A stretch of 64,000 bases of DNA, from assembly GCF_000202835.1 (NCBI RefSeq), contig NC_015186.1, positions 3,319,501 through 3,383,500 of the forward strand. Direction: 5' to 3'. The position numbers and the translations under genes are program-made. The DNA comes from Acidiphilium multivorum AIU301. GTDB lineage: Bacteria > Pseudomonadota > Alphaproteobacteria > Acetobacterales > Acetobacteraceae. A model generated the notes under the pieces. It did no database searches, was not told where the DNA came from, and was given only the letters and a program-made list of their open reading frames with translations. Of this stretch, positions 1-64,000 are shown one piece after another. Positions within the stretch are counted from its first letter, which is position 1, and every line of letters starts with the position of its first letter.

Positions 1-795
1 ATAGACGGGATCGCCCACCAGCGGATGGCCGCGGCTGGCGAGATGCACGCGGATCTGGTGGGTCCGGCCCGTCGCCAGCCGGCAGGCGAGGAGCGTCGCG
101 CCCAGGCCGAAGCGGCGCAGCGTGCGGTAATGCGTCAGCGCCGGCTTGCCGCCGCGGGCGACGACGGCCATCCGCTTGCGGTCGCGCGGGTCGCGGCCGA
201 TCGGGCCCTCGATCTCGCCCTCGGCGGGCTGCGGCGCCCCCCAGCACAGGGCGAGATATTCGCGGTCGAGATCGCGCGCGGCGAAGGCGGCGGAGAGCGC
301 GTTGAGGGCGAGTTCGGTCTTGGCGGCGACCATCACGCCGGAGGTGTCCTTGTCGAGCCGGTGGACGATGCCGGGGCGCCGCTCGCCGCCGATTCCGGCC
401 AGGCTGTCGCCGCAATGGGCGATGAGCGCGTTGACCAGCGTGCCGTCCGGATTGCCCGGCGCGGGATGGACGACGAGGCCCGCCGGCTTGTCGATCACGA
501 TCAGGTCGGAGTCCTCATACAATACGGTGAGGTCGAGCGCCTGGCCCTGCGGCGCCGCCGGGATGGCGGGCGGCAGCGCCACGGTGTAGATCGCGCCGGG
601 CCGCACCGCGGCCGATGGCAGCCTGATCACGGCGCCATCGCACGTGACGGTCCCCGCCTCGATCAGCGCCTTCAGCCGCGAGCGCGACATCTCGCTCAGG
701 CGGGAGGCGAGAAACCGGTCCAGCCGCTCGCCGCCATCGGCCTCCGTGGCGCGGAACGGCCCGCTCCCGTAGGATGGGGCGTCGGGCGGCGCCAT
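1..795 (-). CDS. rluD: RluA-family 23S rRNA pseudouridine synthase (RluD-like), 3' end cut by window edge
   Basis: The protein isomerises uridines to pseudouridines in 23S rRNA; RluD modifies the helix 69 loop. Reading the minus strand from ATG at 795 gives an S4 RNA-binding domain at about residues 20-65. The family catalytic motif HRLDKDTSG follows, with the catalytic Asp at residue 148. Near the window edge is the conserved GRTHQIRVHLA block. The frame runs off the left edge, so the C-terminus is missing here. An S4 domain with this spacing fits RluD or RluC; RluD is preferred because a DUF6476-type gene lies divergently 50 bp away, a pairing I recall from alphaproteobacteria. The RluD versus RluC choice is an inference. 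Confidence 0.85.
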   Translation of the reverse strand, partial: MAPPDAPSYGSGPFRATEADGGERLDRFLASRLSEMSRSRLKALIEAGTVTCDGAVIRLPSAAVRPGAIYTVALPPAIPAAPQGQALDLTVLYEDSDLIVIDKPAGLVVHPAPGNPDGTLVNALIAHCGDSLAGIGGERRPGIVHRLDKDTSGVMVAAKTELALNALSAAFAARDLDREYLALCWGAPQPAEGEIEGPIGRDPRDRKRMAVVARGGKPALTHYRTLRRFGLGATLLACRLATGRTHQIRVHLASRGHPLVGDPVY

Positions 796-845
796 GCCGG
801 CGGGCGGGGTTGCATGGGAATCGGAGTTGGGTTCGGAGTTCACGG

Positions 846-1214
846 ATGCAGGATACACCAATCCGGCCAAGGCCGGCACGCGAGGCTGGCGCGCAGAATC
901 TGCGGGGGCTGAAAGCGCTCGTCATCGGGCTTGGCATACTGGTCGTGCTGGGCACCGCCCTGGTCATCGGCGTGGTGGTCAAGCGGATTGTGGCGCCGGA
1001 GCACGCGGCCGCGCCTCCGCCGGCGGTCGCGCCGCGCACCGCCGCGCCGCCTTTCGCGACCGAACTGCCGGGCGGTGCGGGCAGCGCGATCGCCGGCGTC
1101 GCGGCGGCGGGCGGCATGGTGGCGATATGGCTGCATGACGGGCAGGGCGGCGCGGTGGTCTTCGTCGATCCGCGCACGGGGCGGATCGCCGGCACGGCGG
1201 CGCCGCGGCACTGA
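846..1214 (+). CDS. Small single-pass membrane protein, DUF6476-like
   Basis: This is a protein of about 122 residues with a charged N-terminus and one strong hydrophobic segment at about residues 26-46. An Ala/Pro-rich linker follows, then a C-terminal domain with GGMVAIWLHD and VVFVDPRTGRI, which looks like a small extracytoplasmic beta domain. The start at 846 was chosen because an upstream extension to 774 would overlap the divergent rluD start region and lacks hydrophobic or conserved character. The combination of size, topology and rluD neighbour matches DUF6476 proteins. Function unknown. Confidence 0.6.
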   Translation: MQDTPIRPRPAREAGAQNLRGLKALVIGLGILVVLGTALVIGVVVKRIVAPEHAAAPPPAVAPRTAAPPFATELPGGAGSAIAGVAAAGGMVAIWLHDGQGGAVVFVDPRTGRIAGTAAPRH

Positions 1215-1224
1215 GGCCGGCGCG

Positions 1225-1407
1225 GTGCGCAAGGCCGACCTGCCACAGAAGACCTGCGCCGCCTGCGGCCGGCCGTTCGCCTGGCGGCGGAAATGGGCGC
1301 GGGATTGGGACGCCGTCAAATTCTGTTCCGACGCCTGCCGCACCGGCCGGCGCGAGGCCGCACGGGCGCGCCAGGGCGCGACCGGAAAACCGCGTCGTGG
1401 CGCTTGA
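1225..1407 (+). CDS. DUF2256 zinc-binding small protein
   Basis: This 60-residue protein begins at GTG 1225, 10 bp after the preceding stop, so the two are probably co-transcribed. It carries KTCAACGRPFAWRRKW, then DWDAVKFCSDACR. These form a CxxC...CxxxC zinc-ribbon-like pattern typical of DUF2256, whose members are about 45-60 residues. The basic tail is of low complexity. Function is not known; the cysteines suggest structural zinc. ATG is absent in frame near the N-terminus, so the GTG start is inferred from the conserved MRKxDLPxKxC beginning of the family. Confidence 0.75.
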   Translation: MRKADLPQKTCAACGRPFAWRRKWARDWDAVKFCSDACRTGRREAARARQGATGKPRRGA

Positions 1408-1444
1408 TGCCCGGCGCGAAGTCGACTATCTAGCGGCGCACTCG

Positions 1445-1520
1445 GTCCCGTTCGTCTAGAGGCCTAGGACACCGCCCTTTCACGGCGGCAACACCGGTTC
1501 GAATCCGGTACGGGATACCA
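1445..1520 (+). tRNA. tRNA-Glu (anticodon TTC)
   Basis: A full cloverleaf can be drawn. The 7-bp acceptor stem is GTCCCGT/ACGGGAT with a first-pair G-U wobble. The anticodon stem CCGCC/GGCGG encloses a loop with TTC at 1479-1481. The T-arm contains the GTTCGAATC block. The 3' CCA is encoded at 1518-1520. The D-arm and variable loop match alphaproteobacterial tRNA-Glu. Confidence 0.95.
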
Positions 1521-1561
1521 TTCAAATCATCGAATTTTTCCGCTTCGCCAACGGCAGATAC

Positions 1562-1582
1562 CGGATATCTGGCCGATATCCG
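1562..1582. promoter_or_regulatory. Perfect inverted repeat, possible activator-binding site
   Basis: CGGATATC - TGGCC - GATATCCG forms an 8-bp perfect inverted repeat with a 5-bp spacer, 184 bp upstream of the sigma54-like element. That distance is normal for a bacterial enhancer-binding-protein site. It could instead be a hairpin ending the tRNA transcript, although no U-run follows. Role inferred only. Confidence 0.35.
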
Positions 1583-1765
1583 CGCCTCTTGCGGCGATGG
1601 CCGAGGCCGGACACTTTCATGCCGCCGCCGCTCGCATCCCGGCTCGCGCAAGCCCACCCCGCTGTCTCCGCGCCGCACCGCCGCCCGAGGCGCCGGCTCC
1701 GTCAGGAATTTTTACACCCTTGCGATGGCGAATTCATAAAAGCCTGATTTTCGCCGATATATTTT

Positions 1766-1782
1766 TTGGCATCAAAATTGCT
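1766..1782 (+). promoter_or_regulatory. Sigma54 (-24/-12) promoter-like element upstream of PEP-CTERM gene
   Basis: TTGGCA-N6-TTGCT places GG (1768-1769) and GC (1780-1781) exactly 10 bp apart, the invariant sigma54 spacing. It keeps TGGCA and TTGCT of the consensus TGGCACG-N4-TTGCW. The predicted start is near 1793, giving a leader of about 40 nt. PEP-CTERM genes are known in several bacteria to be sigma54/PrsR-controlled, which supports the reading. No prsR is visible in this window. Confidence 0.6.
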
Positions 1783-1832
1783 GCGGTTCCGACAGCCTGA
1801 ATGTCTTGCATTGAAATGAAAGTTGCAAAGCC

Positions 1833-2447
1833 ATGAAGCGGATTTTCAAGATTATTATTGGCGCCATGGTCTTCGGTGGCGCCTGGGCTGCCACCGCCCA
1901 CGCGGATCCTGTCACCTTCGGCGGGACATATTCGGTGAGCACAAGCAGTGGCCTCGGCGTGAGCAGCGATCCACTCTTCCCAGTCTTCGACCTCGCACCA
2001 ACGTTTACCCTGTCTCCACTCAATGTTGGACAGTCGGTAACTGACAACCTGTTTACGTTGTATGCAAACCAAAAGGCAGCGGGGAAACAGACTTTTTCTG
2101 TCGCATTCGACTTCACTCAACCGCCTCCCTCGTTTGGCGCAAACGGCAGCGGGACAGCGGTCGTCAAGAAACAGACGTATTTTTTCGGACTTTTTTATAT
2201 CGATAGTATCAAAAACAACTCAATCCAATTCACGAATCCACTTCTCAAGCTCAACTTCGGACCAAACAACGACGGCGAGCTTGATATAAACCTGTTTGCA
2301 AATGAATACTTCCCCCACACGGTCAGCGCCAAATTCACCCTGGTGAAGGACCCAACCGCCGTTCCCGAGCCGGGCTCTCTCGTTCTTCTCGGCACGGGTC
2401 TGCTCGGTCTGTGCCTGATATCACGCCGCAACCGCCGCCGCGCCTGA
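1833..2447 (+). CDS. PEP-CTERM sorting-domain exported protein
   Basis: This 204-residue secreted protein has a Sec signal peptide (basic MKR, hydrophobic core, cleavage near AHA-DP at about residue 25). A Ser/Thr/Asn-rich beta-type body follows. The classic C-terminal sorting signal is VPEPGS, then a hydrophobic helix LVLLGTGLLGLC, then a basic tail ending in RRNRRR. Such proteins are cut and attached by an exosortase (EpsH family), usually for exopolysaccharide-associated surface display. No exosortase lies here, so it must be elsewhere if functional. G+C content is visibly lower than in flanking genes and codon use is more AT-rich, which suggests transfer. Substrate or structural role unknown. 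Confidence 0.85.
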   Translation: MKRIFKIIIGAMVFGGAWAATAHADPVTFGGTYSVSTSSGLGVSSDPLFPVFDLAPTFTLSPLNVGQSVTDNLFTLYANQKAAGKQTFSVAFDFTQPPPSFGANGSGTAVVKKQTYFFGLFYIDSIKNNSIQFTNPLLKLNFGPNNDGELDINLFANEYFPHTVSAKFTLVKDPTAVPEPGSLVLLGTGLLGLCLISRRNRRRA

Positions 2448-2490
2448 GCGCAGTCCGCGCCGTGGGCGTCTGACTGATCAGCCCGTGCGA

Positions 2491-2528
2491 TAGGGCATCA
2501 TCCGATCCGCCCGGATCGGATGGTGCTC
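2491..2528. repeat. Degenerate type-X hairpin repeat downstream of PEP-CTERM gene
   Basis: GGGCATCATCCGATCC followed by GGATCGGATGGTGCTC makes a long near-perfect hairpin. It resembles the second hairpin of the repeats at 7325-7430 and 7546-7651 (GAGCATC...GATGATGCTC with a CCGATC core). It lies 43 bp after the PEP-CTERM stop and before tcuA. A transcription-terminator role is plausible, but there is no U-run. Confidence 0.6.
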
Positions 2529-2577
2529 CCGCCGAACGCCGCCGCATGGCCGCACCCCGCCGGCGACATTGCATTCA

Positions 2578-2589
2578 ATTGTATACAAT
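2578..2589. promoter_or_regulatory. Perfect palindrome ATTGTATACAAT, candidate GntR-family operator for tcuABC
   Basis: This is a 12-bp perfect palindrome in an AT-rich island 39 bp before tcuA, in otherwise G+C-rich DNA. TTGTNNACAA-type palindromes are typical sites of GntR regulators of the FCD class. A possible -35 (TTGACT, 2591-2596) follows it and TATACAAT could itself be a -10, so a bound repressor would block initiation in either arrangement. No regulator gene is adjacent; Salmonella tcu is controlled by a LysR protein, TcuR. Confidence 0.5.
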
Positions 2590-2627
2590 CTTGACTTGAC
2601 CCCGCCCGGCCTCTACTCAGCACGGGC

Positions 2628-4034
2628 ATGAGGTCTGAAACGGTCTTTCCCGCGACGGTCGACACGCTGGTGATCGGCGGCGGCAACGCCGCCCTGTGCG
2701 CGGCGATCAGTGCCCGGCGCGAAGGCGCCTCGGTGCTGGTGCTCGAAGCGGCCCCCGAATTCTACCGCGGGGGGAACACGCGGCACACGCGGAACATGCG
2801 TTGCGCGCACGACAGCGCGACGGATTTCCTCACCGGCCCCTATACCGAGGAGGAATTCTGGCAGGACCTTCTCCGCGTGACCGGCGGCGAGACCGATGAG
2901 GATCTCGCCCGCTTCATGATCGCCGAATCCAAGGACATGCTGACCTGGATCGCCCGCCAGGGCGTCAGGTTCCAGCCTTCGCTCGGCGGCACGCTCAGCC
3001 TGGGCCGCACCAATTCCTTCTTCCTCGGCGGCGGCCGCGCCATGCTGAAATCGCTCTACCGCACCGCCGAAAGCCTCGGCGTGCGGGTCATCTACGAGGC
3101 GGAAGTCATCGGCTTCGACATTCAGGACGGCGTGTTCCGCGAAGCCCTGGTCCGGCATGGCGGCGCCGTCGTGCCGGTGAAGGCCCGCACCCTTGTGGCA
3201 GCGGCCGGCGGGTTCGAGGCCAATATCGACTGGCTGAAGGAATCCTGGGGCGCCGCCGCCGACAATTTCCTGATCCGCGGCACGCCCTACAATCGCGGGG
3301 ACATCCTGCGCCTGCTGCTCGATGCCGGCGCCGAGCCGGTCGGCGACCCGACGCAATGCCACGCCGTCGCGATCGACGCGCGGGCGCCGCGCTTCGACGG
3401 CGGCATCATCACCCGGCTCGACTGCGTCGTCTTCGGCGTGGTGCTCAACGCCAACGCCGAGCGCTTCTACGACGAGGGCGAGGATTTCTGGCCCCGGCGA
3501 TACGCCATCTGGGGCCGCCTCGTCGCCGCCCAGCCCGGGCAGATCGCCTATATCGTCTTCGATTCCCGCTCGCTCCCCCTGTTCATGCCCTCGCTTTACC
3601 CGCCCGTGCAGGCGCACGACCTGCATACCCTCGCCACCCGGCTCGAGCTTGATCCGCAGCGCTTCGAAGCCACGCTCGCGGCCTTCAACGACGCGGTGCG
3701 CGAGGGGCATTTCGACCATACCGTGCTCGATGACTGCCATACCGAGGGGCTGTCGCCGCCGAAATCGCACTGGGCGCGGCGGATCGAGCAACCACCGTTC
3801 TATGCCTATCCGGTGCGTCCGGGCATCACCTTCACCTATCTCGGCGTCAGGGTCGGCCGCGACGCGCGGATCCGCATGAATGACGGCAGGCCGGCGGTGA
3901 ACATGTTCGCCGCGGGCGAGATCATGGCCGGCAACGTGCTGGGCCGGGGCTACGCGGCGGGAATCGGCATGACCATCGGCAGCGTGTTCGGACGAATCGC
4001 CGGTCGGGAGGCGGCGCGCCATGGACGGAACTGA
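2628..4034 (+). CDS. tcuA: FAD-dependent tricarballylate dehydrogenase TcuA
   Basis: TcuA oxidises tricarballylate to cis-aconitate, passing electrons through TcuB. The 468-residue protein has the Rossmann FAD motif TLVIGGGNAALCAAI (Gly 17-19) and a fumarate-reductase/succinate-dehydrogenase flavoprotein fold. It ends with the C-terminal FAD-binding segment AGEIMAGNVLGRGYAAGIGMTIG. Length matches TcuA. The stop overlaps the tcuB start by 14 nt, so the two are translationally coupled. The start at 2628 has no clear Shine-Dalgarno and lies very close to the putative promoter. An alternative name used for fused homologues is CobZ-like. Confidence 0.9.
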   Translation: MRSETVFPATVDTLVIGGGNAALCAAISARREGASVLVLEAAPEFYRGGNTRHTRNMRCAHDSATDFLTGPYTEEEFWQDLLRVTGGETDEDLARFMIAESKDMLTWIARQGVRFQPSLGGTLSLGRTNSFFLGGGRAMLKSLYRTAESLGVRVIYEAEVIGFDIQDGVFREALVRHGGAVVPVKARTLVAAAGGFEANIDWLKESWGAAADNFLIRGTPYNRGDILRLLLDAGAEPVGDPTQCHAVAIDARAPRFDGGIITRLDCVVFGVVLNANAERFYDEGEDFWPRRYAIWGRLVAAQPGQIAYIVFDSRSLPLFMPSLYPPVQAHDLHTLATRLELDPQRFEATLAAFNDAVREGHFDHTVLDDCHTEGLSPPKSHWARRIEQPPFYAYPVRPGITFTYLGVRVGRDARIRMNDGRPAVNMFAAGEIMAGNVLGRGYAAGIGMTIGSVFGRIAGREAARHGRN

Positions 4035-5139
4035 CACTCGCGGCACCCCCGCTTTGGCCGAGGCCGCGCGGATCATGACCATCTGCAATTCGTGCCGCTA
4101 TTGCGAAGGGCTCTGCGCCGTGTTCCCGGCGATGGAGCGGCACCGGGAGTTCAGCCCCGGCACGCTCGCGCATCTCGCCAGCCTCTGCCACGGCTGCGGC
4201 GCCTGCCTCGACGATTGCCAGTTCGCGCCGCCGCACGAATTCGCCGTCAACGTGCCGCGGACGATGGCCGCCGCGCGCCGGGAATCCTACGCGGCGCATG
4301 CCTGGCCGCGCCTGGCCGGCGGCGCGTTCGATCGCGGCGGCATCGTGAACGCCGCCGTCATCCTGCTCTGCGTCACCGGCTTCCTCGCCGCCATCATGCC
4401 AGCACTTTCGGGCGCCGGCGGCCCGCTCTCGGCGCCCGGCGCCTTCTACCGGCTGATGTCGCATGGCGCGATGGTCGCGGTGTTCGGCCTCGCGGCCCTC
4501 TACGCGATCTTCACGATCGCCGCCGGCATCCGCCAATTCTGGCGCGCCGCGGGCCCCGCGCCGCATATCGGCCCCCGCGCGCTGGCCGGCGCGCTGCACG
4601 ATGCGATGAGGCTCCGCTATCTCGATGGCGGCGGCGCCGGTTGCCCGGATGCCCAGCAGGCCCCGCGCGACCACCGCCGGCTGTTTCACCATTTCGTGTT
4701 CTACGGCTTCCTGCTCTGCTTCGCCTCGACCTGCGTGGCGACCCTCTACAGCTACGGGTTCGATCTCGAGGCCCCCTATCCGCCGACCTCGCTTCCCGTG
4801 ATCCTCGGGGCGCTCGGCGGCATCGGCCTCGTCGCCGGCGCGCCCGGATTGCTGCTGGAGAAGAGGCGGCGCCCGCCCGCCTTCGCCGATCCCGCAAGCC
4901 GCGGCATGGACGTCGCCTTCATCGTCACCCTGTTCCTGCTCGGCCTGACGGGTCTGGCTCTGCTCGTCCTCCGCGCGACATCGTTTGCCGGGATCCTGCT
5001 CTGCATCCATCTCGGCGTGGTTCTTGGCTTTTTTGTCACAATGCCATACGGAAAGTTCGTGCACGGGATCTGGCGACTGGTTGCGCTCGTGCGCCACGCG
5101 GCCGAATTCGAGGCCGAAACCGCCGGGACGCAGAAGTAA
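4021..5139 (+). CDS. tcuB: Tricarballylate utilisation membrane iron-sulfur protein TcuB
   Basis: TcuB reoxidises the FADH2 of TcuA and hands electrons to the quinone pool. The N-terminus has two four-cysteine clusters: C22, C25, C28, C32 and C56, C59, C62, C66. Several membrane helices follow from about residue 110 to the C-terminus (for example IVNAAVILLCVTGFLAAIM), carrying histidines suitable for haem. The total of 372 residues fits the family. It overlaps tcuA and is followed 96 bp later by an MFS carrier, reproducing the Salmonella tcuABC order. Confidence 0.9.
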   Translation: MDGTDTRGTPALAEAARIMTICNSCRYCEGLCAVFPAMERHREFSPGTLAHLASLCHGCGACLDDCQFAPPHEFAVNVPRTMAAARRESYAAHAWPRLAGGAFDRGGIVNAAVILLCVTGFLAAIMPALSGAGGPLSAPGAFYRLMSHGAMVAVFGLAALYAIFTIAAGIRQFWRAAGPAPHIGPRALAGALHDAMRLRYLDGGGAGCPDAQQAPRDHRRLFHHFVFYGFLLCFASTCVATLYSYGFDLEAPYPPTSLPVILGALGGIGLVAGAPGLLLEKRRRPPAFADPASRGMDVAFIVTLFLLGLTGLALLVLRATSFAGILLCIHLGVVLGFFVTMPYGKFVHGIWRLVALVRHAAEFEAETAGTQK

Positions 5140-5235
5140 AGCCACTCCGCGCGAGTGTCGGTCTGCCGACCGGACCTTGAAACACAATAATCGACAGGGC
5201 AGACCCAGAACGGGCTCCGGGAGAACACAGACATC

Positions 5236-6540
5236 ATGAATCACACGACAGACGAGCCAACGGAACATCAGATCCGCAAGGTCGCGCTGGCCAGCATCAT
5301 CGGGTCGGTCATCGAGCAGTATGACTTCCTGGTCACCGGCGTCATTGCCGCCACGGTCTGGGGCGGCATCTTCTTCAAGCTGCCGGGGCTGGCGGCCATC
5401 GCCGCGGCGATCGGCGTCTACGGTCTTGGCATCGTCATCCGGCCGCTCGGCGCCTTCATCTTCGGCAACATCGCCGACCGCCGCGGCCGCAAGGACGCGA
5501 TGGTCTACGCCCTGGTCCTGATGGGCGTCAGCACGCTGCTGATCGGCCTGACGCCGACCTATGATTCGATCGGCGCGGTCGCGCCGGCGCTGCTGATCAT
5601 CTTCCGCCTCGCCCAGGGCATCAGCTTCGGCGCCGAATTCGGCACCGCCTCGACCTGGGTCGTCGAGCAGGCGGCGAAGTCGCGGCATCGCGCCTTCTGG
5701 GGCGCCTGGGTCGGCTTCGCGATCCCGATCGGGCTGCTGCTCGGCTTCGGGTCCGTCATCCTCGTGAAGTCGATGATGACGCATGCCGAATTCATCGCCT
5801 GGGGCTGGCGCATCTTCTTCTTCATCGGCTTCCTCGTCGCCATCGTCGGCATCGTGATCCGGTCGCGGACCGAGGACAGCTTCGTCTTCGAGCGCCACCG
5901 CGCCAGACACGCGGTGCTCGACCTGCCGGCGAGCCGGGTGTGGCGCGAGATGCCCCTGCGCATCCTGCGCACGTCGCTCGTGAACGCGATGTTCAGCGGC
6001 GCCTTCTTCCTGTCGTTCGTCTTCGGCACGAGCTACATGAAAGCCGTCGGCTTCACCGCCACGCAGGCCGAAACCGTCGGGCTGATCGCCGCCGCCTTCA
6101 TGTTCGTCTTCATGTATATCGGCGCGCGCATGGCCGACCGCGTAAGCCGTCGCACCGTGCTGCTGATCTCAGCCGTCGTGTTTCTCGTCTTCGCGATCCC
6201 GTATTTCTACCTCATCAACATGCACAGCTTCTTCCTCGCGGTCGTCGCGGAAGTCATCGGTTTCGGCTTCGTCTTCGGCTTCGGCTATGGCGCCATCCCG
6301 GCCTTCTACACCGAGAACTTCCCGACGCGGTATCGCGCATCGGGCGCCAGCCTCGGCTATCAGATCTCGCAGGTCTATGGCGGCGGCCTGATCCCCATCG
6401 TCGCCGGCCTCATCCTGCGCAGCGCCGGGATTCACCGTGCCTATGTCTATATCGGGCTTCTCGTGATGGTCTACGCCATCGCGGCGATCTACGCGATCCT
6501 GACGACCGCCGACACCACGCAGTCGGACCTCGAACACTGA
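5236..6540 (+). CDS. tcuC: MFS transporter, metabolite:H+ symporter family (TcuC-like)
   Basis: This 434-residue carrier has 12 predicted membrane helices. It carries the MHS-family signatures EQYDFLVTG in helix 1, the loop 2-3 motif GNIADRRGRKDA and the RLAQGISFGAEFG segment. Relatives import citrate, tricarballylate and other organic acids with protons. Its position directly after tcuAB makes tricarballylate or a related tricarboxylate the best guess. Substrate assignment rests on context, not on residues. A strong hairpin follows the gene. Confidence 0.8.
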   Translation: MNHTTDEPTEHQIRKVALASIIGSVIEQYDFLVTGVIAATVWGGIFFKLPGLAAIAAAIGVYGLGIVIRPLGAFIFGNIADRRGRKDAMVYALVLMGVSTLLIGLTPTYDSIGAVAPALLIIFRLAQGISFGAEFGTASTWVVEQAAKSRHRAFWGAWVGFAIPIGLLLGFGSVILVKSMMTHAEFIAWGWRIFFFIGFLVAIVGIVIRSRTEDSFVFERHRARHAVLDLPASRVWREMPLRILRTSLVNAMFSGAFFLSFVFGTSYMKAVGFTATQAETVGLIAAAFMFVFMYIGARMADRVSRRTVLLISAVVFLVFAIPYFYLINMHSFFLAVVAEVIGFGFVFGFGYGAIPAFYTENFPTRYRASGASLGYQISQVYGGGLIPIVAGLILRSAGIHRAYVYIGLLVMVYAIAAIYAILTTADTTQSDLEH

Positions 6541-6554
6541 CACTGACACGCAAA

Positions 6555-6582
6555 CCCGGTCAGGCCGCCTGGCCTGATCGGG
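6555..6582. terminator. Hairpin terminator between convergent tcuC and the 6596-7138 gene
   Basis: CCCGGTCAGGCC - GCCT - GGCCTGATCGGG forms a 12-bp stem with one mismatch. It lies in the short gap between two convergent genes, so it can serve both directions. No strong U-run on either side. Confidence 0.7.
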
Positions 6583-6595
6583 TCGCCTCCCGCCC

Positions 6596-7138
6596 TCAAT
6601 ACCTGTTTCGGTGGACAACCACGCTGAGCCCGATCCGCAACGCGCCGCTTCGCCTCGCGCAGAGGCTGCGCGCATAGGCATCCTGGCTGGCCGTGACCGC
6701 CTTGCCGTTCACCATCAGGAACCGCCCGCCGATAGGCTGGTCCTGGACCAGATCCACCACTTTATTGTCGATATAGATGTTCTTGATGATGTTCGAGCTA
6801 TAGGACATGTCGACCATGTAGCGGCACACGCGGCGCGGAACGTTCGAGATCTCGACGTGATAGGCGTTGATGTCATGCGGGTCGAATTGCATCACGAAAT
6901 TATGGTCCCGCACGTCCTGATTTTTCGCGATATGCAGGATCTGCCCCGCGTCGAGTTTCCCATACTGTCGAATCTTGTGGAAATATGAAACGCTCATCCG
7001 GTCGTACACCTCGCGCCGGCTACTGAACGGATGCGGATCGTCATACGCGTATTTCACCAGCAGAACGACCGCCAGCGCCGCCACGCACCCGGACAGCACG
7101 CCAAGGATCAGCCATTTCGACTTCTGGAAAAAACTCAT
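6596..7138 (-). CDS. Membrane-anchored hypothetical protein with a pilin-like C-terminal domain
   Basis: This 180-residue protein has one N-terminal membrane helix (about residues 9-29) and an extracytoplasmic domain. The order ISNVPRRVC (Cys105), IIKNIYIDNK, LMVNGK and SLC (Cys160), then a final beta strand, recalls the disulfide-bounded C-terminal region of type IVb pilins. The N-terminus lacks the Gly/Phe-Glu prepilin-peptidase site, so it is not a normal pilin. No pilus or secretion genes are nearby. Base composition is lower in G+C than its neighbours, and repeats lie upstream, which suggests an acquired gene. Similarity is from memory and weak. Confidence 0.6.
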   Translation of the reverse strand: MSFFQKSKWLILGVLSGCVAALAVVLLVKYAYDDPHPFSSRREVYDRMSVSYFHKIRQYGKLDAGQILHIAKNQDVRDHNFVMQFDPHDINAYHVEISNVPRRVCRYMVDMSYSSNIIKNIYIDNKVVDLVQDQPIGGRFLMVNGKAVTASQDAYARSLCARRSGALRIGLSVVVHRNRY

Positions 7139-7324
7139 TTCGAACCCGATATCTATTCCTGCCTTTCTGATTTTTGTTGATGCAAAGTATTATGGACATA
7201 TAAACAACATATTAACCGGATTCCGGCCGCCACGGCGAATCGTTCGATGCCATTCCGAATCGAATTATCAATGTCCTGACTTGCGCCCGCATCGGACGCG
7301 CCGTTTCGATTCGGGCAACCGCCT
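7139..7324. other. Upstream region of the 6596-7138 gene
   Basis: This AT-richer stretch follows the pilin-like gene's start and leads to the repeat array. It probably contains that gene's promoter, but no confident -35/-10 pair can be named. No coding region is supported. Confidence 0.4.
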
Positions 7325-7430
7325 AGAGCACTTTCCGATCCTTTCGGATCGGATGTAGTGCTCTATCATATTGATAAACAGAGCATCTTTATCCGATCAG
7401 ATGACTCCATCTGATCGGATGATGCTCTAG
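7325..7430. repeat. Repeat X, copy 1 (106 bp, two hairpins, CTAG-bounded)
   Basis: The element begins TAGAGCA and ends TGCTCTA, an exact inverted terminal repeat. It contains hairpin 1 (AGAGCAC...CCGATC/GATCGG...GTGCTCT) and hairpin 2 (AGAGCATC...CCGATCAGATG/CATCTGATCGG...GATGCTCT). A copy of identical length starts at 7546 with only about six substitutions, several outside the stems. Confidence 0.9.
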
Positions 7431-7545
7431 TGTCCTGCCCCTGAAATTCGTGGGTGAATTTCAGGGACAAGCAGGCCACTAAACTATTGTTTTTTCCAGT
7501 GTCCACTTTGAATCTGAAATCCGATGGATTTCAGATTCGGGACGC
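7431..7545 (+). repeat. Repeat Y, copy A (about 115 bp), between two X copies
   Basis: Bounded by CTAGTGTCC and GGACGCTAG, which are near-perfect inverted ends sharing the CTAG of the flanking X copies. It holds two hairpins: CCTGAAATTC...GAATTTCAGG and AATCTGAAATCC...GGATTTCAGATT. Between them is GGGACAAGCAGGCC and a T-rich run. Related copies occur inverted at 28001-28091 and 33931-34018. Confidence 0.9.
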
Positions 7546-7651
7546 TAGAGCACTTTCCGATCCTTTCGGATCGGATGTCGTGCTCTATCATACTGATAAC
7601 CCGAGCATCTTTATCCGGTCAGATGACTCCATCTGATCGGATGATGCTCTA
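7546..7651. repeat. Repeat X, copy 2 (106 bp)
   Basis: Same length and ends as copy 1 (TAGAGCA...TGCTCTA), with both hairpins intact. It ends 5 bp from the stop codon of the allophanate hydrolase gene, so it is the only candidate terminator of the guanidine operon. Confidence 0.9.
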
Positions 7652-7656
7652 GCGCG

Positions 7657-9423
7657 TCAGGCCGCCGCCAGATAGGCGCGCCAGCCGCCGAACCCGGTAA
7701 TCTCGCGCGCCCCCTCCAGCGCCGCCGGCTCGCACAGGAAGCCGGCAAACCGCCGCCCGTCCGCCAGCGTCACCTGGCCGATCGTCATCGGCCCCGGCAC
7801 GCCGGCCACGAACCGTCCGAACCCCTCCGCCGTCAGCGACCACCGCTCCACCGCGATGCCCGCCCCCGCGAATCCCGGCGCCCGCACCAGCCCCGGCTTC
7901 GCCGGCGCCGTCGCCAGCGCGTAAAGCCGGTAGTCCGGCGCCGTCGTCGTCGTCTCCTCCAGCCGCGCCCCCAGCGCGGTCAGCTCATGGTTCAGCGCCA
8001 TGCCCGAAAGATGCGCCCCGGCGACGACGATCGAGATCCGCGCCGCCTCCGGCATCGCCAGCGCCCCCGGCGCCGCCCGCCGCGACACCCCGCATCCCGG
8101 CGACCCGGCCCGGTGCAGCGCATCGCCCAGCGCCAGCAGCCCGGCGTCGCTGAAGGCCGGCCCGATCAGCGACACGCCGAACGGCAGCCCGTCGGCGCGG
8201 AACCCCGCCGGCACCGCCACCGCCGCCATGTCCAGCAGGTTGACGAAATTGGTATAGCGCCCGAGCGCCGCGTTAAGCGCGATCGGCGCCTCAAGCATCG
8301 CCGCCACGGTGAAAATCTCCGGCGCGGTCGGCAGCAGCAGCGCGTCCACCTTCGCCAGCTCCGCCCCGGCCTGCCGCCGCAGCCCCATCAGCCGCGCTTG
8401 CGCGTCGAACAGGTCCGCCGCGTCGAACCCGCGCGCCCGCTCCAGGATCGCCCGCACCGCCGGGTCGAACGCCTCCGGCGATTGCGCGAAAAACCCCCGC
8501 AGCGCCGAAAGCCGCTCGGCCACGAACGCATCCTCGTAGAGCAGCGAAGCCGCGGCGCGGAACGGCGCGTCGTCGATCTCCACCAGCGTCCAGCCGAGCC
8601 CCTCGGCCACCGCGCAGCTCCGCGCATAGAGCGCCGCATACCCCGCCTCGTTGCCGCCGATCCGCTCCGCCGCCCCCAGGATGCCGACACGCGGCCGCGC
8701 CGGCAGCGCCACCGTCTCCGGCGCCCGCGAATACGGATCCTCCGCATCCACCCCCTGCGCCGCCGCCAGCACCGTCGCCGCATCCGCCGCCGCATTGGCG
8801 AACACCGACACGCAGTCGAGGCTCCGGCACGCCGGCACCACGCCGCTCGCCGGCAGCAATCCCCGTGTCGGCTTCAGCCCGACCAGATTGTTGAACGAAG
8901 CCGGCACCCGCCCCGATCCCGCCGTGTCGGTCCCGAGCGAAAACACCGCGAGCCCCGCCGCCACCGCGACCGCCGAACCGGAGGACGACCCGCCCGAGAT
9001 ATAGCGCTCGTCGAACACGCAGCGCGGCGCGCCATGGGGCGAGCGCGTGCCGTTCAGCCCGGTCGCGAACTGGTCGAGATTGGTCTTGCCGATCGGCACC
9101 GCCCCCGCCGCCCGCAGCCGCGCGACCACCGCCGCGTCCCGCGCCGGCATGTAGGCGAAGGCCGGGCATCCCGCCGTGGTCGGCATCCCGGCGACGTCGA
9201 TATTGTCCTTCACCGCGAAGGGCAGCCCGGCGAGCGGCAACGAGGGGTCGGCCGCCATCGCCTCGTCCCGCGCCGCCGCGCGCGGCCGCAGCGCGATGAA
9301 CACCGCCGGATCGCGATACGCCTCGATCCGGTCATAGACCTCATCCACCAGCTCCCCCGGCGTGAACGCCCCGGCGGCGAACCCCGCCCGCAGCGTCGCG
9401 ATATCGAGCAGATCGGGAATCAT
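7657..9423 (-). CDS. atzF: Allophanate hydrolase (AtzF/DUR1 type)
   Basis: It hydrolyses allophanate to two ammonia and two CO2, the last step of guanidine (or urea carboxylase) breakdown. The 588-residue protein has an amidase-signature domain with the Ser-cisSer-Lys triad: Lys72 in AVKDN, the GGSSSGS block at 144-150 and nucleophile Ser170 in GTDTAGS. A C-terminal domain of about 130 residues, typical of full-length allophanate hydrolases, follows from about residue 455. ATGA overlap with the carboxylase gene shows tight coupling. It is the last gene of the operon, directly before repeat X. Confidence 0.92.
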   Translation of the reverse strand: MIPDLLDIATLRAGFAAGAFTPGELVDEVYDRIEAYRDPAVFIALRPRAAARDEAMAADPSLPLAGLPFAVKDNIDVAGMPTTAGCPAFAYMPARDAAVVARLRAAGAVPIGKTNLDQFATGLNGTRSPHGAPRCVFDERYISGGSSSGSAVAVAAGLAVFSLGTDTAGSGRVPASFNNLVGLKPTRGLLPASGVVPACRSLDCVSVFANAAADAATVLAAAQGVDAEDPYSRAPETVALPARPRVGILGAAERIGGNEAGYAALYARSCAVAEGLGWTLVEIDDAPFRAAASLLYEDAFVAERLSALRGFFAQSPEAFDPAVRAILERARGFDAADLFDAQARLMGLRRQAGAELAKVDALLLPTAPEIFTVAAMLEAPIALNAALGRYTNFVNLLDMAAVAVPAGFRADGLPFGVSLIGPAFSDAGLLALGDALHRAGSPGCGVSRRAAPGALAMPEAARISIVVAGAHLSGMALNHELTALGARLEETTTTAPDYRLYALATAPAKPGLVRAPGFAGAGIAVERWSLTAEGFGRFVAGVPGPMTIGQVTLADGRRFAGFLCEPAALEGAREITGFGGWRAYLAAA

Positions 9424-12400
9424 GCCGCATCCTCCGGCGCGATCACGGCGAGGCGCTGCCCCGCCCGCACCACCTGTCCCGGCGCGGTCTCGATCGCGGC
9501 GAGAACCCCCGCCGCCGGCGCCGTCACCCGGACCTCCATCTTCATCGATTCGACGATCATCACCGTCTCCCCGGCGGCGACGCGCTCGCCCGTCCCGCGC
9601 AGCACCTGCCACACGCTGCCCGGCACCGGGGCGGGCAGGGCGCGCATCCCCGCCGCCAGTGCCGTCGCCGCCGGCGGCGGCGTCAGGTCCTCGGCCGGGG
9701 CGGCGTCGAGCCCCATCGCCCGCCAGGCCTCGCGCTCGGCGGCGAAGGCCGCTCCCTGCCGCGCCCGGAAGGCGGCGATGCTCTCCGCCTCCGCCGCCAT
9801 CAGCGCCTGCTGCGCCGCGAGCGAGAATGTCGTCTCCTCGATCCGCAGCGGATAGCGCCCGTGCGGAAACGCCGCCCGCGCCTCGGCCAGGTCCCGCGCG
9901 TCCACGGGGTAGAACCGCAGCACGTCGAAATGCCGCAGCAGCCAGGGCGTGTCGCCGAACGGCGCCCGCCCGCCGGGATGGCTGTTCCACATCTGCACGG
10001 TGCGGCCGAACAGCTGGTAGCCGCCCGGCCCCTCCATGCCATAGACGCAGAGATACGCCCCGCCGATCCCCACCGCGTTCTCCGGCGTCCAGGTCCGCGC
10101 CGGGTTGTATTTCGTCGTCACCAGCCGGTGCCGCGGGTCGATCGGGGTGGCCACCGGCGCGCCGAGATACACATCGCCCAGCCCCATCACGAGATAATCG
10201 GCGTCGAACACGATCCGCCGCACCGCGTCCTCGGACTCGAGCCCGTTGATCCGCCGGATGAACTCCACATTGTCCGGGCACCAGGGCGCGTCCGGCCGCA
10301 CCGTCTCCTGATATTTCCGCATCGCCAGCATCACCTGCCCGTCCTTCCAGGACAGCGGCAGATGCACGATGCGCGAGGGCACCGTCATCGCCGCCGGATC
10401 GGGCAAATCCGGCTCGATCGCGCGGATCGCCTCCAGCAGCACCTGCGCCCGCACCGCGTCCGGGTCGAAATGCACCTGCAACGAGCGGATTCCCGGCGTG
10501 AGATCGACGATGCCGGCCAGCCCCGCCAGCCGCAGCGCCGCCTGCAACGCGTGCGCCCGCAGCCGCAGCGCGAAATCCAGCGTCATCGCGCCGAACTCGA
10601 CCAGCAGGTTCGCATCCCCCTGCCGCCGCACCACCATCGTCTCCGAGCGGTGCAGCACCGCCGGGTCGGCGTCGGCACGGGTGAAATGCACCACATCCCC
10701 CGGCCGCACCTGCCCGAGCTTCCACAGATCGCCCGACGCCACCACGCCGGGGCAGACGAACCCGCCGAGCGAGGGCCCGTCCGGCCCGAGCAGGATCGGC
10801 ATGTCCCCGGTGAAATCCACCGCCCCCACCGCATAGGGCACGTCATGGATGTTGGAGGGATGCAGCCCCGCCTCGCCGCCATCCGCCCGCGCCCATTCCG
10901 GCTTCGGCCCGACCAGCCGCACCCCGGTCCGCGCCGAGTTGTGGTGCACCTCGTAGGAGGCCGAGAACAGGGTCTCGATATCCGCCTCGGTGAAGAAATC
11001 CGGCGCCCCGTGCGGCCCGTAGCGCAGCGCGATCTCCCAGCGCGCGGTCAGTTCCGCCGCCTCCGGCACCGGCGCTTCGCCACGCGCCAGCCCGGCGAGA
11101 TGCAGCACATCCCCCGCGTTCAGGCAGCCGGTGCCATGCCCGCCGAACCCGCCCAGCGCGAAGGTCGCGGTCGAACCGAGGAATTCCGCCGCCATGAACC
11201 CGCCGCCCACGGCGAGATAGCAGCGCTGCCCCGGCCCCTCGATCGCCCCCAGCGCCAGAACCTGCCCCGCCCGCACCGCAACCACCGCGTCATGCGGCAC
11301 CCGCGCGCCATCGAGCGTCGCCCCCATCCGCGCCCCGGCAAGCGCGATCTCGGCATCGCTGCGGAAGCGCAGCACCGGCCCGGTCAGCGTGCATTCCAGC
11401 ACCGCCGCCCCCGGCGGATTGCCAAGCAGCGCATTCGCCCGCGCGGCACTCCGCGCATCCATCGGCCCGCTCGGCGGAATCCCCACCTCCCAGGCGCCAA
11501 GCCGCCCCGGCAGGCTCTGCAACGACGATTGCGCGCCCGGCTCCAGCACCGCGATCCCTTCGCCCGGCCAGTCCAGCCGCCCCAGCGTCGCCGTCGTCAT
11601 CGTCCCGGCGCGGAAATCCGCATCGTCCAGCGCCGCCAGCAGATAGGCGCGGTTGGTCTCGATCCCGGTCACCACCGTCGCCGCCAGCGCCGCCCGCAGC
11701 GCCGCGATCGCCGCCGCCCGGTCCGCCCCGCGCCCGATCAGCTTCGCCAGCATCGGATCGTAGAACGGCGTCACCTCGCTCCCCGGCGCGATCCACCCGT
11801 CCACCCGCGCGCCGGCGCCATAGCGCAGCGCGGTGATCCGCCCGGTCGAGGGCCGGAACCCTTCCGCCGGGTCCTCCGCATAGAGCCGCGCCTGCACCGC
11901 CGCCCCGCGCGGGGTCAGCCCCGCCGGCAGCGCGAACCCGCCGGCGGCGGCACGGACCATCCACTCCACCAGATCGATGCCGAACACCTCCTCGGTCACC
12001 CCGTGCTCGACCTGCAGCCGCGTGTTCACCTCTAGAAAGTAAAATCCTTCCGTCGCCGCGTCGTAGATGAACTCCACCGTCCCGGCCGAGAGATACCGCA
12101 CCGACCGCGCGAGGCCGCACGCCGCGTCCTCCATCGCCGCCAGCACCGGCGCGGGAATCCCCGGCGGCGGCGTCTCCTCCACGACCTTCTGGTTACGACG
12201 CTGCAACGAACAATCCCGCGCCCCGAGTGCGATCACCCCGCCCGCGCCGTCGCCGAAGATCTGCACCTCGACATGCCGCGCCGCGGTGACGAACTTCTCC
12301 AGATACAGCGCCGCCTCGCCGAAATTCGCCTGCGCCAGCCGGCTGATCCCGGCGAAGCGCGCCCGCAGTTCCGCCTCATCGGCGCAAGGCGCCATGCCGA

Positions 12401-12908
12401 TCCCGCCGCCGCCCGCCGTGCTCTTCAGCATCACCGGATAGCCGATCCCGGCCGCCGCCTCGGCCGCCGCCTCCACCGAGCCGAGCAGCCCCGAGCCCGG
12501 CAGCAGCGGCACGCCCGCGTCCCGCGCCAGCGCCCGCGCCGTGTGCTTCAGCCCGAACGCCCGCATCTGCTCCGGGCGCGGCCCGATGAACACGATCCCC
12601 GCATCCGCCAGCGCCTCGGCGAAATCCGCCCGCTCGGCGAGGAACCCGTAGCCCGGATGCACCGCCTCCGCCCCGCTCGCCCGGCACGCGGCCACGATCG
12701 CCCCGACATCGAGATAACTCTCCGAAGCCGCGTTCCCCGCCAGCGCCACCGCATGATCCGCCGCCAGCACCGGCGCGGTGAACCGGTCAGCCGGCGAATG
12801 CACCGCGACGGACTCGATCCCCATCCGCTTCAGCGTCCGGCCGATCCGTGCCAGGATCGCCCCCCGGTTGGCGATGAGAACTCTGGAAAACCCGGCCTCC
12901 CGCCTCAT
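9420..12908 (-). CDS. Biotin-dependent urea/guanidine carboxylase
   Basis: This 1162-residue multidomain enzyme carboxylates guanidine (or urea) with ATP and bicarbonate. Domains in order: biotin carboxylase with ATP-grasp (about 1-450, starting RVLIANRGAIL), then carboxyltransferase halves of KipA/AHS2 type (IPPSGPMDARSAARANALLG) and KipI/AHS1 type. A biotinyl domain ends the protein, with MIVESMKMEV and biotinylated Lys1123. Homologues are labelled urea carboxylase, but those behind guanidine-I riboswitches and beside DUF1989 pairs act on guanidine (established work on guanidine carboxylase). Start ATG 12908 overlaps the preceding stop as ATGA. Confidence 0.92.
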   Translation of the reverse strand: MRREAGFSRVLIANRGAILARIGRTLKRMGIESVAVHSPADRFTAPVLAADHAVALAGNAASESYLDVGAIVAACRASGAEAVHPGYGFLAERADFAEALADAGIVFIGPRPEQMRAFGLKHTARALARDAGVPLLPGSGLLGSVEAAAEAAAGIGYPVMLKSTAGGGGIGMAPCADEAELRARFAGISRLAQANFGEAALYLEKFVTAARHVEVQIFGDGAGGVIALGARDCSLQRRNQKVVEETPPPGIPAPVLAAMEDAACGLARSVRYLSAGTVEFIYDAATEGFYFLEVNTRLQVEHGVTEEVFGIDLVEWMVRAAAGGFALPAGLTPRGAAVQARLYAEDPAEGFRPSTGRITALRYGAGARVDGWIAPGSEVTPFYDPMLAKLIGRGADRAAAIAALRAALAATVVTGIETNRAYLLAALDDADFRAGTMTTATLGRLDWPGEGIAVLEPGAQSSLQSLPGRLGAWEVGIPPSGPMDARSAARANALLGNPPGAAVLECTLTGPVLRFRSDAEIALAGARMGATLDGARVPHDAVVAVRAGQVLALGAIEGPGQRCYLAVGGGFMAAEFLGSTATFALGGFGGHGTGCLNAGDVLHLAGLARGEAPVPEAAELTARWEIALRYGPHGAPDFFTEADIETLFSASYEVHHNSARTGVRLVGPKPEWARADGGEAGLHPSNIHDVPYAVGAVDFTGDMPILLGPDGPSLGGFVCPGVVASGDLWKLGQVRPGDVVHFTRADADPAVLHRSETMVVRRQGDANLLVEFGAMTLDFALRLRAHALQAALRLAGLAGIVDLTPGIRSLQVHFDPDAVRAQVLLEAIRAIEPDLPDPAAMTVPSRIVHLPLSWKDGQVMLAMRKYQETVRPDAPWCPDNVEFIRRINGLESEDAVRRIVFDADYLVMGLGDVYLGAPVATPIDPRHRLVTTKYNPARTWTPENAVGIGGAYLCVYGMEGPGGYQLFGRTVQMWNSHPGGRAPFGDTPWLLRHFDVLRFYPVDARDLAEARAAFPHGRYPLRIEETTFSLAAQQALMAAEAESIAAFRARQGAAFAAEREAWRAMGLDAAPAEDLTPPPAATALAAGMRALPAPVPGSVWQVLRGTGERVAAGETVMIVESMKMEVRVTAPAAGVLAAIETAPGQVVRAGQRLAVIAPEDAA

Positions 12909-13540
12909 GGTTCCCACACCACGCAGCGGATCGGCGTCGGCCGGAACCCGTTGCACGGGTTGTTCACCTGCGGGCAGTTCGAAATCAGCACCAGCAGATC
13001 CATCTCCGCCCGCAGCTCGACATACCCGCCCGGCGCCGACACCCCGTCATCCACCGTCAGCTCCCCATCCGGCCGGATCGGCACGTTCATGAAAAAGTTC
13101 ACATTCGAAACGAGATCGCGCTTGTCCATCCCGTATTTCGCGAGCGCCGTCAGGAAATTCTCCCGGCACGCGTGCATGAACCGCGTGGCGTACCCGAACC
13201 GCACGGTGTTGCTCTCGCACGAGCACGCCCCCGCGCTGGTGTCGTGAAACCCGCAGGTATCGGCGACGATCGTCGCCATCGCCCGCCCCTCGTTCGAGCG
13301 CAGCACCGACCCGGCCGACAGGTCATACCGCCCGCCGGCCCGCGCCTGTGCGGCCAGCGTGTCCTGCGCCGAATAGCGCTCGCCCGGATCGGCGGCGTTA
13401 TAGAACAGCGCATCCACCGCCTGCTGGCCTTCCAGGTCGATGATCCGCAGCACCTGCCCCGCCTTCAGCGTGGCCGAGAACGGCGCGCGCGCCGGCACCA
13501 CGACATCGAGGATCGCCGCGTCGAAATGGTGTTCCATCAT
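12905..13540 (-). CDS. DUF1989 protein UAAP2, carboxyguanidine deiminase subunit
   Basis: This 211-residue protein was formerly called urea amidolyase-associated protein 2. Published biochemistry showed that the two DUF1989 proteins (CgiA/CgiB) form carboxyguanidine deiminase, turning carboxyguanidine into allophanate plus ammonia. Family features seen are EGQQAVDALFY, NEGRAMATI, FHDTSAGACSCESN and the Cys/His-rich metal-binding positions. The start is one of two adjacent ATGs at 13540/13537, preceded by GTGAGGG. Two upstream in-frame residues overlap the previous gene and were not used. I did not assign A or B. Confidence 0.88.
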   Translation of the reverse strand: MMEHHFDAAILDVVVPARAPFSATLKAGQVLRIIDLEGQQAVDALFYNAADPGERYSAQDTLAAQARAGGRYDLSAGSVLRSNEGRAMATIVADTCGFHDTSAGACSCESNTVRFGYATRFMHACRENFLTALAKYGMDKRDLVSNVNFFMNVPIRPDGELTVDDGVSAPGGYVELRAEMDLLVLISNCPQVNNPCNGFRPTPIRCVVWEP

Positions 13541-13544
13541 GCCC

Positions 13545-14330
13545 TCACGCGAAATAGCGGTCATTGTTCCCGAAGCCGCGCGCGGCCTCCTCCGTCGCGC
13601 ACCGGCACGGATCGTCCGCCCCCGCCGCCGCCGCGCGATACCGCACGATCCCGATTTCCCCGCTCGCCGCCTGCGATGTCGCCAACGGATGCGGCGTGTT
13701 CGACAGCGCGACGAGCAGGTTCATCTCCGCCCGCAGCGTCACGAACGCCCCCGGCGGCGGCGCGCCCGCCAGCGCCGGCCGCCCCGCGTCGTCCACCCGC
13801 ATCTTCGCGAACAGCGTCAGGCACGGCCCGACATCCCGCCGCCCGAGCCCGAACTTCGCCGCGGCGCTGCGCAGGTTGTCGCGCCCGTTGCGCGCCCCGC
13901 CCGCCGTCTCCGGCGTCGACGGCCCGAGGATCGGATCATGCCCCGCGCCGCTATCCGAAATCACCGAGGCCATCACCCGCCCCATGTCCGAAAACAGCAC
14001 CCGCCCGCCGCCGATCAGCGTCGTCCATTGCAGCTTCGCCGTATCCCCGGCATTGAACCGTTCCGAAACATCGTCGGCATTCCACAGGAAAACCGAAGCC
14101 CCCGGGGTGCCGCGCGGGTTCTCCACATGCAGCGCCTCGCCCCGCCGCAGCCGGAGTGCCACATACCAACCCGGCGGAATCACCTCCCGCGAAATCACGT
14201 CGCCAGCGCCGATCGCCGGCGGCGCGCCGAGGTCCGGCATCGCCGCCGCCCTCGCCCGCGCCCCCGCCTGCAACGCCTCGTAGCGCGCGCGATACTGCTC
14301 CGGCGTCATCGTATCGAGATTGTCCATCAT
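13545..14330 (-). CDS. DUF1989 protein UAAP1, carboxyguanidine deiminase subunit
   Basis: This 261-residue partner of the preceding DUF1989 protein shows the paralogous features RGEALHVENPRG, ASVFLWNADD, RVLFSDMGRVMASVI, FVTLRAEMNLLVALSN and a Cys pair near the C-terminus. As a heteromer the two deiminate carboxyguanidine to allophanate. The same GTGAGGG-ATG-ATG start context is used as in its partner, indicating an old duplication with its ribosome site. It sits 4 bp after the ABC ATPase stop. Confidence 0.88.
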   Translation of the reverse strand: MMDNLDTMTPEQYRARYEALQAGARARAAAMPDLGAPPAIGAGDVISREVIPPGWYVALRLRRGEALHVENPRGTPGASVFLWNADDVSERFNAGDTAKLQWTTLIGGGRVLFSDMGRVMASVISDSGAGHDPILGPSTPETAGGARNGRDNLRSAAAKFGLGRRDVGPCLTLFAKMRVDDAGRPALAGAPPPGAFVTLRAEMNLLVALSNTPHPLATSQAASGEIGIVRYRAAAAGADDPCRCATEEAARGFGNNDRYFA

Positions 14331-14334
14331 TCCC

Positions 14335-15138
14335 TCACGCGATGTTAGCGAGGCCGTCCTCGCGGGCGATCGTCCCGGCCGCGGGGTCGTCCCCCGGCCC
14401 GTTGCGCGGCGCCCGGCGCCGCACGGGAATGTCATGGGTGATCCGCGCCCCCCGCGCCGGATCGTCGGGCTCCGGCCGCTCGAACACCAGCACCCGCGTG
14501 CCCAGCCGGAACGCCTCGCTGATGTCGTGCGTCACCATCACCACGGTCATCCGCGTCTCCTCCCAGAGCCGCCGCATCAGCCCGTGAATATCCGCCCGCG
14601 TGCCCGGATCGAGCGCGCTGAACGGCTCATCCAGCAGCAGCACGCGCGGCTTCAGGATCAGCGCCTGCGCCAGCGCCAGCCGCTGCTGCATCCCGCCCGA
14701 CAGTTGCGCGGGATAGAGCGACGCCGCATGCCCGAGCCCCACCTCCTCCAGCAGCGTCCGCGCCCGCGCCTCCGCCCGCCGCCGCGCCGCGCCGAACAGC
14801 CGCCCGAGCAGCGGTGCCGCCGCGATCTCCAGCGGCAGCACCACGTTGCCGAGCACGCTCAGATGCGGAAACACCGAATAGCGCTGGAACACCACGCCGC
14901 GGTCCGCCGTCGGCTCGCCCGGCAGCGCCGCCCCCGCCAGCCGGATCGTGCCGTGGCTCGGCGTCTCCTCGCTCATCAGCATGCGCAGGAACGTCGTCTT
15001 GCCGCACCCCGTCGGTCCCACGACCGTCACGAAACTCCCCGCCTCGATCCCGAGGCTGATCCGCTCCAGCACGATCCGCGCGCCATACACCTGCCAGACA
15101 TCGCGCACCTCGATCAGCCGCGCCGCCGCCCCGCTCAC
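14335..15138 (-). CDS. ABC transporter ATP-binding protein (NitT/TauT type), guanidine/urea uptake
   Basis: This 267-residue ATPase has Walker A GPTGCGKTT, Q-loop FQRYSVFP, signature LSGGMQQRLALAQAL and Walker B VLLLDEPFSALD. The GTG start at 15138 overlaps the permease stop (GTGA). Family members import nitrate, taurine or aliphatic sulfonates; this branch accompanies urea-carboxylase regions. Operon context makes guanidine the likely substrate (inference). Confidence 0.9.
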   Translation of the reverse strand: MSGAAARLIEVRDVWQVYGARIVLERISLGIEAGSFVTVVGPTGCGKTTFLRMLMSEETPSHGTIRLAGAALPGEPTADRGVVFQRYSVFPHLSVLGNVVLPLEIAAAPLLGRLFGAARRRAEARARTLLEEVGLGHAASLYPAQLSGGMQQRLALAQALILKPRVLLLDEPFSALDPGTRADIHGLMRRLWEETRMTVVMVTHDISEAFRLGTRVLVFERPEPDDPARGARITHDIPVRRRAPRNGPGDDPAAGTIAREDGLANIA

Positions 15139-15953
15139 GACCGCGCCGCCCCGGCGAACCACGGGAACGCCTTCGCCTGCACGAGCCGCAACGCCGCGTC
15201 GAACACCACCGCCAGCAGCGTGATCCACAGGACATAGGGAATGATGATGTCCATCGCGAAATAGCGCCGCACCAGGAAGATCCGGTAGCCGAGCCCGTCC
15301 TGTGCCGCGATCGCCTCGGCCGAGATCAAATACAGCCAGGCCGGCCCGAGCGAGAGCCGCAGGCTGTCGATCAGCCGCGGCGCCATCTGCGGCACCACCA
15401 CCCGGAGCGCGATCTGCCAGGACGACGCCCCCAGCGTCTGCGCCTTGATCATCTGCGCGCGCGGCAGCTCCTCCACCCGCAGCACGAGGTCGCGCACGAT
15501 ATAGGGCGCCGTGCCGATCACGATCAGCGCCACCTTCGCCGTCTCGCCGATCCCGGCGATGATGAACAGGATCGGCAGCACCGCGAGCGGCGGCACCATC
15601 GAGAAGGCGGTGATGAACGGCAGCAGCAGCTTGCGAAGATACGGCACCATGCCAACGAGAATGCCGAGCCCGAAGCTGATCGCGGTGGCGATCGCCAACC
15701 CCGACAGGATTCGCCGCAGGCTCGCCAGCGTATCCGCGAGCAGCGGATACTGCCCGGTCGCCATGTCGCGCGTGAGCGCCATCTCCCGCATCCCCGCCGC
15801 CATCTGCGCCAGCGTCGGCAACACCTTGTCAGATGGATTGACCTCGTGCCGCATCGTCGAGACGACGATGTAGCCAAGCCCGACCAGCAGGAACGGCAGC
15901 AGCATCAGCACCCGTCCGCTGCCGGGCCGGGGATGGCGGTTGATGACGCGCAT
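15135..15953 (-). CDS. ABC transporter permease (NitT/TauT type), guanidine/urea uptake
   Basis: This 272-residue inner-membrane permease has about six helices. It carries the cytoplasmic EAA-type loop (EELPRAQMIKAQTLGASSWQ) that contacts the ATPase. The first helix is after RPGSGRVLMLL. It lies between the substrate-binding protein (8-bp gap) and ATPase (GTGA overlap). Substrate inferred from the guanidine operon. Confidence 0.9.
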   Translation of the reverse strand: MRVINRHPRPGSGRVLMLLPFLLVGLGYIVVSTMRHEVNPSDKVLPTLAQMAAGMREMALTRDMATGQYPLLADTLASLRRILSGLAIATAISFGLGILVGMVPYLRKLLLPFITAFSMVPPLAVLPILFIIAGIGETAKVALIVIGTAPYIVRDLVLRVEELPRAQMIKAQTLGASSWQIALRVVVPQMAPRLIDSLRLSLGPAWLYLISAEAIAAQDGLGYRIFLVRRYFAMDIIIPYVLWITLLAVVFDAALRLVQAKAFPWFAGAARS

Positions 15954-15961
15954 CGCCCGGC

Positions 15962-17041
15962 TCAGAGCTTTTTCGCCGCCGCCATCCGCATGAAGTCCGA
16001 CGTGTAGCGGAACTTGACGTTCCGCCTGTCGCCGAGGATCTTCCCGTCCGGAAACGCGATCCCCACCACGTTGGGCGAGGTCGCGCCCTGGCCCATCAGC
16101 CCGTGGCGGAACAGGAAGGTGCGGACATATTCCATCGTCTTCACCAGCTGCGCCGAGCGGGTGAACGCGGCCGCCCCCGCCGGGTCGGCGAACAGATGCG
16201 TCGTCTTCAGCTGCGCATCGAAACCCTTGAGGTCGGTGCCCGAAAGTTTCGCCATCGCCGTCCGCGCCGCCTTGCCCTCCGCGCTGTCCGACAGCATGAT
16301 CCCCAGCGTCTCGTACCACGCCCCGGTCAGCGCCTTCGCGAATTCCGGATGCGCCTTCAGCACGTCGGTCCGCACGATGCACAGGTCGAGAATCTCGCCT
16401 GGAATCTGCGCCGAGGTGAACACCTCGTGCGCGTCGGCATTCTTCATGATCTCCTGCACGATCGGGTTCCACGTCACCACCGCGGTCACCGCCTTCGTCA
16501 TCCACGCTGCCGCCATGTCAGCGTCGGAGGTGTTGACGATGCGCACGTCCCGCTCGCTCATGTGGTGCTTTTCCAGCCCCCGGTCGAACAGGTATTGCGA
16601 CACCGAATACTGCACGAGGTTCACCTTCTGCCCCTTCAGGTCGGTGAACTTCGTCTTGTCCTTGAGAATCACGGCATCGTTGCCGTTAGAGTAATCCCCG
16701 GTGATGATCGAGGTCGAATCCACCCCGCCCACCGCCGGCACCGCCAGCGTGTCCATGTTGGTGATCGTCAGCGCGTCGAACGCGCCGGCGGTGTACTGGT
16801 TGATCGAGGTCGGATAATCCGCGACCTCGATCACCTCGATCTCGATCCCGTACTTGTCCGCCCATTTCTTCACGATCCCCTTGTCCGCCGCCCAGGGCCA
16901 GGGCATCCAGCCGACATAGATCGTCCAGGCCAGCTTGAATTTCTTCGCTCCGCCGGCCCGCGCCACAGGCAGGCCCGGCAGCACCGCCGCCGCCGTCGCC
17001 GCCCCGGCTCCCGTCTTGATGAATTGCTTGCGTGTCAGCAT
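15962..17041 (-). CDS. Periplasmic substrate-binding protein of the guanidine operon ABC transporter
   Basis: First gene after the riboswitch. The 359-residue protein has an N-terminal export signal (MLTRKQFIKTGAGAAT...PVARA); TRKQFIK resembles a Tat motif but has RK rather than RR, so Sec is equally likely. The mature part is an NMT1/SsuA-type binding protein (WTIYVGWMPWPWA, EVADYPTSINQYTAGAFDALTITN). TIGRFAM recognises such proteins as urea-carboxylase-region binding proteins. ATG 17041 has a strong GAGGAGAAG ribosome site that could be controlled by the upstream riboswitch. Confidence 0.9.
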   Translation of the reverse strand: MLTRKQFIKTGAGAATAAAVLPGLPVARAGGAKKFKLAWTIYVGWMPWPWAADKGIVKKWADKYGIEIEVIEVADYPTSINQYTAGAFDALTITNMDTLAVPAVGGVDSTSIITGDYSNGNDAVILKDKTKFTDLKGQKVNLVQYSVSQYLFDRGLEKHHMSERDVRIVNTSDADMAAAWMTKAVTAVVTWNPIVQEIMKNADAHEVFTSAQIPGEILDLCIVRTDVLKAHPEFAKALTGAWYETLGIMLSDSAEGKAARTAMAKLSGTDLKGFDAQLKTTHLFADPAGAAAFTRSAQLVKTMEYVRTFLFRHGLMGQGATSPNVVGIAFPDGKILGDRRNVKFRYTSDFMRMAAAKKL

Positions 17042-17120
17042 CGGTCTTCTCCTCACCGTCGATCGCATCGATCGGCGCGAGGGGGCGAACGGAGAAACCG
17101 ATGCACACCCACGCACCAAA

Positions 17121-17222
17121 GTCTCTCCCGGGCTTTTGTCCCGCCGTGGACCGCGCGGATGTCTCCCGCGCGGCTGAAGCTCTCGGACCAGCGCCGGATT
17201 TTTGATCCGGCCGGAACCCTAG
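17121..17222 (-). ncRNA. Guanidine-I riboswitch (ykkC-yxkD leader)
   Basis: On the minus strand the hallmark blocks appear in order: CTAGGGTTCCGG, CTGGTCCGAGAG and ACGGCGGGACAAAAGCCCGGGAGA. Two variable stems separate them (a GGCCGGAT.../ATCCGGCG-type stem and a GCCGCGCGG.../CCGCGCGGT stem). Class I aptamers bind guanidine and turn genes on. The aptamer lies 80 nt before the start of the binding-protein gene. Downstream, TTTCTCC (17091-17097) is complementary both to the aptamer's 3' GGAGA and to the Shine-Dalgarno GGAGAAG (17046-17052), a possible expression platform. Confidence 0.93.
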
Positions 17223-17236
17223 CTCGGCTTTGTTCC

Positions 17237-17253
17237 TGCAACCGGCGTGCCAG
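17237..17253 (-). promoter_or_regulatory. Near-perfect sigma54 promoter of the guanidine operon
   Basis: The minus strand reads TGGCACG-CCGG-TTGCA, an exact match to the consensus TGGCACG-N4-TTGCW with GG and GC 10 bp apart. The predicted transcription start is about 17226, only a few nucleotides before the first conserved riboswitch base at 17222. So the transcript would begin with the aptamer. Control by NtrC and nitrogen limitation is the expected meaning; a clear NtrC site was not recognised upstream. Confidence 0.82.
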
Positions 17254-17481
17254 AGGTGAACGCACCGGCAGAAGCAAGCAAATAAAATAGGCGGCCGGCG
17301 TCGAATCTCCATAAATTGCAACGAGAATAGTCATCAAAAGATGTCAAGATATGCAAATGCGGAGTAAATAATCGGATGACGCCGGCGTGATCCGCCCCTG
17401 TGGCACGGGAGCGGAGCAGAAGAAGCAAAAACGGAGCAAAATTCTTGCCCACCCCGGCGCGAGTATGTTCTTGTTCCGTTC
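17254..17481. other. Divergent upstream region between guanidine operon and 17482 gene
   Basis: An AT-rich core (about 17270-17370) in G+C-rich surroundings, suitable for enhancer binding or DNA bending upstream of the sigma54 promoter. No palindromic NtrC site with TGCACC/GGTGCA halves was found with confidence. No coding region supported. Confidence 0.4.
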
Positions 17482-18057
17482 ATGGATGTCACCCGCCGCT
17501 TCCGCGCCCTGATCGACACGCTGTGCGACGCCGTCGCCCGGCGCGGGGCTGCCGGCGCCTTCGGCCCCGGGAGCGGCGCCCTCACCATCCTGCTCTGGAC
17601 CCGCCTGCGCCGCTACGCCACATTTTTGCTCCGCCTCTGCGCCGACGATGTTTCTGCGCCGCGCCCGCGTCCCTCTCGCCGCCGGGCGCGCCCGCCGGCC
17701 AATCCCGCAAGGCTCGCCTTGCCGCGCCGCGCCGCCTGGCTTCTCGCTCCGGTCCCCGAGGCCATCGCCGCCGCCGGCCAGCTCCGCGCCCTGCTCGCCG
17801 ATCCCGAATTGCAGCGCCGCATCGGTGAGGAACCGCGCCTCGGCCGCATCCTCCGCCCGCTCTGCCGCTGCCTCGGCGTGAAACTCCCCGCGCCGCTCCG
17901 CCTCCCGCCGCGCCCGCCGCGCCAATCCGGCCGCGACGCCGCAGCCCCCCGCCCGAGCCGCCGCGTCCCGGCGCTGGCACCGCTGCCGCGCCGGTTCCGC
18001 CCGCCCGCCGCCTGCGCGCCGCCGCCCCGCCGCAACCGCGCCCCGCCCGGTCGCTGA
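17482..18057 (+). CDS. Conserved hypothetical protein, Acetobacteraceae type
   Basis: This 191-residue, Arg/Pro/Ala-rich protein has a helical N-terminus (VTRRFRALIDTLCDAVARR). A recognisable core follows: LPRRAAWLLAPVPEAIAA, LLADPELQRRIGEEPRLGRILRPLCRCLGV. I recall this core from uncharacterised acetic-acid-bacterial proteins, often in several paralogues per genome. The C-terminal 50 residues are disordered and basic. Function unknown. Overlapping minus-strand frames are open only because of high G+C. Confidence 0.65.
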   Translation: MDVTRRFRALIDTLCDAVARRGAAGAFGPGSGALTILLWTRLRRYATFLLRLCADDVSAPRPRPSRRRARPPANPARLALPRRAAWLLAPVPEAIAAAGQLRALLADPELQRRIGEEPRLGRILRPLCRCLGVKLPAPLRLPPRPPRQSGRDAAAPRPSRRVPALAPLPRRFRPPAACAPPPRRNRAPPGR

Positions 18058-18216
18058 TCCGCGCCAGGCGGCCCGCCCATGTCCGGCCCAACGGCCGGAT
18101 ACTTGTCATGCGGCGAAAATGGACGAACAATATAACATCACGACAACGAAACGATGTGACTGTTCGCACAGGGCAGTTTCCGGTCCGCCCGGATCGGACG
18201 CACCGCCCTGAAATCC

Positions 18217-19530
18217 ATGGAGAAGCATGAAGTGAGCGTTTCCGATATCTTCGCGCAGATCGTCGCCCTGGTCGGCGGCGCCGCCGTTCTCGCCCGCCGG
18301 TCGGACGCGCCCCGCCAGCCCGCCTGGGGCACCGCGCCGGCCATCCCGCCGGCGAAATCGCAGGGCAGCATCCCGACCCTGAAGATGCCGACGGCGCGCG
18401 GCTGGCCCGCGGGGCGCACGCCGGTGGCCGCTCCCGGCCTGAAGGTCAACGCCTTCGCCACCGGCCTGCAGCACCCGCGCTGGATCTGCGCGCTCCCCGG
18501 CGGCGACGTGCTGATCGCCGAGGCGTGCGAGGTGCCGCGCCCGCCCTCCTCGATCTTCGACTACGCGATGATCAGCACGATGAAGCGCGCCGCCGCGATG
18601 GGGCCGAGCGCCAACCGCATCACCCGCCTGCGCGACGCGGATGGCGACGGCGTCGCCGAAATCCGCAACGCCTTCATGGAAAATCTCAACCAGCCCTTCG
18701 GCATGGCCCTGGTCGGCGACACCTTCTATGTCGGCAATACCGATGGCGTGATGGCTTTCCCCTACACGAACGGCGCGGAGCGCATCGCCGCGCCGGGGCG
18801 GCGGCTCACCCGCTTCAACCCCGGCGGCCACTGGACCCGCAGCCTGCTGCCGAGCCCGGACGGCGCGAAACTCTATGTCGGCGTCGGCTCGCTCACCAAC
18901 ATCGCCGAGGCCGGCATGGCGGTGGAGGAAGGCCGCGCCGCCATCCACGAGATCGACCTTGCCAGCGGCGCCAGCCGCATCTTCGCCGCCGGCCTGCGCA
19001 ACCCGGTCGGCCTCGCCTGGGAGCCGCGCACCGGCGCGCTCTGGACGGTGGTCAACGAGCGCGACGGCATCGGCGACGAAACCCCGCCCGACTATCTCAC
19101 CACCGTGCGCGAGGGCGGTTTCTACGGCTGGCCCTATTGCTACTGGGGCCAGACGGTGGACGACCGGGTGAAGCAGGACCCCGCCCTCGTCGCCCGCGCG
19201 CTCACGCCGGATTACGCGCTCGGCGGCCACACCGCCTCGCTCGGCCTCTGCTGGCTGCCCGCCGGCGCGCTGCCCGGCTTTCCCGAAGGCATGGCGATCG
19301 GCCAGCACGGCTCGTGGAACCGCAGCACGCTGAGCGGCTACAAGGTCGTCTTCATCCCCTTCGCCGATGGCCGCCCCGCCGGCCCGCCGCGCGACATCCT
19401 GAGCGGCTTCCTCTCGGCGGACGAACGCGAGTCCTATGGAAGGCCGGTCGGCGTCGCGCTCGGCCCGGATGGCGGCCTGCTCGTGGCCGACGATGTCGGC
19501 GACGTGATCTGGCGGGTGACCGGCGCCTGA
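18217..19530 (+). CDS. Sorbosone dehydrogenase family (PQQ-type soluble sugar dehydrogenase)
   Basis: This 437-residue beta-propeller oxidoreductase belongs to the L-sorbosone dehydrogenase/GdhB family, which uses PQQ to oxidise sugars in the periplasm. Seen are GLQHPRWICALPGGDVLIAE, GLRNPVGLAWEPRTGALW, NERDGIGDETPPDYLTTV and GGFYGWPYCYWG, all family hallmarks, and a C-terminal GRPVGVALGPDGGLLVADD blade. The N-terminal hydrophobic segment at about residues 8-24 may be an uncleaved anchor or signal. It stands alone and converges with the RND gene 18 bp away. The true sugar substrate cannot be read from sequence. Confidence 0.85.
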   Translation: MEKHEVSVSDIFAQIVALVGGAAVLARRSDAPRQPAWGTAPAIPPAKSQGSIPTLKMPTARGWPAGRTPVAAPGLKVNAFATGLQHPRWICALPGGDVLIAEACEVPRPPSSIFDYAMISTMKRAAAMGPSANRITRLRDADGDGVAEIRNAFMENLNQPFGMALVGDTFYVGNTDGVMAFPYTNGAERIAAPGRRLTRFNPGGHWTRSLLPSPDGAKLYVGVGSLTNIAEAGMAVEEGRAAIHEIDLASGASRIFAAGLRNPVGLAWEPRTGALWTVVNERDGIGDETPPDYLTTVREGGFYGWPYCYWGQTVDDRVKQDPALVARALTPDYALGGHTASLGLCWLPAGALPGFPEGMAIGQHGSWNRSTLSGYKVVFIPFADGRPAGPPRDILSGFLSADERESYGRPVGVALGPDGGLLVADDVGDVIWRVTGA

Positions 19531-19548
19531 GGCCGGCGCGCCCTGCCG

Positions 19549-22500
19549 TCAGCCGAGGCCGTCATCCTCCGGCGGGCGGAACCGGGCGAGGCGCGGCGCC
19601 AGCACCGGCAGCACGAACAGCGAGAGCAGCGTCGCCGTCAGCAGCCCGCCGAGAATGACGATCGCCATCGGCCCCTCGATCGCATCGCCGGGGGAGCCGG
19701 CGGCGATCGCCAGCGGCAGCAGCCCGAGGGCCGTCACGCTCGCCGTGATCACAATGGCCGGCAGCCGGTCGGCCGCCGCCGCGCGCGCCGTCGCCGCCGA
19801 CCAGTCCATCCCGTGCTCCAGCACCAGCCGGCGCATGTGGATCAGCAGCAGCAGCCCGTTGCGCAGCGTCAGGCCGAACAGCGTCGCCAGCCCCACCATC
19901 GCGCCGAGGCCGAGATGACCGGCGAGGAAGATCCACACCGCCGCGACGCCGCCGGCAAAGGCGACCGGCAGGATGCCGACGATCAGCGCCACCGCCCGCG
20001 CGTCGCGCAGCGCCAGCGCGATGAGCGCGAGGATGACGCCCAGCGCCATCCCCGCATGCACGACGAGCGAGCGCCGCGCCGCCCCGCCCGCGATCGCGGT
20101 GCCGCCATACTGCACATAAATTCCGGCCCCGAGCCCAAGCCCGGCGATGCGCCGGCGCAGCGCCGCGACCACCGCCGCGGACCGCCCGTGCGCGGTCTGC
20201 ACGGTGACGACCTGCACCCGCCGGCCGTCATCGTGCAGGATCTGCGCCGGGCCGCGGGTCTGGCCGATTTGCGCGATCCGCCGCAACGGCACCACCATCC
20301 CGCCGGACGCCGCCACCGGCAGGTCGCCCACCGAGGCCGGCTCGCGGCGCAGCGCCTTCGGCAGCGTCACCACCACCGGCTCGACCAGCGTGCCGCGATA
20401 CACATGGCCGACCACCGTGCCGGCATAGGCGATCCGCAGCGCCGCGAGCGCCGCGCGCGCCGTCACGCCATAGCGCAGCATCGCCGCGCGATCGAGCGTC
20501 ACCGACAGGGTGGGCTCCGCCTGGGTCGCGGCGAGCGATGCCGCGCGCACCCCCGGCAGGTGCCGCGCCGCGGCGGCGATGCGCTGCGCCGCGACGTCGA
20601 TCCGGGCGAGGTTCGGCCCGTAGACGGATACCGTCACCGGCGCCGTCACCCCCGCGAGGCTCTCGTCGATCCGCTCGCTCAGGAAGGTGTGGGTCCACCA
20701 GGCCAGCCCCTGGATGCCGTCGACCGCGTCGAGAATCCGGCGCGTCGAGCGCGCGGCGTGGCGGTTGCCGGTTCGGCTGAGGGTGATGTCGATCTCGGCC
20801 TTGTTCACCCCGGCATGGCCGTTGCTCATCGAGGCCCGGCCGATATGCATCACCGCGCTGGCGACCTCGGGCAGGCGGTCGATCGTGCCGACGACGCGGC
20901 GGCCGATCGCCAGCATCGCGTCGATCGACATGCCGGGGGCGGCCAGGAAGTGGACGATCACGTCGTTCTCGCGGAAGCGCGGCAGGAAGCGCGCCTGGAG
21001 CAGCGGCGCGCTGACCGCCGCCACCGCCGCCACGGCCACCGCCAGCACGGCGGCGAGCCGCCCCCAGCGTTCGAGGCCGGCCAGCGCCCGCCGGTAGGCC
21101 GGTTGCAGCAGCACGATCGGCGGCGTGTGCGCCCGCCCGTCATCGCCGCGCCCGAGCAGCAGCGCCGCGAGCGCCGGCGTCACCACCAGCGCCACCATGA
21201 GCGAGGCCGCGATCGCGGCGATATAGGCGATGCCGAGCGGCGCGAACAGCCGTCCCGCCACGCCGCCGAGCGCGATCACCGGGGTGAAGGCGACGACGAC
21301 GGCGGCGCTCGCGAACACGATCGCGCTGCGCACCTCCAGCGAGGCGCGGAGGATCACCAGCAGCCTCGGCGCCGGGGCGGCGGCGGCGCGGTTCTCCCGC
21401 AGGCGGCGGGTGATGTTCTCGACATCGACCACCGCGTCGTCGACCAGTTCGCCGAGCGCGATCGCGAGGCCGGCCAGCGCCATGGTGTTGAGGGTGATGC
21501 CGAGCGCCGTGATCACCCCGACCGCCGCCAGCAGCGACACCGGAATGGCGACGAAGGAAATCAGCGCCGCCCGCCAGTCGCGCAGCGCGACGAGCAGCAC
21601 GAGCAGGATCAGCGCCGCGCCGATCAGCAGCACATGGCCGAGATCGAGCAGCGCGACGCGGATGAACGCCGCCGGCGTGAAGGCGCGCGGATCGACGCCG
21701 ACCCCCTCCGCCCGCAGCCCCGGCGTCAGCCGCGCGATCACGTGCGCCGCCTGGTTGGCGACCTTCAGCGTGTTGGCGCCATAGAGCGAGGAGACCAGCA
21801 GCAGCAGCCCCTGCCGGTCATGGATCAGCGCCGCGCCGAACCGCGGCGGCGTGGCGATCCGCACATGGGCGACATCGCCGAGGCTCACCGGCACGCCATC
21901 GCGCGCGCCGAGCCAGCTTGCCGCCAGCGCCGCGGCGTTGCGCGCCTGCCCCTCCGGCGCGAGGACGAGGCGCTGGGCGCCGCTGTCGATGAACCCGGCG
22001 CCGAGCACGGCGCTCGCCGCATGCGCCGCCCGCGCCACCGCCGCCAGGGTGAAGCCGGTGGCCAGCAGGCGGCGCGGCCGCACGGCGACGTCGAATTGCG
22101 GGGGCCGCGCGCCGAACATCACGATATTCGCCACCCCCGGCACCGCCAGCAGCGCCGGCCGCACCTCGGTCTCGGCGATCGCCGTCAGCCGCTCCAGCGA
22201 CATGTGCCCGGTGGGGTAGAGCCCGATTTCCAGCGCCGTGCCGGTGGAGGACTGCATCGGCGCGAGCCGGGGCACGATCCCCGCCGGCAGCGCGCCGCCG
22301 AGTTCGGCCAGCCGCCCGGCGACGCGCTGGCGGTCGCCGAAGGGATCGGTGCCGCCGTGGAACACCAGATGCACCACCGACAGCCCGGCCTCCGAGGTCG
22401 AGCGCATCCGCGCGAGGCCGGGCAGGCCGGTGAGGCGGCGCTCCAGCCGGTCGGTGACCAGCTGTTCGGTCTGCAACGCGCTGAAGCCGGGTGTGGCGGT

Positions 22501-22653
22501 CTCGATCACCACCGTCGGCGCGGTGAATTCGGGAAACACGTCGTAGCGGGCGCCGGGCAGCCGCGCGATCTGGATCGCCGCGAGCCCGCCCACCAGCAGC
22601 ACGACGACGAGCCGGTAGCGCAGCGCGGCGCGGACGATGGCGGACAACAGCAT
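19549..22653 (-). CDS. HME-type RND efflux pump inner-membrane subunit (CzcA/CusA family)
   Basis: This 1034-residue proton-driven exporter has 12 membrane helices in the RND arrangement and two large periplasmic loops. Helix 4 carries LVDDAVVDVEN, the heavy-metal-efflux signature with proton-relay acidic residues. The N-terminus ARYDVFPEFTAPTVVIETATPG is typical of HME pumps. Gene order outer-membrane factor, adaptor, pump on the minus strand forms one operon with ATGA coupling upstream and a 9-bp gap here. Which metal is moved is unclear; CusA-type methionine clusters were not evident, so divalent cations are favoured weakly. Confidence 0.88.
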   Translation of the reverse strand: MLLSAIVRAALRYRLVVVLLVGGLAAIQIARLPGARYDVFPEFTAPTVVIETATPGFSALQTEQLVTDRLERRLTGLPGLARMRSTSEAGLSVVHLVFHGGTDPFGDRQRVAGRLAELGGALPAGIVPRLAPMQSSTGTALEIGLYPTGHMSLERLTAIAETEVRPALLAVPGVANIVMFGARPPQFDVAVRPRRLLATGFTLAAVARAAHAASAVLGAGFIDSGAQRLVLAPEGQARNAAALAASWLGARDGVPVSLGDVAHVRIATPPRFGAALIHDRQGLLLLVSSLYGANTLKVANQAAHVIARLTPGLRAEGVGVDPRAFTPAAFIRVALLDLGHVLLIGAALILLVLLVALRDWRAALISFVAIPVSLLAAVGVITALGITLNTMALAGLAIALGELVDDAVVDVENITRRLRENRAAAAPAPRLLVILRASLEVRSAIVFASAAVVVAFTPVIALGGVAGRLFAPLGIAYIAAIAASLMVALVVTPALAALLLGRGDDGRAHTPPIVLLQPAYRRALAGLERWGRLAAVLAVAVAAVAAVSAPLLQARFLPRFRENDVIVHFLAAPGMSIDAMLAIGRRVVGTIDRLPEVASAVMHIGRASMSNGHAGVNKAEIDITLSRTGNRHAARSTRRILDAVDGIQGLAWWTHTFLSERIDESLAGVTAPVTVSVYGPNLARIDVAAQRIAAAARHLPGVRAASLAATQAEPTLSVTLDRAAMLRYGVTARAALAALRIAYAGTVVGHVYRGTLVEPVVVTLPKALRREPASVGDLPVAASGGMVVPLRRIAQIGQTRGPAQILHDDGRRVQVVTVQTAHGRSAAVVAALRRRIAGLGLGAGIYVQYGGTAIAGGAARRSLVVHAGMALGVILALIALALRDARAVALIVGILPVAFAGGVAAVWIFLAGHLGLGAMVGLATLFGLTLRNGLLLLIHMRRLVLEHGMDWSAATARAAAADRLPAIVITASVTALGLLPLAIAAGSPGDAIEGPMAIVILGGLLTATLLSLFVLPVLAPRLARFRPPEDDGLG

Positions 22654-22662
22654 GGGCCGGTC

Positions 22663-23583
22663 TCAGGTCCCGCCGGCGGCGCCGGCGGTCCGCGCCAGCA
22701 TCGAGTTCAGCAGCCCGGCCCCGCGCACGACGATGGCGGGATCGCGCGGCAGCGCCGTGGCGGGCACGAAGCGCGTGCCCGGCGCATCGCCCCGCCGCAG
22801 CGAGCCGGTGCCGCCGAGCGGAACGGCGGTGAAGACGCGCGGCGCCGTCCGCACGAAGGCGAAGGCGCGGTCATGGTGCCAGACCAGCGCCGAGACCGGC
22901 ACGTCATATCCGGCGATCGTCCGCCCCGCCGGCAGCGACACCGCGAGCGGCGTGCCGACGGGCAGGGCCGGTCCGGTGAACAGGAACGCCTGGCCGAGCA
23001 GCCCCGGCGGCAGCTGCCCCGCCGGGCCGATGGCATGGAGCGCCGCCGTCCCGCCATTCGCCAGCCGCGCCGTCGCGGCGGCGGGCAGGTGGTTCAGCGC
23101 CGCGCCGCCCTGCACCACCGAGACGAGCGACCCGCCGGCTTCGATGGCGCGGAACGGCGCGCCGTTCCCGGCGATCGCGGCGCCGAGCGCGGCGCCGAAG
23201 CGGGCCGCCGCCGCCGACCGCAGCGCCGCGAGCCGCGCCCGCGCGCTCGTCGCCCCCGCCTCGGCCTGCTGGACGCTCGCCTCCGAGACATTGCCCGCGG
23301 CGTGATAGAGGCGGCGCGTGCGGGCCAGGGTGGCGGCGGCGAGGGTATCCGCCGCCCGCGCCGCGACGATCCGGCTCCGCAGGGTGAAGACCGGCGTCGG
23401 GTCGATCACCCGCCCATAGGCCGCGATCATCGGCGTCTCGGTGTGCAGGGCGGGCACCGCGGTGACGATCAGCCCGCTGCGCAGCGTCGCCGCGTCGACG
23501 GTCACGCCGCCCGCCGCCCGCGCCGCGCCGGCGCCCAGCACCAGGAACGCCGCCATTGCCATTCCCGCGACACGCCGCCTCAT
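22663..23583 (-). CDS. Small RND periplasmic adaptor protein, atypical
   Basis: This 306-residue membrane-fusion-like protein has a signal peptide (GMAMAAFLVLGAGAARAAGG). It shows the beginning of an adaptor beta-barrel (VPALHTETPMIAAYGRVIDPTPVFTLRSRIVAA), an Ala/Arg-rich helical segment (about 85-150) and C-terminal barrel and membrane-proximal parts. It lacks the usual paired lipoyl motif with GxVxxV...GxxVxxGxxL, and is about 100 residues shorter than CzcB/CusB. The ATGA overlap with the outer-membrane gene and its position before the pump make the adaptor role likely. Confidence 0.75.
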   Translation of the reverse strand: MRRRVAGMAMAAFLVLGAGAARAAGGVTVDAATLRSGLIVTAVPALHTETPMIAAYGRVIDPTPVFTLRSRIVAARAADTLAAATLARTRRLYHAAGNVSEASVQQAEAGATSARARLAALRSAAAARFGAALGAAIAGNGAPFRAIEAGGSLVSVVQGGAALNHLPAAATARLANGGTAALHAIGPAGQLPPGLLGQAFLFTGPALPVGTPLAVSLPAGRTIAGYDVPVSALVWHHDRAFAFVRTAPRVFTAVPLGGTGSLRRGDAPGTRFVPATALPRDPAIVVRGAGLLNSMLARTAGAAGGT

Positions 23584-24983
23584 GCGGACACCTCCCTGAA
23601 AACCCGATGATGCAGCGCGTCGGCCAGGGCGGCGAGCGCGCGCAGGCGCTGGCCCTCGGCGGTCAGCAATTGTTCGCGGGCGAGGATCGCCTGCCCCTCG
23701 GCCTCGACCAGGCGCAGCCGGCCGGTGGCGCCGAGCCGGTAGGCCTGCGCCGCCTGCGCCGCGCGCCGCGCCGCGATGGCATCGAGCCGCCGCGCCGCCA
23801 GCAGCGTGTCCCGGCTGCCCCGCCAGGCCGCCGCCGCCGCGTCGATCTGCGCCAGCACACGCGCCTGCGCCCGCTCGAACTTCGCGGCGGCGAGGCGGCG
23901 CTGCGCCCGGGCGATGGCGATCTGCCCCTGGTGCTGGTTGAGCACCGGCAGCGGCAGCGAGAGCGAGAGGATGAACTTGCTGTCGCCCTGGTCGTAATGA
24001 TAGCCGGGGCCGATCGAGATGCCGGGGAACTGGCTGTCCACCGCCTGGCGCAGGGCATCGTCGGCGGCGCGGTAGCGGGCGAGGGCGGCGGCGACCTGCG
24101 GCCGCGCCGTGATCGCCGCGCGGACCAGGGCGGGCCAGCGGTCCGGCGCCGGGGCCGATGGATGGGCGAAGGCGGCGAAGGACAGCGACACCCCCCGCAG
24201 CGCCGCCGCCGGCATGCCGATCGCGGCGGCGAGGCGGGCGCGGTCGGCGCCGATCCGGCCCGCCGCCTCCGCCGCGGCGAAGCGCGCGCGATCGGCCGCC
24301 GCCTCGGCGCGGGCGAGAACGGTCTCGGCCAGCATGCCCGCCGTGGCGCGCTGGGCGATCAGCGCCTGCGCCTGCCCGGCCTCGCGGGCCGCGAGGCGTT
24401 GCAGCCGCGCCGCGCGCCGGTCCAGCCACAAGGTCAGCAGCGCATCGCGCACCGCCGACCGCTCCCGCCAGGCAGCGGCGGCGATGACATCGCGGGCGGC
24501 GGCCTCGCGCGCCCGCGCCGCCGCGATCCCGGCCTGCCGCGCGCCGAAATTCGCGACCAGGAACTGGATCACCGGCCCGACCTTGATCGGCGAGGGCACC
24601 GGCTGGGTGGCGTTGAAGGTCGGCGACAGCGACAGCGTCGGGTTGGGAAGCTGGCGCGCGCGCACGACCTGCCCGGCCGCCACGTCGGCTTCCGTGGTGC
24701 GGATCCTGAGGTCCGGCCGCTCGTAGACGGCGACCAGCGTCAGCGCCCGCAGGCCGAAACGCCCGTGCGGAGGCTCGCCCATCGCGTCGAGAAACCGCAC
24801 GAGGCCGGGCTGGTCGAGCCGGCGGGCGGTCAGCGCGGCGGCGGCGGCGGCGGGGTCGATCGGCGCGGGCCGGACGTGCGCGCAGCCCGCCAGCGCCAGG
24901 GCGAGCAGCGGGGCGACCCGCCGCAGCGCGGGCAAAAGTCCGCGATGCCGGGGGCCGGGCGCATGGCCGGCGGACCCGATCAA
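23580..24983 (-). CDS. Outer-membrane efflux lipoprotein (TolC/NodT/CusC family)
   Basis: The probable mature lipoprotein has lipobox LALAGC and then an alpha-helical outer-membrane factor of two repeats (AVYERPDLRIRTTEADV..., ITARPQVAAALARYRAADDALRQAV). The end is helical and Ala-rich. I chose TTG at 24983, 8 nt after a GGAGG ribosome site, giving about 467 residues and a short signal peptide. An ATG 105 bp upstream adds 35 low-complexity residues and is less likely. It forms the exit duct for the RND pump encoded downstream. Confidence 0.82.
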   Translation of the reverse strand: MIGSAGHAPGPRHRGLLPALRRVAPLLALALAGCAHVRPAPIDPAAAAAALTARRLDQPGLVRFLDAMGEPPHGRFGLRALTLVAVYERPDLRIRTTEADVAAGQVVRARQLPNPTLSLSPTFNATQPVPSPIKVGPVIQFLVANFGARQAGIAAARAREAAARDVIAAAAWRERSAVRDALLTLWLDRRAARLQRLAAREAGQAQALIAQRATAGMLAETVLARAEAAADRARFAAAEAAGRIGADRARLAAAIGMPAAALRGVSLSFAAFAHPSAPAPDRWPALVRAAITARPQVAAALARYRAADDALRQAVDSQFPGISIGPGYHYDQGDSKFILSLSLPLPVLNQHQGQIAIARAQRRLAAAKFERAQARVLAQIDAAAAAWRGSRDTLLAARRLDAIAARRAAQAAQAYRLGATGRLRLVEAEGQAILAREQLLTAEGQRLRALAALADALHHRVFREVSA

Positions 24984-25142
24984 CCGCGATACCTCCGTTC
25001 GTGCCGTGCCATGCAACGTCTCCGTGCAAACCGCCCCGCGCGGATCGCGGGAAAACGAGCCGAGGCAGTGAGCGGGCCGGCATGCCAAGTCAATGCCGGC
25101 GGGTTCACAAGGTTGCCAGCCGGTTGCCGGAGAGCGCGGCCC

Positions 25143-26072
25143 TCAGCCCCAGCGCAGGACCAGCGGATCGAGCCGCCGGGCGATTTCCAGCAGCCCGTCG
25201 CGCGTCGCCGGATGGAGCGGCGCGAGGGGATGGCGCACCGCCTCGCTGCGGATCACCCCGCCTTCGCGCATCAGCGCCTTCGCGGCGATCAGCCCGCACT
25301 GGCGGTTCTCGTAGTTGATCAGCGGCAGGATGCGCTCGTAGCCGGCCACCGCCTCGTCGCGCCGGCCGGCGAGATAGGCGTGCACGATGGGGCCGATCAG
25401 GTCGGGATAGCCGCCGCCGGTCATCGCGCCGGTGGCCCCCGCGTCGAGATCGGCGAGCAGGGTGATCGCCTCCTCGCCGTCCCACGGCCCCTCGATCGCG
25501 GCGCCGCCGAGCTCGATCAAGGTGCGCAGCTTGGCCGCCGCCTGCGGCGTCTCGATCTTGAAATAGGCGATCTGCGCGATCTCGCGCGCCATCTGCGCGA
25601 GCAGCTCGGCCGGCAGCGGCGTGCCGGCCACGGGGGCGTCCTGGATCATCACCGGAATGCGGATCGCATCCGACAGGCGGCGGAAGAAATCCCACAGCCC
25701 GGCGGCGCCGACGCGGATCGTCGCACCGTGATAGGGCGGCATCACCATGACCATCGCCGCCCCCATCGCCTCGGCGCGGCGGCTGCGCTCGATGCAGATA
25801 TCGGTGCTGAAATGGCTTGTGGTCACGATCACCGGCACGCGGCCGGCGACGTGTTCGAGCATCCGCTTCATCAGGATCTCGCGCTCGTCATCGCCGAGGA
25901 CGAACTGCTCGGAGAAATTGGCGAGCAGGCACAGCCCGTCCGAGCCGGCATCGATCATGAAATCCACGGCGCGGCACTGGCCGTCGAGATCGAGCCGCCC
26001 CGACTCGTCGAAAATCGTCGGCACCACGGGGAACACACCCCTGTATCGCGGTCTCGTCTGCGTCTCGGTCAT
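25143..26072 (-). CDS. araD: L-2-keto-3-deoxyarabonate dehydratase (DHDPS/NAL superfamily)
   Basis: This 309-residue TIM-barrel aldolase-type enzyme probably dehydrates L-2-keto-3-deoxyarabonate to alpha-ketoglutarate semialdehyde in the non-phosphorylated L-arabinose pathway. The Schiff-base lysine is Lys172 in AYFKIETP. Segments RAVDFMIDAGSDGLCLLANFSEQF, PPYHGAT, EGPWDGEEAITLLADL and ATGAMTGGGYPD agree closely, as I remember it, with the Azospirillum brasilense enzyme. No other arabinose genes flank it. The broad superfamily means another 2-keto-3-deoxy acid is possible, but likeness to this branch is strong. Confidence 0.75.
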   Translation of the reverse strand: MTETQTRPRYRGVFPVVPTIFDESGRLDLDGQCRAVDFMIDAGSDGLCLLANFSEQFVLGDDEREILMKRMLEHVAGRVPVIVTTSHFSTDICIERSRRAEAMGAAMVMVMPPYHGATIRVGAAGLWDFFRRLSDAIRIPVMIQDAPVAGTPLPAELLAQMAREIAQIAYFKIETPQAAAKLRTLIELGGAAIEGPWDGEEAITLLADLDAGATGAMTGGGYPDLIGPIVHAYLAGRRDEAVAGYERILPLINYENRQCGLIAAKALMREGGVIRSEAVRHPLAPLHPATRDGLLEIARRLDPLVLRWG

Positions 26073-26306
26073 GGTCGTTCCCAGGCTGCTGGTTGCGCCG
26101 GCGCAGAGATGCGGTCCGGCGGCGGCGGTCCCCGGCTTGGGTTCGCGCCGCGCGGCAGCTTCCCGTCCCCGGCGGAAAAGTCAATCCGCCGGCGGGCGTT
26201 CACATTCCGCGGCGCGGGGTTGCAGTCATGCGGCGGGGCCGCCATTCCGGACGGGTCGGCAACGGGGAAGGGGAGACCATCGGCAGTGGGCTGGGCCAGG
26301 ACTTTC

Positions 26307-27080
26307 ATGCGCATGGACAAGCGGCGCTATTACGGCGCCAAGGTGCCGCAGATCACGCTGGCGTTCTGGGTCGCGAAGATCCTCTCCACCGCGATGGGCG
26401 AGGCCACTTCCGACTTCCTGGTCTTCCACACCAATCCCTATCTCGCGGTGATCGGCGGCGGGCTCGGCTTTCTCGCCGCCCTCGCCCTGCAATTCGCGAC
26501 CCGGCGCTACGTGCCGGCGATCTACTGGCTGCTGGTCGTGATGGTCAGCATTTTCGGCACGATGGTGGCGGATGTCATCCATGTCGTCCTCGGCGTGCCC
26601 TATCCGGTATCGACCGGGATGTTCGCCGCGAGCCTCGTGGTGATCCTCGGCGCCTGGAGCCTGTCGGAACGCACGCTGTCGATCCACACCGTCGCCACCC
26701 CGCGGCGCGAGGCGTTCTACTGGGCCACCGTGATCGCCACCTTCGCCCTCGGCACCGCCGCCGGCGACCTCACGGCATCGACCTTCGGCCTCGGCTACCT
26801 GAACTCCGCCATCCTGTTCACCGCCCTGTTCGCGGTGCCCGGCCTCGCCCGGCGGCTGTTCGGGCTGAACGAGGTCGCGGCGTTCTGGACCGCCTATATC
26901 CTGACCCGGCCGATGGGCGCCTCCTTCGCGGACTGGTTCGACAAGCCGGTGAGCAGCAGCGGCCTCGGGTTCGGCACGCCGGCCGTCGCGGCGATGCTCA
27001 CCGTCGCTGTGGCGCTGGCGGTCGGCCATATCTGCCTGCGCCACCGCCGGGCCGGGCCGGGGGCGATCGCCGCCGAATAG
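26307..27080 (+). CDS. Multi-pass membrane protein, COG4705-like
   Basis: This protein of about 257 residues has eight predicted helices. It carries two related halves each with a 'T..DxxAST/FGxGYxxS'-like stretch (KILSTAMGEATSDFLVF; TAAGDLTASTFGLGYLNSAILF), the pattern of uncharacterised COG4705 membrane proteins with internal duplication. A third similar segment is AAFWTAYILTRPMGASFADWF. A second ATG at 26313 is nearly equivalent. It lies 48 bp before the prenyl transferase gene and may share its transcript. Function unknown. Confidence 0.7.
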   Translation: MRMDKRRYYGAKVPQITLAFWVAKILSTAMGEATSDFLVFHTNPYLAVIGGGLGFLAALALQFATRRYVPAIYWLLVVMVSIFGTMVADVIHVVLGVPYPVSTGMFAASLVVILGAWSLSERTLSIHTVATPRREAFYWATVIATFALGTAAGDLTASTFGLGYLNSAILFTALFAVPGLARRLFGLNEVAAFWTAYILTRPMGASFADWFDKPVSSSGLGFGTPAVAAMLTVAVALAVGHICLRHRRAGPGAIAAE

Positions 27081-27128
27081 CCGCAGACGGCGGCTTGCAT
27101 TGCGGCGGCGCGGGGGCCACAAGACGGC

Positions 27129-27980
27129 ATGTTCGCCGAACAGGCCGGTGCGCCGCGCGCGGCCGCATCCCGCCGCCCCAGACTGTCCGAGGCCGCAAGA
27201 CGCCTTGTGTGGCGCCTGGTCTATCGCCTGTACGAGAGGCGGCTCGCCCGCGAGGTGGCGGCGGGGCCGCTGCCGCACCATGTCGGCATCATCCTCGATG
27301 GCAACCGCCGCCACGCCCGCCTCGCCGGGCTCAGCGACCCGGGCGAGATCTACCGCCTCGGCGCCGCCAAGCTCGACGAGATCCTCGCCTGGAGCGCCGA
27401 GCTCGGCATTCCGATGATCACGCTCTGGGTCTTCTCGCCGGCCAATCTCGGCCGGCCGGAGGCGGAGGTCGGCGGCATTCTCGGCGCCGTCGAGGCCAAG
27501 ATGCGCGCGCTCGTCGCCGATCCGCACATCCGCAGCCGCGGCGTCCGCCTCGCCGCGATCGGCCGGCGCGACATCCTGCCCCCCGCCCTGCTCGCCGCGA
27601 TCGACGCCGCCGAGGACGCCACCAGCGGCAATGACGGCATGACGGTCACGCTCGCGATCGGCTATGGCGGGCGCGAGGAGATCGCCGATGCGGTGCGCGC
27701 CCTGCTCGCCGAATGCGCCGGGGCCGGCATGGACTGCGCCGCCGCCGCCGCCGCGGTGAGCCCGGAGGCGATCCGCCGGCATCTCTATCTCGGCGGGATG
27801 CCGGACCCCGACCTGATCATCCGCACCAGCGGCGAGATCCGCCTCTCCGGCTTCATGCTCTGGCAGAGCGTGCACAGCGAACTGCATTTCTGCGACGCCA
27901 CCTGGCCCGCCTTCCGGCGGATCGACTACCTGCGGGCGATCCGCGCCTTCCAGCGCCGCGACCGCCGCTTCGGCCGCTAG
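27129..27980 (+). CDS. Divergent cis-prenyltransferase (UppS-family)
   Basis: This 283-residue member of the undecaprenyl diphosphate synthase family would extend allylic diphosphates with isopentenyl diphosphate in cis configuration. Conserved are the DGN motif ILDGNRRHAR (Asp57), GYGGREEIADAV and PDLIIRTSGEIRLSGFMLWQS. Unlike canonical UppS, the FSxENWxRP motif is FSPANLGRP, so substrate or chain length may differ. The extra basic N-terminal 45 residues are unusual. The TAG stop is the first base triplet of a repeat-X remnant. The standard housekeeping uppS, normally beside cdsA/dxr, is not here, so this is probably a paralogue. Confidence 0.8.
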   Translation: MFAEQAGAPRAAASRRPRLSEAARRLVWRLVYRLYERRLAREVAAGPLPHHVGIILDGNRRHARLAGLSDPGEIYRLGAAKLDEILAWSAELGIPMITLWVFSPANLGRPEAEVGGILGAVEAKMRALVADPHIRSRGVRLAAIGRRDILPPALLAAIDAAEDATSGNDGMTVTLAIGYGGREEIADAVRALLAECAGAGMDCAAAAAAVSPEAIRRHLYLGGMPDPDLIIRTSGEIRLSGFMLWQSVHSELHFCDATWPAFRRIDYLRAIRAFQRRDRRFGR

Positions 27981-27999
27981 AGCACGTTCCGATCCTGAT
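27978..27999. repeat. Truncated repeat X (hairpin 1 start) at the prenyl transferase stop
   Basis: CTAGAGCACGTTCCGATC matches the left end of repeat X with one substitution, then breaks off. Its TAG is the stop codon of the preceding gene. It is followed without gap by repeat Y copy B. Confidence 0.75.
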
Positions 28000-28000
28000 C

Positions 28001-28091
28001 GATTTCAGATTCGGGACACCAGAAAAAACGACGGTTTGGCGGCCTGCTTGTCCCTGGAATTGACCCACGGATTTCAGGGGCAGGACACCAG
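28001..28091 (-). repeat. Repeat Y, copy B (inverted)
   Basis: Read on the minus strand it begins CTGGTGTCCTGCCCCTGAAAT. It contains GGGACAAGCAGGCC and the T-run, and ends in CCCGAATCTGAAATC, collinear with copy A at 7431-7545 over about 90 bp. The distal hairpin is only half present. Confidence 0.85.
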
Positions 28092-28197
28092 GGCTGGTAG
28101 CGGGCCCGCCTGACCGTGCGCCCCGAGCCGGGTTTGCCAGCACCCGCCCCGGCGCATACGCTGTTCCCGTTGTCTTCACGCGGGGCCGGAAACGCCG

Positions 28198-29093
28198 ATG
28201 CAGGTCGAACTGCGCCACTGGCGCGCCTTTGTCGCCGCGGCGGATGCGGGTCATTTCGGCCATGCCGCCGAACGCCTCGGCATCAGCCAGCCGGCCCTCA
28301 GCCAGCTCATCCGCGCGATCGAGACCGCGCTCGGCCTGTCGCTCTTCGATCGCGCCGGCCGCAACATCCGGCCCAGCGCCGCCGCGCTCGGCCTGCTGCC
28401 CGAGGCGCGGGCGATCGTCACCCAGGCCGACCGCGCCGAACGCGCCGCCGCCAGCGCCGCGCCATCGCCGCCGGCTATGTCGGTTCCGCCGCCTTCCACC
28501 CTCTCTTCGCCGCCCTGATCCGCGCGATCGACACCACCAGACCGGAAATCGCGCTCCGCATCGACCAGGTCTCCGGCACGATCCAGGTCCAGCACCTCGC
28601 CGCAACCCGCCTCGATCTCGGGATTGTCCGCTCGCCGCTGCCGACCCTCGACCCCGCCCTCGCGACCCTCACCCTCGCGCGCGAACGCATGATGATCGCT
28701 GTCGCCGAAACCAGCACCCGCCGCGATGCCGGGCCGCTGCCGCTCGCCGCCTTCGCCGAACACCCCTTCATCCAGTACATCGAACAACCGAGCGGCGGCC
28801 TCCGCCGCCTCACCGCCGAAGCCTGCGCCGCCGCCGGCTTTGCGCCGCGCACCGTGCAGACCGTGCCGCAAATCGCCACGATGCTCTGCCTTGTCGGCAC
28901 CGGCATCGGCGTCGCCATGGTGCCGGAAACGATGGCGCGCTTCGTGGTGCCGGGCGTTGCCTACCGGCCGCTGCGCGAACGCATCGTCACCGACCTCATC
29001 CTCATCTACCGCCGCAGCGATACCGCGCCCGCCCTGCGCGCCACGCTTCGCCTCGCCCGCCGGCTTGTCGATAAGAGCTCCTTATCGATTTGA
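28198..29093 (+). pseudogene. LysR-family regulator, frameshifted
   Basis: The N-terminal helix-turn-helix is intact (MQVELRHWRAFVAAADAGHFGHAAERLGISQPALSQLIRAIE begins the frame). Near 28445-28475 the reading frame must drop one base to continue into the effector domain (AIAAGYVGSAAFHPLFAAL ... RRLVDKSSLSI). Without correction the protein stops at 28518. A single-base deletion within a GCC/GCG-rich stretch explains both halves. It may be a real inactivation or a base-call error. It probably regulated the hydrolase-ABC-lyase operon that starts 47 bp downstream on the same strand. Confidence 0.8.
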
Positions 29094-29140
29094 CCGGAAT
29101 CGCTGATTGGCCGCGCCGGGCGGTGCGGTATCACGAAGGC

Positions 29141-30043
29141 ATGGAGGAACGTCTCGGCATCGCGGTGAAGCGGGCTATGCTCGCACCGGAGCGGTTCGCG
29201 CCCGGCGCGAGCGGTTTCAGCGTACCGGCGGTGTTCCGCGGCGCGGAGGGGGCGGCCGCGCGGCAGGCGCTGATCGTGCTGCACGGCGCGCGGCGGGACT
29301 GCATCGAATATGCCGATATCGCGACAGATGCGTTTGGCGACCGGCTCGGCACGCTGGCGCTGGCGGTGCCGCAATTCCCGATCGCAGCGGATCTGGCGGG
29401 GGTGGAGGGTGCGGCGCGGCTCGCGCGCTGGCCCGACCGGATCTGGATCGAGGGCGGGGCGGCGGTGGCGCCGGCCGGGCTCGACGCGTTTTCGGTCCTC
29501 GATGCGCTGATCGGGCATTTTTCCGATCGCACGGCGTATCCGCTGGTGAGCGAGATCGTGATCGCGGGGCATTCGGCCGGCGGCCAGCTCGCGCACCGGC
29601 ATGCGGTGCTCTCGCCGCTCGGCGACGCGGTGCGCTACGTCGTCGCCAACCCGGCCTCGTATGTCTGGTTCGGGCCGGCGGCGGGGCCGTGGAAGTACGG
29701 GCTCGCGGGGCGGCCTGCCTATGGCGGGGCGCTCGACGATGCGGCGATCGAGGCGCGCTATGCCCGGCGCGACGTGGTCTATCTGCTCGGGCGGCGCGAC
29801 TGCGACCCGGAACACCGGATGCTCGACCGCACGCCGCCGGCGCTGGCGCAGGGGCCGCACCGGCTGGCGCGCGGGCGCAACTATATCGCTCATCTCGCGG
29901 CGCGGCAGGGTGCGGCCCTGCGGCACCGGCTTATCGAGATCGAGGGCGTGGGGCACGACCCTGGCGCCCTGTTCGCCGCGGCGGCGGCGCGCGACGCCGT
30001 GCTCGGCGCGGCGCGGAACAATCAGGAGGAGGAAACCAGATGA
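29141..30043 (+). CDS. Alpha/beta-hydrolase-fold protein of unknown substrate
   Basis: This protein of about 300 residues has LIVLHGARRDCIEYA near the oxyanion region, the nucleophile elbow GHSAGGQ (Ser145), and IEGVGHDPG carrying the likely catalytic His. ATG 29141 is preferred over 29090 because the extra residues look like intergenic sequence; the ribosome site is weak in both cases. Its stop overlaps the ABC binding-protein start (ATGA), so it belongs to a five-gene transport and catabolism operon. Ester, amide or acyl cleavage of an imported compound is the reasonable guess. Confidence 0.75.
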   Translation: MEERLGIAVKRAMLAPERFAPGASGFSVPAVFRGAEGAAARQALIVLHGARRDCIEYADIATDAFGDRLGTLALAVPQFPIAADLAGVEGAARLARWPDRIWIEGGAAVAPAGLDAFSVLDALIGHFSDRTAYPLVSEIVIAGHSAGGQLAHRHAVLSPLGDAVRYVVANPASYVWFGPAAGPWKYGLAGRPAYGGALDDAAIEARYARRDVVYLLGRRDCDPEHRMLDRTPPALAQGPHRLARGRNYIAHLAARQGAALRHRLIEIEGVGHDPGALFAAAAARDAVLGAARNNQEEETR

Positions 30044-30870
30044 CCACACGCAGAAACGCACTGGGTCTCGCGGCCATGGCGGCCGGGCTCGCGGCGGGGA
30101 TGGCAGTGCCGGCCCTCGCCGCCGCGCCGCCGCCGACGATCACGAGGGGGGTGCTCACCGTCGCCTACCGGACCGACGACAAGCCGGTCTCCTTCATCGC
30201 CGACGGCAAGCCGACCGGCTTTCTGGTGGAGTTCGAGGAGGCGATCGCGGCGAAGCTCGGGCTGAAGGTGAGGTTCGTCGCGACGAGTTTCGCCAGCATG
30301 CTGCCGGGCGTGCGGAACCACATCTACGACACGGCGGCTTTCGCGACGCTGGTGACGCCGGCGCGGCAGAAGGCGGTCGCCTTCACCACGCCGATCGGCT
30401 ACGGCCAGGCGCGGCTGGTGAGCCGGAGCGGGGCGGCGATCGGGAAAGTGGACGGCGCGTCCGGCAAGACGGTGGCGATCACCCAGGGCAGCGCGCTGAT
30501 CCCGCTGCTGCGCCACATCGCGCCGGGGGTGAAGGTGCGGGAGTTCCCGAACATCGCCGCCAGCCTGAATGCGCTGATCGCGGGCCAGGTGAACGGACTC
30601 TTCACCGGGCTCGCGACGGCGAACGCGCTGGTGAAGAAGCATCCCGGTCTCGTCGCGTCGCAGACCGTGACCACGGGCGTTGCCGAATATCCCGTGGCGA
30701 AGGGCAATCCGAAGCTGCTCAAGGCGATGGACAGGGCGATCGGCGAACTGATGAAGGACGGCACCTACACGAAGCTGTTCGTGAAGTGGAATCCGCCGGC
30801 GGTGCGCATTCCGGATCAGCTCTACAAGGATTATCCGGGCATGCCGCACCAGCCGCCGGCGAAGGCCTGA
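30040..30870 (+). CDS. Periplasmic binding protein, polar amino acid ABC family
   Basis: This 276-residue family 3 solute-binding protein has an N-terminal signal with TTRRNALGLAAMAAGLAAG (a twin-arginine-like start) and cleavage after ALAA. The body follows the pattern GVLTVAYRTDDKPVSFIA...GFLVEFEEAIAAKLGLKVRFV. Later come AFTTPIGYGQARLV and EYPVAKGNPKLLKAMDRAI. A strong AGGAGGA ribosome site lies before ATG 30040. Binding of an amino acid or amino-acid conjugate is expected from the family. Confidence 0.88.
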   Translation: MTTRRNALGLAAMAAGLAAGMAVPALAAAPPPTITRGVLTVAYRTDDKPVSFIADGKPTGFLVEFEEAIAAKLGLKVRFVATSFASMLPGVRNHIYDTAAFATLVTPARQKAVAFTTPIGYGQARLVSRSGAAIGKVDGASGKTVAITQGSALIPLLRHIAPGVKVREFPNIAASLNALIAGQVNGLFTGLATANALVKKHPGLVASQTVTTGVAEYPVAKGNPKLLKAMDRAIGELMKDGTYTKLFVKWNPPAVRIPDQLYKDYPGMPHQPPAKA

Positions 30871-30885
30871 GCGCGGGGCGCGCCG

Positions 30886-31614
30886 ATGTTCCGGGGGCTG
30901 GCGCGGATTCAGCAGACGTTCTTCGACGCGCACATGATCGCGCATGTGATGCCGACGCTGCTGCGCGTCGGCCTGCCGAACACGATCCTGCTCGCCGTGC
31001 TGGCCTCGCTGATCGGGATGGTGGTGGGGCTCGCGATCGCGACCGGACTGCTCGCGCGGCCGGCCGTGGTGCGGCTCGCCTGCCGCGTCTATGTCGATAT
31101 CCTGCGGGGGCTGCCGCACATCCTGACGATCTACCTGATCGGCCAGGGGCTGCCGATCGCGGGGCTCAGCCTGTTCGGCAACGATACCTATGCCTACGCC
31201 GCGCTTTCGATCGGGCTGATCGAGGGGGCCTACATGGCGGAGATCTTCCGTGCCGGGCTGCAGAGCGTCGAGCGCGGGCAGATCGAGGCGGCGCGCACGC
31301 TGGGCATGACCAGGTGGCAGACGATGCGCGACATCATCCTGCCGCAGGGCATCCGCCGGGTGCTGCCGCCGCTGACCGGGCAGTTCATCCTGGTGATCAA
31401 GGGCACGGCGCTGGTGTTCCTGCTGGGGCTGACCTCGTCGCAGCGGGAGATCTTCTCGATCGCGCAGGATTCGGCGATCAACAACGCCAATCTCTCGCCG
31501 CTCACCGCGGCCGGGATCCTGTATCTCGCGCTGACGGTGCCGATGACCTACGCGGTGAATGCGTGGGAGCGGCGGCTGCGCGGCGAGCGGCAGGGAGGGC
31601 GCGCCGATGTCTGA
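30886..31614 (+). CDS. Polar amino acid ABC transporter permease (HisM/GlnP type)
   Basis: This 242-residue permease has five to six helices. It carries the coupling loop VERGQIEAARTLGMTRWQTMRDIILPQGIRRVLPPLTGQFI, the HisMQ-family signature that docks on the ATPase. It starts 15 bp after the binding-protein stop. Only one permease gene is present, so it should work as a homodimer. Confidence 0.9.
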   Translation: MFRGLARIQQTFFDAHMIAHVMPTLLRVGLPNTILLAVLASLIGMVVGLAIATGLLARPAVVRLACRVYVDILRGLPHILTIYLIGQGLPIAGLSLFGNDTYAYAALSIGLIEGAYMAEIFRAGLQSVERGQIEAARTLGMTRWQTMRDIILPQGIRRVLPPLTGQFILVIKGTALVFLLGLTSSQREIFSIAQDSAINNANLSPLTAAGILYLALTVPMTYAVNAWERRLRGERQGGRADV

Positions 31615-32353
31615 CGCGGCGAACGGCGTGGCCGTGCGGTTCGAGCAGGTGACCAAGCGTTATGGCGCGACCGAGGTGTTGAGCGAGATCTCGCTCGATG
31701 TCCGCCGCGGGAGCACAACCTGCATCATCGGGCCGTCGGGGTCGGGCAAGTCGACGCTGCTGCGCTGCACGAACCTGCTGGCGCGGCCGGACGAGGGGCG
31801 CGTGCTGATCGACGGCGTGGACATCACCGGGCCGGGCACGGATGTCGACGCGATGCGGGCACGGGTCGGCATGGTGTTCCAGCATTTCCACCTGTTCAGC
31901 CATCTCGACGTGATGGACAACGTGACGCTGGCGCTGCGCCGGGTGCGGCGGATGGCGCGGGAAGAGGCCGAGGCGCGGGCGGTCGCGCAGCTCCGCGCGG
32001 TCGGGCTCGAGGGGCTGGAGCGGCGGCGGCCGGCGGAGCTTTCGGGCGGGCAGCAGCAGCGGGTCGCCATCGCGCGCGCCCTGGCGATGGAGCCGGCGGT
32101 CATGCTGTTCGACGAGGCGACCTCCGCACTCGATCCCGAGCTGGTCAAGGGCATTCTCAACGTGATGCGCGATCTCGCGCTGTCGGGAATGACGATGCTG
32201 GTGGTGACCCACGAGATGCGCTTCGCCCGCGAGGTGGCCGGCGAGGTGGTCTTCATGGATCGCGGCCGGATCGTCGAGACGGGCGCGCCGGACCGCCTGT
32301 TCGATCATCCCGGGACCGCGCGGCTGCAACAGTTTCTCGACCAGGTTCTCTGA
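31607..32353 (+). CDS. Polar amino acid ABC transporter ATPase (GlnQ/HisP type)
   Basis: This 248-residue ATPase has Walker A GPSGSGKST, Q-loop FQHFHLFSHLDVMDN, signature LSGGQQQRVAIARAL, Walker B VMLFDEATSALDPE and the H-loop VTHEMRFARE. ATG 31607 overlaps the permease by 8 nt. It completes the importer of this operon. Confidence 0.92.
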   Translation: MSDAANGVAVRFEQVTKRYGATEVLSEISLDVRRGSTTCIIGPSGSGKSTLLRCTNLLARPDEGRVLIDGVDITGPGTDVDAMRARVGMVFQHFHLFSHLDVMDNVTLALRRVRRMAREEAEARAVAQLRAVGLEGLERRRPAELSGGQQQRVAIARALAMEPAVMLFDEATSALDPELVKGILNVMRDLALSGMTMLVVTHEMRFAREVAGEVVFMDRGRIVETGAPDRLFDHPGTARLQQFLDQVL

Positions 32354-32370
32354 TCCCCGCCCACAGGAAT

Positions 32371-33762
32371 ATGCCCATGACCGAGAACGTCCCCCCACCC
32401 GCGCCGGCCGAGATCGCGGCGCTGTTCAGCCGCCAGTCGGTCTGGCAGTCCTGGCTCGATGTCGAGTCCGCACTCGCCGCGACGCAGGCGGAGCTCGGCA
32501 TGATCCCGGCGGAGGCGGCGCGCGAGATCGCCGCGCGGGCGCGGCTGGAGACGATCGGCGAGGCGGCGCTGGCGGCGGATATCGCCAAGACGCGCGCGCC
32601 GGTGGTCTCGCTGGTTCGGCTGCTCTCGCGCGCTTGCGCGGGCGAGGCCGGCGGCTTCGTTCACTGGGGGGCGACGACGCAGAACGTGGTGCAGACCGGC
32701 CGGGTCCTGCTGATGCGCCGGGCGCACGCGGCACTGATGCGCCGGCTCGCCGCGATCCTCGACCGGCTCGCCGGCTTCGCCGAGGCCGAGGCCGGGACGG
32801 TGACGGTGGCCCGCACCAATATCCGCCACGCCTTGCCGATCACCTTCGGCTTCAAGGCAGGGGGCTGGATCGAGGAATTTCTCCGCCATGAGGAGCGGTT
32901 CCGCGAGGCGGCACCGCGCGTCTTCCGCGCGCAATGGGGCGGCGCGGTGGGAGCAATGCATGCGGTGGGCGAGGCCGGACCCGAGCTGAACCGCCGGCTC
33001 GCGGCGCGGCTCGGGCTCGGCTGGCACGAGATCCCCTCGCGCGCCGGGCTCGACACCTTCGCCGAATACGTCCTGCTCCTCGGGATGTTCGCGGCGACCT
33101 GCGGCAAGATCGCACGGGATCTCTACGTGATGATGTCGGACGAGTTCGGCGAGGTCATCGAGGATCTCGGCGAGGAGGTGATTGGCTCGTCGACCATGCC
33201 GCACAAGGTGAACTCGAAGATCGCGGTGCATGTGATCGCGCTTTCGGCGCGGGTGCGCGCGCAGGTGCCGCTGGCGCTGGAGGCGATGCAGCCGAGTTTC
33301 GAGGGCGATGGCGCGAACAACCAGATGCTCTCGGCGCTGATCGACCAGGCCTGCCCGCTGGCCTACGAACTGGCGGCGCAGATGGATGAACTGCTGGCGG
33401 CGATCCGGCTGCGGCCGGCGGCGATCGGGCGCAACCTCGCGATGTCGGGCGCGTTCATGGCCTCCGAGAATGCGATGATGGCGCTGGCGCCGCTGCTCGG
33501 CCGAACCGTGGCGCACGATATCGTCCATCAGGCGATTGCCGAAGCGGTGGAAACCGGCGGGGATCTTGCGACGCTGATCGCCGCTGCCCCCGATGCGGCC
33601 GGGCGCTTCGATGCCGCGATGGTCAGGGACGCGCTCGACCCTTCGTCCTATATCGGCCAGAGCGTCGCGCTGGCGCGCGGAATGGTCGGCCCGGCGCGGG
33701 CGGCGGCGGCGCGGCTGCGCGACAGGGCGAATGGCTCCGCGTCGACGGGGCCGCTGGCCTGA
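32371..33762 (+). CDS. Fumarase/aspartase-superfamily lyase (adenylosuccinate lyase/CMLE-like)
   Basis: This 463-residue, mainly helical enzyme has the superfamily signature GSSTMPHKVN and the second conserved region FVHWGATTQNVVQTGR. The superfamily cleaves C-N or C-O bonds in succinyl compounds, releasing fumarate, or cycloisomerises carboxymuconate. The housekeeping purB and argH differ in N-terminal sequence, so this is a catabolic paralogue. Sitting 17 bp after an amino-acid ABC ATPase, with a hydrolase first in the operon, it may release fumarate from an imported N-succinyl-type amino acid. That substrate is a hypothesis. Confidence 0.82.
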   Translation: MPMTENVPPPAPAEIAALFSRQSVWQSWLDVESALAATQAELGMIPAEAAREIAARARLETIGEAALAADIAKTRAPVVSLVRLLSRACAGEAGGFVHWGATTQNVVQTGRVLLMRRAHAALMRRLAAILDRLAGFAEAEAGTVTVARTNIRHALPITFGFKAGGWIEEFLRHEERFREAAPRVFRAQWGGAVGAMHAVGEAGPELNRRLAARLGLGWHEIPSRAGLDTFAEYVLLLGMFAATCGKIARDLYVMMSDEFGEVIEDLGEEVIGSSTMPHKVNSKIAVHVIALSARVRAQVPLALEAMQPSFEGDGANNQMLSALIDQACPLAYELAAQMDELLAAIRLRPAAIGRNLAMSGAFMASENAMMALAPLLGRTVAHDIVHQAIAEAVETGGDLATLIAAAPDAAGRFDAAMVRDALDPSSYIGQSVALARGMVGPARAAAARLRDRANGSASTGPLA

Positions 33763-33902
33763 CGAACCGGCTCCCGCCTGGCGCCGCCGGGCCGCGGCCT
33801 CGGAGTGCGCCGGGCCGGGAACCTGCCGGCGGTCACGCACGGTCCCGCCGGCTCGAGGCCCTCACCCATACGAATTCACCCGCAGGCGATGGAGGGAGAG
33901 CC

Positions 33903-33923
33903 GGGCCGATTCATCATCGGCCC
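33903..33923. terminator. Hairpin after the lyase operon
   Basis: GGGCCGAT - TCATC - ATCGGCCC is a perfect 8-bp stem 141 bp after the lyase stop and just before repeat Y copy C. No U-run; terminator role is inferred. Confidence 0.5.
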
Positions 33924-33930
33924 GATCCAC

Positions 33931-34018
33931 CAGATTCAAAGTGGACAGTAAAAAACAATCGTTCAGCGGCCTGCTTGTCCCTGAAATTCATCCACGAATT
34001 TCAGGGGCGGGACACTAG
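33931..34018 (-). repeat. Repeat Y, copy C (inverted)
   Basis: On the minus strand it reads CTAGTGTCCCGCCCCTGAAATTC and onward. It keeps the GAAATTC...GAATTTC hairpin, GGGACAAGCAGGCC, the T-run and TGTCCACTTTGAATCTG. It is closer to copy A than copy B is. Its terminal CTAG carries the stop codon of the adjacent phosphoribosyltransferase gene. Confidence 0.88.
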
Positions 34019-34503
34019 GCCCCGCGCGGCGGCGTGCCGGCGCGGGCGATGGGGGCGACGAATTGCGGCTCGGTGTCCCAGGGGAACAGGATCCAGGTGT
34101 CCTGCGAGACCTCGGTGATGAAGGTGTCGACCAGCGCCTTGCCGGCCGGCTTGGCGTAGACGGTGGCGAAATGGGCGCGGGGGAGAAGCTGGCGCACCTC
34201 GCGCGCGGTGGTGCCGGTATCGACCAGATCGTCGATGATCAGGAAGCCCGCGCCGTCGCCGGCGGCGGTGGGCGGCTTGGTGATGGTGGGCTTGCCGATC
34301 CGCTCCTCGTCATAGGTGACGATGCTGACGGTCTCGATCAGGCGGCATTCCAGCTCGCGGGCGACGATGGCGGCCGGGATGAGCCCGCCGCGGGTGATCG
34401 CGACGATGCCATCGAACGGCGCCAGCGCGTTGAGCCGCCAGGCCAGCGCCTTGGAGTCGCGGTGAAGCTGGTCCCACGAGACGGTGTAGTAATGCGTGGC
34501 CAT
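34015..34503 (-). CDS. gpt: Xanthine-guanine phosphoribosyltransferase
   Basis: This 162-residue type I phosphoribosyltransferase converts guanine or xanthine with PRPP to nucleotides (purine salvage). Seen are [22 protein letters not shown] and the PRPP-binding motif [17 protein letters not shown], then TWILFPWD, which matches bacterial Gpt. The start ATG overlaps the csaA stop by one base (TGATG). The TAG stop lies inside repeat Y copy C, so the last codons may have been altered by the insertion. Confidence 0.88.
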
Positions 34504-34856
34504 CAGAACAGGCGTCCTCCGTCGGGCACGGTGAAATCGGGGCGGATCAGCACGACCTCGCCGTTTTCGTCCGGCATGCCGAGGGTGAGCACCTCGGACA
34601 TGAAGGGGCCGATCTGGCGGGGCGGGAAATTGACCACGGCGCAGACCTGCCGGCCGATCAGCCGGTCCGGCGCGTAATGCACGGTGATCTGCGCCGAGGA
34701 GCGCTTGACGCCGAGCGCGCCGCCGAAATCGATCCACAGGCGGATGGCGGGCTTGCGGGCCTCGGGGAAAGGCTTGGCATCGACGATGGTGCCGACGCGG
34801 ATGTCCACACGGGCGAAATCGTCATAGGTGATCGTCGGGGGCGGGTTCTCGGCCAT
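34503..34856 (-). CDS. csaA: tRNA-binding-domain chaperone-like protein CsaA
   Basis: This 117-residue protein consists of one OB-fold tRNA-binding domain ([44 protein letters not shown]). The size and sequence match CsaA, a dimeric protein described as a secretion-related chaperone in Bacillus. Translationally coupled to gpt. It is divergent from the gamma-glutamyltransferase gene, with an 88-bp shared upstream region. Confidence 0.88.
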
Positions 34857-34944
34857 GAGGCTGCATTGGCCAGCGCGGGCGCATTGTCAATCCGGCGGCG
34901 GAGTGCGATTTGATTCGGCAGATCGTTACAGGAGTGTCCAGAGA

Positions 34945-36555
34945 ATGCGCGATTTCGATTTTCCGGGCCGCAGCGCGGTTTACGCGGGGCGGGCGATGGC
35001 GGCGACCTCGATGCCGGCGGCGACCCTCGCCGCGCTCGACGCCTTGCGGGCGGGCGGCAACGCGCTCGATGCGGCGGTGACGGCGGCGGCGGTGCTCGGC
35101 GTGATCGAGCCGCAATCGACCGGCATCGGCGGCGACTGCTTCTGCCTCTACAAGAAGGCCGGCAGCCCCGAGGTGATCGCGCTGAACGGCTCCGGCCGCG
35201 CCCCTGCCGGCGCGACGATCGACTATTTCGAGTCCCAGGGAATCGCCCAGTTCGACAACATCTCGGCCCATGCCGTCACCGTGCCGGGCGCCGTCTCCGC
35301 CTGGGAGACGCTGCTCGCGGCGCATGGGCGGCGCGGGCTCGATGCGGCGCTGGCGCCGGCGATCCGCTATGCCGAGGAGGGGCATCCGGTGCATCCGCGC
35401 GTCGCCTTCGACTGGAAGATTGCCGAGGGCAAGTTGCGCCGCAGCGGCGCCGCCGCGCTGCTGCCGGGCGGCGCCGCGCCGGTCGCAGGCACGATGTTCC
35501 GCCAGCCCGAGCTTGCCCGCACGCTGCGGGCGATCGCCAAGGACGGGGCGAAGGCGTTCTACGAGGGGCCGATTGCCGCCACGATCGTGGCCGAACTGCG
35601 GGCGCGCGGCGGCGTGCATGCCGAGGCGGATTTCGCCGCCGGCCGCACCGCGGCGAAATTCGTCACCCCGATCAGGCGCGATTTCGACGGGCTGACGATC
35701 TGGGAATGCCCGCCGAACGGCTCGGGCCTGCTGGCGCTGATGCTGCTCGGCATTCTCGAAGGGTTCGGCCCGGCGCCGGACGGGCCGATGGGGCCGATCC
35801 GGCTGCACCGGCACATCGAGGCGGCGCGCCTCGTCTATCGCGATCGCGACGCGCTGCTGGCCGACCCGGACCAGGCGGAGGTGCCGGTCGCGCATCTGCT
35901 GAGCGATGACTATCTCGGCGGGCTGCGGGCGCTGATCCGCGACGACCGGGCGATGGTGGACCTGCCGCACGCCGGCGAGACGGCGCTGCCGCTGCATCGC
36001 GACACGGTCTATCTCTGCGTGGTGGACGAGGACGGCAATGCCTGTTCGTTCATCAACTCGACCTACGAGAGCTTCGGCTCGGGCATTCTCGCCGGGGATA
36101 CCGGCGTGGTGCTGCACAATCGCGGCATGGGCTTCCGCATCCAGCGCGGCCATCCGAACTGCATCGCCCCGGGCAAGCGGCCGATGCACACGATCATCCC
36201 CGGCATGGCGACCCAGGGCGGCGAGGCGGTGATGCCGTTCGGCGTGATGGGCGGGCATTACCAGCCGATGGGCCAGTCCTGGCTGGTGACCAACATGCGC
36301 CAGTACGGGCTCGACGTGCAGGAGGCGCTCGATCTCGCCCGCGTCTTCCCCTTCGGCGGGCAGGTCGAGGTCGAGCGGTCGGTGCCGGCGGCGACCCTCG
36401 AAGGCCTGGTCGCGCGCGGCCACAAGGTGGTGCGCGACGACCGGCCGGATGCGCGGCCGCATGGCGGCGGCCAGGCGATCTGGATCGATCGCGGGCGCGG
36501 CGTGCTGATCGGCGGGTCCGACCCGCGCAAGGACGGCTGCGCGCTCGGCTATTGA
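34945..36555 (+). CDS. Gamma-glutamyltransferase family Ntn-hydrolase
   Basis: This 536-residue self-processing enzyme cleaves or transfers gamma-glutamyl groups, classically from glutathione. Early motifs NALDAAVTAAAVLGVIEPQSTGIGGDCF fit the family. The predicted processing and nucleophile threonine is Thr354 in RDTVYLCVVDEDGNACSFINS, just before the small subunit. There is no clear signal peptide (RDFDFPGRSAVYAGRAMAAT), so a cytoplasmic location is likely, as in the YwrD-type subgroup. An AGGAG site precedes ATG 34945. The physiological substrate is not evident. Confidence 0.87.
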   Translation: MRDFDFPGRSAVYAGRAMAATSMPAATLAALDALRAGGNALDAAVTAAAVLGVIEPQSTGIGGDCFCLYKKAGSPEVIALNGSGRAPAGATIDYFESQGIAQFDNISAHAVTVPGAVSAWETLLAAHGRRGLDAALAPAIRYAEEGHPVHPRVAFDWKIAEGKLRRSGAAALLPGGAAPVAGTMFRQPELARTLRAIAKDGAKAFYEGPIAATIVAELRARGGVHAEADFAAGRTAAKFVTPIRRDFDGLTIWECPPNGSGLLALMLLGILEGFGPAPDGPMGPIRLHRHIEAARLVYRDRDALLADPDQAEVPVAHLLSDDYLGGLRALIRDDRAMVDLPHAGETALPLHRDTVYLCVVDEDGNACSFINSTYESFGSGILAGDTGVVLHNRGMGFRIQRGHPNCIAPGKRPMHTIIPGMATQGGEAVMPFGVMGGHYQPMGQSWLVTNMRQYGLDVQEALDLARVFPFGGQVEVERSVPAATLEGLVARGHKVVRDDRPDARPHGGGQAIWIDRGRGVLIGGSDPRKDGCALGY

Positions 36556-36619
36556 TGCCGCGCCGCGCGGCCATCATCGCGTCGCATCGGAGCGGTCGCC
36601 GTTCGCGACTGGCGGTGCG

Positions 36620-37246
36620 ATGAACGGCGGCGGGCCGGGGGACCGGCCGCGGCCGCCGCCGGTGGCGGCGCTGATGCCGATGGCGGTGACCGGCGTGGCC
36701 GTGCTGGGCTTCATGCCCGCGCTGATCCTCGTCTTTCTCGCGCAGCTGATCTGGGGCGCCGGGTTCGTCGGGCCGTTCATGCTCTACGTGGTCTGGCCTT
36801 TCGCCATTGTCGCGGTGGCGGCCATGCGCATCGTCATGGGCGGGATGGGGCGCGGCAAGGTGCGGATGCTGGCGCTGTTCCGCTGGCTGCGGCTCGGGAT
36901 GTATGCGGCCTATGGCGCGACGTTCCTGGCGTCCCTGGCGATCGCGCTCGCCACGCCGAGCCCGTTCGCGCGCATCGGGCTGATCGTGCAGATGATCGTC
37001 ATGGCGGCGATGGTCGCCGTGCTGTTCCGCTGGCTGCGCGGGTTTTCGAGATGGCGGTGGCTCGATCCGCGGTCGCGCCCCGGCGAGTGGGAACTGGCGA
37101 CCGACGCGGAATTGCGCCAGCCGGCCGATTCGAAACAGATCGGTTACGCGGCCAACAGACTGAAGCGGAATTATCCGGCACTCTATGAGCATATCTATGG
37201 CGAGGAGAAAAATTCCGGTTTGAATTCCGGCGAAAAGGGCGAATAG
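36620..37246 (+). CDS. Hypothetical membrane protein
   Basis: This 208-residue protein has a Pro/Gly-rich cytoplasmic N-terminus. Four membrane helices follow at about 17-50, 52-72, 94-115 and 118-138, then a hydrophilic C-terminal tail of about 65 residues ending EEKNSGLNSGEKGE. I do not recognise a family. Hydrophobic patterning and third-position G+C support a real gene. It lies between gamma-glutamyltransferase and the EF-G-like gene, 25 bp before the latter. Confidence 0.7.
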   Translation: MNGGGPGDRPRPPPVAALMPMAVTGVAVLGFMPALILVFLAQLIWGAGFVGPFMLYVVWPFAIVAVAAMRIVMGGMGRGKVRMLALFRWLRLGMYAAYGATFLASLAIALATPSPFARIGLIVQMIVMAAMVAVLFRWLRGFSRWRWLDPRSRPGEWELATDAELRQPADSKQIGYAANRLKRNYPALYEHIYGEEKNSGLNSGEKGE

Positions 37247-37271
37247 TGGGCGGCGCCGGGAGGACAAGGAC

Positions 37272-39257
37272 ATGGAAGACCCCGCCCACGGAGCGGCCCC
37301 GCACGGGCCGCGCGCCGTCGCCCTGGTTGGTCCGCAGGGAAGCGGCAAGAGCACGCTGAGCGCCGCGCTGGTCGAGATGGCCGGCGGTGGCGAGGCAAGG
37401 CGCGGCGGGCGCGAGCGAAGTTCCTCCCACGAGATGCGGCCGGCCCATTGCGATTTCCTCGGCGAGCGATGGGCGTTGCTGGATTGTCCCGGATCGGTGG
37501 AGTTCGTGCACGAGGCGGCGGCGGCGCTCGCGGTGGCGGATCTCGCCGTCGTGGTGGCCGAACCCGACCCGTCGCGGGCGATCGCGCTGCGGCCGGTGTT
37601 CCGCATGCTGGAGGACTCCGGCGTGCCTTTCCTCGTCTTCGTCAACAAGGTGGATGCGCTGAGCGCGCCGGCCGAGGCGCTGGTGGCGGCGATGCAGGCG
37701 GAAACCGCGGTGCAGCTCGTGCCGCGGCAGATGCCCATAAGCGAGGGCGAACGGGTCATCGGCTATGTCGACCTGCTCTCGGAACGGGCGTTCCGCTACC
37801 GGCCGGATGCGGCGTCCGAGCGGATCGGGCTGCCGGCGGCCGTGGCCGAGACCGAGCAGGCGGCGCATGACGCGCTGATCGACAGCCTCGCGGACCGGGA
37901 TGACGAACTGCTCGAACAGGTGATCGAAGGGGCGACACCCACGCCCGCCGAGCTTTACAGCCATTTCCGCAAGGACATGGAGGCGCGCAGCCTGGCGGGG
38001 GTCATGTTCGGCGCGGCCGAGCATGCGCATGGCGTGCTGCGGCTGTGGAAGGCGTTGCGGCATGACGCGCCGGATGTGGGCGCGACGGCGGCGCGGCATG
38101 GAATCGCACCCGAAGGGCCGGCCTTGGCGCAGGTGTTCCGCACGAGCTGGCGCGGGGCGGCGGGCAAGCTGTCCTTCGCCCGGGTCTGGCGCGGGGCGCT
38201 GCGCGACGGGGCGAGCTATGGCGGCGTGCGGATCGGCGGGATGATGCGCTTCGCCGAGGGTGAATTGCAGCGCGTGGCCGAGGCCGGGGCCGGCGATGTC
38301 GTGGCACTCGGCCGGCTCGAAGGGGTGGCGACCGGCGGCACGCTGGGCGAGGCGGCGCCGGCACTGGCGTTCCCCGCGCCGCCGCCGCCGCTGCATGAGG
38401 TCGCGATCGCCGCGGCGGAGCGGAAGGACGACGTGAAGCTCGCCGGCGGGCTGGAAAAGCTGCTGGAGGAAGACCCGGCGCTGCGGCTCACCCGCGATGG
38501 TGAAACCGGCGAAACGCGCCTCGCCGGGCTTGGTGAAATTCACGTCGGCAGCGCGGTGGAGCGGCTGGAGCGGCTCTCCGGCGTCGCGGTGCGGACGGCG
38601 CGGCCGCGCGTGCCCTTCCGCGAGACGATCCGCCGGCCGGTGCGCGAGCACGCGCGGCTGAAGCGGCAGACCGGCGGGCATGGCCAGTTCGCCGATGTGA
38701 AACTGGAAATCGAGCCGCGCGGGCGCGGCGAGGGGTTCGCCTTCAACGACCGCATCGTCGGCGGTGCGGTGCCGAAACAGTATATCGCGGCGGTGGCCGA
38801 CGCCGCCGAGGAAGCGACCCGCCGCGGGCCGTTCGGCTATCCGGTGGTGGATATCGCGGTGACACTGGTCGATGGCGGGTTCCACGCGGTGGACAGTTCC
38901 GACATGGCGTTCCGCTCGGCGACGCGGGCGGGCATGGCGGAAGGCCTGGCGAAGGCCGAACCGGTGCTGCTGGAGCCGATCCACCGGATTACGGTGAGCG
39001 CGCCGAACGGTTTCACCGCCGGGGTGCAGCGGCTGCTGACCGGCCGGCGCGGCCAGATCCTGGGCTATGCCGAGCGCGCGGGCTGGCCTGGCTGGGACGA
39101 TACCGAGGCGCTGCTGCCGGCGGCGGAACTGCACGGGCTGGCGGTCGAGCTGCGGTCGCAGACCGCGGGGCTCGGCAGTTTCGTCCACAGTTTCGAGCAT
39201 CTGTCGGAAGCGCCGCCGCGGCTGGCCGAGAAGGTGGCGCAGGCGGCGGCGACCTGA
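37272..39257 (+). CDS. EF-G-like GTPase paralogue
   Basis: This 661-residue translation-factor homologue has the domain order of EF-G: G domain with P-loop GPQGSGKS (20-27), DCPG (71-74) and NKVD (125-128). Domain II, then the domain IV/V part (RLKRQTGGHGQFADVKLEIEP; VVDIAVTLVDGGFHAVDSSDMAFR) follow. In canonical EF-G the G3 motif is DTPGH; here the histidine is Ser75 and the switch I stretch before it is short. It is therefore an EF-G-like protein of unknown role, not the housekeeping fusA, which lies with str operon genes elsewhere. Confidence 0.85.
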   Translation: MEDPAHGAAPHGPRAVALVGPQGSGKSTLSAALVEMAGGGEARRGGRERSSSHEMRPAHCDFLGERWALLDCPGSVEFVHEAAAALAVADLAVVVAEPDPSRAIALRPVFRMLEDSGVPFLVFVNKVDALSAPAEALVAAMQAETAVQLVPRQMPISEGERVIGYVDLLSERAFRYRPDAASERIGLPAAVAETEQAAHDALIDSLADRDDELLEQVIEGATPTPAELYSHFRKDMEARSLAGVMFGAAEHAHGVLRLWKALRHDAPDVGATAARHGIAPEGPALAQVFRTSWRGAAGKLSFARVWRGALRDGASYGGVRIGGMMRFAEGELQRVAEAGAGDVVALGRLEGVATGGTLGEAAPALAFPAPPPPLHEVAIAAAERKDDVKLAGGLEKLLEEDPALRLTRDGETGETRLAGLGEIHVGSAVERLERLSGVAVRTARPRVPFRETIRRPVREHARLKRQTGGHGQFADVKLEIEPRGRGEGFAFNDRIVGGAVPKQYIAAVADAAEEATRRGPFGYPVVDIAVTLVDGGFHAVDSSDMAFRSATRAGMAEGLAKAEPVLLEPIHRITVSAPNGFTAGVQRLLTGRRGQILGYAERAGWPGWDDTEALLPAAELHGLAVELRSQTAGLGSFVHSFEHLSEAPPRLAEKVAQAAAT

Positions 39258-39278
39258 ATTCACGGACAAGGAGCAGAG

Positions 39279-40064
39279 ATGGATACGCATGGTTCCGGCA
39301 CGCTGGCCGCGCCGTTGCTGATCGGGCGGGATTCGCGGGGCGTGGTCACGCTCACGCTCAACCGGCCGGCGAGCTTCAACGCGCTGTCCGACGAGCTGCT
39401 CGCCGCGCTCGATGCGGCGATCGGCGAGATCGCGGCGGATGCGGGCGCGCGGGTGGTGGTGCTGGCGGCGAATGGCCGCGCCTTCTGCGCCGGGCACGAT
39501 TTGCGGGAGATGATCGCGCGCGAGGAGGCGGACGCGCATCGCGACCTCTTCGCCCGCTGCACCCGGGTGATGCTCGGCTTGCAGCGGCTGCCGGTGCCGG
39601 TGATCGCGCGGGTGCAGGGGGTGGCGACGGCGGCGGGTTGCCAGCTCGTCGCGAGCTGCGACCTCGCGGTGGCGGCGGCGAGCGCGCGCTTCGCGGTTTC
39701 GGGCATTAATCTCGGCCTGTTCTGCTCGACGCCGAGCGTCGCCCTCGCCCGCGCGGTGCCGCGCAAGGCCGCGCTGGAGATGCTGTTCACCGGCGGGATG
39801 ATCGATGCCGCCGAGGCGGCGCGGCGCTTCCTGATCAACGAGGCGGTGCCGGATGCCGAGCTGGACGATGCGGTGGCGCGGCTGGTGGAGCAGATTCTCG
39901 CCAAGCCGCGCGCCGCCCTCGCCATCGGCAAGGCGCAGTTCTACCGGCAGATCGAGCTCGGCATCGCCGAGGCCTATGAGGTGGCGGGCGAGGCGATGGC
40001 CTGCAACATGCAGGACGCGGCGGCGCGGGAGGGGATTTCCCGCTTCCTCGACCGGAAAAAATAG
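39279..40064 (+). CDS. Enoyl-CoA hydratase/isomerase family protein
   Basis: This 261-residue crotonase-fold enzyme has oxyanion-hole segments AFCAGHDLREM and GVATAAGCQLVASCDLAVA. C-terminal residues FLINEAVPDAELDDAV and ISRFLDRKK are typical. It resembles the ECHDC3-like branch, in which the usual catalytic Glu pair is not both conserved (positions near GLFCSTP). Acyl-CoA hydration or a related reaction is expected. An AAGGAGCAGAG ribosome site precedes ATG; a G+C-rich terminator follows. Confidence 0.85.
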   Translation: MDTHGSGTLAAPLLIGRDSRGVVTLTLNRPASFNALSDELLAALDAAIGEIAADAGARVVVLAANGRAFCAGHDLREMIAREEADAHRDLFARCTRVMLGLQRLPVPVIARVQGVATAAGCQLVASCDLAVAAASARFAVSGINLGLFCSTPSVALARAVPRKAALEMLFTGGMIDAAEAARRFLINEAVPDAELDDAVARLVEQILAKPRAALAIGKAQFYRQIELGIAEAYEVAGEAMACNMQDAAAREGISRFLDRKK

Positions 40065-40096
40065 TTCCGTCCCGGACGATAGGACCGCATTCAGAT

Positions 40097-40124
40097 CCGG
40101 CCCCGGCGGAAAAACCGGGGCCGG
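40097..40124. terminator. Strong convergent terminator hairpin
   Basis: CCGGCCCCGG - CGGAAAAA - CCGGGGCCGG is a perfect 10-bp all-G/C stem between the convergent enoyl-CoA hydratase and phaB genes. The loop has an A-run (U-run on the other strand, but inside the loop). Confidence 0.8.
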
Positions 40125-40133
40125 AGCAGAGCG

Positions 40134-40856
40134 TTAGTACATGTGCTGGCCGCCGTTGATCGACAGGGTCGAGCCGGTGATGAAATCGGCCTCGTCGGCG
40201 GTGAGGAAGACCACGCCGCGGGCGATGTCCTCGGCATGGCCGAGGCGGCCGACCGGGATTTTCGCGATGATCTTTTCCAGCACTTCCGGCGGCACGGCGC
40301 GCACCATGTCGGTATCGACATAGCCGGGGGCGATGGCGTTGACGGTGATGCCGAAGCGGGCACCTTCCTGCGCCAGCGCCTTGGTGAAGCCGTGGATACC
40401 GGATTTCGCGGCGGCGTAGTTCACCTGGCCGTACTGGCCGGCCTGGCCGTTGATCGAGCCGATGTTCACGATGCGGCCGAACTTGCGCTCCTTCATCCCG
40501 TCGAAGGTCGCCTTGCAGAGATTGAAGCAGGAGCCGAGATTGGTGTCGATCACCGCATCCCACATGTCGCGGGTCATGCGGGCGAGGGTGGCGTCGCGGG
40601 TGATGCCGGCATTGTTGACGAGAATCTCGATCGGGCCGAGGCGGCTGGTGACGCGGCCGATCGCCTCGATGGTCTGCTCGAAATCGCCGACGTCGAATTT
40701 CACCGTCTCGATGCCGTGGACGGCCGTGAAATTCTCGGCCGCGGTCTGGTTGCCGGCATAGGTGGCGACGACGGTGCGGCCGGCCGCCTTCAGCGCGACG
40801 CTGATGGCGGCGCCGATACCGCGCGTGCCGCCGGTGACGAGTGCAATTCGTGACAT
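40134..40856 (-). CDS. phaB: Acetoacetyl-CoA reductase PhaB
   Basis: This 240-residue NADPH-dependent SDR makes (R)-3-hydroxybutyryl-CoA for polyhydroxybutyrate. The cofactor motif is GGTRGIG (9-15). The catalytic Ser134-Tyr147-Lys151 set is in NIGSINGQAGQYGQVNYAAAKSG, which is specific to PhaB rather than FabG. Ends ITGSTLSINGGQHMY as in PhaB. A GGGAGGA ribosome site is present. phaA and phaC are not adjacent; the PHB depolymerase phaZ lies 3.5 kb away. Confidence 0.93.
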   Translation of the reverse strand: MSRIALVTGGTRGIGAAISVALKAAGRTVVATYAGNQTAAENFTAVHGIETVKFDVGDFEQTIEAIGRVTSRLGPIEILVNNAGITRDATLARMTRDMWDAVIDTNLGSCFNLCKATFDGMKERKFGRIVNIGSINGQAGQYGQVNYAAAKSGIHGFTKALAQEGARFGITVNAIAPGYVDTDMVRAVPPEVLEKIIAKIPVGRLGHAEDIARGVVFLTADEADFITGSTLSINGGQHMY

Positions 40857-40963
40857 GCTGAAATCCTCCCTGTGGATCAGGCGTCCGACAATCGGAAGCG
40901 GGAGGCAGTCTGGACTGGTTCCGGAGGACTGTCCATGATCGAAATCAATCGGTTAGCGTAGTT

Positions 40964-41668
40964 TCATGTCCGAAAGGCGGAGAGCTTGCGGCGCTGGCGG
41001 CCGGCATCGTCGAAGTTGTCCGGCGCGAGCCACGCATCGAGGGCGGCGCGCCGGTCGGGCCATTCGGAATCGAGGATGGAGAACCAGGCGGTGTCGCGGT
41101 TGCGGCCCTGGGTGACGGCGTTCTGGCGGAAGATGCCCTCGAAGGTGAAGCCGAGACGCAGGGCGGCGGCGCGGGAGGGCAGGTTCAGGCTGTTGCACTG
41201 CCATTCGACGCGCCGGTAGCCAAGGTCGTCGAAGGCGTGGCGGAGCATCAGGAACAGTGCCTCGGTGCCGGCGCGGTGGCGCCGGAGCAGCGGCGTGAAG
41301 TTGATCGAGCCGATCTCCAGCGCGCCGTTGGCCGCGGCGATGTTCATGAAGGCGGCGTGGCCGGCGGGCTGGCCGCTTGCCGCCTCGATGATGGCATAGG
41401 CGACGCGGCCGGGGGTTGTGGCCATGGAATCCACATAGTCGCGGAAGGCGGGTTCGTCCGCCGGGCGGGCGGTGCGCCACCAGGTCCAGTCCCGGTCGTC
41501 CGGTGCGGCGCTGAATCCGGCGATGAGGCCGGCGCCGTGGCGTGCGGGGTCGAGCCGTTCCAGCCGGCAATAGCGCCCCTCGAAACCGGCGGCGTCGGGA
41601 AGCGGGCGCGGCGTCCAGCCGGGGACGGGCGCGCCGACGATCTGGCCATAGGCGTTGGTTTCGGTCAT
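40964..41668 (-). CDS. GNAT-family N-acetyltransferase (RimJ/RimL type)
   Basis: This 234-residue acetyltransferase of the RimJ/L group modifies an amine using acetyl-CoA. Seen are the beta4 and acetyl-CoA loop NGALEIGSINFTPLLRRHRAGTEALFLML and NLPSRAAALRLGFTFEGIFRQ, followed by RDTAWFSILDSEWPDRRAALDAWL. The ATG overlaps the OsmC-family stop (ATGA). Substrate not deducible. Confidence 0.87.
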   Translation of the reverse strand: MTETNAYGQIVGAPVPGWTPRPLPDAAGFEGRYCRLERLDPARHGAGLIAGFSAAPDDRDWTWWRTARPADEPAFRDYVDSMATTPGRVAYAIIEAASGQPAGHAAFMNIAAANGALEIGSINFTPLLRRHRAGTEALFLMLRHAFDDLGYRRVEWQCNSLNLPSRAAALRLGFTFEGIFRQNAVTQGRNRDTAWFSILDSEWPDRRAALDAWLAPDNFDDAGRQRRKLSAFRT

Positions 41669-42135
41669 GCGGTGCGGATCTCGGGTTCGTGGCGGACCGG
41701 GAAGTTCATCGACCGGGCGATGAAGCATTTTGCTCCGGCATCGCGGTGCAGGGCGGCGGCGCGGGCGGCGTCGTTGCCTGGCGCGATGGTGACGACGGGG
41801 CGCAGGATGGCCTCGACGAACCGGCCGGCGCCGGAGGCTTCCTCCTCCATCACCGCCTCGGCGCGATCCTCGTAGGCCAGCACGGCGATCCCGGCCTCGG
41901 CGCAGAGATGCAGATACCAGAGCTGGTGGCAGGAGGAGAGCGAGGCGAGCAGCAGCAGTTCGGGGTTCCAGCGCGCGGGATCGCCGCGGAAGGCGGGATC
42001 GGATGTCAGCGCGAGGTCCGGCCGGCCGTCGGCTTCCACCTCGTGCTCGCGGCCATAGGCGGCGTAGGCGCTGGTGCCGGTGCCGCGGTTGCCGGTCCAG
42101 CGCAGGGTGGTGGCGTAGCGGTGCAGCCGGCTCAA
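41665..42135 (-). CDS. OsmC/Ohr-family protein
   Basis: This 156-residue protein has the OsmC fold and both redox cysteines, in LLASLSSCHQLWYLHL and DAGAKCFIARS. The family reduces organic hydroperoxides with lipoyl or thiol donors. The reading frame starts at TTG 42135 with an AGGGAC-like site; no ATG is available upstream. It lies 10 bp after queD in a minus-strand run queE-queD-osmC-GNAT. Confidence 0.82.
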   Translation of the reverse strand: MSRLHRYATTLRWTGNRGTGTSAYAAYGREHEVEADGRPDLALTSDPAFRGDPARWNPELLLLASLSSCHQLWYLHLCAEAGIAVLAYEDRAEAVMEEEASGAGRFVEAILRPVVTIAPGNDAARAAALHRDAGAKCFIARSMNFPVRHEPEIRTA

Positions 42136-42145
42136 GCCTGTGTCC

Positions 42146-42502
42146 CTATTCGCTGTAGGCGCAGGATTCGCCTTCGGAATCGCGGAAGACGGCGACGCGG
42201 GCGAGGCCCGGGCAGGATGGCGCGAGCCGCGTCCAGATGAAGCGGGCGAGGTTTTCCAGCGTTGCCGGGCCGAGGCCCTCCACCTCGTCGAGGAAGCGGT
42301 GGTCGAGCGCCTCGCGGATCGCGGCGAGGTGCTGGCCGAGCCTGCCGAAATCCATCAGCATGCCGCTCGCATCCGGCGCGCCGCGCAGGGTGACGGTGGC
42401 GCGGTAGGAATGGCCGTGGATGCGGCGGCTCGCCTCGGCGGCGATCTGGCGTTGCAGCGTGTGGGCCGCCTCGAAGCGGAATTCCTTGGTGATTTCGTGC
42501 AT
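42146..42502 (-). CDS. queD: 6-carboxytetrahydropterin synthase homologue (QueD)
   Basis: This 118-residue T-fold enzyme converts dihydroneopterin triphosphate to 6-carboxytetrahydropterin in queuosine synthesis. Zinc ligands His14, His29 and His31 are in EAAHTLQ and RIHGHSYR. The usual catalytic Cys four residues before HGH is Ser25 here. The later LDHRFLDEVEG and a C-terminal ESCAYSE match QueD. Two bases separate it from queE, strongly supporting the assignment. Confidence 0.85.
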   Translation of the reverse strand: MHEITKEFRFEAAHTLQRQIAAEASRRIHGHSYRATVTLRGAPDASGMLMDFGRLGQHLAAIREALDHRFLDEVEGLGPATLENLARFIWTRLAPSCPGLARVAVFRDSEGESCAYSE

Positions 42503-42504
42503 GG

Positions 42505-43140
42505 TCAGGGGATGCCGAGATATTTGTGGGTCTGCGTCGACAGGCGCCATTGCGGATGGGTGAGGCAGTATTCGATGGCGGCGCGCGTGTTGGCCGCGCG
42601 ATCCGGCCCGTCCATCGGCTGGAGCAGGAAATGCGCGAAATCGAGCCCGGCGAAGCGCTCGGGTGTCGCCTCCTTCTGGGGATAGACCAGTTTGAGCTCC
42701 GACCCCTGGCGCACCACCAGCTCGGCCCCTTCCTTGGGGCTGACGCAGAGCCAGTCGATGCCCGGCGGCGGTTCGATCGTGCCGTTGGTCTCGACCGCGA
42801 TTTCGAAGCCGGCGTCATGCACCGCTTCGATCAGCGGCGCATCGAGCTGGAGCAGCGGTTCGCCGCCGGTGAAGACGACGAGGGCGTCGCGGGTGCAGGC
42901 GGCGGGCCAAGCGGCCTGGATGGCGCGGGCGAGACCGGCGGCATCGGCGAAGCGGCCGCCGCCCGGTCCGTCGGTGCCGACGAAATCGGTGTCGCAGAAG
43001 CGGCAGGTCGCACTGGCGCGGTCCTCCTCCCGGCCGGACCACAGGTTGCAGCCGGCGAAGCGGCAGAACACCGCGGCGCGGCCGGCATTGCGCCCCTCGC
43101 CCTGCAGGGTGGGGAAGATTTCCTTCACGCTATAGGCCAT
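42505..43140 (-). CDS. queE: 7-carboxy-7-deazaguanine synthase QueE
   Basis: This 211-residue radical-SAM enzyme performs the ring contraction of 6-carboxytetrahydropterin to 7-carboxy-7-deazaguanine (queuosine pathway). Cluster-binding cysteines are C31, C46 and C49 in the long-spaced Cx14Cx2C arrangement typical of QueE. TLQGEGRNAGRAAVFCRFAGC and FTGGEPLLQ follow family consensus. It starts at ATG 43140, first of a four-gene minus-strand set. queC is not in the window. Confidence 0.92.
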   Translation of the reverse strand: MAYSVKEIFPTLQGEGRNAGRAAVFCRFAGCNLWSGREEDRASATCRFCDTDFVGTDGPGGGRFADAAGLARAIQAAWPAACTRDALVVFTGGEPLLQLDAPLIEAVHDAGFEIAVETNGTIEPPPGIDWLCVSPKEGAELVVRQGSELKLVYPQKEATPERFAGLDFAHFLLQPMDGPDRAANTRAAIEYCLTHPQWRLSTQTHKYLGIP

Positions 43141-43247
43141 GATGGCGGCATCTACCGCACATCCGCCGCTCTGGCGACAGGGAGCACGGCATTGCCGCCA
43201 TCGCCGCGTGGCGCGGCTTGATCCGGCGCGCCCGTCCCGGCACGATC

Positions 43248-44132
43248 ATGCGCATGAACGCAACGAACTCGCCGAAGCATCATCTGCTGATCACCGGGAC
43301 CGGGCGGAGCGGCACGTCCTTCCTCGTCCGCTGGTTCGACGCGCTGGGGATGGAGACGCATTTCTCCCGCTTCGGCGAGCATGCGGCCTGGGACGAGGAG
43401 GCCAATGCCGGCGCGGAAAACCTGCCGCTGCCCGCGCTGGATGCGGACATGCCCTATGTCGTGAAATCGCCCTGGGTGTCCGAGTTCATCGACCAGTTGC
43501 TGGCCGATCCGGGCATCGTGCTGGATGGCGTGATCGTGCCGATGCGCGACCTGATGGACGTGGCGGCGAGCCGGACCATTCTCGAATTGCGCGACATGGC
43601 GGCCGAGCCCGACTGGCCGGCGGTGATGGAACGGCCCTGGGCGCATCGCGGGCGGACGCCGGGCGGGATCGTCTATTCGCTGCATCCGCTCGACCAGGCG
43701 CGGGTGCTCGCCCTCGGCTTCCACCATCTGCTGGAGCGACTCGTCGCGGCGGAGGTGAAGGTGGTGATGGTTTCGTTCCCGCGCCTCGTCGAGGACGCGG
43801 ACTATCTCTACCGCGCGCTCGCCCCGCTTCTTCCGGCGAGCGTGGATGCCGCTTCGGCCCGGGCCGCGCATGCCCGCGTTGCCGACCCGGCAAAGGTGAG
43901 GGTGGGGCCGGGCGGGCGGGATTCGACGCTCGAACGGCTGGACAGGGTGGCGCTGAACCGCGAAATCGGCCGGCTTCGCCGGGAAATGGCCGCGCTGGAG
44001 GGGCGGCTGGCCGAGGCGAGTGGTGCCGCGGCGGCGGCGCGGCGGCATGCCGAGACGATCGAGCGCAGCACGATGTGGCGGGCCCTCTTCCCGCTGCGGC
44101 GGGCGCTGCACCGTCTGCGCGGCCGCGCATGA
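43248..44132 (+). CDS. Sulfotransferase-fold P-loop protein
   Basis: This protein of about 294 residues has an N-terminal PAPS-binding-like loop LLITGTGRSGTSFLVRW and FDALGMETHFSRFGEHAAWDEEA, typical of sulfotransferase-like proteins beside glycan genes. A VKSPW block and DVAASRT follow. The C-terminal 75 residues form a coiled coil (LNREIGRLRREMAALEGRLAEA) and a basic end (RALHRLRGRA). A second ATG at 43254 is possible. Its acceptor is unknown; some such proteins bind but do not transfer. Confidence 0.7.
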   Translation: MRMNATNSPKHHLLITGTGRSGTSFLVRWFDALGMETHFSRFGEHAAWDEEANAGAENLPLPALDADMPYVVKSPWVSEFIDQLLADPGIVLDGVIVPMRDLMDVAASRTILELRDMAAEPDWPAVMERPWAHRGRTPGGIVYSLHPLDQARVLALGFHHLLERLVAAEVKVVMVSFPRLVEDADYLYRALAPLLPASVDAASARAAHARVADPAKVRVGPGGRDSTLERLDRVALNREIGRLRREMAALEGRLAEASGAAAAARRHAETIERSTMWRALFPLRRALHRLRGRA

Positions 44133-44355
44133 CAGCGCTTTCTTTTTGGCGAGACTTCACCCATATTGTAAAAGGAATGTAACACAATGCCCGTGCCACG
44201 CGAATCGGCCCGGGAGCGGCAGGGGGACTCCGGCGGATGCAGGGCAGATTTATGCCGAATGGCGGGGTGAGCTGCGTCCGCAGTCCCGGATCCGTTTACG
44301 GAACCTTGAACTTTTCGGCGCCAGACTGGCGTGACGAGAAAGGCGGTTTGCGCCC

Positions 44356-45573
44356 ATGATGTATGACCTTTACCAGACGCAGGACGATCTTCTGGCCCCG
44401 TTCCGGATGGCGGCGCGCGCGATGGCGCCGCTGATCGACCTGCTGACGCCGCCGGCGGGAATCCCGACCCTGCCGGTTGCGACGCGCGCCGCACTGGAGA
44501 TTTTCGGCAATAGCGGCATTTCCCATAGCCGGCCGGAGTTCGGCATCGCCAGCGTGCGCGCCGGCGGGCGGGACATTCCCGTGACCGAGACGGTGGTGAG
44601 CGGAACGTCCTTCGGCGACCTGCTGCATTTCCGCAAGGAGACTGCCTCACCCGGCCCGCGCGTGCTGATCGCGGCGCCGCTTTCGGGCCATTTCGCGACC
44701 CTGCTGCGCAACACCGTCGAGGTCATGCTGCAGGATCACGACGTCTTCATCACCGACTGGAAGAACGCGCGCGACATTCCGGTGAGCGCGGGGCGCTTCG
44801 GCTTCGATGAATATGTGGCGCATATCATGGACTTCCTGCGCGAAATCGGGCCGGGGGCGCATGTCGTCGCCGTGTGCCAGCCGGCGGTGGCGGTGTTCGC
44901 CGCGACCGCGCTGATGGCCGAGGCCGGCGATCCGGCGGCGCCCCGCAGCATGACGCTGATGGGCGGGCCGATCGATACCAGGCGCAACCCCTCGAAGGTC
45001 AACGACCTCGCCAAGACCCGCGACATCGCCTGGTTCCGCAGCAACCTGATCACCACCGTGCCGCGCCGCTTCGCCGGGGCGGGGCGGGCGGTCTATCCCG
45101 GTTTCGTGCAGCTCGCCTCCTTCGTGTCGATGAATCTCGACCGGCATATCGGCGCGCATCTGCGCCAGTTCCGCGCCATCGTCACCGAGGATGACGCGAG
45201 CGAGGCGGCGCATCGCAAGTTCTACGACGAATACCAGTCGGTGATGGACCTGACGGCGGAATTCTATCTCGAAACGGTCGAGCGCGTGTTCCAGCGGCAC
45301 GATCTGCCGCGCGGCCAGCTGAGCTGGCGCGGCCAGACGGTGCGCCCGGCGGCGATCCGCAAGACATCGGTCTTCACCGTCGAGGGCGAGCGGGACGATA
45401 TCTGCCCGCCCGGCCAGTCGGTCGCGGCGCTCGATCTCTGCACCGGGCTGAAACCGGCGCAGAAGCGCAACCATCTCCAGCTCGGCGTCGGCCATTACGG
45501 CGTGTTCTCGGGCTCGCGCTGGGCGAACGAGATCTATCCGCAGCTGCGCGAGGTCATCGCCGCCGCCGGCTGA
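44356..45573 (+). CDS. phaZ: Intracellular polyhydroxybutyrate depolymerase PhaZ
   Basis: This 405-residue enzyme mobilises native PHB granules. The nucleophile is Cys174 in AVCQPAVAVFA, as in the Ralstonia PhaZ1 class. VEGERDDICPPGQ carries the Asp and LGVGHYGVFSGSRW the His. N-terminal MMYDLYQTQDD is the typical family start. It overlaps the 3' end of coaE by 20 bp in convergent orientation. The 223 bp upstream hold no recognisable gene. Confidence 0.93.
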   Translation: MMYDLYQTQDDLLAPFRMAARAMAPLIDLLTPPAGIPTLPVATRAALEIFGNSGISHSRPEFGIASVRAGGRDIPVTETVVSGTSFGDLLHFRKETASPGPRVLIAAPLSGHFATLLRNTVEVMLQDHDVFITDWKNARDIPVSAGRFGFDEYVAHIMDFLREIGPGAHVVAVCQPAVAVFAATALMAEAGDPAAPRSMTLMGGPIDTRRNPSKVNDLAKTRDIAWFRSNLITTVPRRFAGAGRAVYPGFVQLASFVSMNLDRHIGAHLRQFRAIVTEDDASEAAHRKFYDEYQSVMDLTAEFYLETVERVFQRHDLPRGQLSWRGQTVRPAAIRKTSVFTVEGERDDICPPGQSVAALDLCTGLKPAQKRNHLQLGVGHYGVFSGSRWANEIYPQLREVIAAAG

Positions 45574-46201
45574 ACGGCTGGCGCAACCGCCTGGGGCGGC
45601 GGGCTGGCGGCGCGGGGCGAAACACATGCGTCGCCATGAGCTGGCGGACGCGCCGCACCGTGTGGTGGCGGGACAGGCCGGTGGCGATCACCGCATCGGC
45701 GCGGCGGCGTTTTTCGGCATCCGGCATTTGCAGGGCGATGATCCGCTCGATCTCGGCGTGGGGCAGGCCGCGGCGCAGCACCCGCGCGATCTGCACCGCG
45801 CGCGGCGCGGAGACCGTGAGTGCGAGATCGACCCGCGCCTCGCCGCCGGTTTCGAACAGCAACGGAATGTCGAGCAGCACGGCGCGGGCGCCGCGCCTGC
45901 GGGCGGCGGCGAGGAATTTTGTCTCCGCCGCGCGCACCATGCGGTGCATGATCGCTTCCAGACGGCGCCGCGCGGCGGGATCGGCCAGCACATGCGCGCG
46001 CAGGGCGGCGCGGTCGAGCACGCCGGCGCGCACCACGCCGGGAAACGCCGCCGCGATGGGCGCAAGCGCCGCCCCGCCCGGCGCCTGCAGCGCGCGGACC
46101 GTGGCATCGGCATCGAACACCGGCACGTGGCGGCGGCGGAAGAGTGAAGCGACGGTGGATTTCCCCATGCCGATTCCGCCGGTGAGGCCGATGATCTTCA
46201 T
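45554..46201 (-). CDS. coaE: Dephospho-CoA kinase CoaE
   Basis: This 215-residue kinase catalyses the last step of coenzyme A synthesis. P-loop GLTGGIGMGKST and FDADATVRALQ are diagnostic; LLDIPLLFETGGEA holds the second conserved region. The basic C-terminal tail of about 20 residues extends beyond the usual length and overlaps phaZ. ATGA overlap with aroE matches the alphaproteobacterial aroE-coaE-dnaQ order, though here dnaQ is 3.3 kb away on the other strand, implying rearrangement. Confidence 0.92.
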   Translation of the reverse strand: MKIIGLTGGIGMGKSTVASLFRRRHVPVFDADATVRALQAPGGAALAPIAAAFPGVVRAGVLDRAALRAHVLADPAARRRLEAIMHRMVRAAETKFLAAARRRGARAVLLDIPLLFETGGEARVDLALTVSAPRAVQIARVLRRGLPHAEIERIIALQMPDAEKRRRADAVIATGLSRHHTVRRVRQLMATHVFRPAPPARRPRRLRQPFSRRRR

Positions 46202-47028
46202 CCCATCAGGTCGGCCGCGACGGCGCGGTAGAGCGCATCGTCCACCACCGGGGTGACGCCGAACCAGGCGGCGAAGCCCGGCACCGCCTGGTGCAGCAGC
46301 ATCCCGAGCCCCTCGACCGCGACGAGGCCGCGCGCCCGCGCCGCCGCCAGCAGCGGTGTTTCCAGCGGGACGTAGACGATGTCCGCCACCGCCATGCCGG
46401 GGGCGGCGCGGGCGAGATCGAGTTCGAGCGGATTATGCCCGGCCATGCCGAGCGAGGTGGTGTTGACCACCAGCGCGTGGTCCGCCAGCGCCGCCGACCG
46501 CGCCTCCCAGGGGATGTGGACGAGGCCGAATTCCCGCGCCAGCGCCGCCGCGCGCTCCGGCGAGCGGTTGCACAGCGTGACCGCCGCCCCCGCATCCTGC
46601 AGCGCGGTGGCGATCGCCCGCGCCGCCCCCCCGGCGCCGAGCACCAGCGCCGGGCCGGCGGCGGGGTTCACGCCATGGGCGCGCAGATTGGCGAGAAAGC
46701 CCGACCCGTCGGTATTCGCGCCCTCGATCCCCGTGGGCGTGAAGACGAGCGTGTTCACCGCCCCGGCGCGCCGCGCGCTGTCGGCCACGCGGTCGCACAC
46801 GGCGAACGCGGCTTCCTTGTGCGGGATCGTCACGTTGGCGCCGGCGAAGCCCATTTTCGCCAGCGCGGCGACGCAGGCGGCGAAATCGTCCGGGGCGATG
46901 GCGAGCGGGAGATAGGCGCCGTCGATCCCGTGGCGTTCGAGCCAGGTGCCGTGCAGGCGGGGCGAGCGGGAATGGGCGACCGGATAGCCGATCACCCCGG
47001 CGAGGCGTGCGTGGCCGGAAAGGATCAT
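46198..47028 (-). CDS. aroE: Shikimate dehydrogenase AroE
   Basis: This 276-residue NADPH enzyme reduces 3-dehydroshikimate in aromatic amino acid synthesis. Shikimate-binding Ser20 and Ser22 (AHSRSP), catalytic Lys71 (TIPHKEA) and Asp107 (GANTDGSGF) are present. The nucleotide loop is VLGAGGAARAIA with NRS as in AroE. First gene of the aroE-coaE pair. Confidence 0.93.
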   Translation of the reverse strand: MILSGHARLAGVIGYPVAHSRSPRLHGTWLERHGIDGAYLPLAIAPDDFAACVAALAKMGFAGANVTIPHKEAAFAVCDRVADSARRAGAVNTLVFTPTGIEGANTDGSGFLANLRAHGVNPAAGPALVLGAGGAARAIATALQDAGAAVTLCNRSPERAAALAREFGLVHIPWEARSAALADHALVVNTTSLGMAGHNPLELDLARAAPGMAVADIVYVPLETPLLAAARARGLVAVEGLGMLLHQAVPGFAAWFGVTPVVDDALYRAVAADLMG

Positions 47029-47120
47029 GAGCTGTTTCGATCATGAAGCGGCGCCGGCGGCAAGGGGCGGTTTCGCGCCGGCGGTTCCGCGCCATATCCG
47101 CGACAGGGCGGAGGGATGCG

Positions 47121-47822
47121 ATGGACGGAACGGGACGGGATGATGTGGCGGTGGTGTTCGGCGCGGGCGGCGGCATTGGCGGCGCGCTGGTGGCAGCCCT
47201 TGCGGGCGATCGGCGTTTCGCCGCGGTGATCGGGCTCGGGCGGGGCAGCGCGCCGCGCTTCGACCTGCTCGATGAGGCCAGCATTGCCGACGCGGTGCGG
47301 GCGGTGGCGGCGCGGGGCGCCATTCGCCTCGCGATCGATGCGACCGGCTTCCTGCACGATGCGGCACAGATGCCGGAGAAGAGCCTGCGCGAGCTGGACG
47401 CGGCGCGCCTTGCCCGCAGTTTCGCACTGAACGCGATCGGCCCGGCGCTGCTGATGAAGCATCTGCTGCCGGCCTTGCCGCGCGAGGGGCGGGCGGTGTT
47501 CGCGACGCTGTCGGCGCGGGTTGGCAGCATCGGCGATAACCGGCTCGGCGGGTGGTATGGCTATCGCGCGTCGAAGGCGGCGCTGAACCAGTTCGTGCGG
47601 ACGGCCGCGGTGGAGCTGGCGCGGCGGTCGCCGGCGGCGATCTGCGTCGCGCTGCATCCGGGCACGGTGGCGACGGGGCTTTCGTCCCCTTTCGCCGCCA
47701 GCGGGCTCGACGTGCAGGCGCCGGAGGTGGCGGCGGCGCGGCTGCTGGCGGTGATCGACCGGCTTACCTCAGCCGAGAGCGGCGGGTTTTTCGACCATCG
47801 CGGCGAGGCGGTGCCGTGGTAG
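47121..47822 (+). CDS. Short-chain dehydrogenase/reductase (CsgA-like)
   Basis: This 233-residue SDR has nucleotide loop VVFGAGGGIGGAL, NAIGPALLMKHLL and the active-site GWYGYRASKAALNQ. The C-terminal PGTVATGLSSPF is shared with CsgA-type SDRs. A GAGGGATGCG ribosome site supports ATG 47121 over an earlier in-frame ATG at 47043. Substrate unknown. Confidence 0.85.
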   Translation: MDGTGRDDVAVVFGAGGGIGGALVAALAGDRRFAAVIGLGRGSAPRFDLLDEASIADAVRAVAARGAIRLAIDATGFLHDAAQMPEKSLRELDAARLARSFALNAIGPALLMKHLLPALPREGRAVFATLSARVGSIGDNRLGGWYGYRASKAALNQFVRTAAVELARRSPAAICVALHPGTVATGLSSPFAASGLDVQAPEVAAARLLAVIDRLTSAESGGFFDHRGEAVPW

Positions 47823-47859
47823 GTGACGGCACAGGCACTTCAGGCGGTGCCGTGGTAGA

Positions 47860-48474
47860 TCAGGCCCTATAGGGCGGGCGGCCGGTGGCCAGCGCGTCGT
47901 CCAGCAGGTCGAGCCGGTCCTGGCCCCAGAACAGCTCGCCGTTCAGGATGTAGGAGGGCGCGCCAAACACGCCGGCGGCCTCGGCCATCTCGCGGTTGCG
48001 CTGTTAGGCGGCTTCGATTTCGGGTGTGCCGGCGCGGGCCTGGAGTTCGGGACCGATGCCGGACGCGGCGGCGAGGTCGGCGATGGTCGCGGGATCGGCG
48101 AGGTTGCGCTCCTCGGCCCAGACCGCAGCGAAGACGCGGCGGAGGAACGGGTCGGGGTCGCCGCCAGCTTCCGCGATGGCGATGGCCAGGCGATCCGCCA
48201 GCACCGGGTCCACCGGGAAGAATTGCGGGTGCAAATTGAGCGGGAGGCCGCGGCGGGCGCGCCAGCGTTGCAGCTCGACCAGACGGTAGCGCTGGCGGAC
48301 CGGGTGGCGCTTGGCCAGCGGCTGGCCGCCGGTTTCGGCGAAGATCGCGCCGAGCGGCACCGGGCGATACTCCACCGCCGCGCCGTGGCGGCGGGCGATG
48401 TCGAGAAAGGCGGCGTGGCCGAGATAGGTCCAGGGGGAATGGCTGGTGAAGACATAGGTGATGGTGGCGGCCAT
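47860..48474 (-). pseudogene. 2-hydroxychromene-2-carboxylate isomerase family gene with in-frame TAA
   Basis: The frame starts ITYVFTSHSPWTYLGHAAFLDIARRHGA, a DsbA-like/GST-kappa fold with the catalytic Ser region. It stops at codon 157 (TAA, 48004-48006). The same frame continues with clearly homologous sequence (MAEAAGVFGAPSYILNGELFWGQDRLDLLDDAL) to TGA at 47860. So one codon is mutated with no frameshift, and the final 48 residues containing the conserved GVFGxPxxxxxGExFWGQDRL block are lost. It may be a genuine nonsense mutation or a base-call error. The enzyme family isomerises naphthalene-type intermediates or acts on thiol conjugates. Confidence 0.85.
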
Positions 48475-48587
48475 GGGCGTTTTCCTCCGCGCTGCTTGCG
48501 TGCTGCGCCCATGTTGATAGGGAAGCAGCGTGCCGGCGCCAAGGGCGGCCCGGCGGCGACCACCGCACTCCGGAGAGACCGAACCGC

Positions 48588-49439
48588 ATGAGCTCCATCC
48601 TGACCCTTTCCTGCCGCAACCGGCCCGGCATTGTCGGCGCCGTCGGCCATTTCCTGCACGCGCACGGGCAGGACATCCGCGAGGCGCAGCAATTCGACGA
48701 CCGGGCGAGCGGGCGCTTCTTCATGCGCGTGGTGTTTGCCCCGGTGGGCGACGCGCCTTCCTCCGGGCTGGAGGCGGAGTTCGCCGCGGTCGGGCGCGAG
48801 TTCGGGATGGACTGGGAGATCACCCCAAGCGGGCACCGGATGCGGACGATGATCCTCGTCTCGCGGTTCGATCACTGCCTGGTCGACCTGGTCTATCGGC
48901 AGCGGATCGGCGAACTGCCGATGGACATTGTCGGCGTGATCGCCAACCATCCGCGCGAGAGCTACGCCCATCTCGATCTCGACGGGATTCCCTTCCATCA
49001 TCTGCCGATCGCGCCGGATACCAAGATGGAACAGGAGGCCGAGGTGTGGCGGCTGATGCGCGAGAGCGGCGCGGAACTCGCCATCCTCGCGCGCTACATG
49101 CAGGTGCTGTCGGACGGGCTGGTGGCGAAGCTGGCCGGGCGCTGCATCAACATCCACCATTCCTTCCTGCCCGGCTTCAAGGGTGCGAAGCCCTATCACC
49201 AGGCCTATGCGCGCGGGGTGAAGCTGATCGGCGCGACGGCGCATTATGTCACCACCGCGCTCGACGAGGGGCCGATCATCGAGCAGGATGTCGAGCGCAT
49301 CTCGCATGGCGACACGCCAGAGGCGCTGGTGCGCAAGGGGCGCGACATCGAGCGCCGGGTGTTGGCGCGCGCCGTGCTCGGCCATCTGGAGCGGCGGGTG
49401 TTCATCAGCGGCAGCAAGACGGTGGTGTTCGCCGGCTAG
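48588..49439 (+). CDS. purU: Formyltetrahydrofolate deformylase PurU
   Basis: This 283-residue enzyme hydrolyses 10-formyltetrahydrofolate to formate and tetrahydrofolate. An N-terminal ACT-type regulatory domain (about 1-80, LTLSCRNRPGIVGAVGHFLHAHG) precedes a formyltransferase-fold domain with NIHHSFLPGFKGAKPYHQAY and TTALDEGPIIEQD. fhs, which makes the same folate from formate, lies 2.8 kb downstream on the opposite strand. The TAG stop is in CTAGAGCA, the end sequence of repeat X. Confidence 0.93.
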   Translation: MSSILTLSCRNRPGIVGAVGHFLHAHGQDIREAQQFDDRASGRFFMRVVFAPVGDAPSSGLEAEFAAVGREFGMDWEITPSGHRMRTMILVSRFDHCLVDLVYRQRIGELPMDIVGVIANHPRESYAHLDLDGIPFHHLPIAPDTKMEQEAEVWRLMRESGAELAILARYMQVLSDGLVAKLAGRCINIHHSFLPGFKGAKPYHQAYARGVKLIGATAHYVTTALDEGPIIEQDVERISHGDTPEALVRKGRDIERRVLARAVLGHLERRVFISGSKTVVFAG

Positions 49440-49448
49440 AGCAAAAAA

Positions 49449-49457
49449 GGGGGGGGG
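49449..49457 (+). repeat. A6-G9 homopolymer tract in the dnaQ ribosome-binding site
   Basis: AAAAAA (49443-49448) is followed by nine G and then AAA, ending 8 bp before the dnaQ ATG. The G-run is the only purine-rich Shine-Dalgarno candidate. Tracts of this length slip readily during replication. Confidence 0.75.
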
Positions 49458-49465
49458 AAACGGCG

Positions 49466-50173
49466 ATGTCGCGCGCGGTGCTGTTCGATACGGAAACGAC
49501 GGGGTTGGAGCCGCTTGGCGGCGACCGGGTGATCGAGGTCGCGGCGATCGAGCTGTGGAACGACCTGCCGACCGGCAAGGTGTTCCACACGCTGATCGAC
49601 CCCGAACGCGACATTCCCGCCGAGGCGAGCCGGGTGCATGGCATGACCAGCGCGGATGTCGCCGGCAAGCCGAAATTCGCCGAGATCGCCGCCGAATTGC
49701 TGGAGTTCTTCGCTGAGGATCCGCTGGTCGCGCATAACGCGCCGTTCGATTTCGGCTTTCTCGACGCCGAGTTCGCCCGTATCGGCCGCGCCGCCCTCGA
49801 CAGGGCGAGGATGATCGACACGCTGGCGCTGGCCAAGCAGCGCTTTCCGGGGATGCCGAACTCGCTCGACGCGCTGTGCCGGCGCTTCGACATCGATCTC
49901 TCCGCCCGCACCACCCATAACGCGCTGCTCGACTGCAAGCTGCTCGCGGAGGTTTATGTCGAGCTGACCGGCGGGCGGCAGCGCGGGCTCGACCTTGCCG
50001 CCGAGAGCACGATCCGCCTCGTCGAATATCGCAGCGAGGGGCCGCGCACGCCGCGCCCGATCGTCGCGAGTGCGGCGGAGCTGGCCGCGCACGAGGCGTT
50101 CATCGAGAAGCTGAAGGAGCCGGTCTGGCGGCTCGATCAGGCTGCACCGACCGACCAGAGCGCGAAGGCGTAA
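49466..50173 (+). CDS. dnaQ: DNA polymerase III epsilon subunit (3'-5' proofreading exonuclease)
   Basis: This 235-residue DEDDh exonuclease proofreads replication. ExoI FDTETTGLEP, ExoII HNAPFDFGFLD and ExoIII HNALLDCKLLAEVY are intact. The C-terminal 60 residues hold the polymerase-binding region. The 3' end overlaps ptrB by 37 bp tail to tail. The ribosome-binding region is a nine-G tract. Confidence 0.93.
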   Translation: MSRAVLFDTETTGLEPLGGDRVIEVAAIELWNDLPTGKVFHTLIDPERDIPAEASRVHGMTSADVAGKPKFAEIAAELLEFFAEDPLVAHNAPFDFGFLDAEFARIGRAALDRARMIDTLALAKQRFPGMPNSLDALCRRFDIDLSARTTHNALLDCKLLAEVYVELTGGRQRGLDLAAESTIRLVEYRSEGPRTPRPIVASAAELAAHEAFIEKLKEPVWRLDQAAPTDQSAKA

Positions 50174-52227
50174 TTCAGCGAGGTCTGCTTCAGCGCGTCG
50201 AACCGGCCGGCGGCGCCGGCATGGCCGGCTTCCATGTCGATCCTGAGCAGCGCCGGCGCGGGGCCGGTGGCGAGCGCGCGCAGGCGGGCGACGAATTTCG
50301 CCGGCTCCCAGTAGGTCACCCGCGGGTCGGACAGGCCGCCGGTGCACAGGATCGGCGGGTAGGCGCGCGCCGCCAGGTTGTCATAGGGCGAATAGGCGGC
50401 GATCGTGTCATAGGCGGCGGGATCGGTGATCGGGTTGCCCCATTCCGGCCATTCCGGCGGGGTGAGGGGGAGCGTGTCATCCGAGATCGTGTTCAGCACG
50501 TCGACGAAGGGCACTTCGGCGATCACCCCGGCCCAGAGATCCGGCCGCATGGTGAAGGCGGCGCCGACCAGCAGCCCGCCGGCCGAGCCGCCCTGGGCGA
50601 CGATGTTCCCCGCCCGCGCATAGCCGCCGCCGATCAGCGCCTCGGCGGCGGCGATGAAATCGGTGAAGCTGTTCATCTTGTGCGCGGCGCGGCCGCCGAG
50701 GAACCAGTTCCAGCCCTTCTCGGTGCCGCCGCGGACATGGGCGATGGCGAAGATCCAGCCGCGATCGACCAGCGAGAGGATCGAGGTGCGGAACCACGGC
50801 TCCATCGGGATGCCATAGGCGCCGTAGCCGTAGAGCAGCAGCGGGGCCGCGCCGTCCAGCGCCTGGCCGCGGCGCATCAGCACCGTCACCGGGATCGACG
50901 CGCCATCGGCCGCCATGGCGTCGATGCGCCGTGTTTCGTAGCGCGCGGGGTCGTGGCCGGAGGGAATGTCCTGGGTCTTGCGCAGGATCGCCGTGCGGGT
51001 GGCCAGATCGTAGTCGAAGGTCTGGCGCGGGGTGGTGGGCGAGGAATAGACGTAGCGGATCGTCGCGGTGTCGTATTCGAGGCCGGATTCGGCGCGCAGC
51101 ACATAGGCCGGCTCGTCCTGCGCGATCTCCCACTCGGCGCCGCCATCGCGCGGGGCGACGATGATGCGGGTGTTCGCCTCGATCCGTTCGAGCCGGACGA
51201 TGTGGTGTTTCAGCGCGAAGGCGCCGACGAGGTAGCGGCCCGGCCGGTGCGGCACGAGGTCGCGCCAGTGCGCATGGCCCGGGGCATCGAGCGGCGCCTC
51301 GACCAGCTTGAAATCCACCGCGCCGTCGGCATTGGTGCGGATGATCAGCCGGTCGCCGGCATCATCGACATCGTAGCGCAGGCCGGGCTCGCGCGGGGCG
51401 ATGAGCGCGGGCGGCGCGGTCGGGTCGTCGCCGGGGATGCGCCAGACCTCGCTGGTGTCCTGGTTGCCGGCGGAGACGAGGATCGAGCCGCCGGACAGGC
51501 TGGTCTCGACGCCGAGAAAGAAGCCGGGATCGGGCTCGGCGTAGACCAGCGTGTCGCCGCCATCGGCGAGGGCGCGGCGGAACACCTTGGTCGGCCGGCC
51601 GTGATCGTCGCGGAAGACCCAGAAGATGAAGCGCGCGCAGGGGGAAAAGGTGAAATCGCCGCTGCAGGATTCGATCGGCGGGGCGGGCTCGGCGCCGGTT
51701 TCGATCTCGCGGACATGGATGCGGTAGACTTCCGACCCTTGGGTGTCTTCCGCCCACGCGAGCAGGCGGTGGTCGTCGCTGTGCGCGACCGCCGGGGCGG
51801 AGAAGAAGGCATGGCCCTTCGCGCGCGCTGGCAGGTCGAGCAGCACTTGTTCGGCGCCGCCGGCGCGGGGCGTGCGGGCGATGACCGGATGCTCGGCGCC
51901 CGGATCGAAGCGGCGGTAATAGGCGTAGGGGCCGTGCGGCGCGGGCACGGTCGAGTCGTCGTCCTTGATCCGGCCCTTCATTTCGGCGAGCAGCGTCGTC
52001 TGGAGGTCTTTGGTGCCGGCGAGCACGGCATCGGTATAGGCGTTCTCGGCAACGAGATGGGCGCGGATCTCGGGATCGAGGGCGGCGGGGTCGCGCAGCA
52101 CCGCCTGCCAGTTGGCATCGCGCAGCCAGGCATAGTCATCGGTCCGCACCCGGCCGAGCTGTTCGATGCGGACCGGCTTGCGCGCGGCCGCCGGCGGGGT
52201 GGGTTGGGGCGCGTTCGGCGTGTTCAT
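50137..52227 (-). CDS. ptrB: Oligopeptidase B / S9 family prolyl-oligopeptidase-like protease
   Basis: This 696-residue serine peptidase cuts after basic residues in oligopeptides. It has a seven-bladed beta-propeller (about 70-420), then a hydrolase domain with LLLYGYGAYG, nucleophile GGSAGGLL, the Asp in GGLSDPRVTYWEPAKF and His in EAGHAGAAGR. ATG 52227 was chosen over 52266 as the family begins near APxAxxxP. Located 13 bp after fhs on the same strand, so co-transcription is likely. Confidence 0.92.
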   Translation of the reverse strand: MNTPNAPQPTPPAAARKPVRIEQLGRVRTDDYAWLRDANWQAVLRDPAALDPEIRAHLVAENAYTDAVLAGTKDLQTTLLAEMKGRIKDDDSTVPAPHGPYAYYRRFDPGAEHPVIARTPRAGGAEQVLLDLPARAKGHAFFSAPAVAHSDDHRLLAWAEDTQGSEVYRIHVREIETGAEPAPPIESCSGDFTFSPCARFIFWVFRDDHGRPTKVFRRALADGGDTLVYAEPDPGFFLGVETSLSGGSILVSAGNQDTSEVWRIPGDDPTAPPALIAPREPGLRYDVDDAGDRLIIRTNADGAVDFKLVEAPLDAPGHAHWRDLVPHRPGRYLVGAFALKHHIVRLERIEANTRIIVAPRDGGAEWEIAQDEPAYVLRAESGLEYDTATIRYVYSSPTTPRQTFDYDLATRTAILRKTQDIPSGHDPARYETRRIDAMAADGASIPVTVLMRRGQALDGAAPLLLYGYGAYGIPMEPWFRTSILSLVDRGWIFAIAHVRGGTEKGWNWFLGGRAAHKMNSFTDFIAAAEALIGGGYARAGNIVAQGGSAGGLLVGAAFTMRPDLWAGVIAEVPFVDVLNTISDDTLPLTPPEWPEWGNPITDPAAYDTIAAYSPYDNLAARAYPPILCTGGLSDPRVTYWEPAKFVARLRALATGPAPALLRIDMEAGHAGAAGRFDALKQTSLNYAFALWSVGAA

Positions 52228-52240
52228 GGGGGCCCTACGC

Positions 52241-53914
52241 TCAGAACAGGCCATGGATCGCGCCATCGGGGTCGAGCCCGATCGCCTCGGCGGCGGGGAT
52301 GCGCGGCAGGCCGGGCATGGTCATGACATCGCCGGCGAGGGCGACCACGAAGCCGGCGCCGGCGGAGAGGCGGGCATCGCGGATCGGCACGGTGAAGCCG
52401 GTGGGCGCGCCGCGGCGGGCCGGATCGGCGGTGAAGCTGTACTGCGTCTTGGCGACGCAGACCGGCAGGTGGTCGTATCCCTGCGCCTCGAACCGGGCGA
52501 GGCGTTTGGCCGCCAGCGGCGAGAGCTCGATGTCGTCGGCGCCGTAGATGCGCTGGGCGATGGTGCGCAGCTTGTGCGGCAGCTTCATGTCGTCCGGGTA
52601 GAGCGGGGCGAAGCGGGCGGATTTCGCCGCGATCGTCTCGATCACCGCCTGCGCGAGGTCGGTGGCGCCGGCGCTGCCATCGGCCCAATGGGTGCAGAAG
52701 CAGATCCGCGCGCCGCCATCCTCGTCGAGTGCTGCGCGCAGGGCCTCGCGCTCGGCCCCGGTATCGGTGACGAAGCCGTTGATCGCGACGATCACCGGCA
52801 GGCCGAAGGCGCGCATGGCGGCGACGTGGCGGCGCAGATTGGCGGCACCGCGCGCGACCGCGCCGGGATTCTCGGCGCCGAGATCGGCCTTGGCCACCCC
52901 GGCATGCATCTTCAGCGCCCGGATCGTCGCGACGACGACGGCGCAGGAGGGCGCGAGCCCGGCCTGCCGGCACTTGATGTCGAGGAATTTCTCGCCGCCG
53001 AGATCGGCGCCGAACCCGGCCTCGGTCACCACGATGTCGGCCAGCTTGAGCGCGGTGCGGGTGGCGATGACCGAGTTGCAGCCATGGGCGATGTTGGCGA
53101 AGGGCCCGCCATGGACCAGTGCCGGCGTGCCTTCCAGCGTCTGCACCAGGTTGGGTTGCAGCGCGTCGCGCAGCAGGGCGGCCATGGCGCCGACGGCCTT
53201 GAGATCGGCCGGGGTGACGGGCGAGCCGTCGCGCCGCTCGGCGACGACGATGCGGGCGAGGCGGCGTTGCAGGTCGTCGAGATCGCGGGCGAGGCAGAAG
53301 ATCGCCATCACCTCGGAGGCGACGGTGATGTCGAATTTCTGCTCGCGGGCGGCGCCGTTCGCCCCGTCGCCCAGGCCGAGAACCGTCTGGCGCAGGGCGC
53401 GGTCGTTCATGTCGATGGCGCGGCGGAAGGCGATCCGGCGCGGGTCGATGCCAAGCTCGTTGCCCCAGTAGACATGGTTGTCGAGCATCGCGGCGAGCAG
53501 GTTGTTGGCGCTGGTGATGGCGTGGAAATCGCCGGTGAAATGAAGGTTGATCTCCTCCATCGGCGCGACCTGGGCGCGGCCGCCGCCGGTGGCCCCGCCC
53601 TTCTGGCCGAAGCACGGGCCGAGCGAGGGCTCGCGCAGGGCGATCATCGCCTTTGCGCCGGCGGCGCGCAGCGCATCGCCGAGGCCGATCGAGGTCGTCG
53701 TCTTGCCCTCGCCGGCGGGCGTCGGGCTGATGCCGACGACGAGCACCAGCGCGCCGTCCGGCCGGTCTTCGAGCGAGCGGATGAAGCCGCCATCCACCTT
53801 GCCCTTGTAGCGGCCATAGGGGATCAGCGCCTCGGCCGGTATGCCGGCGGCGGCGGCAATCTCGCCGATCGGGCGCAGGCGTGAAGCGCGTGCGATGTCC
53901 AGATCCGACGCCAT
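52241..53914 (-). CDS. fhs: Formate-tetrahydrofolate ligase
   Basis: This 557-residue enzyme makes 10-formyltetrahydrofolate from formate and ATP. ATP-binding [37 protein letters not shown] and the folate-site regions are present. ATG 53914 has a GGGAGGATTC ribosome site; the 32-residue upstream extension is not conserved. Together with purU it sets the balance of formate and one-carbon units. Confidence 0.94.
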
Positions 53915-54008
53915 GAATCCTCCCGTTTTTCCTTTCCGTCTTATGTCCGCGCGGCCATGGGGAAGGCAAGGCTTGCCGTGCGGTGTCCCGCACCGGTAAA
54001 TAGCGCTC

Positions 54009-54458
54009 ATGACATTGCCGTTCTCCTTCCCGGCCTGGATGCCTGCCTGGCTCGGGCTGGTGCTGCTGCTCGTCGGCCTGCTCTATGCGCTGGCGATGCT
54101 GGCGATGCCGTTCTCGGTGTTCGGCGTGAAATCCCGCCTGGAGGCGATCGAGGAACAGCTCGATCAGGTGCAGGAGGAACTGCGCATCCTGACGATGCGG
54201 CTGCCGGAACCGCTGCGCGGCGTGACCGTGGATGACGGGCTTTACGACCCGTTGCCGCGCAGCGCCGCGGGGTATGACCGCCCGGCGGTCCGGCGTCCGG
54301 CCGCCGCCGCGCCGCCACCGCCGATGCCCGAGCCGCCCCGCCCGGCCCCGCCGCGCGAGGCGCCGGCGCGTGAACCCCTCGGCCGCGAAGCCCCCCGCCC
54401 CCGTAGTCCGGCGCCGCGCGGCGTGCCGCCGCGGCGGATCGAACCGCGGCTCGACTAG
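54009..54458 (+). CDS. Small membrane protein with coiled coil and Pro-rich tail
   Basis: This 149-residue protein has one membrane helix (about 10-34, [21 protein letters not shown]). A short coiled coil follows ([21 protein letters not shown]), then a Pro/Arg/Ala-rich disordered C-terminus of 75 residues. No family recognised. It ends 28 bp before the ureohydrolase gene, with which it may be co-transcribed. Confidence 0.7.
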
Positions 54459-54486
54459 GCCGCGAACCGACTGCTAGTCTGCGCCC

Positions 54487-55401
54487 ATGACACAGTTTCA
54501 GGGCGCCGACGCGCCGACTTTCGCGACATTTCCCACCTTTCTCGGGCTCGATCGCCGCGCGCGCGACGCGGCCCATGTGGTGGCCGGCATTCCGCTCGAT
54601 GTCGGCGTGACCAACCGCGCGGGCACGCGGTCCGGCCCGGCGGCGATCCGCGTCGCCTCGCGCATGCTGGCGGGCAACCACCATCCGCACTACCGCGTCA
54701 TGGTCGATGACATGGACCTTGCCGATGCCGGGGATTTCGCCATCGCCCTCGGCGATCTGCCGGGCAGCCTCGCGCTGATCGAGGCGCAGGCGGCGCAGAT
54801 CGGCCATCTGGTGGCGCTGGGCGGCGAGCACGGCATCACCCTGCCGTTGCTGCGCGCGCTGGCGAAGGCGCGCGGCGGGCCGGTCGGGCTCGTGCATTTC
54901 GATGCCCATGCCGACACCTGGGCCGAGAATTTCGGCCAGGTCTACAGCCATGGCTCGGTGTTCTATCACGCGCTGAACGAGGGGCTGGTCGATCCGCGCC
55001 GGATGATCCAGATCGGCATTCGCTCGCCGCTGCTCAACGAGGCGCATGACTGGACGCTGGCGCAGGGGGTGACGATCCTCTCGGCGCAGGACGTGCATGA
55101 GCAGGGGGTGGACCGCGTCGCCGAACGGATCCGCGCGGTGGCGGGGACGGGGGCGACCTATCTCAGCTTCGACATCGACTGTCTCGATCCCGCCTTCGCG
55201 CCGGGCACCGGCACGCCGGAAATCGGCGGGCTGGCATCGTGGCAGGCGCAGGCGCTGCTGCGCCGGCTCGGCGGGATCGATTTCGTGGGCATGGATCTCG
55301 TCGAGGTCGCGCCGGCCTATGACGTGAGCGAGATCACCGCCCTGGCCGGGGCGACGATGGTGTGGGAGTATCTCGCCCTGCTCGCCTCGCAGGGGCGCTG
55401 A
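54487..55401 (+). CDS. speB: Agmatinase/guanidino-acid ureohydrolase family enzyme
   Basis: This 304-residue binuclear manganese hydrolase releases urea from agmatine or a guanidino acid. Metal ligands His115 (LGGEHG), Asp139, His141, Asp143 (HFDAHAD), Asp229 and Asp231 (SFDIDCLDP) are all present. Whether agmatine, guanidinobutyrate or another guanidino compound is the substrate cannot be read from these motifs. A strong terminator hairpin follows. Confidence 0.88.
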   Translation: MTQFQGADAPTFATFPTFLGLDRRARDAAHVVAGIPLDVGVTNRAGTRSGPAAIRVASRMLAGNHHPHYRVMVDDMDLADAGDFAIALGDLPGSLALIEAQAAQIGHLVALGGEHGITLPLLRALAKARGGPVGLVHFDAHADTWAENFGQVYSHGSVFYHALNEGLVDPRRMIQIGIRSPLLNEAHDWTLAQGVTILSAQDVHEQGVDRVAERIRAVAGTGATYLSFDIDCLDPAFAPGTGTPEIGGLASWQAQALLRRLGGIDFVGMDLVEVAPAYDVSEITALAGATMVWEYLALLASQGR

Positions 55402-55408
55402 AACGAAA

Positions 55409-55434
55409 GGCCCGGCATCGGGGGATGCCGGGCC
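55409..55434. terminator. Hairpin terminator after speB
   Basis: GGCCCGGCATC - GGGG - GATGCCGGGCC, an 11-bp perfect stem 7 bp after the speB stop and before the convergent gene. Likely bidirectional. Confidence 0.85.
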
Positions 55435-55463
55435 ATTGACGCCGCGCGTTCAGGCGCGCCGGC

Positions 55464-56267
55464 CTACCAGTTGTTGTCGGGATCGAAATCGTTGCCGCCG
55501 CCGGCATCGCCGCTGTCCCAGCCGGGATTGCCGAGCAGGCCGTCATCGCGGTCGGGCGGCGGGGCACCGGGGTCGCCGCCGGAGGGATCGATCATCGGCG
55601 TGCCCGCGTGGCTGCCGCCGGCCAGTCCGTCGATGATACGCTCGCCGGCGGCGAAGCCGGCGCCGGCGGCGAGACCGGTCATCAGCGAGCTGCCGAGCCC
55701 GCCGCCGCCGAAGCCGCCGCCCATCCCGCCACCGGGAGCGCCATAGGGCGGGGCACCGTTCGGTGGCATGCCGCCGGGGCCGTAGCCGGGCGCGCCGGGC
55801 CAGGGTGCCTGCATCGCGCGGCGGTTATGGCCGAACCAGCGCACCAGCAGGAACAGCACCACGAGCCCGCCGATCACCAGCACCGCGGGATGGACGTGCA
55901 CGCCGCTGCGCGGCGCGGCCGGGGCGGCGGCGAGATGCGCCTTCAGCGCGGCGACGCGGCCCGGATCGGCGAAGGGCAGGCCGGGCGCATAGGCTTCGGC
56001 GCGCGCGAGCGAGGCGCGCGCGGCGGCGATGCGGCCGGTCGCGTCCTCCGCCTCGGCCTTCAGGTACCAGGCGACGCCGCTCTGCGGATGGGCGCGCAGC
56101 GCGCCGCGCAGATCGGCCAGTGCGGCGTCGGGATGGCCGCCGGCGATCAGCGCCTGGATCTGCTGCGGCGTCGGCGATGCCGCCCGCGCCGGGGCGAGGG
56201 ACAGCCCGGCCCCCGCGAACAGGGCCGCCGCCAGCAGGATGGTGCGAAAGATCTTCAACCCCTTCAT
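55464..56267 (-). CDS. Exported TPR-like protein with membrane helix and Gly/Pro-rich C-terminus
   Basis: This 267-residue protein has a signal peptide (KIFRTILLAAALFAGAGLSLAPARA). A tetratricopeptide-like helical segment follows (HPDAALADLRGALRAHPQSGVAWYLKAEAEDATGR), then a membrane helix (HPAVLVIGGLVVLFLLVRWFG, about residues 125-145). The C-terminal region is Gly/Pro/Asp-rich, ending GGGNDFDPDNNW. The GGGMGGGFGGGGLGSSLMTGLAAGAGFAAGE stretch resembles Tim44-like/YgiM-associated exported proteins. Function unknown. It converges on speB. Confidence 0.75.
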   Translation of the reverse strand: MKGLKIFRTILLAAALFAGAGLSLAPARAASPTPQQIQALIAGGHPDAALADLRGALRAHPQSGVAWYLKAEAEDATGRIAAARASLARAEAYAPGLPFADPGRVAALKAHLAAAPAAPRSGVHVHPAVLVIGGLVVLFLLVRWFGHNRRAMQAPWPGAPGYGPGGMPPNGAPPYGAPGGGMGGGFGGGGLGSSLMTGLAAGAGFAAGERIIDGLAGGSHAGTPMIDPSGGDPGAPPPDRDDGLLGNPGWDSGDAGGGNDFDPDNNW

Positions 56268-56451
56268 TAGGGACCTCCGCGGGCCGGTGGTGGTGGGAAA
56301 AAGCGCCAGCCCGTGCCGCCAATATAGGCAGGGGGCGCTGCAAATCACAGATCCGTGCGCTGGCGTGCCGCGCCGGTCGCCTGCCGGGTCTCGACAGCTT
56401 CGCGCCGCGCGGCGAGACTTGCGCCGACGCCGCACAGGAGAGCCGATCCCG

Positions 56452-57813
56452 ATGACCGACAGAGAGTCCCGCCTGCCCACGCTCGACCGTCTTGCCCGCG
56501 ACCTTGAAGCGGGGCGCACCACCGCCGCAGCACTGGTCGAGGACTGCCTCGCCGCGATCGCCGATCCGGCGGGGGACGGGGCGCTGACCTTCATCTCGGT
56601 CGATGCGGCGGGCGCGCGGGCGGCGGCCGCGGGGTTCGACGCGATGCGCCGCGCCGGCATGGCGCCCTCGCCCTGGGCCGGCATCCCGATCGCGGTGAAG
56701 GACCTGTTCGACATGGCGGGGCAGGAGACCCGCGCCGGCTCGAAGGTGCTGGCGGGATGCGGGCCGGCGGCGCAGGACGCGCCCGCGATCGCCCGGCTGC
56801 GGCGGATGGGCTTCGTGCCGATCGGCCGCACCAACATGACCGAGTTCGCCTATTCCGGCATCGGCACCAACCCGCATTACGGCACGCCGCCGGCGCGCTG
56901 GCGGCGCGAGGAGCGGCGGATTCCGGGCGGCTCGTCCTCGGGCTCGGCGGTCGCGGTGGCGGCGGGGATGGCGCATGCCGGCATCGGCACCGACACCGGC
57001 GGCTCGTGCCGGATTCCGGCGGTGTTCAACGATCTCGTCGGCTTCAAGCCGACGGCGCGGCGGATTCCGCGCGAGGGCGTGGTGCCGCTTTCGTCCTCGC
57101 TCGACTCGGTCGGGCCGCTGGCGCGCTCGGTGGGCTGCTGCGCGCTGCTCGATTCGATCATGGCAGGCACGCCGGAAGCCCCGCCGGCGCCGGCGGAACT
57201 GGCCGGGCTGCGGCTCGCGGTGCCGCGCGACGTCGCGCTCGATACGCTGGACGACGAGGTCGCCGCCGGGTTCGACGCGGCGCTGCGCCGCCTGTCCGCG
57301 GCGGGGGCGCGGATCGAGACCATCGCCATGCCGGAATTCGCCGAGGTCGCGAAGCTGAACGCGCGCGGCGGGCTGACCGCGGCGGAGAGCCATGCCTGGC
57401 ATCGCCCGCTGCTGGCGCGCGGTGCCGAGGCGTATGATCCGCGCGTGCTGGTGCGGCTGCGCCGGGGGGCGGAACTTTCGGCGGCGGATTACATCGACCT
57501 GCTGGCCGGCCGCGCCGATCTGGTGGCGCGGGCGCGGGCGCGGCTCGCCCCGCATGACGCGCTGCTGATGCCGACCGTCGCCATCCTGCCGCCGCGCATC
57601 GCCGATCTCGACGACGACGCGGCCTTCACCGCGGCCAATCTGCGGGTGCTGCGCAACCCGACGCTGATCAACATGATCGATGGCTGCGCGATCTCGCTGC
57701 CGCTCAATGCGCCCGGCGCGGCCCCGGTGGGGCTGATGGTCTGCGGCGTGGCGGAGACGGACCGGCGGATCTTCGCCATCGCCGCCGCGATCGAGGCGCT
57801 CGGCCCGGCCTGA
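56452..57813 (+). CDS. Amidase-signature family enzyme
   Basis: This 453-residue amidase has the Ser-cisSer-Lys triad: AVKDLFD (Lys), GGSSSGSAVAVAAG (cis-Ser) and GTDTGGSCRIPA (nucleophile Ser). The DS...AW helix and C-terminal NAPGAAPVGLMVCG are normal for aspartyl/glutamyl amidotransferase-A-like catabolic amidases. It is 107 bp before the XylX-like gene. Substrate unknown; it is not an allophanate hydrolase because the extra C-terminal domain is missing. Confidence 0.88.
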   Translation: MTDRESRLPTLDRLARDLEAGRTTAAALVEDCLAAIADPAGDGALTFISVDAAGARAAAAGFDAMRRAGMAPSPWAGIPIAVKDLFDMAGQETRAGSKVLAGCGPAAQDAPAIARLRRMGFVPIGRTNMTEFAYSGIGTNPHYGTPPARWRREERRIPGGSSSGSAVAVAAGMAHAGIGTDTGGSCRIPAVFNDLVGFKPTARRIPREGVVPLSSSLDSVGPLARSVGCCALLDSIMAGTPEAPPAPAELAGLRLAVPRDVALDTLDDEVAAGFDAALRRLSAAGARIETIAMPEFAEVAKLNARGGLTAAESHAWHRPLLARGAEAYDPRVLVRLRRGAELSAADYIDLLAGRADLVARARARLAPHDALLMPTVAILPPRIADLDDDAAFTAANLRVLRNPTLINMIDGCAISLPLNAPGAAPVGLMVCGVAETDRRIFAIAAAIEALGPA

Positions 57814-57919
57814 CCGGGCGCGCCGCGCAGGGCGCCCATTCCCGCCGTCGCGTTGCGCCACCGCCGTGGCGCTCTATGCTCGGCGGGGCCGACCGGCCAA
57901 TGACAGGGGGAGACCGCAG

Positions 57920-59095
57920 ATGACAGACCCGATCCGTGTGGACGACGCGTTGCCCGAGGATGCCGACCGCGCGGCCCTGGTCGGCCGCGCCTGGCTGCCC
58001 GGCGTGGGGCCGGTGGTGGTGGCGCTGCGCGGCGCCGAGCTGATCGACATCACCAGCCGCGCGGTGCCGACGTCCTCCGCGCTGTTCGCCCTCGACGACC
58101 CGGCCGGGCACGCCCGCGCGGCGGCGGGGCAGACGATCGGGCGCGTCGACGAGATTCTCGCCAACAGCGACGAGGCGACGCGCGATCCGTCGCGCCCCTG
58201 GCTGCTCGCGCCGGTCGACCTGCAGGCGGTCAAGGCTTCGGGCGTCACCTTCGTGGTCAGCCTGCTGGAGCGGGTGATCGAGGAACAGGCTCGCGGCGCG
58301 CCGGAGAAGGCGACGCAGATCCGCGCCGATCTCGACCGGCTGATCGGCGCCGACCTGCGTGCCCTGCGCCCCGGCTCGGAACAGGCGATGGCGGTGAAGG
58401 CGGCGCTGATCGAGCGCGGCCTGTGGTCGCAATATCTCGAGGTCGGCATCGGCCCGGATGCCGAGATCTTCACCAAGGGCCAGCCGATGAGCGCGGTGGG
58501 CTTCGGCGCGCATGTCGGCATCCATCCCGGTTCGAGCTGGAACAATCCCGAGCCGGAGATCGTCGTCGCGGTCTCGCCGGCCGGGCGGATCGTGGGGGCG
58601 ACGCTCGGCAACGACGTCAACCTGCGCGATTTCGAGGGCCGCTCGGCGCTGCTGCTCGGCAAGGCGAAGGACAACAACGCGAGCTGCGGCCTCGGCCCCT
58701 TCGTGCGGCTGTTCGACGCGGGCTTCACGCTCGACGATGTCCGCCGCGCGCGGCTCGACCTCACGGTCGAGGGGGCGGACGGGTTCCGCCTCGAGGGGAT
58801 GAGCTCGATGACCGAGATCAGCCGCGATCCGGCGGATCTGGTCGAGGCCGCCGCCGGGGCACACCACCAGTATCCGGACGGGTTCGTGCTGATGCTGGGG
58901 ACGATGTTCGCGCCGATCCAGGACCGCGACCGGCCGGGCGAGGGCTTCACCCACAAGGACGGCGATCTCGTCACCATCGCCTCGGCCCGGCTGGGGCGGC
59001 TGCGCAACCGCGTGCGGCCCTGCCCTGACTGCGCGCCCTGGCGCTTCGGCACGCTCGACCTTATGCGCAGCCTCGCCGCGCGCGGCCTGCTCTGA
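57920..59095 (+). CDS. XylX-like 2-keto-3-deoxy-D-xylonate dehydratase (FAH family)
   Basis: This 391-residue enzyme would dehydrate 2-keto-3-deoxy-D-xylonate to alpha-ketoglutarate semialdehyde. The conserved parts LLAPVDLQAVKASGVTFVVS, LWSQYLEVGIGPDAEIFTKG, NNPEPEIVV, GNDVNLRDFEGRSALLL, AKDNNASCGLGPF and the end GFTHKDGDLVTIAS follow Caulobacter XylX closely as I recall it. GGGGGAG precedes ATG 57920. No xylose genes adjoin it, so related 2-keto-3-deoxy acids remain possible. Confidence 0.78.
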   Translation: MTDPIRVDDALPEDADRAALVGRAWLPGVGPVVVALRGAELIDITSRAVPTSSALFALDDPAGHARAAAGQTIGRVDEILANSDEATRDPSRPWLLAPVDLQAVKASGVTFVVSLLERVIEEQARGAPEKATQIRADLDRLIGADLRALRPGSEQAMAVKAALIERGLWSQYLEVGIGPDAEIFTKGQPMSAVGFGAHVGIHPGSSWNNPEPEIVVAVSPAGRIVGATLGNDVNLRDFEGRSALLLGKAKDNNASCGLGPFVRLFDAGFTLDDVRRARLDLTVEGADGFRLEGMSSMTEISRDPADLVEAAAGAHHQYPDGFVLMLGTMFAPIQDRDRPGEGFTHKDGDLVTIASARLGRLRNRVRPCPDCAPWRFGTLDLMRSLAARGLL

Positions 59096-59205
59096 TCGGC
59101 TGAGGCCCGATTCGCCCGCGCCCGCGATGAGGTGGTTGGCGCGTCTCCGACGGGCGGCGGCGCTGGATCGGCGGCCCTCGGTATCTCGCGGTCAGGGGGA
59201 CGACA

Positions 59206-59838
59206 TCAGGGCGCCGACCCCAGAACCACGCGGACGATCAGCGAGGCGGCAAGCGCCAGCATCGTGATGCCGACCAGGGCATCCAGCACGCGCCATGCGG
59301 CGGGCCTTGCGAAGACGGGCTTCAGGATGCGCGCGCCGTAGCCCAGCGCCGTGAACCAGGAGAAACTGGCGCAGACGGCGCCAAGGACGAAAATCGGGCG
59401 CAGGGGGGCGGGCTGCGCCGATCCGATCGTGCCGAGCAGCAGCACCGTATCCAGGTAGACATGCGGGTTCAGGAAGGTGAAGCCCGCCGTGGCGGCGAGG
59501 GCGCGGCGTAGGGTGAGGCTGCCGTTTTCGGCCATCGTGACCGCGGCGGGAACCAGCATCCGGCGCAATGCGATCAGGCCGTACGAGGCGAGGAACGCCG
59601 CGCCGCCGAGGGCGAGCAATGCCGTGAACTGGGGCGCGGCGCCCAGAAAGGCGCCCACGCCGCTCACGCCGGCCACGATCAGCACGGCATCCGCGACGCC
59701 GCAGAACAGCACGATCGGGCCGACATGTTCGTGCCGCAGCCCCTGCCGCAGGACGAAGAGATTCTGGGCGCCGATCGCGACGATGAGCGCGGCAGACGAG
59801 GCGAACCCGGTGAGGAACGGGGGAAGAAGATTTGTCAT
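59206..59838 (-). CDS. argO: LysE/ArgO-family amino acid exporter
   Basis: This 210-residue exporter has six membrane helices with the family start FLTGFASSAALIVAIGAQNLFVLRQGL and the NPHVYLDTVLLLG segment. Divergent to an ArgP/LysG-type regulator 74 bp away, the standard layout for basic amino acid export. Exports arginine or lysine by analogy. Confidence 0.88.
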   Translation of the reverse strand: MTNLLPPFLTGFASSAALIVAIGAQNLFVLRQGLRHEHVGPIVLFCGVADAVLIVAGVSGVGAFLGAAPQFTALLALGGAAFLASYGLIALRRMLVPAAVTMAENGSLTLRRALAATAGFTFLNPHVYLDTVLLLGTIGSAQPAPLRPIFVLGAVCASFSWFTALGYGARILKPVFARPAAWRVLDALVGITMLALAASLIVRVVLGSAP

Positions 59839-59912
59839 GGGTGGATCTATGAGGCTGGCCCGCACATTAGGACAGCTTGTTTTTCTAAGGTCGATTAAGC
59901 GATACTTCAGAG

Positions 59913-60800
59913 ATGCTTGATTATTCCGCCCTGGCCGCCGTCGGCGCGGTGATCCGCGAGGGCAGCTTCGAACGCGCGGCGCACGCGCTGGGAATCACCG
60001 CTTCGGCGGTTTCCCAGCGCGTGCGCGGCCTTGAGGAACGGCTCGGCTCGGTTCTGATCGTCCGCGGGCAACCCTGTGTTCCCACCGATATGGGCCGTGC
60101 CCTTTGCGCGCATCTCGATCGGGTCAGGCTTCTCGAGGACGATCTGGCGCCGGCCCTCGCCCTGACGGGGGCGGTCTCGCCGCTCACGCTGAAAGTGGCC
60201 GTGAATGCGGACAGCCTGGCAACCTGGTTTCCTCAGGCGGCCGCCGCGTTCGGGCGCGGCGCGGGGATCCTGCTCGACCTCGCGCTGGATGACGAGGCCC
60301 ATACGGCCGACCGGCTGCGCTCGGGCGAGGTGCTGGCCGCGGTGACGGCCGATCCCGAACCCGTGCAGGGCTGCCGGACGATCCTGCTCGGTGCGCTGCC
60401 CTATGTCTCCTGCGCCAGCCCGGATTTCATGGCGCGGCATTTTGTCGGGGGCGTGAACCGGGACACGCTCATGCGGGCACCGCACATGCAGTTCGACCGG
60501 CGGGACGCGTGGCAGGCGCGTTGGGCATCGGAGGCGCACGGCGTCGAGCTTGCCGCGCCGACGCACTGGATTCCCTCGACGCATGCCTTTCTGGACCTCT
60601 GCATCGCCGGGCTGGCCTGGGGGTTGCACCCGGCGCCGCTGGCCGAGCCGCATCTCGCCGCCGGGCGTCTGACCGAATTGCCGCCCGGCCTGCGGATCGA
60701 CGTGAAGCTGTACTGGACCGTGGCCCGTCTGCACGCGAGGGCGCTGGAGACACTGACCCGCGCGGTTTGCGCCACCGCCGCCGAATGGCTCGACAATTGA
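59913..60800 (+). CDS. argP: ArgP/LysG-type LysR regulator
   Basis: This 295-residue activator has the winged helix MLDYSALAAVGAVIREGSFERAAHALGITASAVSQRVRGLEERLG, a start typical of ArgP/IciA. The effector domain follows (VNADSLATWF, ISAxP-like region). It should sense lysine or arginine and control the divergent exporter from the 74-bp intergenic region, which is AT-richer and contains no obvious perfect palindrome. Confidence 0.88.
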   Translation: MLDYSALAAVGAVIREGSFERAAHALGITASAVSQRVRGLEERLGSVLIVRGQPCVPTDMGRALCAHLDRVRLLEDDLAPALALTGAVSPLTLKVAVNADSLATWFPQAAAAFGRGAGILLDLALDDEAHTADRLRSGEVLAAVTADPEPVQGCRTILLGALPYVSCASPDFMARHFVGGVNRDTLMRAPHMQFDRRDAWQARWASEAHGVELAAPTHWIPSTHAFLDLCIAGLAWGLHPAPLAEPHLAAGRLTELPPGLRIDVKLYWTVARLHARALETLTRAVCATAAEWLDN

Positions 60801-60870
60801 TCTTCGCCCCTATGTGCTGCCGGTCTGGCCCGGTGACGCCGGCGCTACGCACGTTCCTGGCCGCCGCCAC

Positions 60871-61725
60871 TCAGTCGATGATGCGCCGGTAGAGATGCCA
60901 GGTGGAATGCCCGAGGATGGGCAGGACGATGGCGATGCCGAGCAATCCGGGAACGGCGCCCAGTGCGAGGCCGACCAGGACGATCAGTCCCCACAGGCCG
61001 AGAATTGCCGGATTCCGCCGCAGCGCCCGGATCGATATCCCGAGCGCCGCGGGCATGTCGGCGGGTCGGTCGAGCAGCAGAGGGAAGGACGTGACGCCGA
61101 TGGCCAGCGCCGCGACCGCAAACACGAAGCCGGTGCAAAGCCCGGCGGCCATCATCGCCCAGCCGGCGGGCGTGGTCAGTGCCGCCGCCACGAAAGCCGC
61201 GAAGGACCGCGGTTCGGCCGCCCCGAGGGTCCGGATGTAGATGAATTCCGCCGCCCCGAGCCACAGGAGCAGGAGGAGGATCTGCAGGCCGCCCATCGCC
61301 AGGATCGCGCCGATCTGCGGCGAACGCAGGATGCCGGCGGCCTCGATCACCCTCGGCGTGCGGCCGGACTCGCGCAGGCGGCTCAATTCCATCAGCCAGA
61401 CCGACGCCAGCGGCCCGATCAGGGCAAAGCCGGCCACCAGGGGCACGACGAGCGGCAGGAGATGTTCGTTCGCGACGACGGCGCTGAGGAAGAGACCGGC
61501 AATCGGGAAGACGAGGGCGAGGACGACGATATCGGTTCGGTCGGCTTCGAAATCCTCGAACCCGCGGCGCAGCGCCACGGCCAGATCCTCGATGCCGATC
61601 CGGCGGATGTTCACCGGAAGCGTCTTCGCCTCGGCCCAGTAGGTCTCGCCATCGGCGGCGCCGATTTCCTCCACGGCGTGCCCCGGCGCCGACAGCGCCC
61701 ATTCGATCGGATTGCGGATATGCAT
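60871..61725 (-). CDS. DUF2189-type multi-pass membrane protein
   Basis: This 284-residue membrane protein with six predicted helices begins MHIRNPIEW, typical of DUF2189 (formerly 'hypothetical integral membrane'). IGIEDLAVALRRGFEDFEADRTDI precedes the first helix. A GGGGGGAG ribosome site supports ATG 61725. It lies alone. Function unknown. Confidence 0.82.
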   Translation of the reverse strand: MHIRNPIEWALSAPGHAVEEIGAADGETYWAEAKTLPVNIRRIGIEDLAVALRRGFEDFEADRTDIVVLALVFPIAGLFLSAVVANEHLLPLVVPLVAGFALIGPLASVWLMELSRLRESGRTPRVIEAAGILRSPQIGAILAMGGLQILLLLLWLGAAEFIYIRTLGAAEPRSFAAFVAAALTTPAGWAMMAAGLCTGFVFAVAALAIGVTSFPLLLDRPADMPAALGISIRALRRNPAILGLWGLIVLVGLALGAVPGLLGIAIVLPILGHSTWHLYRRIID

Positions 61726-61891
61726 GGCGACACTCCCCCCGGATCTCGAAAGATTGGGTGGTGCTTCGCGCCCCGCGGAACAACCGACGGGCGCGCCGCA
61801 ACCGTCATGCTCCGATCGCATGGCAGAGGCGAGCGGCGGCGGTTGGCTTTCGCCGGCCCGCCGCGGGCGACGGGGACGCGGGGCGATCAGG

Positions 61892-62770
61892 TCATGCCGG
61901 TTCGGCGCCCTGGATGTCGTTCAGTTCGGCGCAGTCGGCCGCCGACAGATCGAGGCCCGCGGCGGCCAGGTTCTGCCGCAGGTGATCCGCCGATGCCGTG
62001 CCCGGGATCAGCAGGATGTTCGAAGACCGCCGGAGCAGCCAGGCCAGCGCCACTTGCATCGGCGGCACGCCGAGGCGTCCGGCCACCGAGGAGAGTTTCG
62101 ATGACTGCAGGGGCGTGAAGCCGCCGAGCGGGAAATACGGCACATAGGCGATCCGCTCTTGCGCCAGCGCGTCGATCAGGGCGTCGTCGTCGCGATGCGC
62201 CAGGTTGTAGTGGTTCTGGACGCAGACGATGTCGGTGATCCGGCGGGCTTCCGCGATCTGTCCGGGCGTCACGTTGCTCAGCCCGACATGGCGGATCAGC
62301 CCCTGCCGCTGCAGTTCGGCGAGGACGGAGACCGGTTCTTCGATCGAGCCCTCGGCCGGGCCGTGCACGGCGTGCATGCTGCGGAAATTGACGACCTCCA
62401 GCCGTTCGAGGCCGAGATTGCGGAGATTGTCGTGAACGGCCCGGGTCAGTTCCGCGGGCGCAAGGGCCGGCAGCCAGGAGCCGTCATCGCCGCGGCGCGC
62501 GGCAACCTTGGTGACGATGACGAGGTCGTCAGCGTAGGGATGCAGCGCCTCGCGGATCAGCTGGTTGGTGACGTGCGGGCCGTAGAAATCGGCGGTGTCG
62601 ATGTGATTGACCCCGGCGGCCACGGCTTCGCGCAATACCGTGCGGGCAGCCTCGGGGTCCCGGGGCGGGCCGAAAACGCCCGGCCCCGCGAGCTGCATCG
62701 CGCCGTAGCCGAGGCGCCTGACGGGCCGGTCGCCGAGGGTGAAGGTGCCGGACGGGTCTATGCTGGACAT
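61892..62770 (-). CDS. Aldo/keto reductase
   Basis: This 292-residue NADPH-dependent oxidoreductase is of the AKR TIM-barrel type. The signature region is GVNHIDTADFYGPH with catalytic Asp/Tyr, and VTKVAARRG with Lys. GLSNVTPGQIAEA and IPGTASADHLRQNLAAAGL complete the fold. ATG 62770 follows GGAGAAG and is preferred to the ATG 12 bp upstream. Divergent to a LysR regulator gene 116 bp away, which may control it. Confidence 0.9.
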   Translation of the reverse strand: MSSIDPSGTFTLGDRPVRRLGYGAMQLAGPGVFGPPRDPEAARTVLREAVAAGVNHIDTADFYGPHVTNQLIREALHPYADDLVIVTKVAARRGDDGSWLPALAPAELTRAVHDNLRNLGLERLEVVNFRSMHAVHGPAEGSIEEPVSVLAELQRQGLIRHVGLSNVTPGQIAEARRITDIVCVQNHYNLAHRDDDALIDALAQERIAYVPYFPLGGFTPLQSSKLSSVAGRLGVPPMQVALAWLLRRSSNILLIPGTASADHLRQNLAAAGLDLSAADCAELNDIQGAEPA

Positions 62771-62886
62771 GATCTTCTCCATGCTGTGGATGGATCACAG
62801 CTGGCGACTGACCATCCGCATGATAATCCGCTACAATCCATACGGCTTGTGCGGGAACATGAACAATCGGACCTGATCTCGACGCC

Positions 62887-63768
62887 TTGAACGCCTTCAT
62901 GACCGTGGCGCGTGCCGGTGGCTTCCGCGAAGGCGCGCGCGTCAGCGGCGCCAGCGCGTCGGCCCTGAGCGAATCGGTGCGCCGGCTCGAGGCCGCGCTC
63001 GGCGTGCGGCTGTTGCACCGGACCACACGAAGCGTCGTGCCGACCGACGCGGGGGCGCAGCTCATCGAACGGCTCGGCCCGGCATTGCGGGAGGTGGAGG
63101 ACGCGCTCGATGTGGTGAACGTCTTCCGTGCCCGACCCGCCGGAACACTGAGGCTCAATGTCCCCGTCAGCGCGGCCCGGCTGGTCCTGCCTTCCATTCT
63201 TCCGCCCTTCCTCGCCACGTTCCCGGAGATCCGGGTGGAGATCGTTGCCGAGGATGATTTCGTCGACGTCGTCGCGGCGGGGTGCGACGCCGGGATCCGC
63301 TATGACGAGCGGCTGGAACAGGACATGATCGCCGTGCCGATCGGCCCGCGCGTCCAGCGTTTCGCGACGGCCGCCGCCCCCGCCTATCTCAACCGGCGGG
63401 GCCGGCCGGCGCACCCGCGCGACCTGCTCGCCCATGCCTGCATACGGGGCCGGTTCCGCAGCGGCGCGATGCCACCCTGGGAGTTCGAGCGCGACGGCGA
63501 GATCGTGAAGATCGATCCGGCCGGCCCCTTGCTGGTCAGTTCCGGAACCGCCGCCGATCTTGCGATTTCGGCGGCCCTTGCCGGTGCCGGAATCATCTAT
63601 CTCTTCGAGGACTGGCTGCGGCCGCATCTCGACAGCTTCATGCTCGAGCCGGTCCTGGAACCGTGGTGGCAGGCGTTTTCCGGCCCGTTTCTCTATTATT
63701 CAGGCCGGCGCCTGTTGCCGGCGCCGCTCAAGGCGTTTGTCGATTTCCTGCGGCAGGCCGGTGGATAG
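62887..63768 (+). CDS. LysR-family regulator with a disturbed start
   Basis: A 293-residue reading frame opens at TTG 62887 with NAFMTVARAGGFREGARVSG, which is already inside the usual first helix of a LysR protein. The expected start (M-N-N-R-T-D-L-D-A-L-N-A-F) would come from ATG 62860 if one T near 62874 were absent. As given, that ATG runs into TGA after five codons. So the annotated start is provisional: either TTG or a frameshifted gene. The effector domain is intact and it probably regulates the divergent aldo/keto reductase. Confidence 0.72.
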   Translation: MNAFMTVARAGGFREGARVSGASASALSESVRRLEAALGVRLLHRTTRSVVPTDAGAQLIERLGPALREVEDALDVVNVFRARPAGTLRLNVPVSAARLVLPSILPPFLATFPEIRVEIVAEDDFVDVVAAGCDAGIRYDERLEQDMIAVPIGPRVQRFATAAAPAYLNRRGRPAHPRDLLAHACIRGRFRSGAMPPWEFERDGEIVKIDPAGPLLVSSGTAADLAISAALAGAGIIYLFEDWLRPHLDSFMLEPVLEPWWQAFSGPFLYYSGRRLLPAPLKAFVDFLRQAGG

Positions 63769-63882
63769 GCCCGGCCGCCGCCTTCGTCTTGTCGAAGCGG
63801 GCGCACCAACGGTCGCGCGTCCGGCGAGGTTTGCCGGCTGACGGAATTGCTTGGTAAGACACGGTGCACAGGGAGGTCGGTC

Positions 63883-64000
63883 ATGAGCCTATCGGGCGCA
63901 ACGGGGCGGAAGGTCATCATCACGTGCGCCATCACCGGCGCCATACACACGCCGAGCATGTCGCCGCATCTGCCGGTGACGCCGGAGGAGATTGCCGATT
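63883..64000 (+). CDS. BKACE/DUF849 beta-keto acid cleavage enzyme, 5' part
   Basis: Only the first 39 residues lie in the window. KVIITCAITGAIHTPSMSPHLPVTPEEIA matches the beta-keto acid cleavage enzyme family (including 3-keto-5-aminohexanoate cleavage enzyme), which converts a beta-keto acid plus acetyl-CoA to acetoacetate and a CoA ester. GGGAGG precedes the ATG. The frame runs off the right edge. Confidence 0.85.
   Translation, partial: MSLSGATGRKVIITCAITGAIHTPSMSPHLPVTPEEIAD

Follow-up and report, generated by a model that had tools for sequence, protein, structure and literature searches.

An operon for guanidine assimilation in Acidiphilium multivorum AIU301 appears to be under the control of an AND gate, in which a sigma54 promoter activated by NtrC supplies one input and one or more guanidine riboswitches the other, a reading to which we give a probability of roughly 0.8. 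The operon lies within a 64,000-nucleotide stretch of DNA (the window), the numbering of which is used throughout. Along the minus strand a terminator-like hairpin, a sigma54 element and a guanidine-I aptamer precede seven genes that run down to 7657. A sigma54 promoter abutting a guanidine-I riboswitch in front of a nine-kilobase guanidine operon had been claimed in a first-pass annotation of this DNA, and the element, the Rfam match and a carboxylase operon of about 9.5 kb are indeed all present. The features in order of transcription are as follows.

17432 to 17456, minus strand: terminator-like hairpin upstream of the promoter (consensus scan; two overlapping sites against 1.3 expected, a weak signal)
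17237 to 17252, minus strand: sigma54 −24/−12 element TGGCACG-CCGG-TTGCA (exact consensus match; 10/12 or better in 114 of 141 non-redundant relatives)
17224 to 17226, minus strand: predicted transcription start, at the base of aptamer helix P1 (12 to 14 nt past the −12 C)
17123 to 17233, minus strand: guanidine-I aptamer, RF00442 (cmscan 83.8 bits, cut-off 63)
17091 to 17128, minus strand: post-aptamer hairpin of the aptamer tail GGAGAGAC (17128 to 17121) with GUUUCUCC, a proposed anti-anti-Shine-Dalgarno (minimum-energy fold)
17038 to 17104, minus strand: hairpin burying the Shine-Dalgarno (about 17056 to 17048) and the start codon (17041 to 17039), a proposed OFF state (minimum-free-energy folds)
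15965 to 17041, minus strand: periplasmic substrate-binding protein, TIGR03427, the presumed guanidine importer (NCBIfam 506.5 bits, cut-off 333.9)
15135 to 15962, minus strand: ABC transporter permease (Pfam BPD_transp_1 above cut-off; NCBIfam matches under their cut-offs)
14335 to 15228, minus strand: ABC transporter ATPase, start codon uncertain (Pfam ABC_tran above cut-off; NCBIfam matches)
14349 to 14398, minus strand: probable internal guanidine-II riboswitch, RF01068 (36.8 bits, cut-off 32)
13545 to 14330, minus strand: DUF1989 protein UAAP1, carboxyguanidine deiminase subunit (TIGR03425, 209.2 bits, cut-off 205.95)
12905 to 13564, minus strand: DUF1989 protein UAAP2, second deiminase subunit (TIGR03424, 316.4 bits, cut-off 284.7)
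9420 to 12956, minus strand: guanidine carboxylase, annotated family urea carboxylase (TIGR02712, 1633 bits)
7657 to 9420, minus strand: allophanate hydrolase (TIGR02713, 735 bits, cut-off 511)

The carboxylase has Asp at both the K. lactis 1330 and 1584 equivalents, as read by hand from the alignment, and in the available text of PMC11410670 Asp at these positions is the signature which separates guanidine from urea carboxylases, and so the possibility of a urea rather than a guanidine operon is ruled out. The hairpin at 17456 to 17432 may insulate the promoter from read-through.

The sigma54 consensus used for scoring is TGGCACG-N4-TTGCW. At the promoter TGGCACGCCGGTTGCA (minus strand, 17252 to 17237) agrees with it at 12 of 12 specified positions, with GG at −24, GC at −12 and the correct spacing between them, and so the exact element claimed earlier is confirmed. 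It is the single exact match to TGGCACG-N4-TTGCA in the whole window. Looser sites, with up to two mismatches, are ordinary there (4 seen against 5.9 expected from shuffles), and so it is the position of the element, not the match alone, that carries weight. Twelve nucleotides beyond the −12 C is 17226, which agrees with an earlier estimate of a start about 4 nt before the first conserved base of the aptamer, the C of CTAGGG lying at 17222; the next purines are 17225 (G) and 17224 (A). Of the P1 pairs of the window aptamer in the Rfam alignment, the outer two are non-canonical and four are left, and so the predicted transcript would start at the P1 base. The distance of the element from CTAGGG is −30 here, the shortest spacing seen and one shared with other relatives.

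Conservation of this arrangement was surveyed with RF00442 in 299 family, 13 genus, 395 order, 385 class and 398 phylum genomes, the larger groups being searched under stricter filters with genomes drawn evenly from each, and matches were obtained in 15, 6, 30, 31 and 43 genomes of these overlapping sets, respectively. The analysis covered 94 loci from a part of these matches (among the matches listed), and a first parse left 7 of the 94 unparsed and gave some spurious second matches (e.g. L037, L047, L048). The counts reported here use a stricter pattern, with near-duplicates and aptamers having less than 120 nt upstream left out, which gives 84 non-redundant aptamers; these loci joined to 80 named loci, taken among the matches listed from 582 relatives of the operon's first gene, give a set of 141 from the Pseudomonadota. 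An element was scored when at least 10/12 positions agreed, with GG and GC exact, within 120 nt upstream of the aptamer. It is present upstream of 64 of the 84, where shuffled DNA of the same upstream regions gives a mean of 0.75 and a maximum of 4, and same-strand tiles elsewhere in the loci have it in 22 of 3653 cases and the opposite strand in none. Within the larger set 114 of 141 aptamers are preceded by the element. The 80 named loci give guanidine-I by the text parser in 68, 59 of them with the element, and cmscan finds guanidine-I in 10 of the 12 that the parser had scored as lacking it (L149, L167, L112, L161, L170, L171, L173, L174, L177, L179); nine of these ten have the element 25 to 84 nt before the aptamer, L179 being without it. 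Two loci with the same first gene (L166, L138) have a sigma54-like site of 11/12 or 10/12 and no guanidine-I at the Rfam cut-off.

Other riboswitches serve as controls for specificity. None of 30 guanidine-II loci has the element within 150 nt upstream; 13 of these stand before exporters of the small multidrug-resistance type and 17 before carboxylase-like or DUF1989-like genes (labels from reading the translated first gene by hand), and since the 17 lie inside operons, where a promoter is not expected, the fair control is 0 of 13 exporter loci. TPP riboswitches of relatives have the element upstream in 1 of 30. This single TPP case (L227) is from the window's own genome, a 10/12 sigma54-like site 36 nt upstream of the TPP match. 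A chance origin of the element would draw on near-consensus sigma54 sites being common in GC-rich DNA, and sites with two or fewer mismatches are as frequent in the window as in its shuffles; however the shuffle, tile, opposite-strand, guanidine-II exporter and TPP controls refute a chance match at the level of the family, and we give it virtually no weight.

The spacing of the element bears on its nature. TGGCAY-N5-TTGC occurs in 77 of the aptamer upstreams in the set of 141, and the N2 to N4 and N6 to N8 spacings do not occur at all. Distances from CTAGGG fall into two groups, a larger one at −30 to −48 (most often −38) and another at −66 to −105, and no element is closer than −30, a distance at which the predicted start would begin to encroach on P1. 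The regular placement of the larger group could be taken to mean that TGGCAC-N5-TTGC is an upstream RNA part of the riboswitch and not a promoter, but with all sites taken together the distance varies between −30 and −105 and the internal spacing is constant, and four tested genomes in which rpoN was not detected keep the aptamer and not the element. On variable distance and fixed internal spacing the RNA-element reading is rejected, and it seems to us scarcely credible. The distant-promoter group (L066 to L082, L093, L241, L242) has 50 to 70 nt of extra upstream leader, often with a small GC hairpin and a recurring ACAAT...AATGG just before the aptamer, as judged by eye.

Close relatives keep the promoter with the riboswitch. 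Loss of the element beside a retained riboswitch was looked for and was not seen in the genus, all nine guanidine-I places (in 6 of 13 genomes searched) keeping an 11-12/12 element. Across the set of 141, 27 aptamers are without it, and 13 of these come from L003, L008, L023, L024, L027, L028, L030 and L031, more distant genera in which the riboswitch is kept and the element lost, those tested being without rpoN or NtrC. Five loci (L047, L050, L083, L142, L164) have a near-miss TGGCAYG-N4-TTGA, with GA for GC at −12, and were counted as absent. Six loci from element-less genera (L003, L008, L027, L028, L030 and L031, at about 1511 and 1744) have two guanidine-I aptamers back to back, 120 to 130 nt apart, one of which faces a gene judged by eye to be carboxylase-like and the other a gene judged permease-like; in several of the loci a TTGACC-like box precedes one of the two.

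Since some relatives are without the element, the riboswitch can work without it, and it could be argued that a housekeeping sigma70 promoter drives the window's operon too, with guanidine alone deciding and the sigma54 element minor or vestigial. In favour of such an arrangement L003, L027, L028, L030 and L031 show, by eye, the TTGACC-like box in place of the element, and the available text of a Vreelandella boliviensis study credits induction to two riboswitches (PMC12508155). However a scan of 16500 to 18500 found no sigma70-like site on this strand, using an E. coli-type consensus which may miss the sites of this group, and a conservation so strong and so exact in spacing is hard to square with a vestige, and so we regard control by sigma70 as highly unlikely.

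The sigma54 reading is joined to NtrC by the distribution of both proteins. The window genome has an rpoN (a PF04552 match in a 497-aa open frame) and an NtrC (TIGR01818, 674 bits, cut-off 558.6). Among 24 genomes, picked after the sites were seen and falling into 14 genera with relatives that are not independent, and so with a smaller effective number, the element is present in 11 of the 13 that have both rpoN and NtrC (G922 and G729 having both and no element) and in 0 of the 11 with one missing. The sigma54 DNA-binding domain was not found in four of the 24 (G430, G349, G376, G336), and NtrC over cut-off was not found in seven (G008, G037, G326, G340, G356, G416, G589, the last with a stop in its rpoN frame), and the element is absent from all of these. 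NtrC over the NCBIfam cut-off is present in the four genomes where no sigma54 domain was found (those of L031, L023, L024 and L025, in the order given), and may there work with another sigma factor.

NtrC-type boxes give a further indication. TGCAC-N7-GTGCA at 9/10 or better occurs upstream of 13 of 112 non-redundant sites, the other 99 upstream regions having none, and shuffles give a mean of 1.8 and a maximum of 5; GCAC-N7-GTGC is the sole spacing from 3 to 12 clearly over shuffles (8 against 1.2). Within 440 nt, 12 of 17 NtrC-type boxes fall between −120 and −40, a plausible position for an enhancer. A Pantoea agglomerans plasmid has an NtrC box of 9/10, a sigma54 site of 12/12, guanidine-I and guanidine-II before uca, and a plasmid of Caballeronia sp. 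NK8 has the same series with an NtrC box of 8/10 and a sigma54 site of 11/12. Upstream of the window's operon the best NtrC-like box is 8/10 at −166, and a box of 9/10 or better was not found there nor in the family loci L001 to L036, and so for this operon we infer NtrC from its relatives. The nitrogen input by way of sigma54 and NtrC put forward in the first-pass annotation is supported as the likely second input, NtrC being its probable activator.

Whether the promoter answers to NtrC or to another enhancer-binding protein, perhaps with a different signal, needs to be weighed here. The window genome has at least 28 matches to the NtrC model, one of them over cut-off among the matches listed, and the NtrC box upstream in the window is weak, all of which would suit a different activator. 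To be set against this are the absence of the element from seven of seven tested genomes that have rpoN and no NtrC over cut-off, the enrichment upstream in relatives of boxes with the 7-nt spacing, and the behaviour of an ntrC mutant of B. cenocepacia H111. In the accessible data of PMC5491218 this mutant under nitrogen limitation shows a log2 change of −6.0 for urea carboxylase, and zero reads for the ABC binding protein and the associated protein of urea carboxylase, the H111 operon being likened to the window's through the genes in its expression table. A different activator we therefore consider unlikely.

The RNA input is provided by a guanidine-I aptamer whose conserved core is intact in the Rfam alignment, and which is predicted to bind guanidine. 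A transcriptional terminator in the leader was considered and rejected, as a consensus scan of 16500 to 17123 on this strand showed nothing terminator-like beyond the aptamer; a TTTTT run within 190 nt after the aptamer is found in some relatives only. Folding of 17106 to 17030 (−32.9 kcal/mol) predicts a pairing of GCAUCGGUUUCUCC (17104 to 17091) with GGAGAAGACCGAUGC (17052 to 17038) by which the Shine-Dalgarno and AUG are buried, a hairpin for which the support is weak since the z-scores of larger stretches are modest (−1.48 and −0.96). With no intrinsic terminator and the Shine-Dalgarno and AUG buried in the fold, the riboswitch here probably works on translation, with the mRNA level following by polarity. 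The first-pass annotation had the transcript itself needing both inputs; two inputs are supported, with that of guanidine more probably acting at translation.

How the aptamer might be coupled to translation is suggested by its tail. For the majority of transcript ends between 17093 and 17039 the tail GGAGAGAC takes the anti-Shine-Dalgarno strand in the predicted fold, with a different fold preferred over the tail hairpin at ends 17069 and 17063, and the two hairpins are exclusive. The tail hairpin is predicted whether or not the rest of the aptamer is included in the fold, and so folding gives no proof that guanidine selects between the two. When the full leader is folded unconstrained the partner of the tail is the conserved 5' CUAGGG strand, and so a guanidine-bound aptamer would free the tail, making for a translational ON switch. 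The inner stem beside the tail is conserved in 19 family loci, chosen by hand from the first 36, with G-C/C-G and C-G/U-A exchanges; of three alignments, the shortest alone shows the tail itself paired.

A second RNA element, missed in the first-pass annotation, lies inside the operon. The probable guanidine-II riboswitch at 14398 to 14349 overlaps the 3' end of the ATPase gene, precedes UAAP1 and folds into two hairpins with ACGA and ACGG loops. A Rfam scan of 12 named loci found guanidine-II in 8, and in 6 of the 12 (L117, L120, L133, L146, L149, L172) it lies 2.6 to 2.8 kb past the start of the match to the substrate-binding protein, as it does in the window, with a match further downstream in L141 and one on the opposite strand in L132. 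Among 10 further named loci it was found in 3, at the window's place in L112 and L161 and further downstream in L171, and it is probably at that place also in L100. Four stretches of genus relatives (L095 to L098) gave no match, L095, with the same operon, none even at E up to 5.

Taken as a mechanism, sigma54-RNA polymerase would wait in a closed state at the −24/−12 element seen here until nitrogen limitation brings an enhancer-binding protein, most likely phosphorylated NtrC, to open the promoter. Transcription would start at the P1 base, and so the guanidine-I aptamer would be the first RNA made. With guanidine bound, the aptamer tail would be free to pair with the anti-Shine-Dalgarno strand, as the folds suggest, and the first gene would be translated; with guanidine absent the Shine-Dalgarno and AUG would be sequestered. 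The internal guanidine-II may repeat the check for guanidine ahead of the deiminase and carboxylase genes, an arrangement that is not conserved in one close relative. Import and degradation of guanidine, at a cost in ATP, would thus occur only if guanidine is present and a better nitrogen source is not.

Parts of this scheme are already known. Carboxylase-pathway operons of Raoultella, Klebsiella, Erwinia and Vreelandella boliviensis have the same guanidine-I at the start and an internal guanidine-II, according to the available texts of PMC12186494 and PMC12508155, and share with the window the ABC importer, carboxyguanidine deiminase, guanidine carboxylase and allophanate hydrolase. In what is available of their main texts neither NtrC nor nitrogen limitation appears and induction is credited to guanidine; a sigma factor is absent from that of PMC12186494, and "sigma" in that of PMC12508155 is a reagent supplier only. 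From the side of DNA, the NtrC/sigma54 nitrogen-scavenging regulon of B. cenocepacia H111 shares the promoter type and probably also the activator, and its ntrC table in the accessible part of PMC5491218 includes genes of an operon homologous to the window's and shows their dependence on NtrC. The accessible part of a sigma54 regulon survey likewise gives a genome-wide prediction for DUF1989 genes, with 102 sigma54-dependent COG3665 genes, 59% of them named urea carboxylase (PMC12316311). Guanidine is absent from the available portions of both of these sources and "riboswitch" occurs in a reference of the survey only, the RNA layer not being considered there. Tandem riboswitch logic gates (PMC5912903) also put two inputs on one operon, but combine two RNA aptamers where the window would combine an enhancer-dependent promoter with one.

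No description of the promoter and riboswitch together was found in the open-access literature searched, which is in line with an earlier remark that no case of this exact geometry was known; the pairing itself turns out to be common in the Pseudomonadota. What is new is the combination, its breadth, its tie to assimilation operons and an apparent dependence on rpoN and NtrC. More broadly we lean towards the view that in much of the Pseudomonadota guanidine-I has co-evolved with a nitrogen-limitation promoter into a standing hybrid gate, with NtrC and sigma54 as the DNA input and guanidine as the RNA input, often doubled by guanidine-II, the start lying in some lineages as near to the aptamer as P1 allows, the gate being lost where rpoN or NtrC is lost and guanidine-II exporters standing outside it. 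If true, guanidine would be primarily a nitrogen source in these bacteria, and guanidine-I would be the first class of riboswitch for which a systematic tie with a single alternative sigma factor had been shown.

The available text of a recent review (PMC12186494) calls the role of guanidine in bacterial physiology elusive, and the promoter bears on it, guanidine-I carboxylase operons being under apparent nitrogen control and the 13 guanidine-II exporter genes not. It is predicted that on ammonium guanidine alone would not fully induce these operons, which is of relevance to induction experiments, to guanidine biosensors and to guanidine removal from fertilised soils or wastewater. The 582 relatives of the first gene also offer many homologues for comparison of what would be a natural promoter-plus-riboswitch AND gate.

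Guanidine-I/sigma54 units also occur before other genes of the family (L009, L015, L018, L020, L022, L033, L034, L005), which by eye include glutamine synthetase-like, amino-acid permease, metallo-hydrolase, phosphoesterase and desaturase genes. At L092 the gene downstream of a guanidine-I without the element looks, by eye, like an agmatinase or guanidinase. The window itself has an arginase-family gene (PF00491, 288 bits; 54487 to 55401, plus strand), possibly an agmatinase or guanidinase, and an RND-type efflux pump (PF00873) with an outer-membrane efflux protein (PF02321) lies at 19549 to 25088 on the minus strand, beyond the promoter side of the operon.
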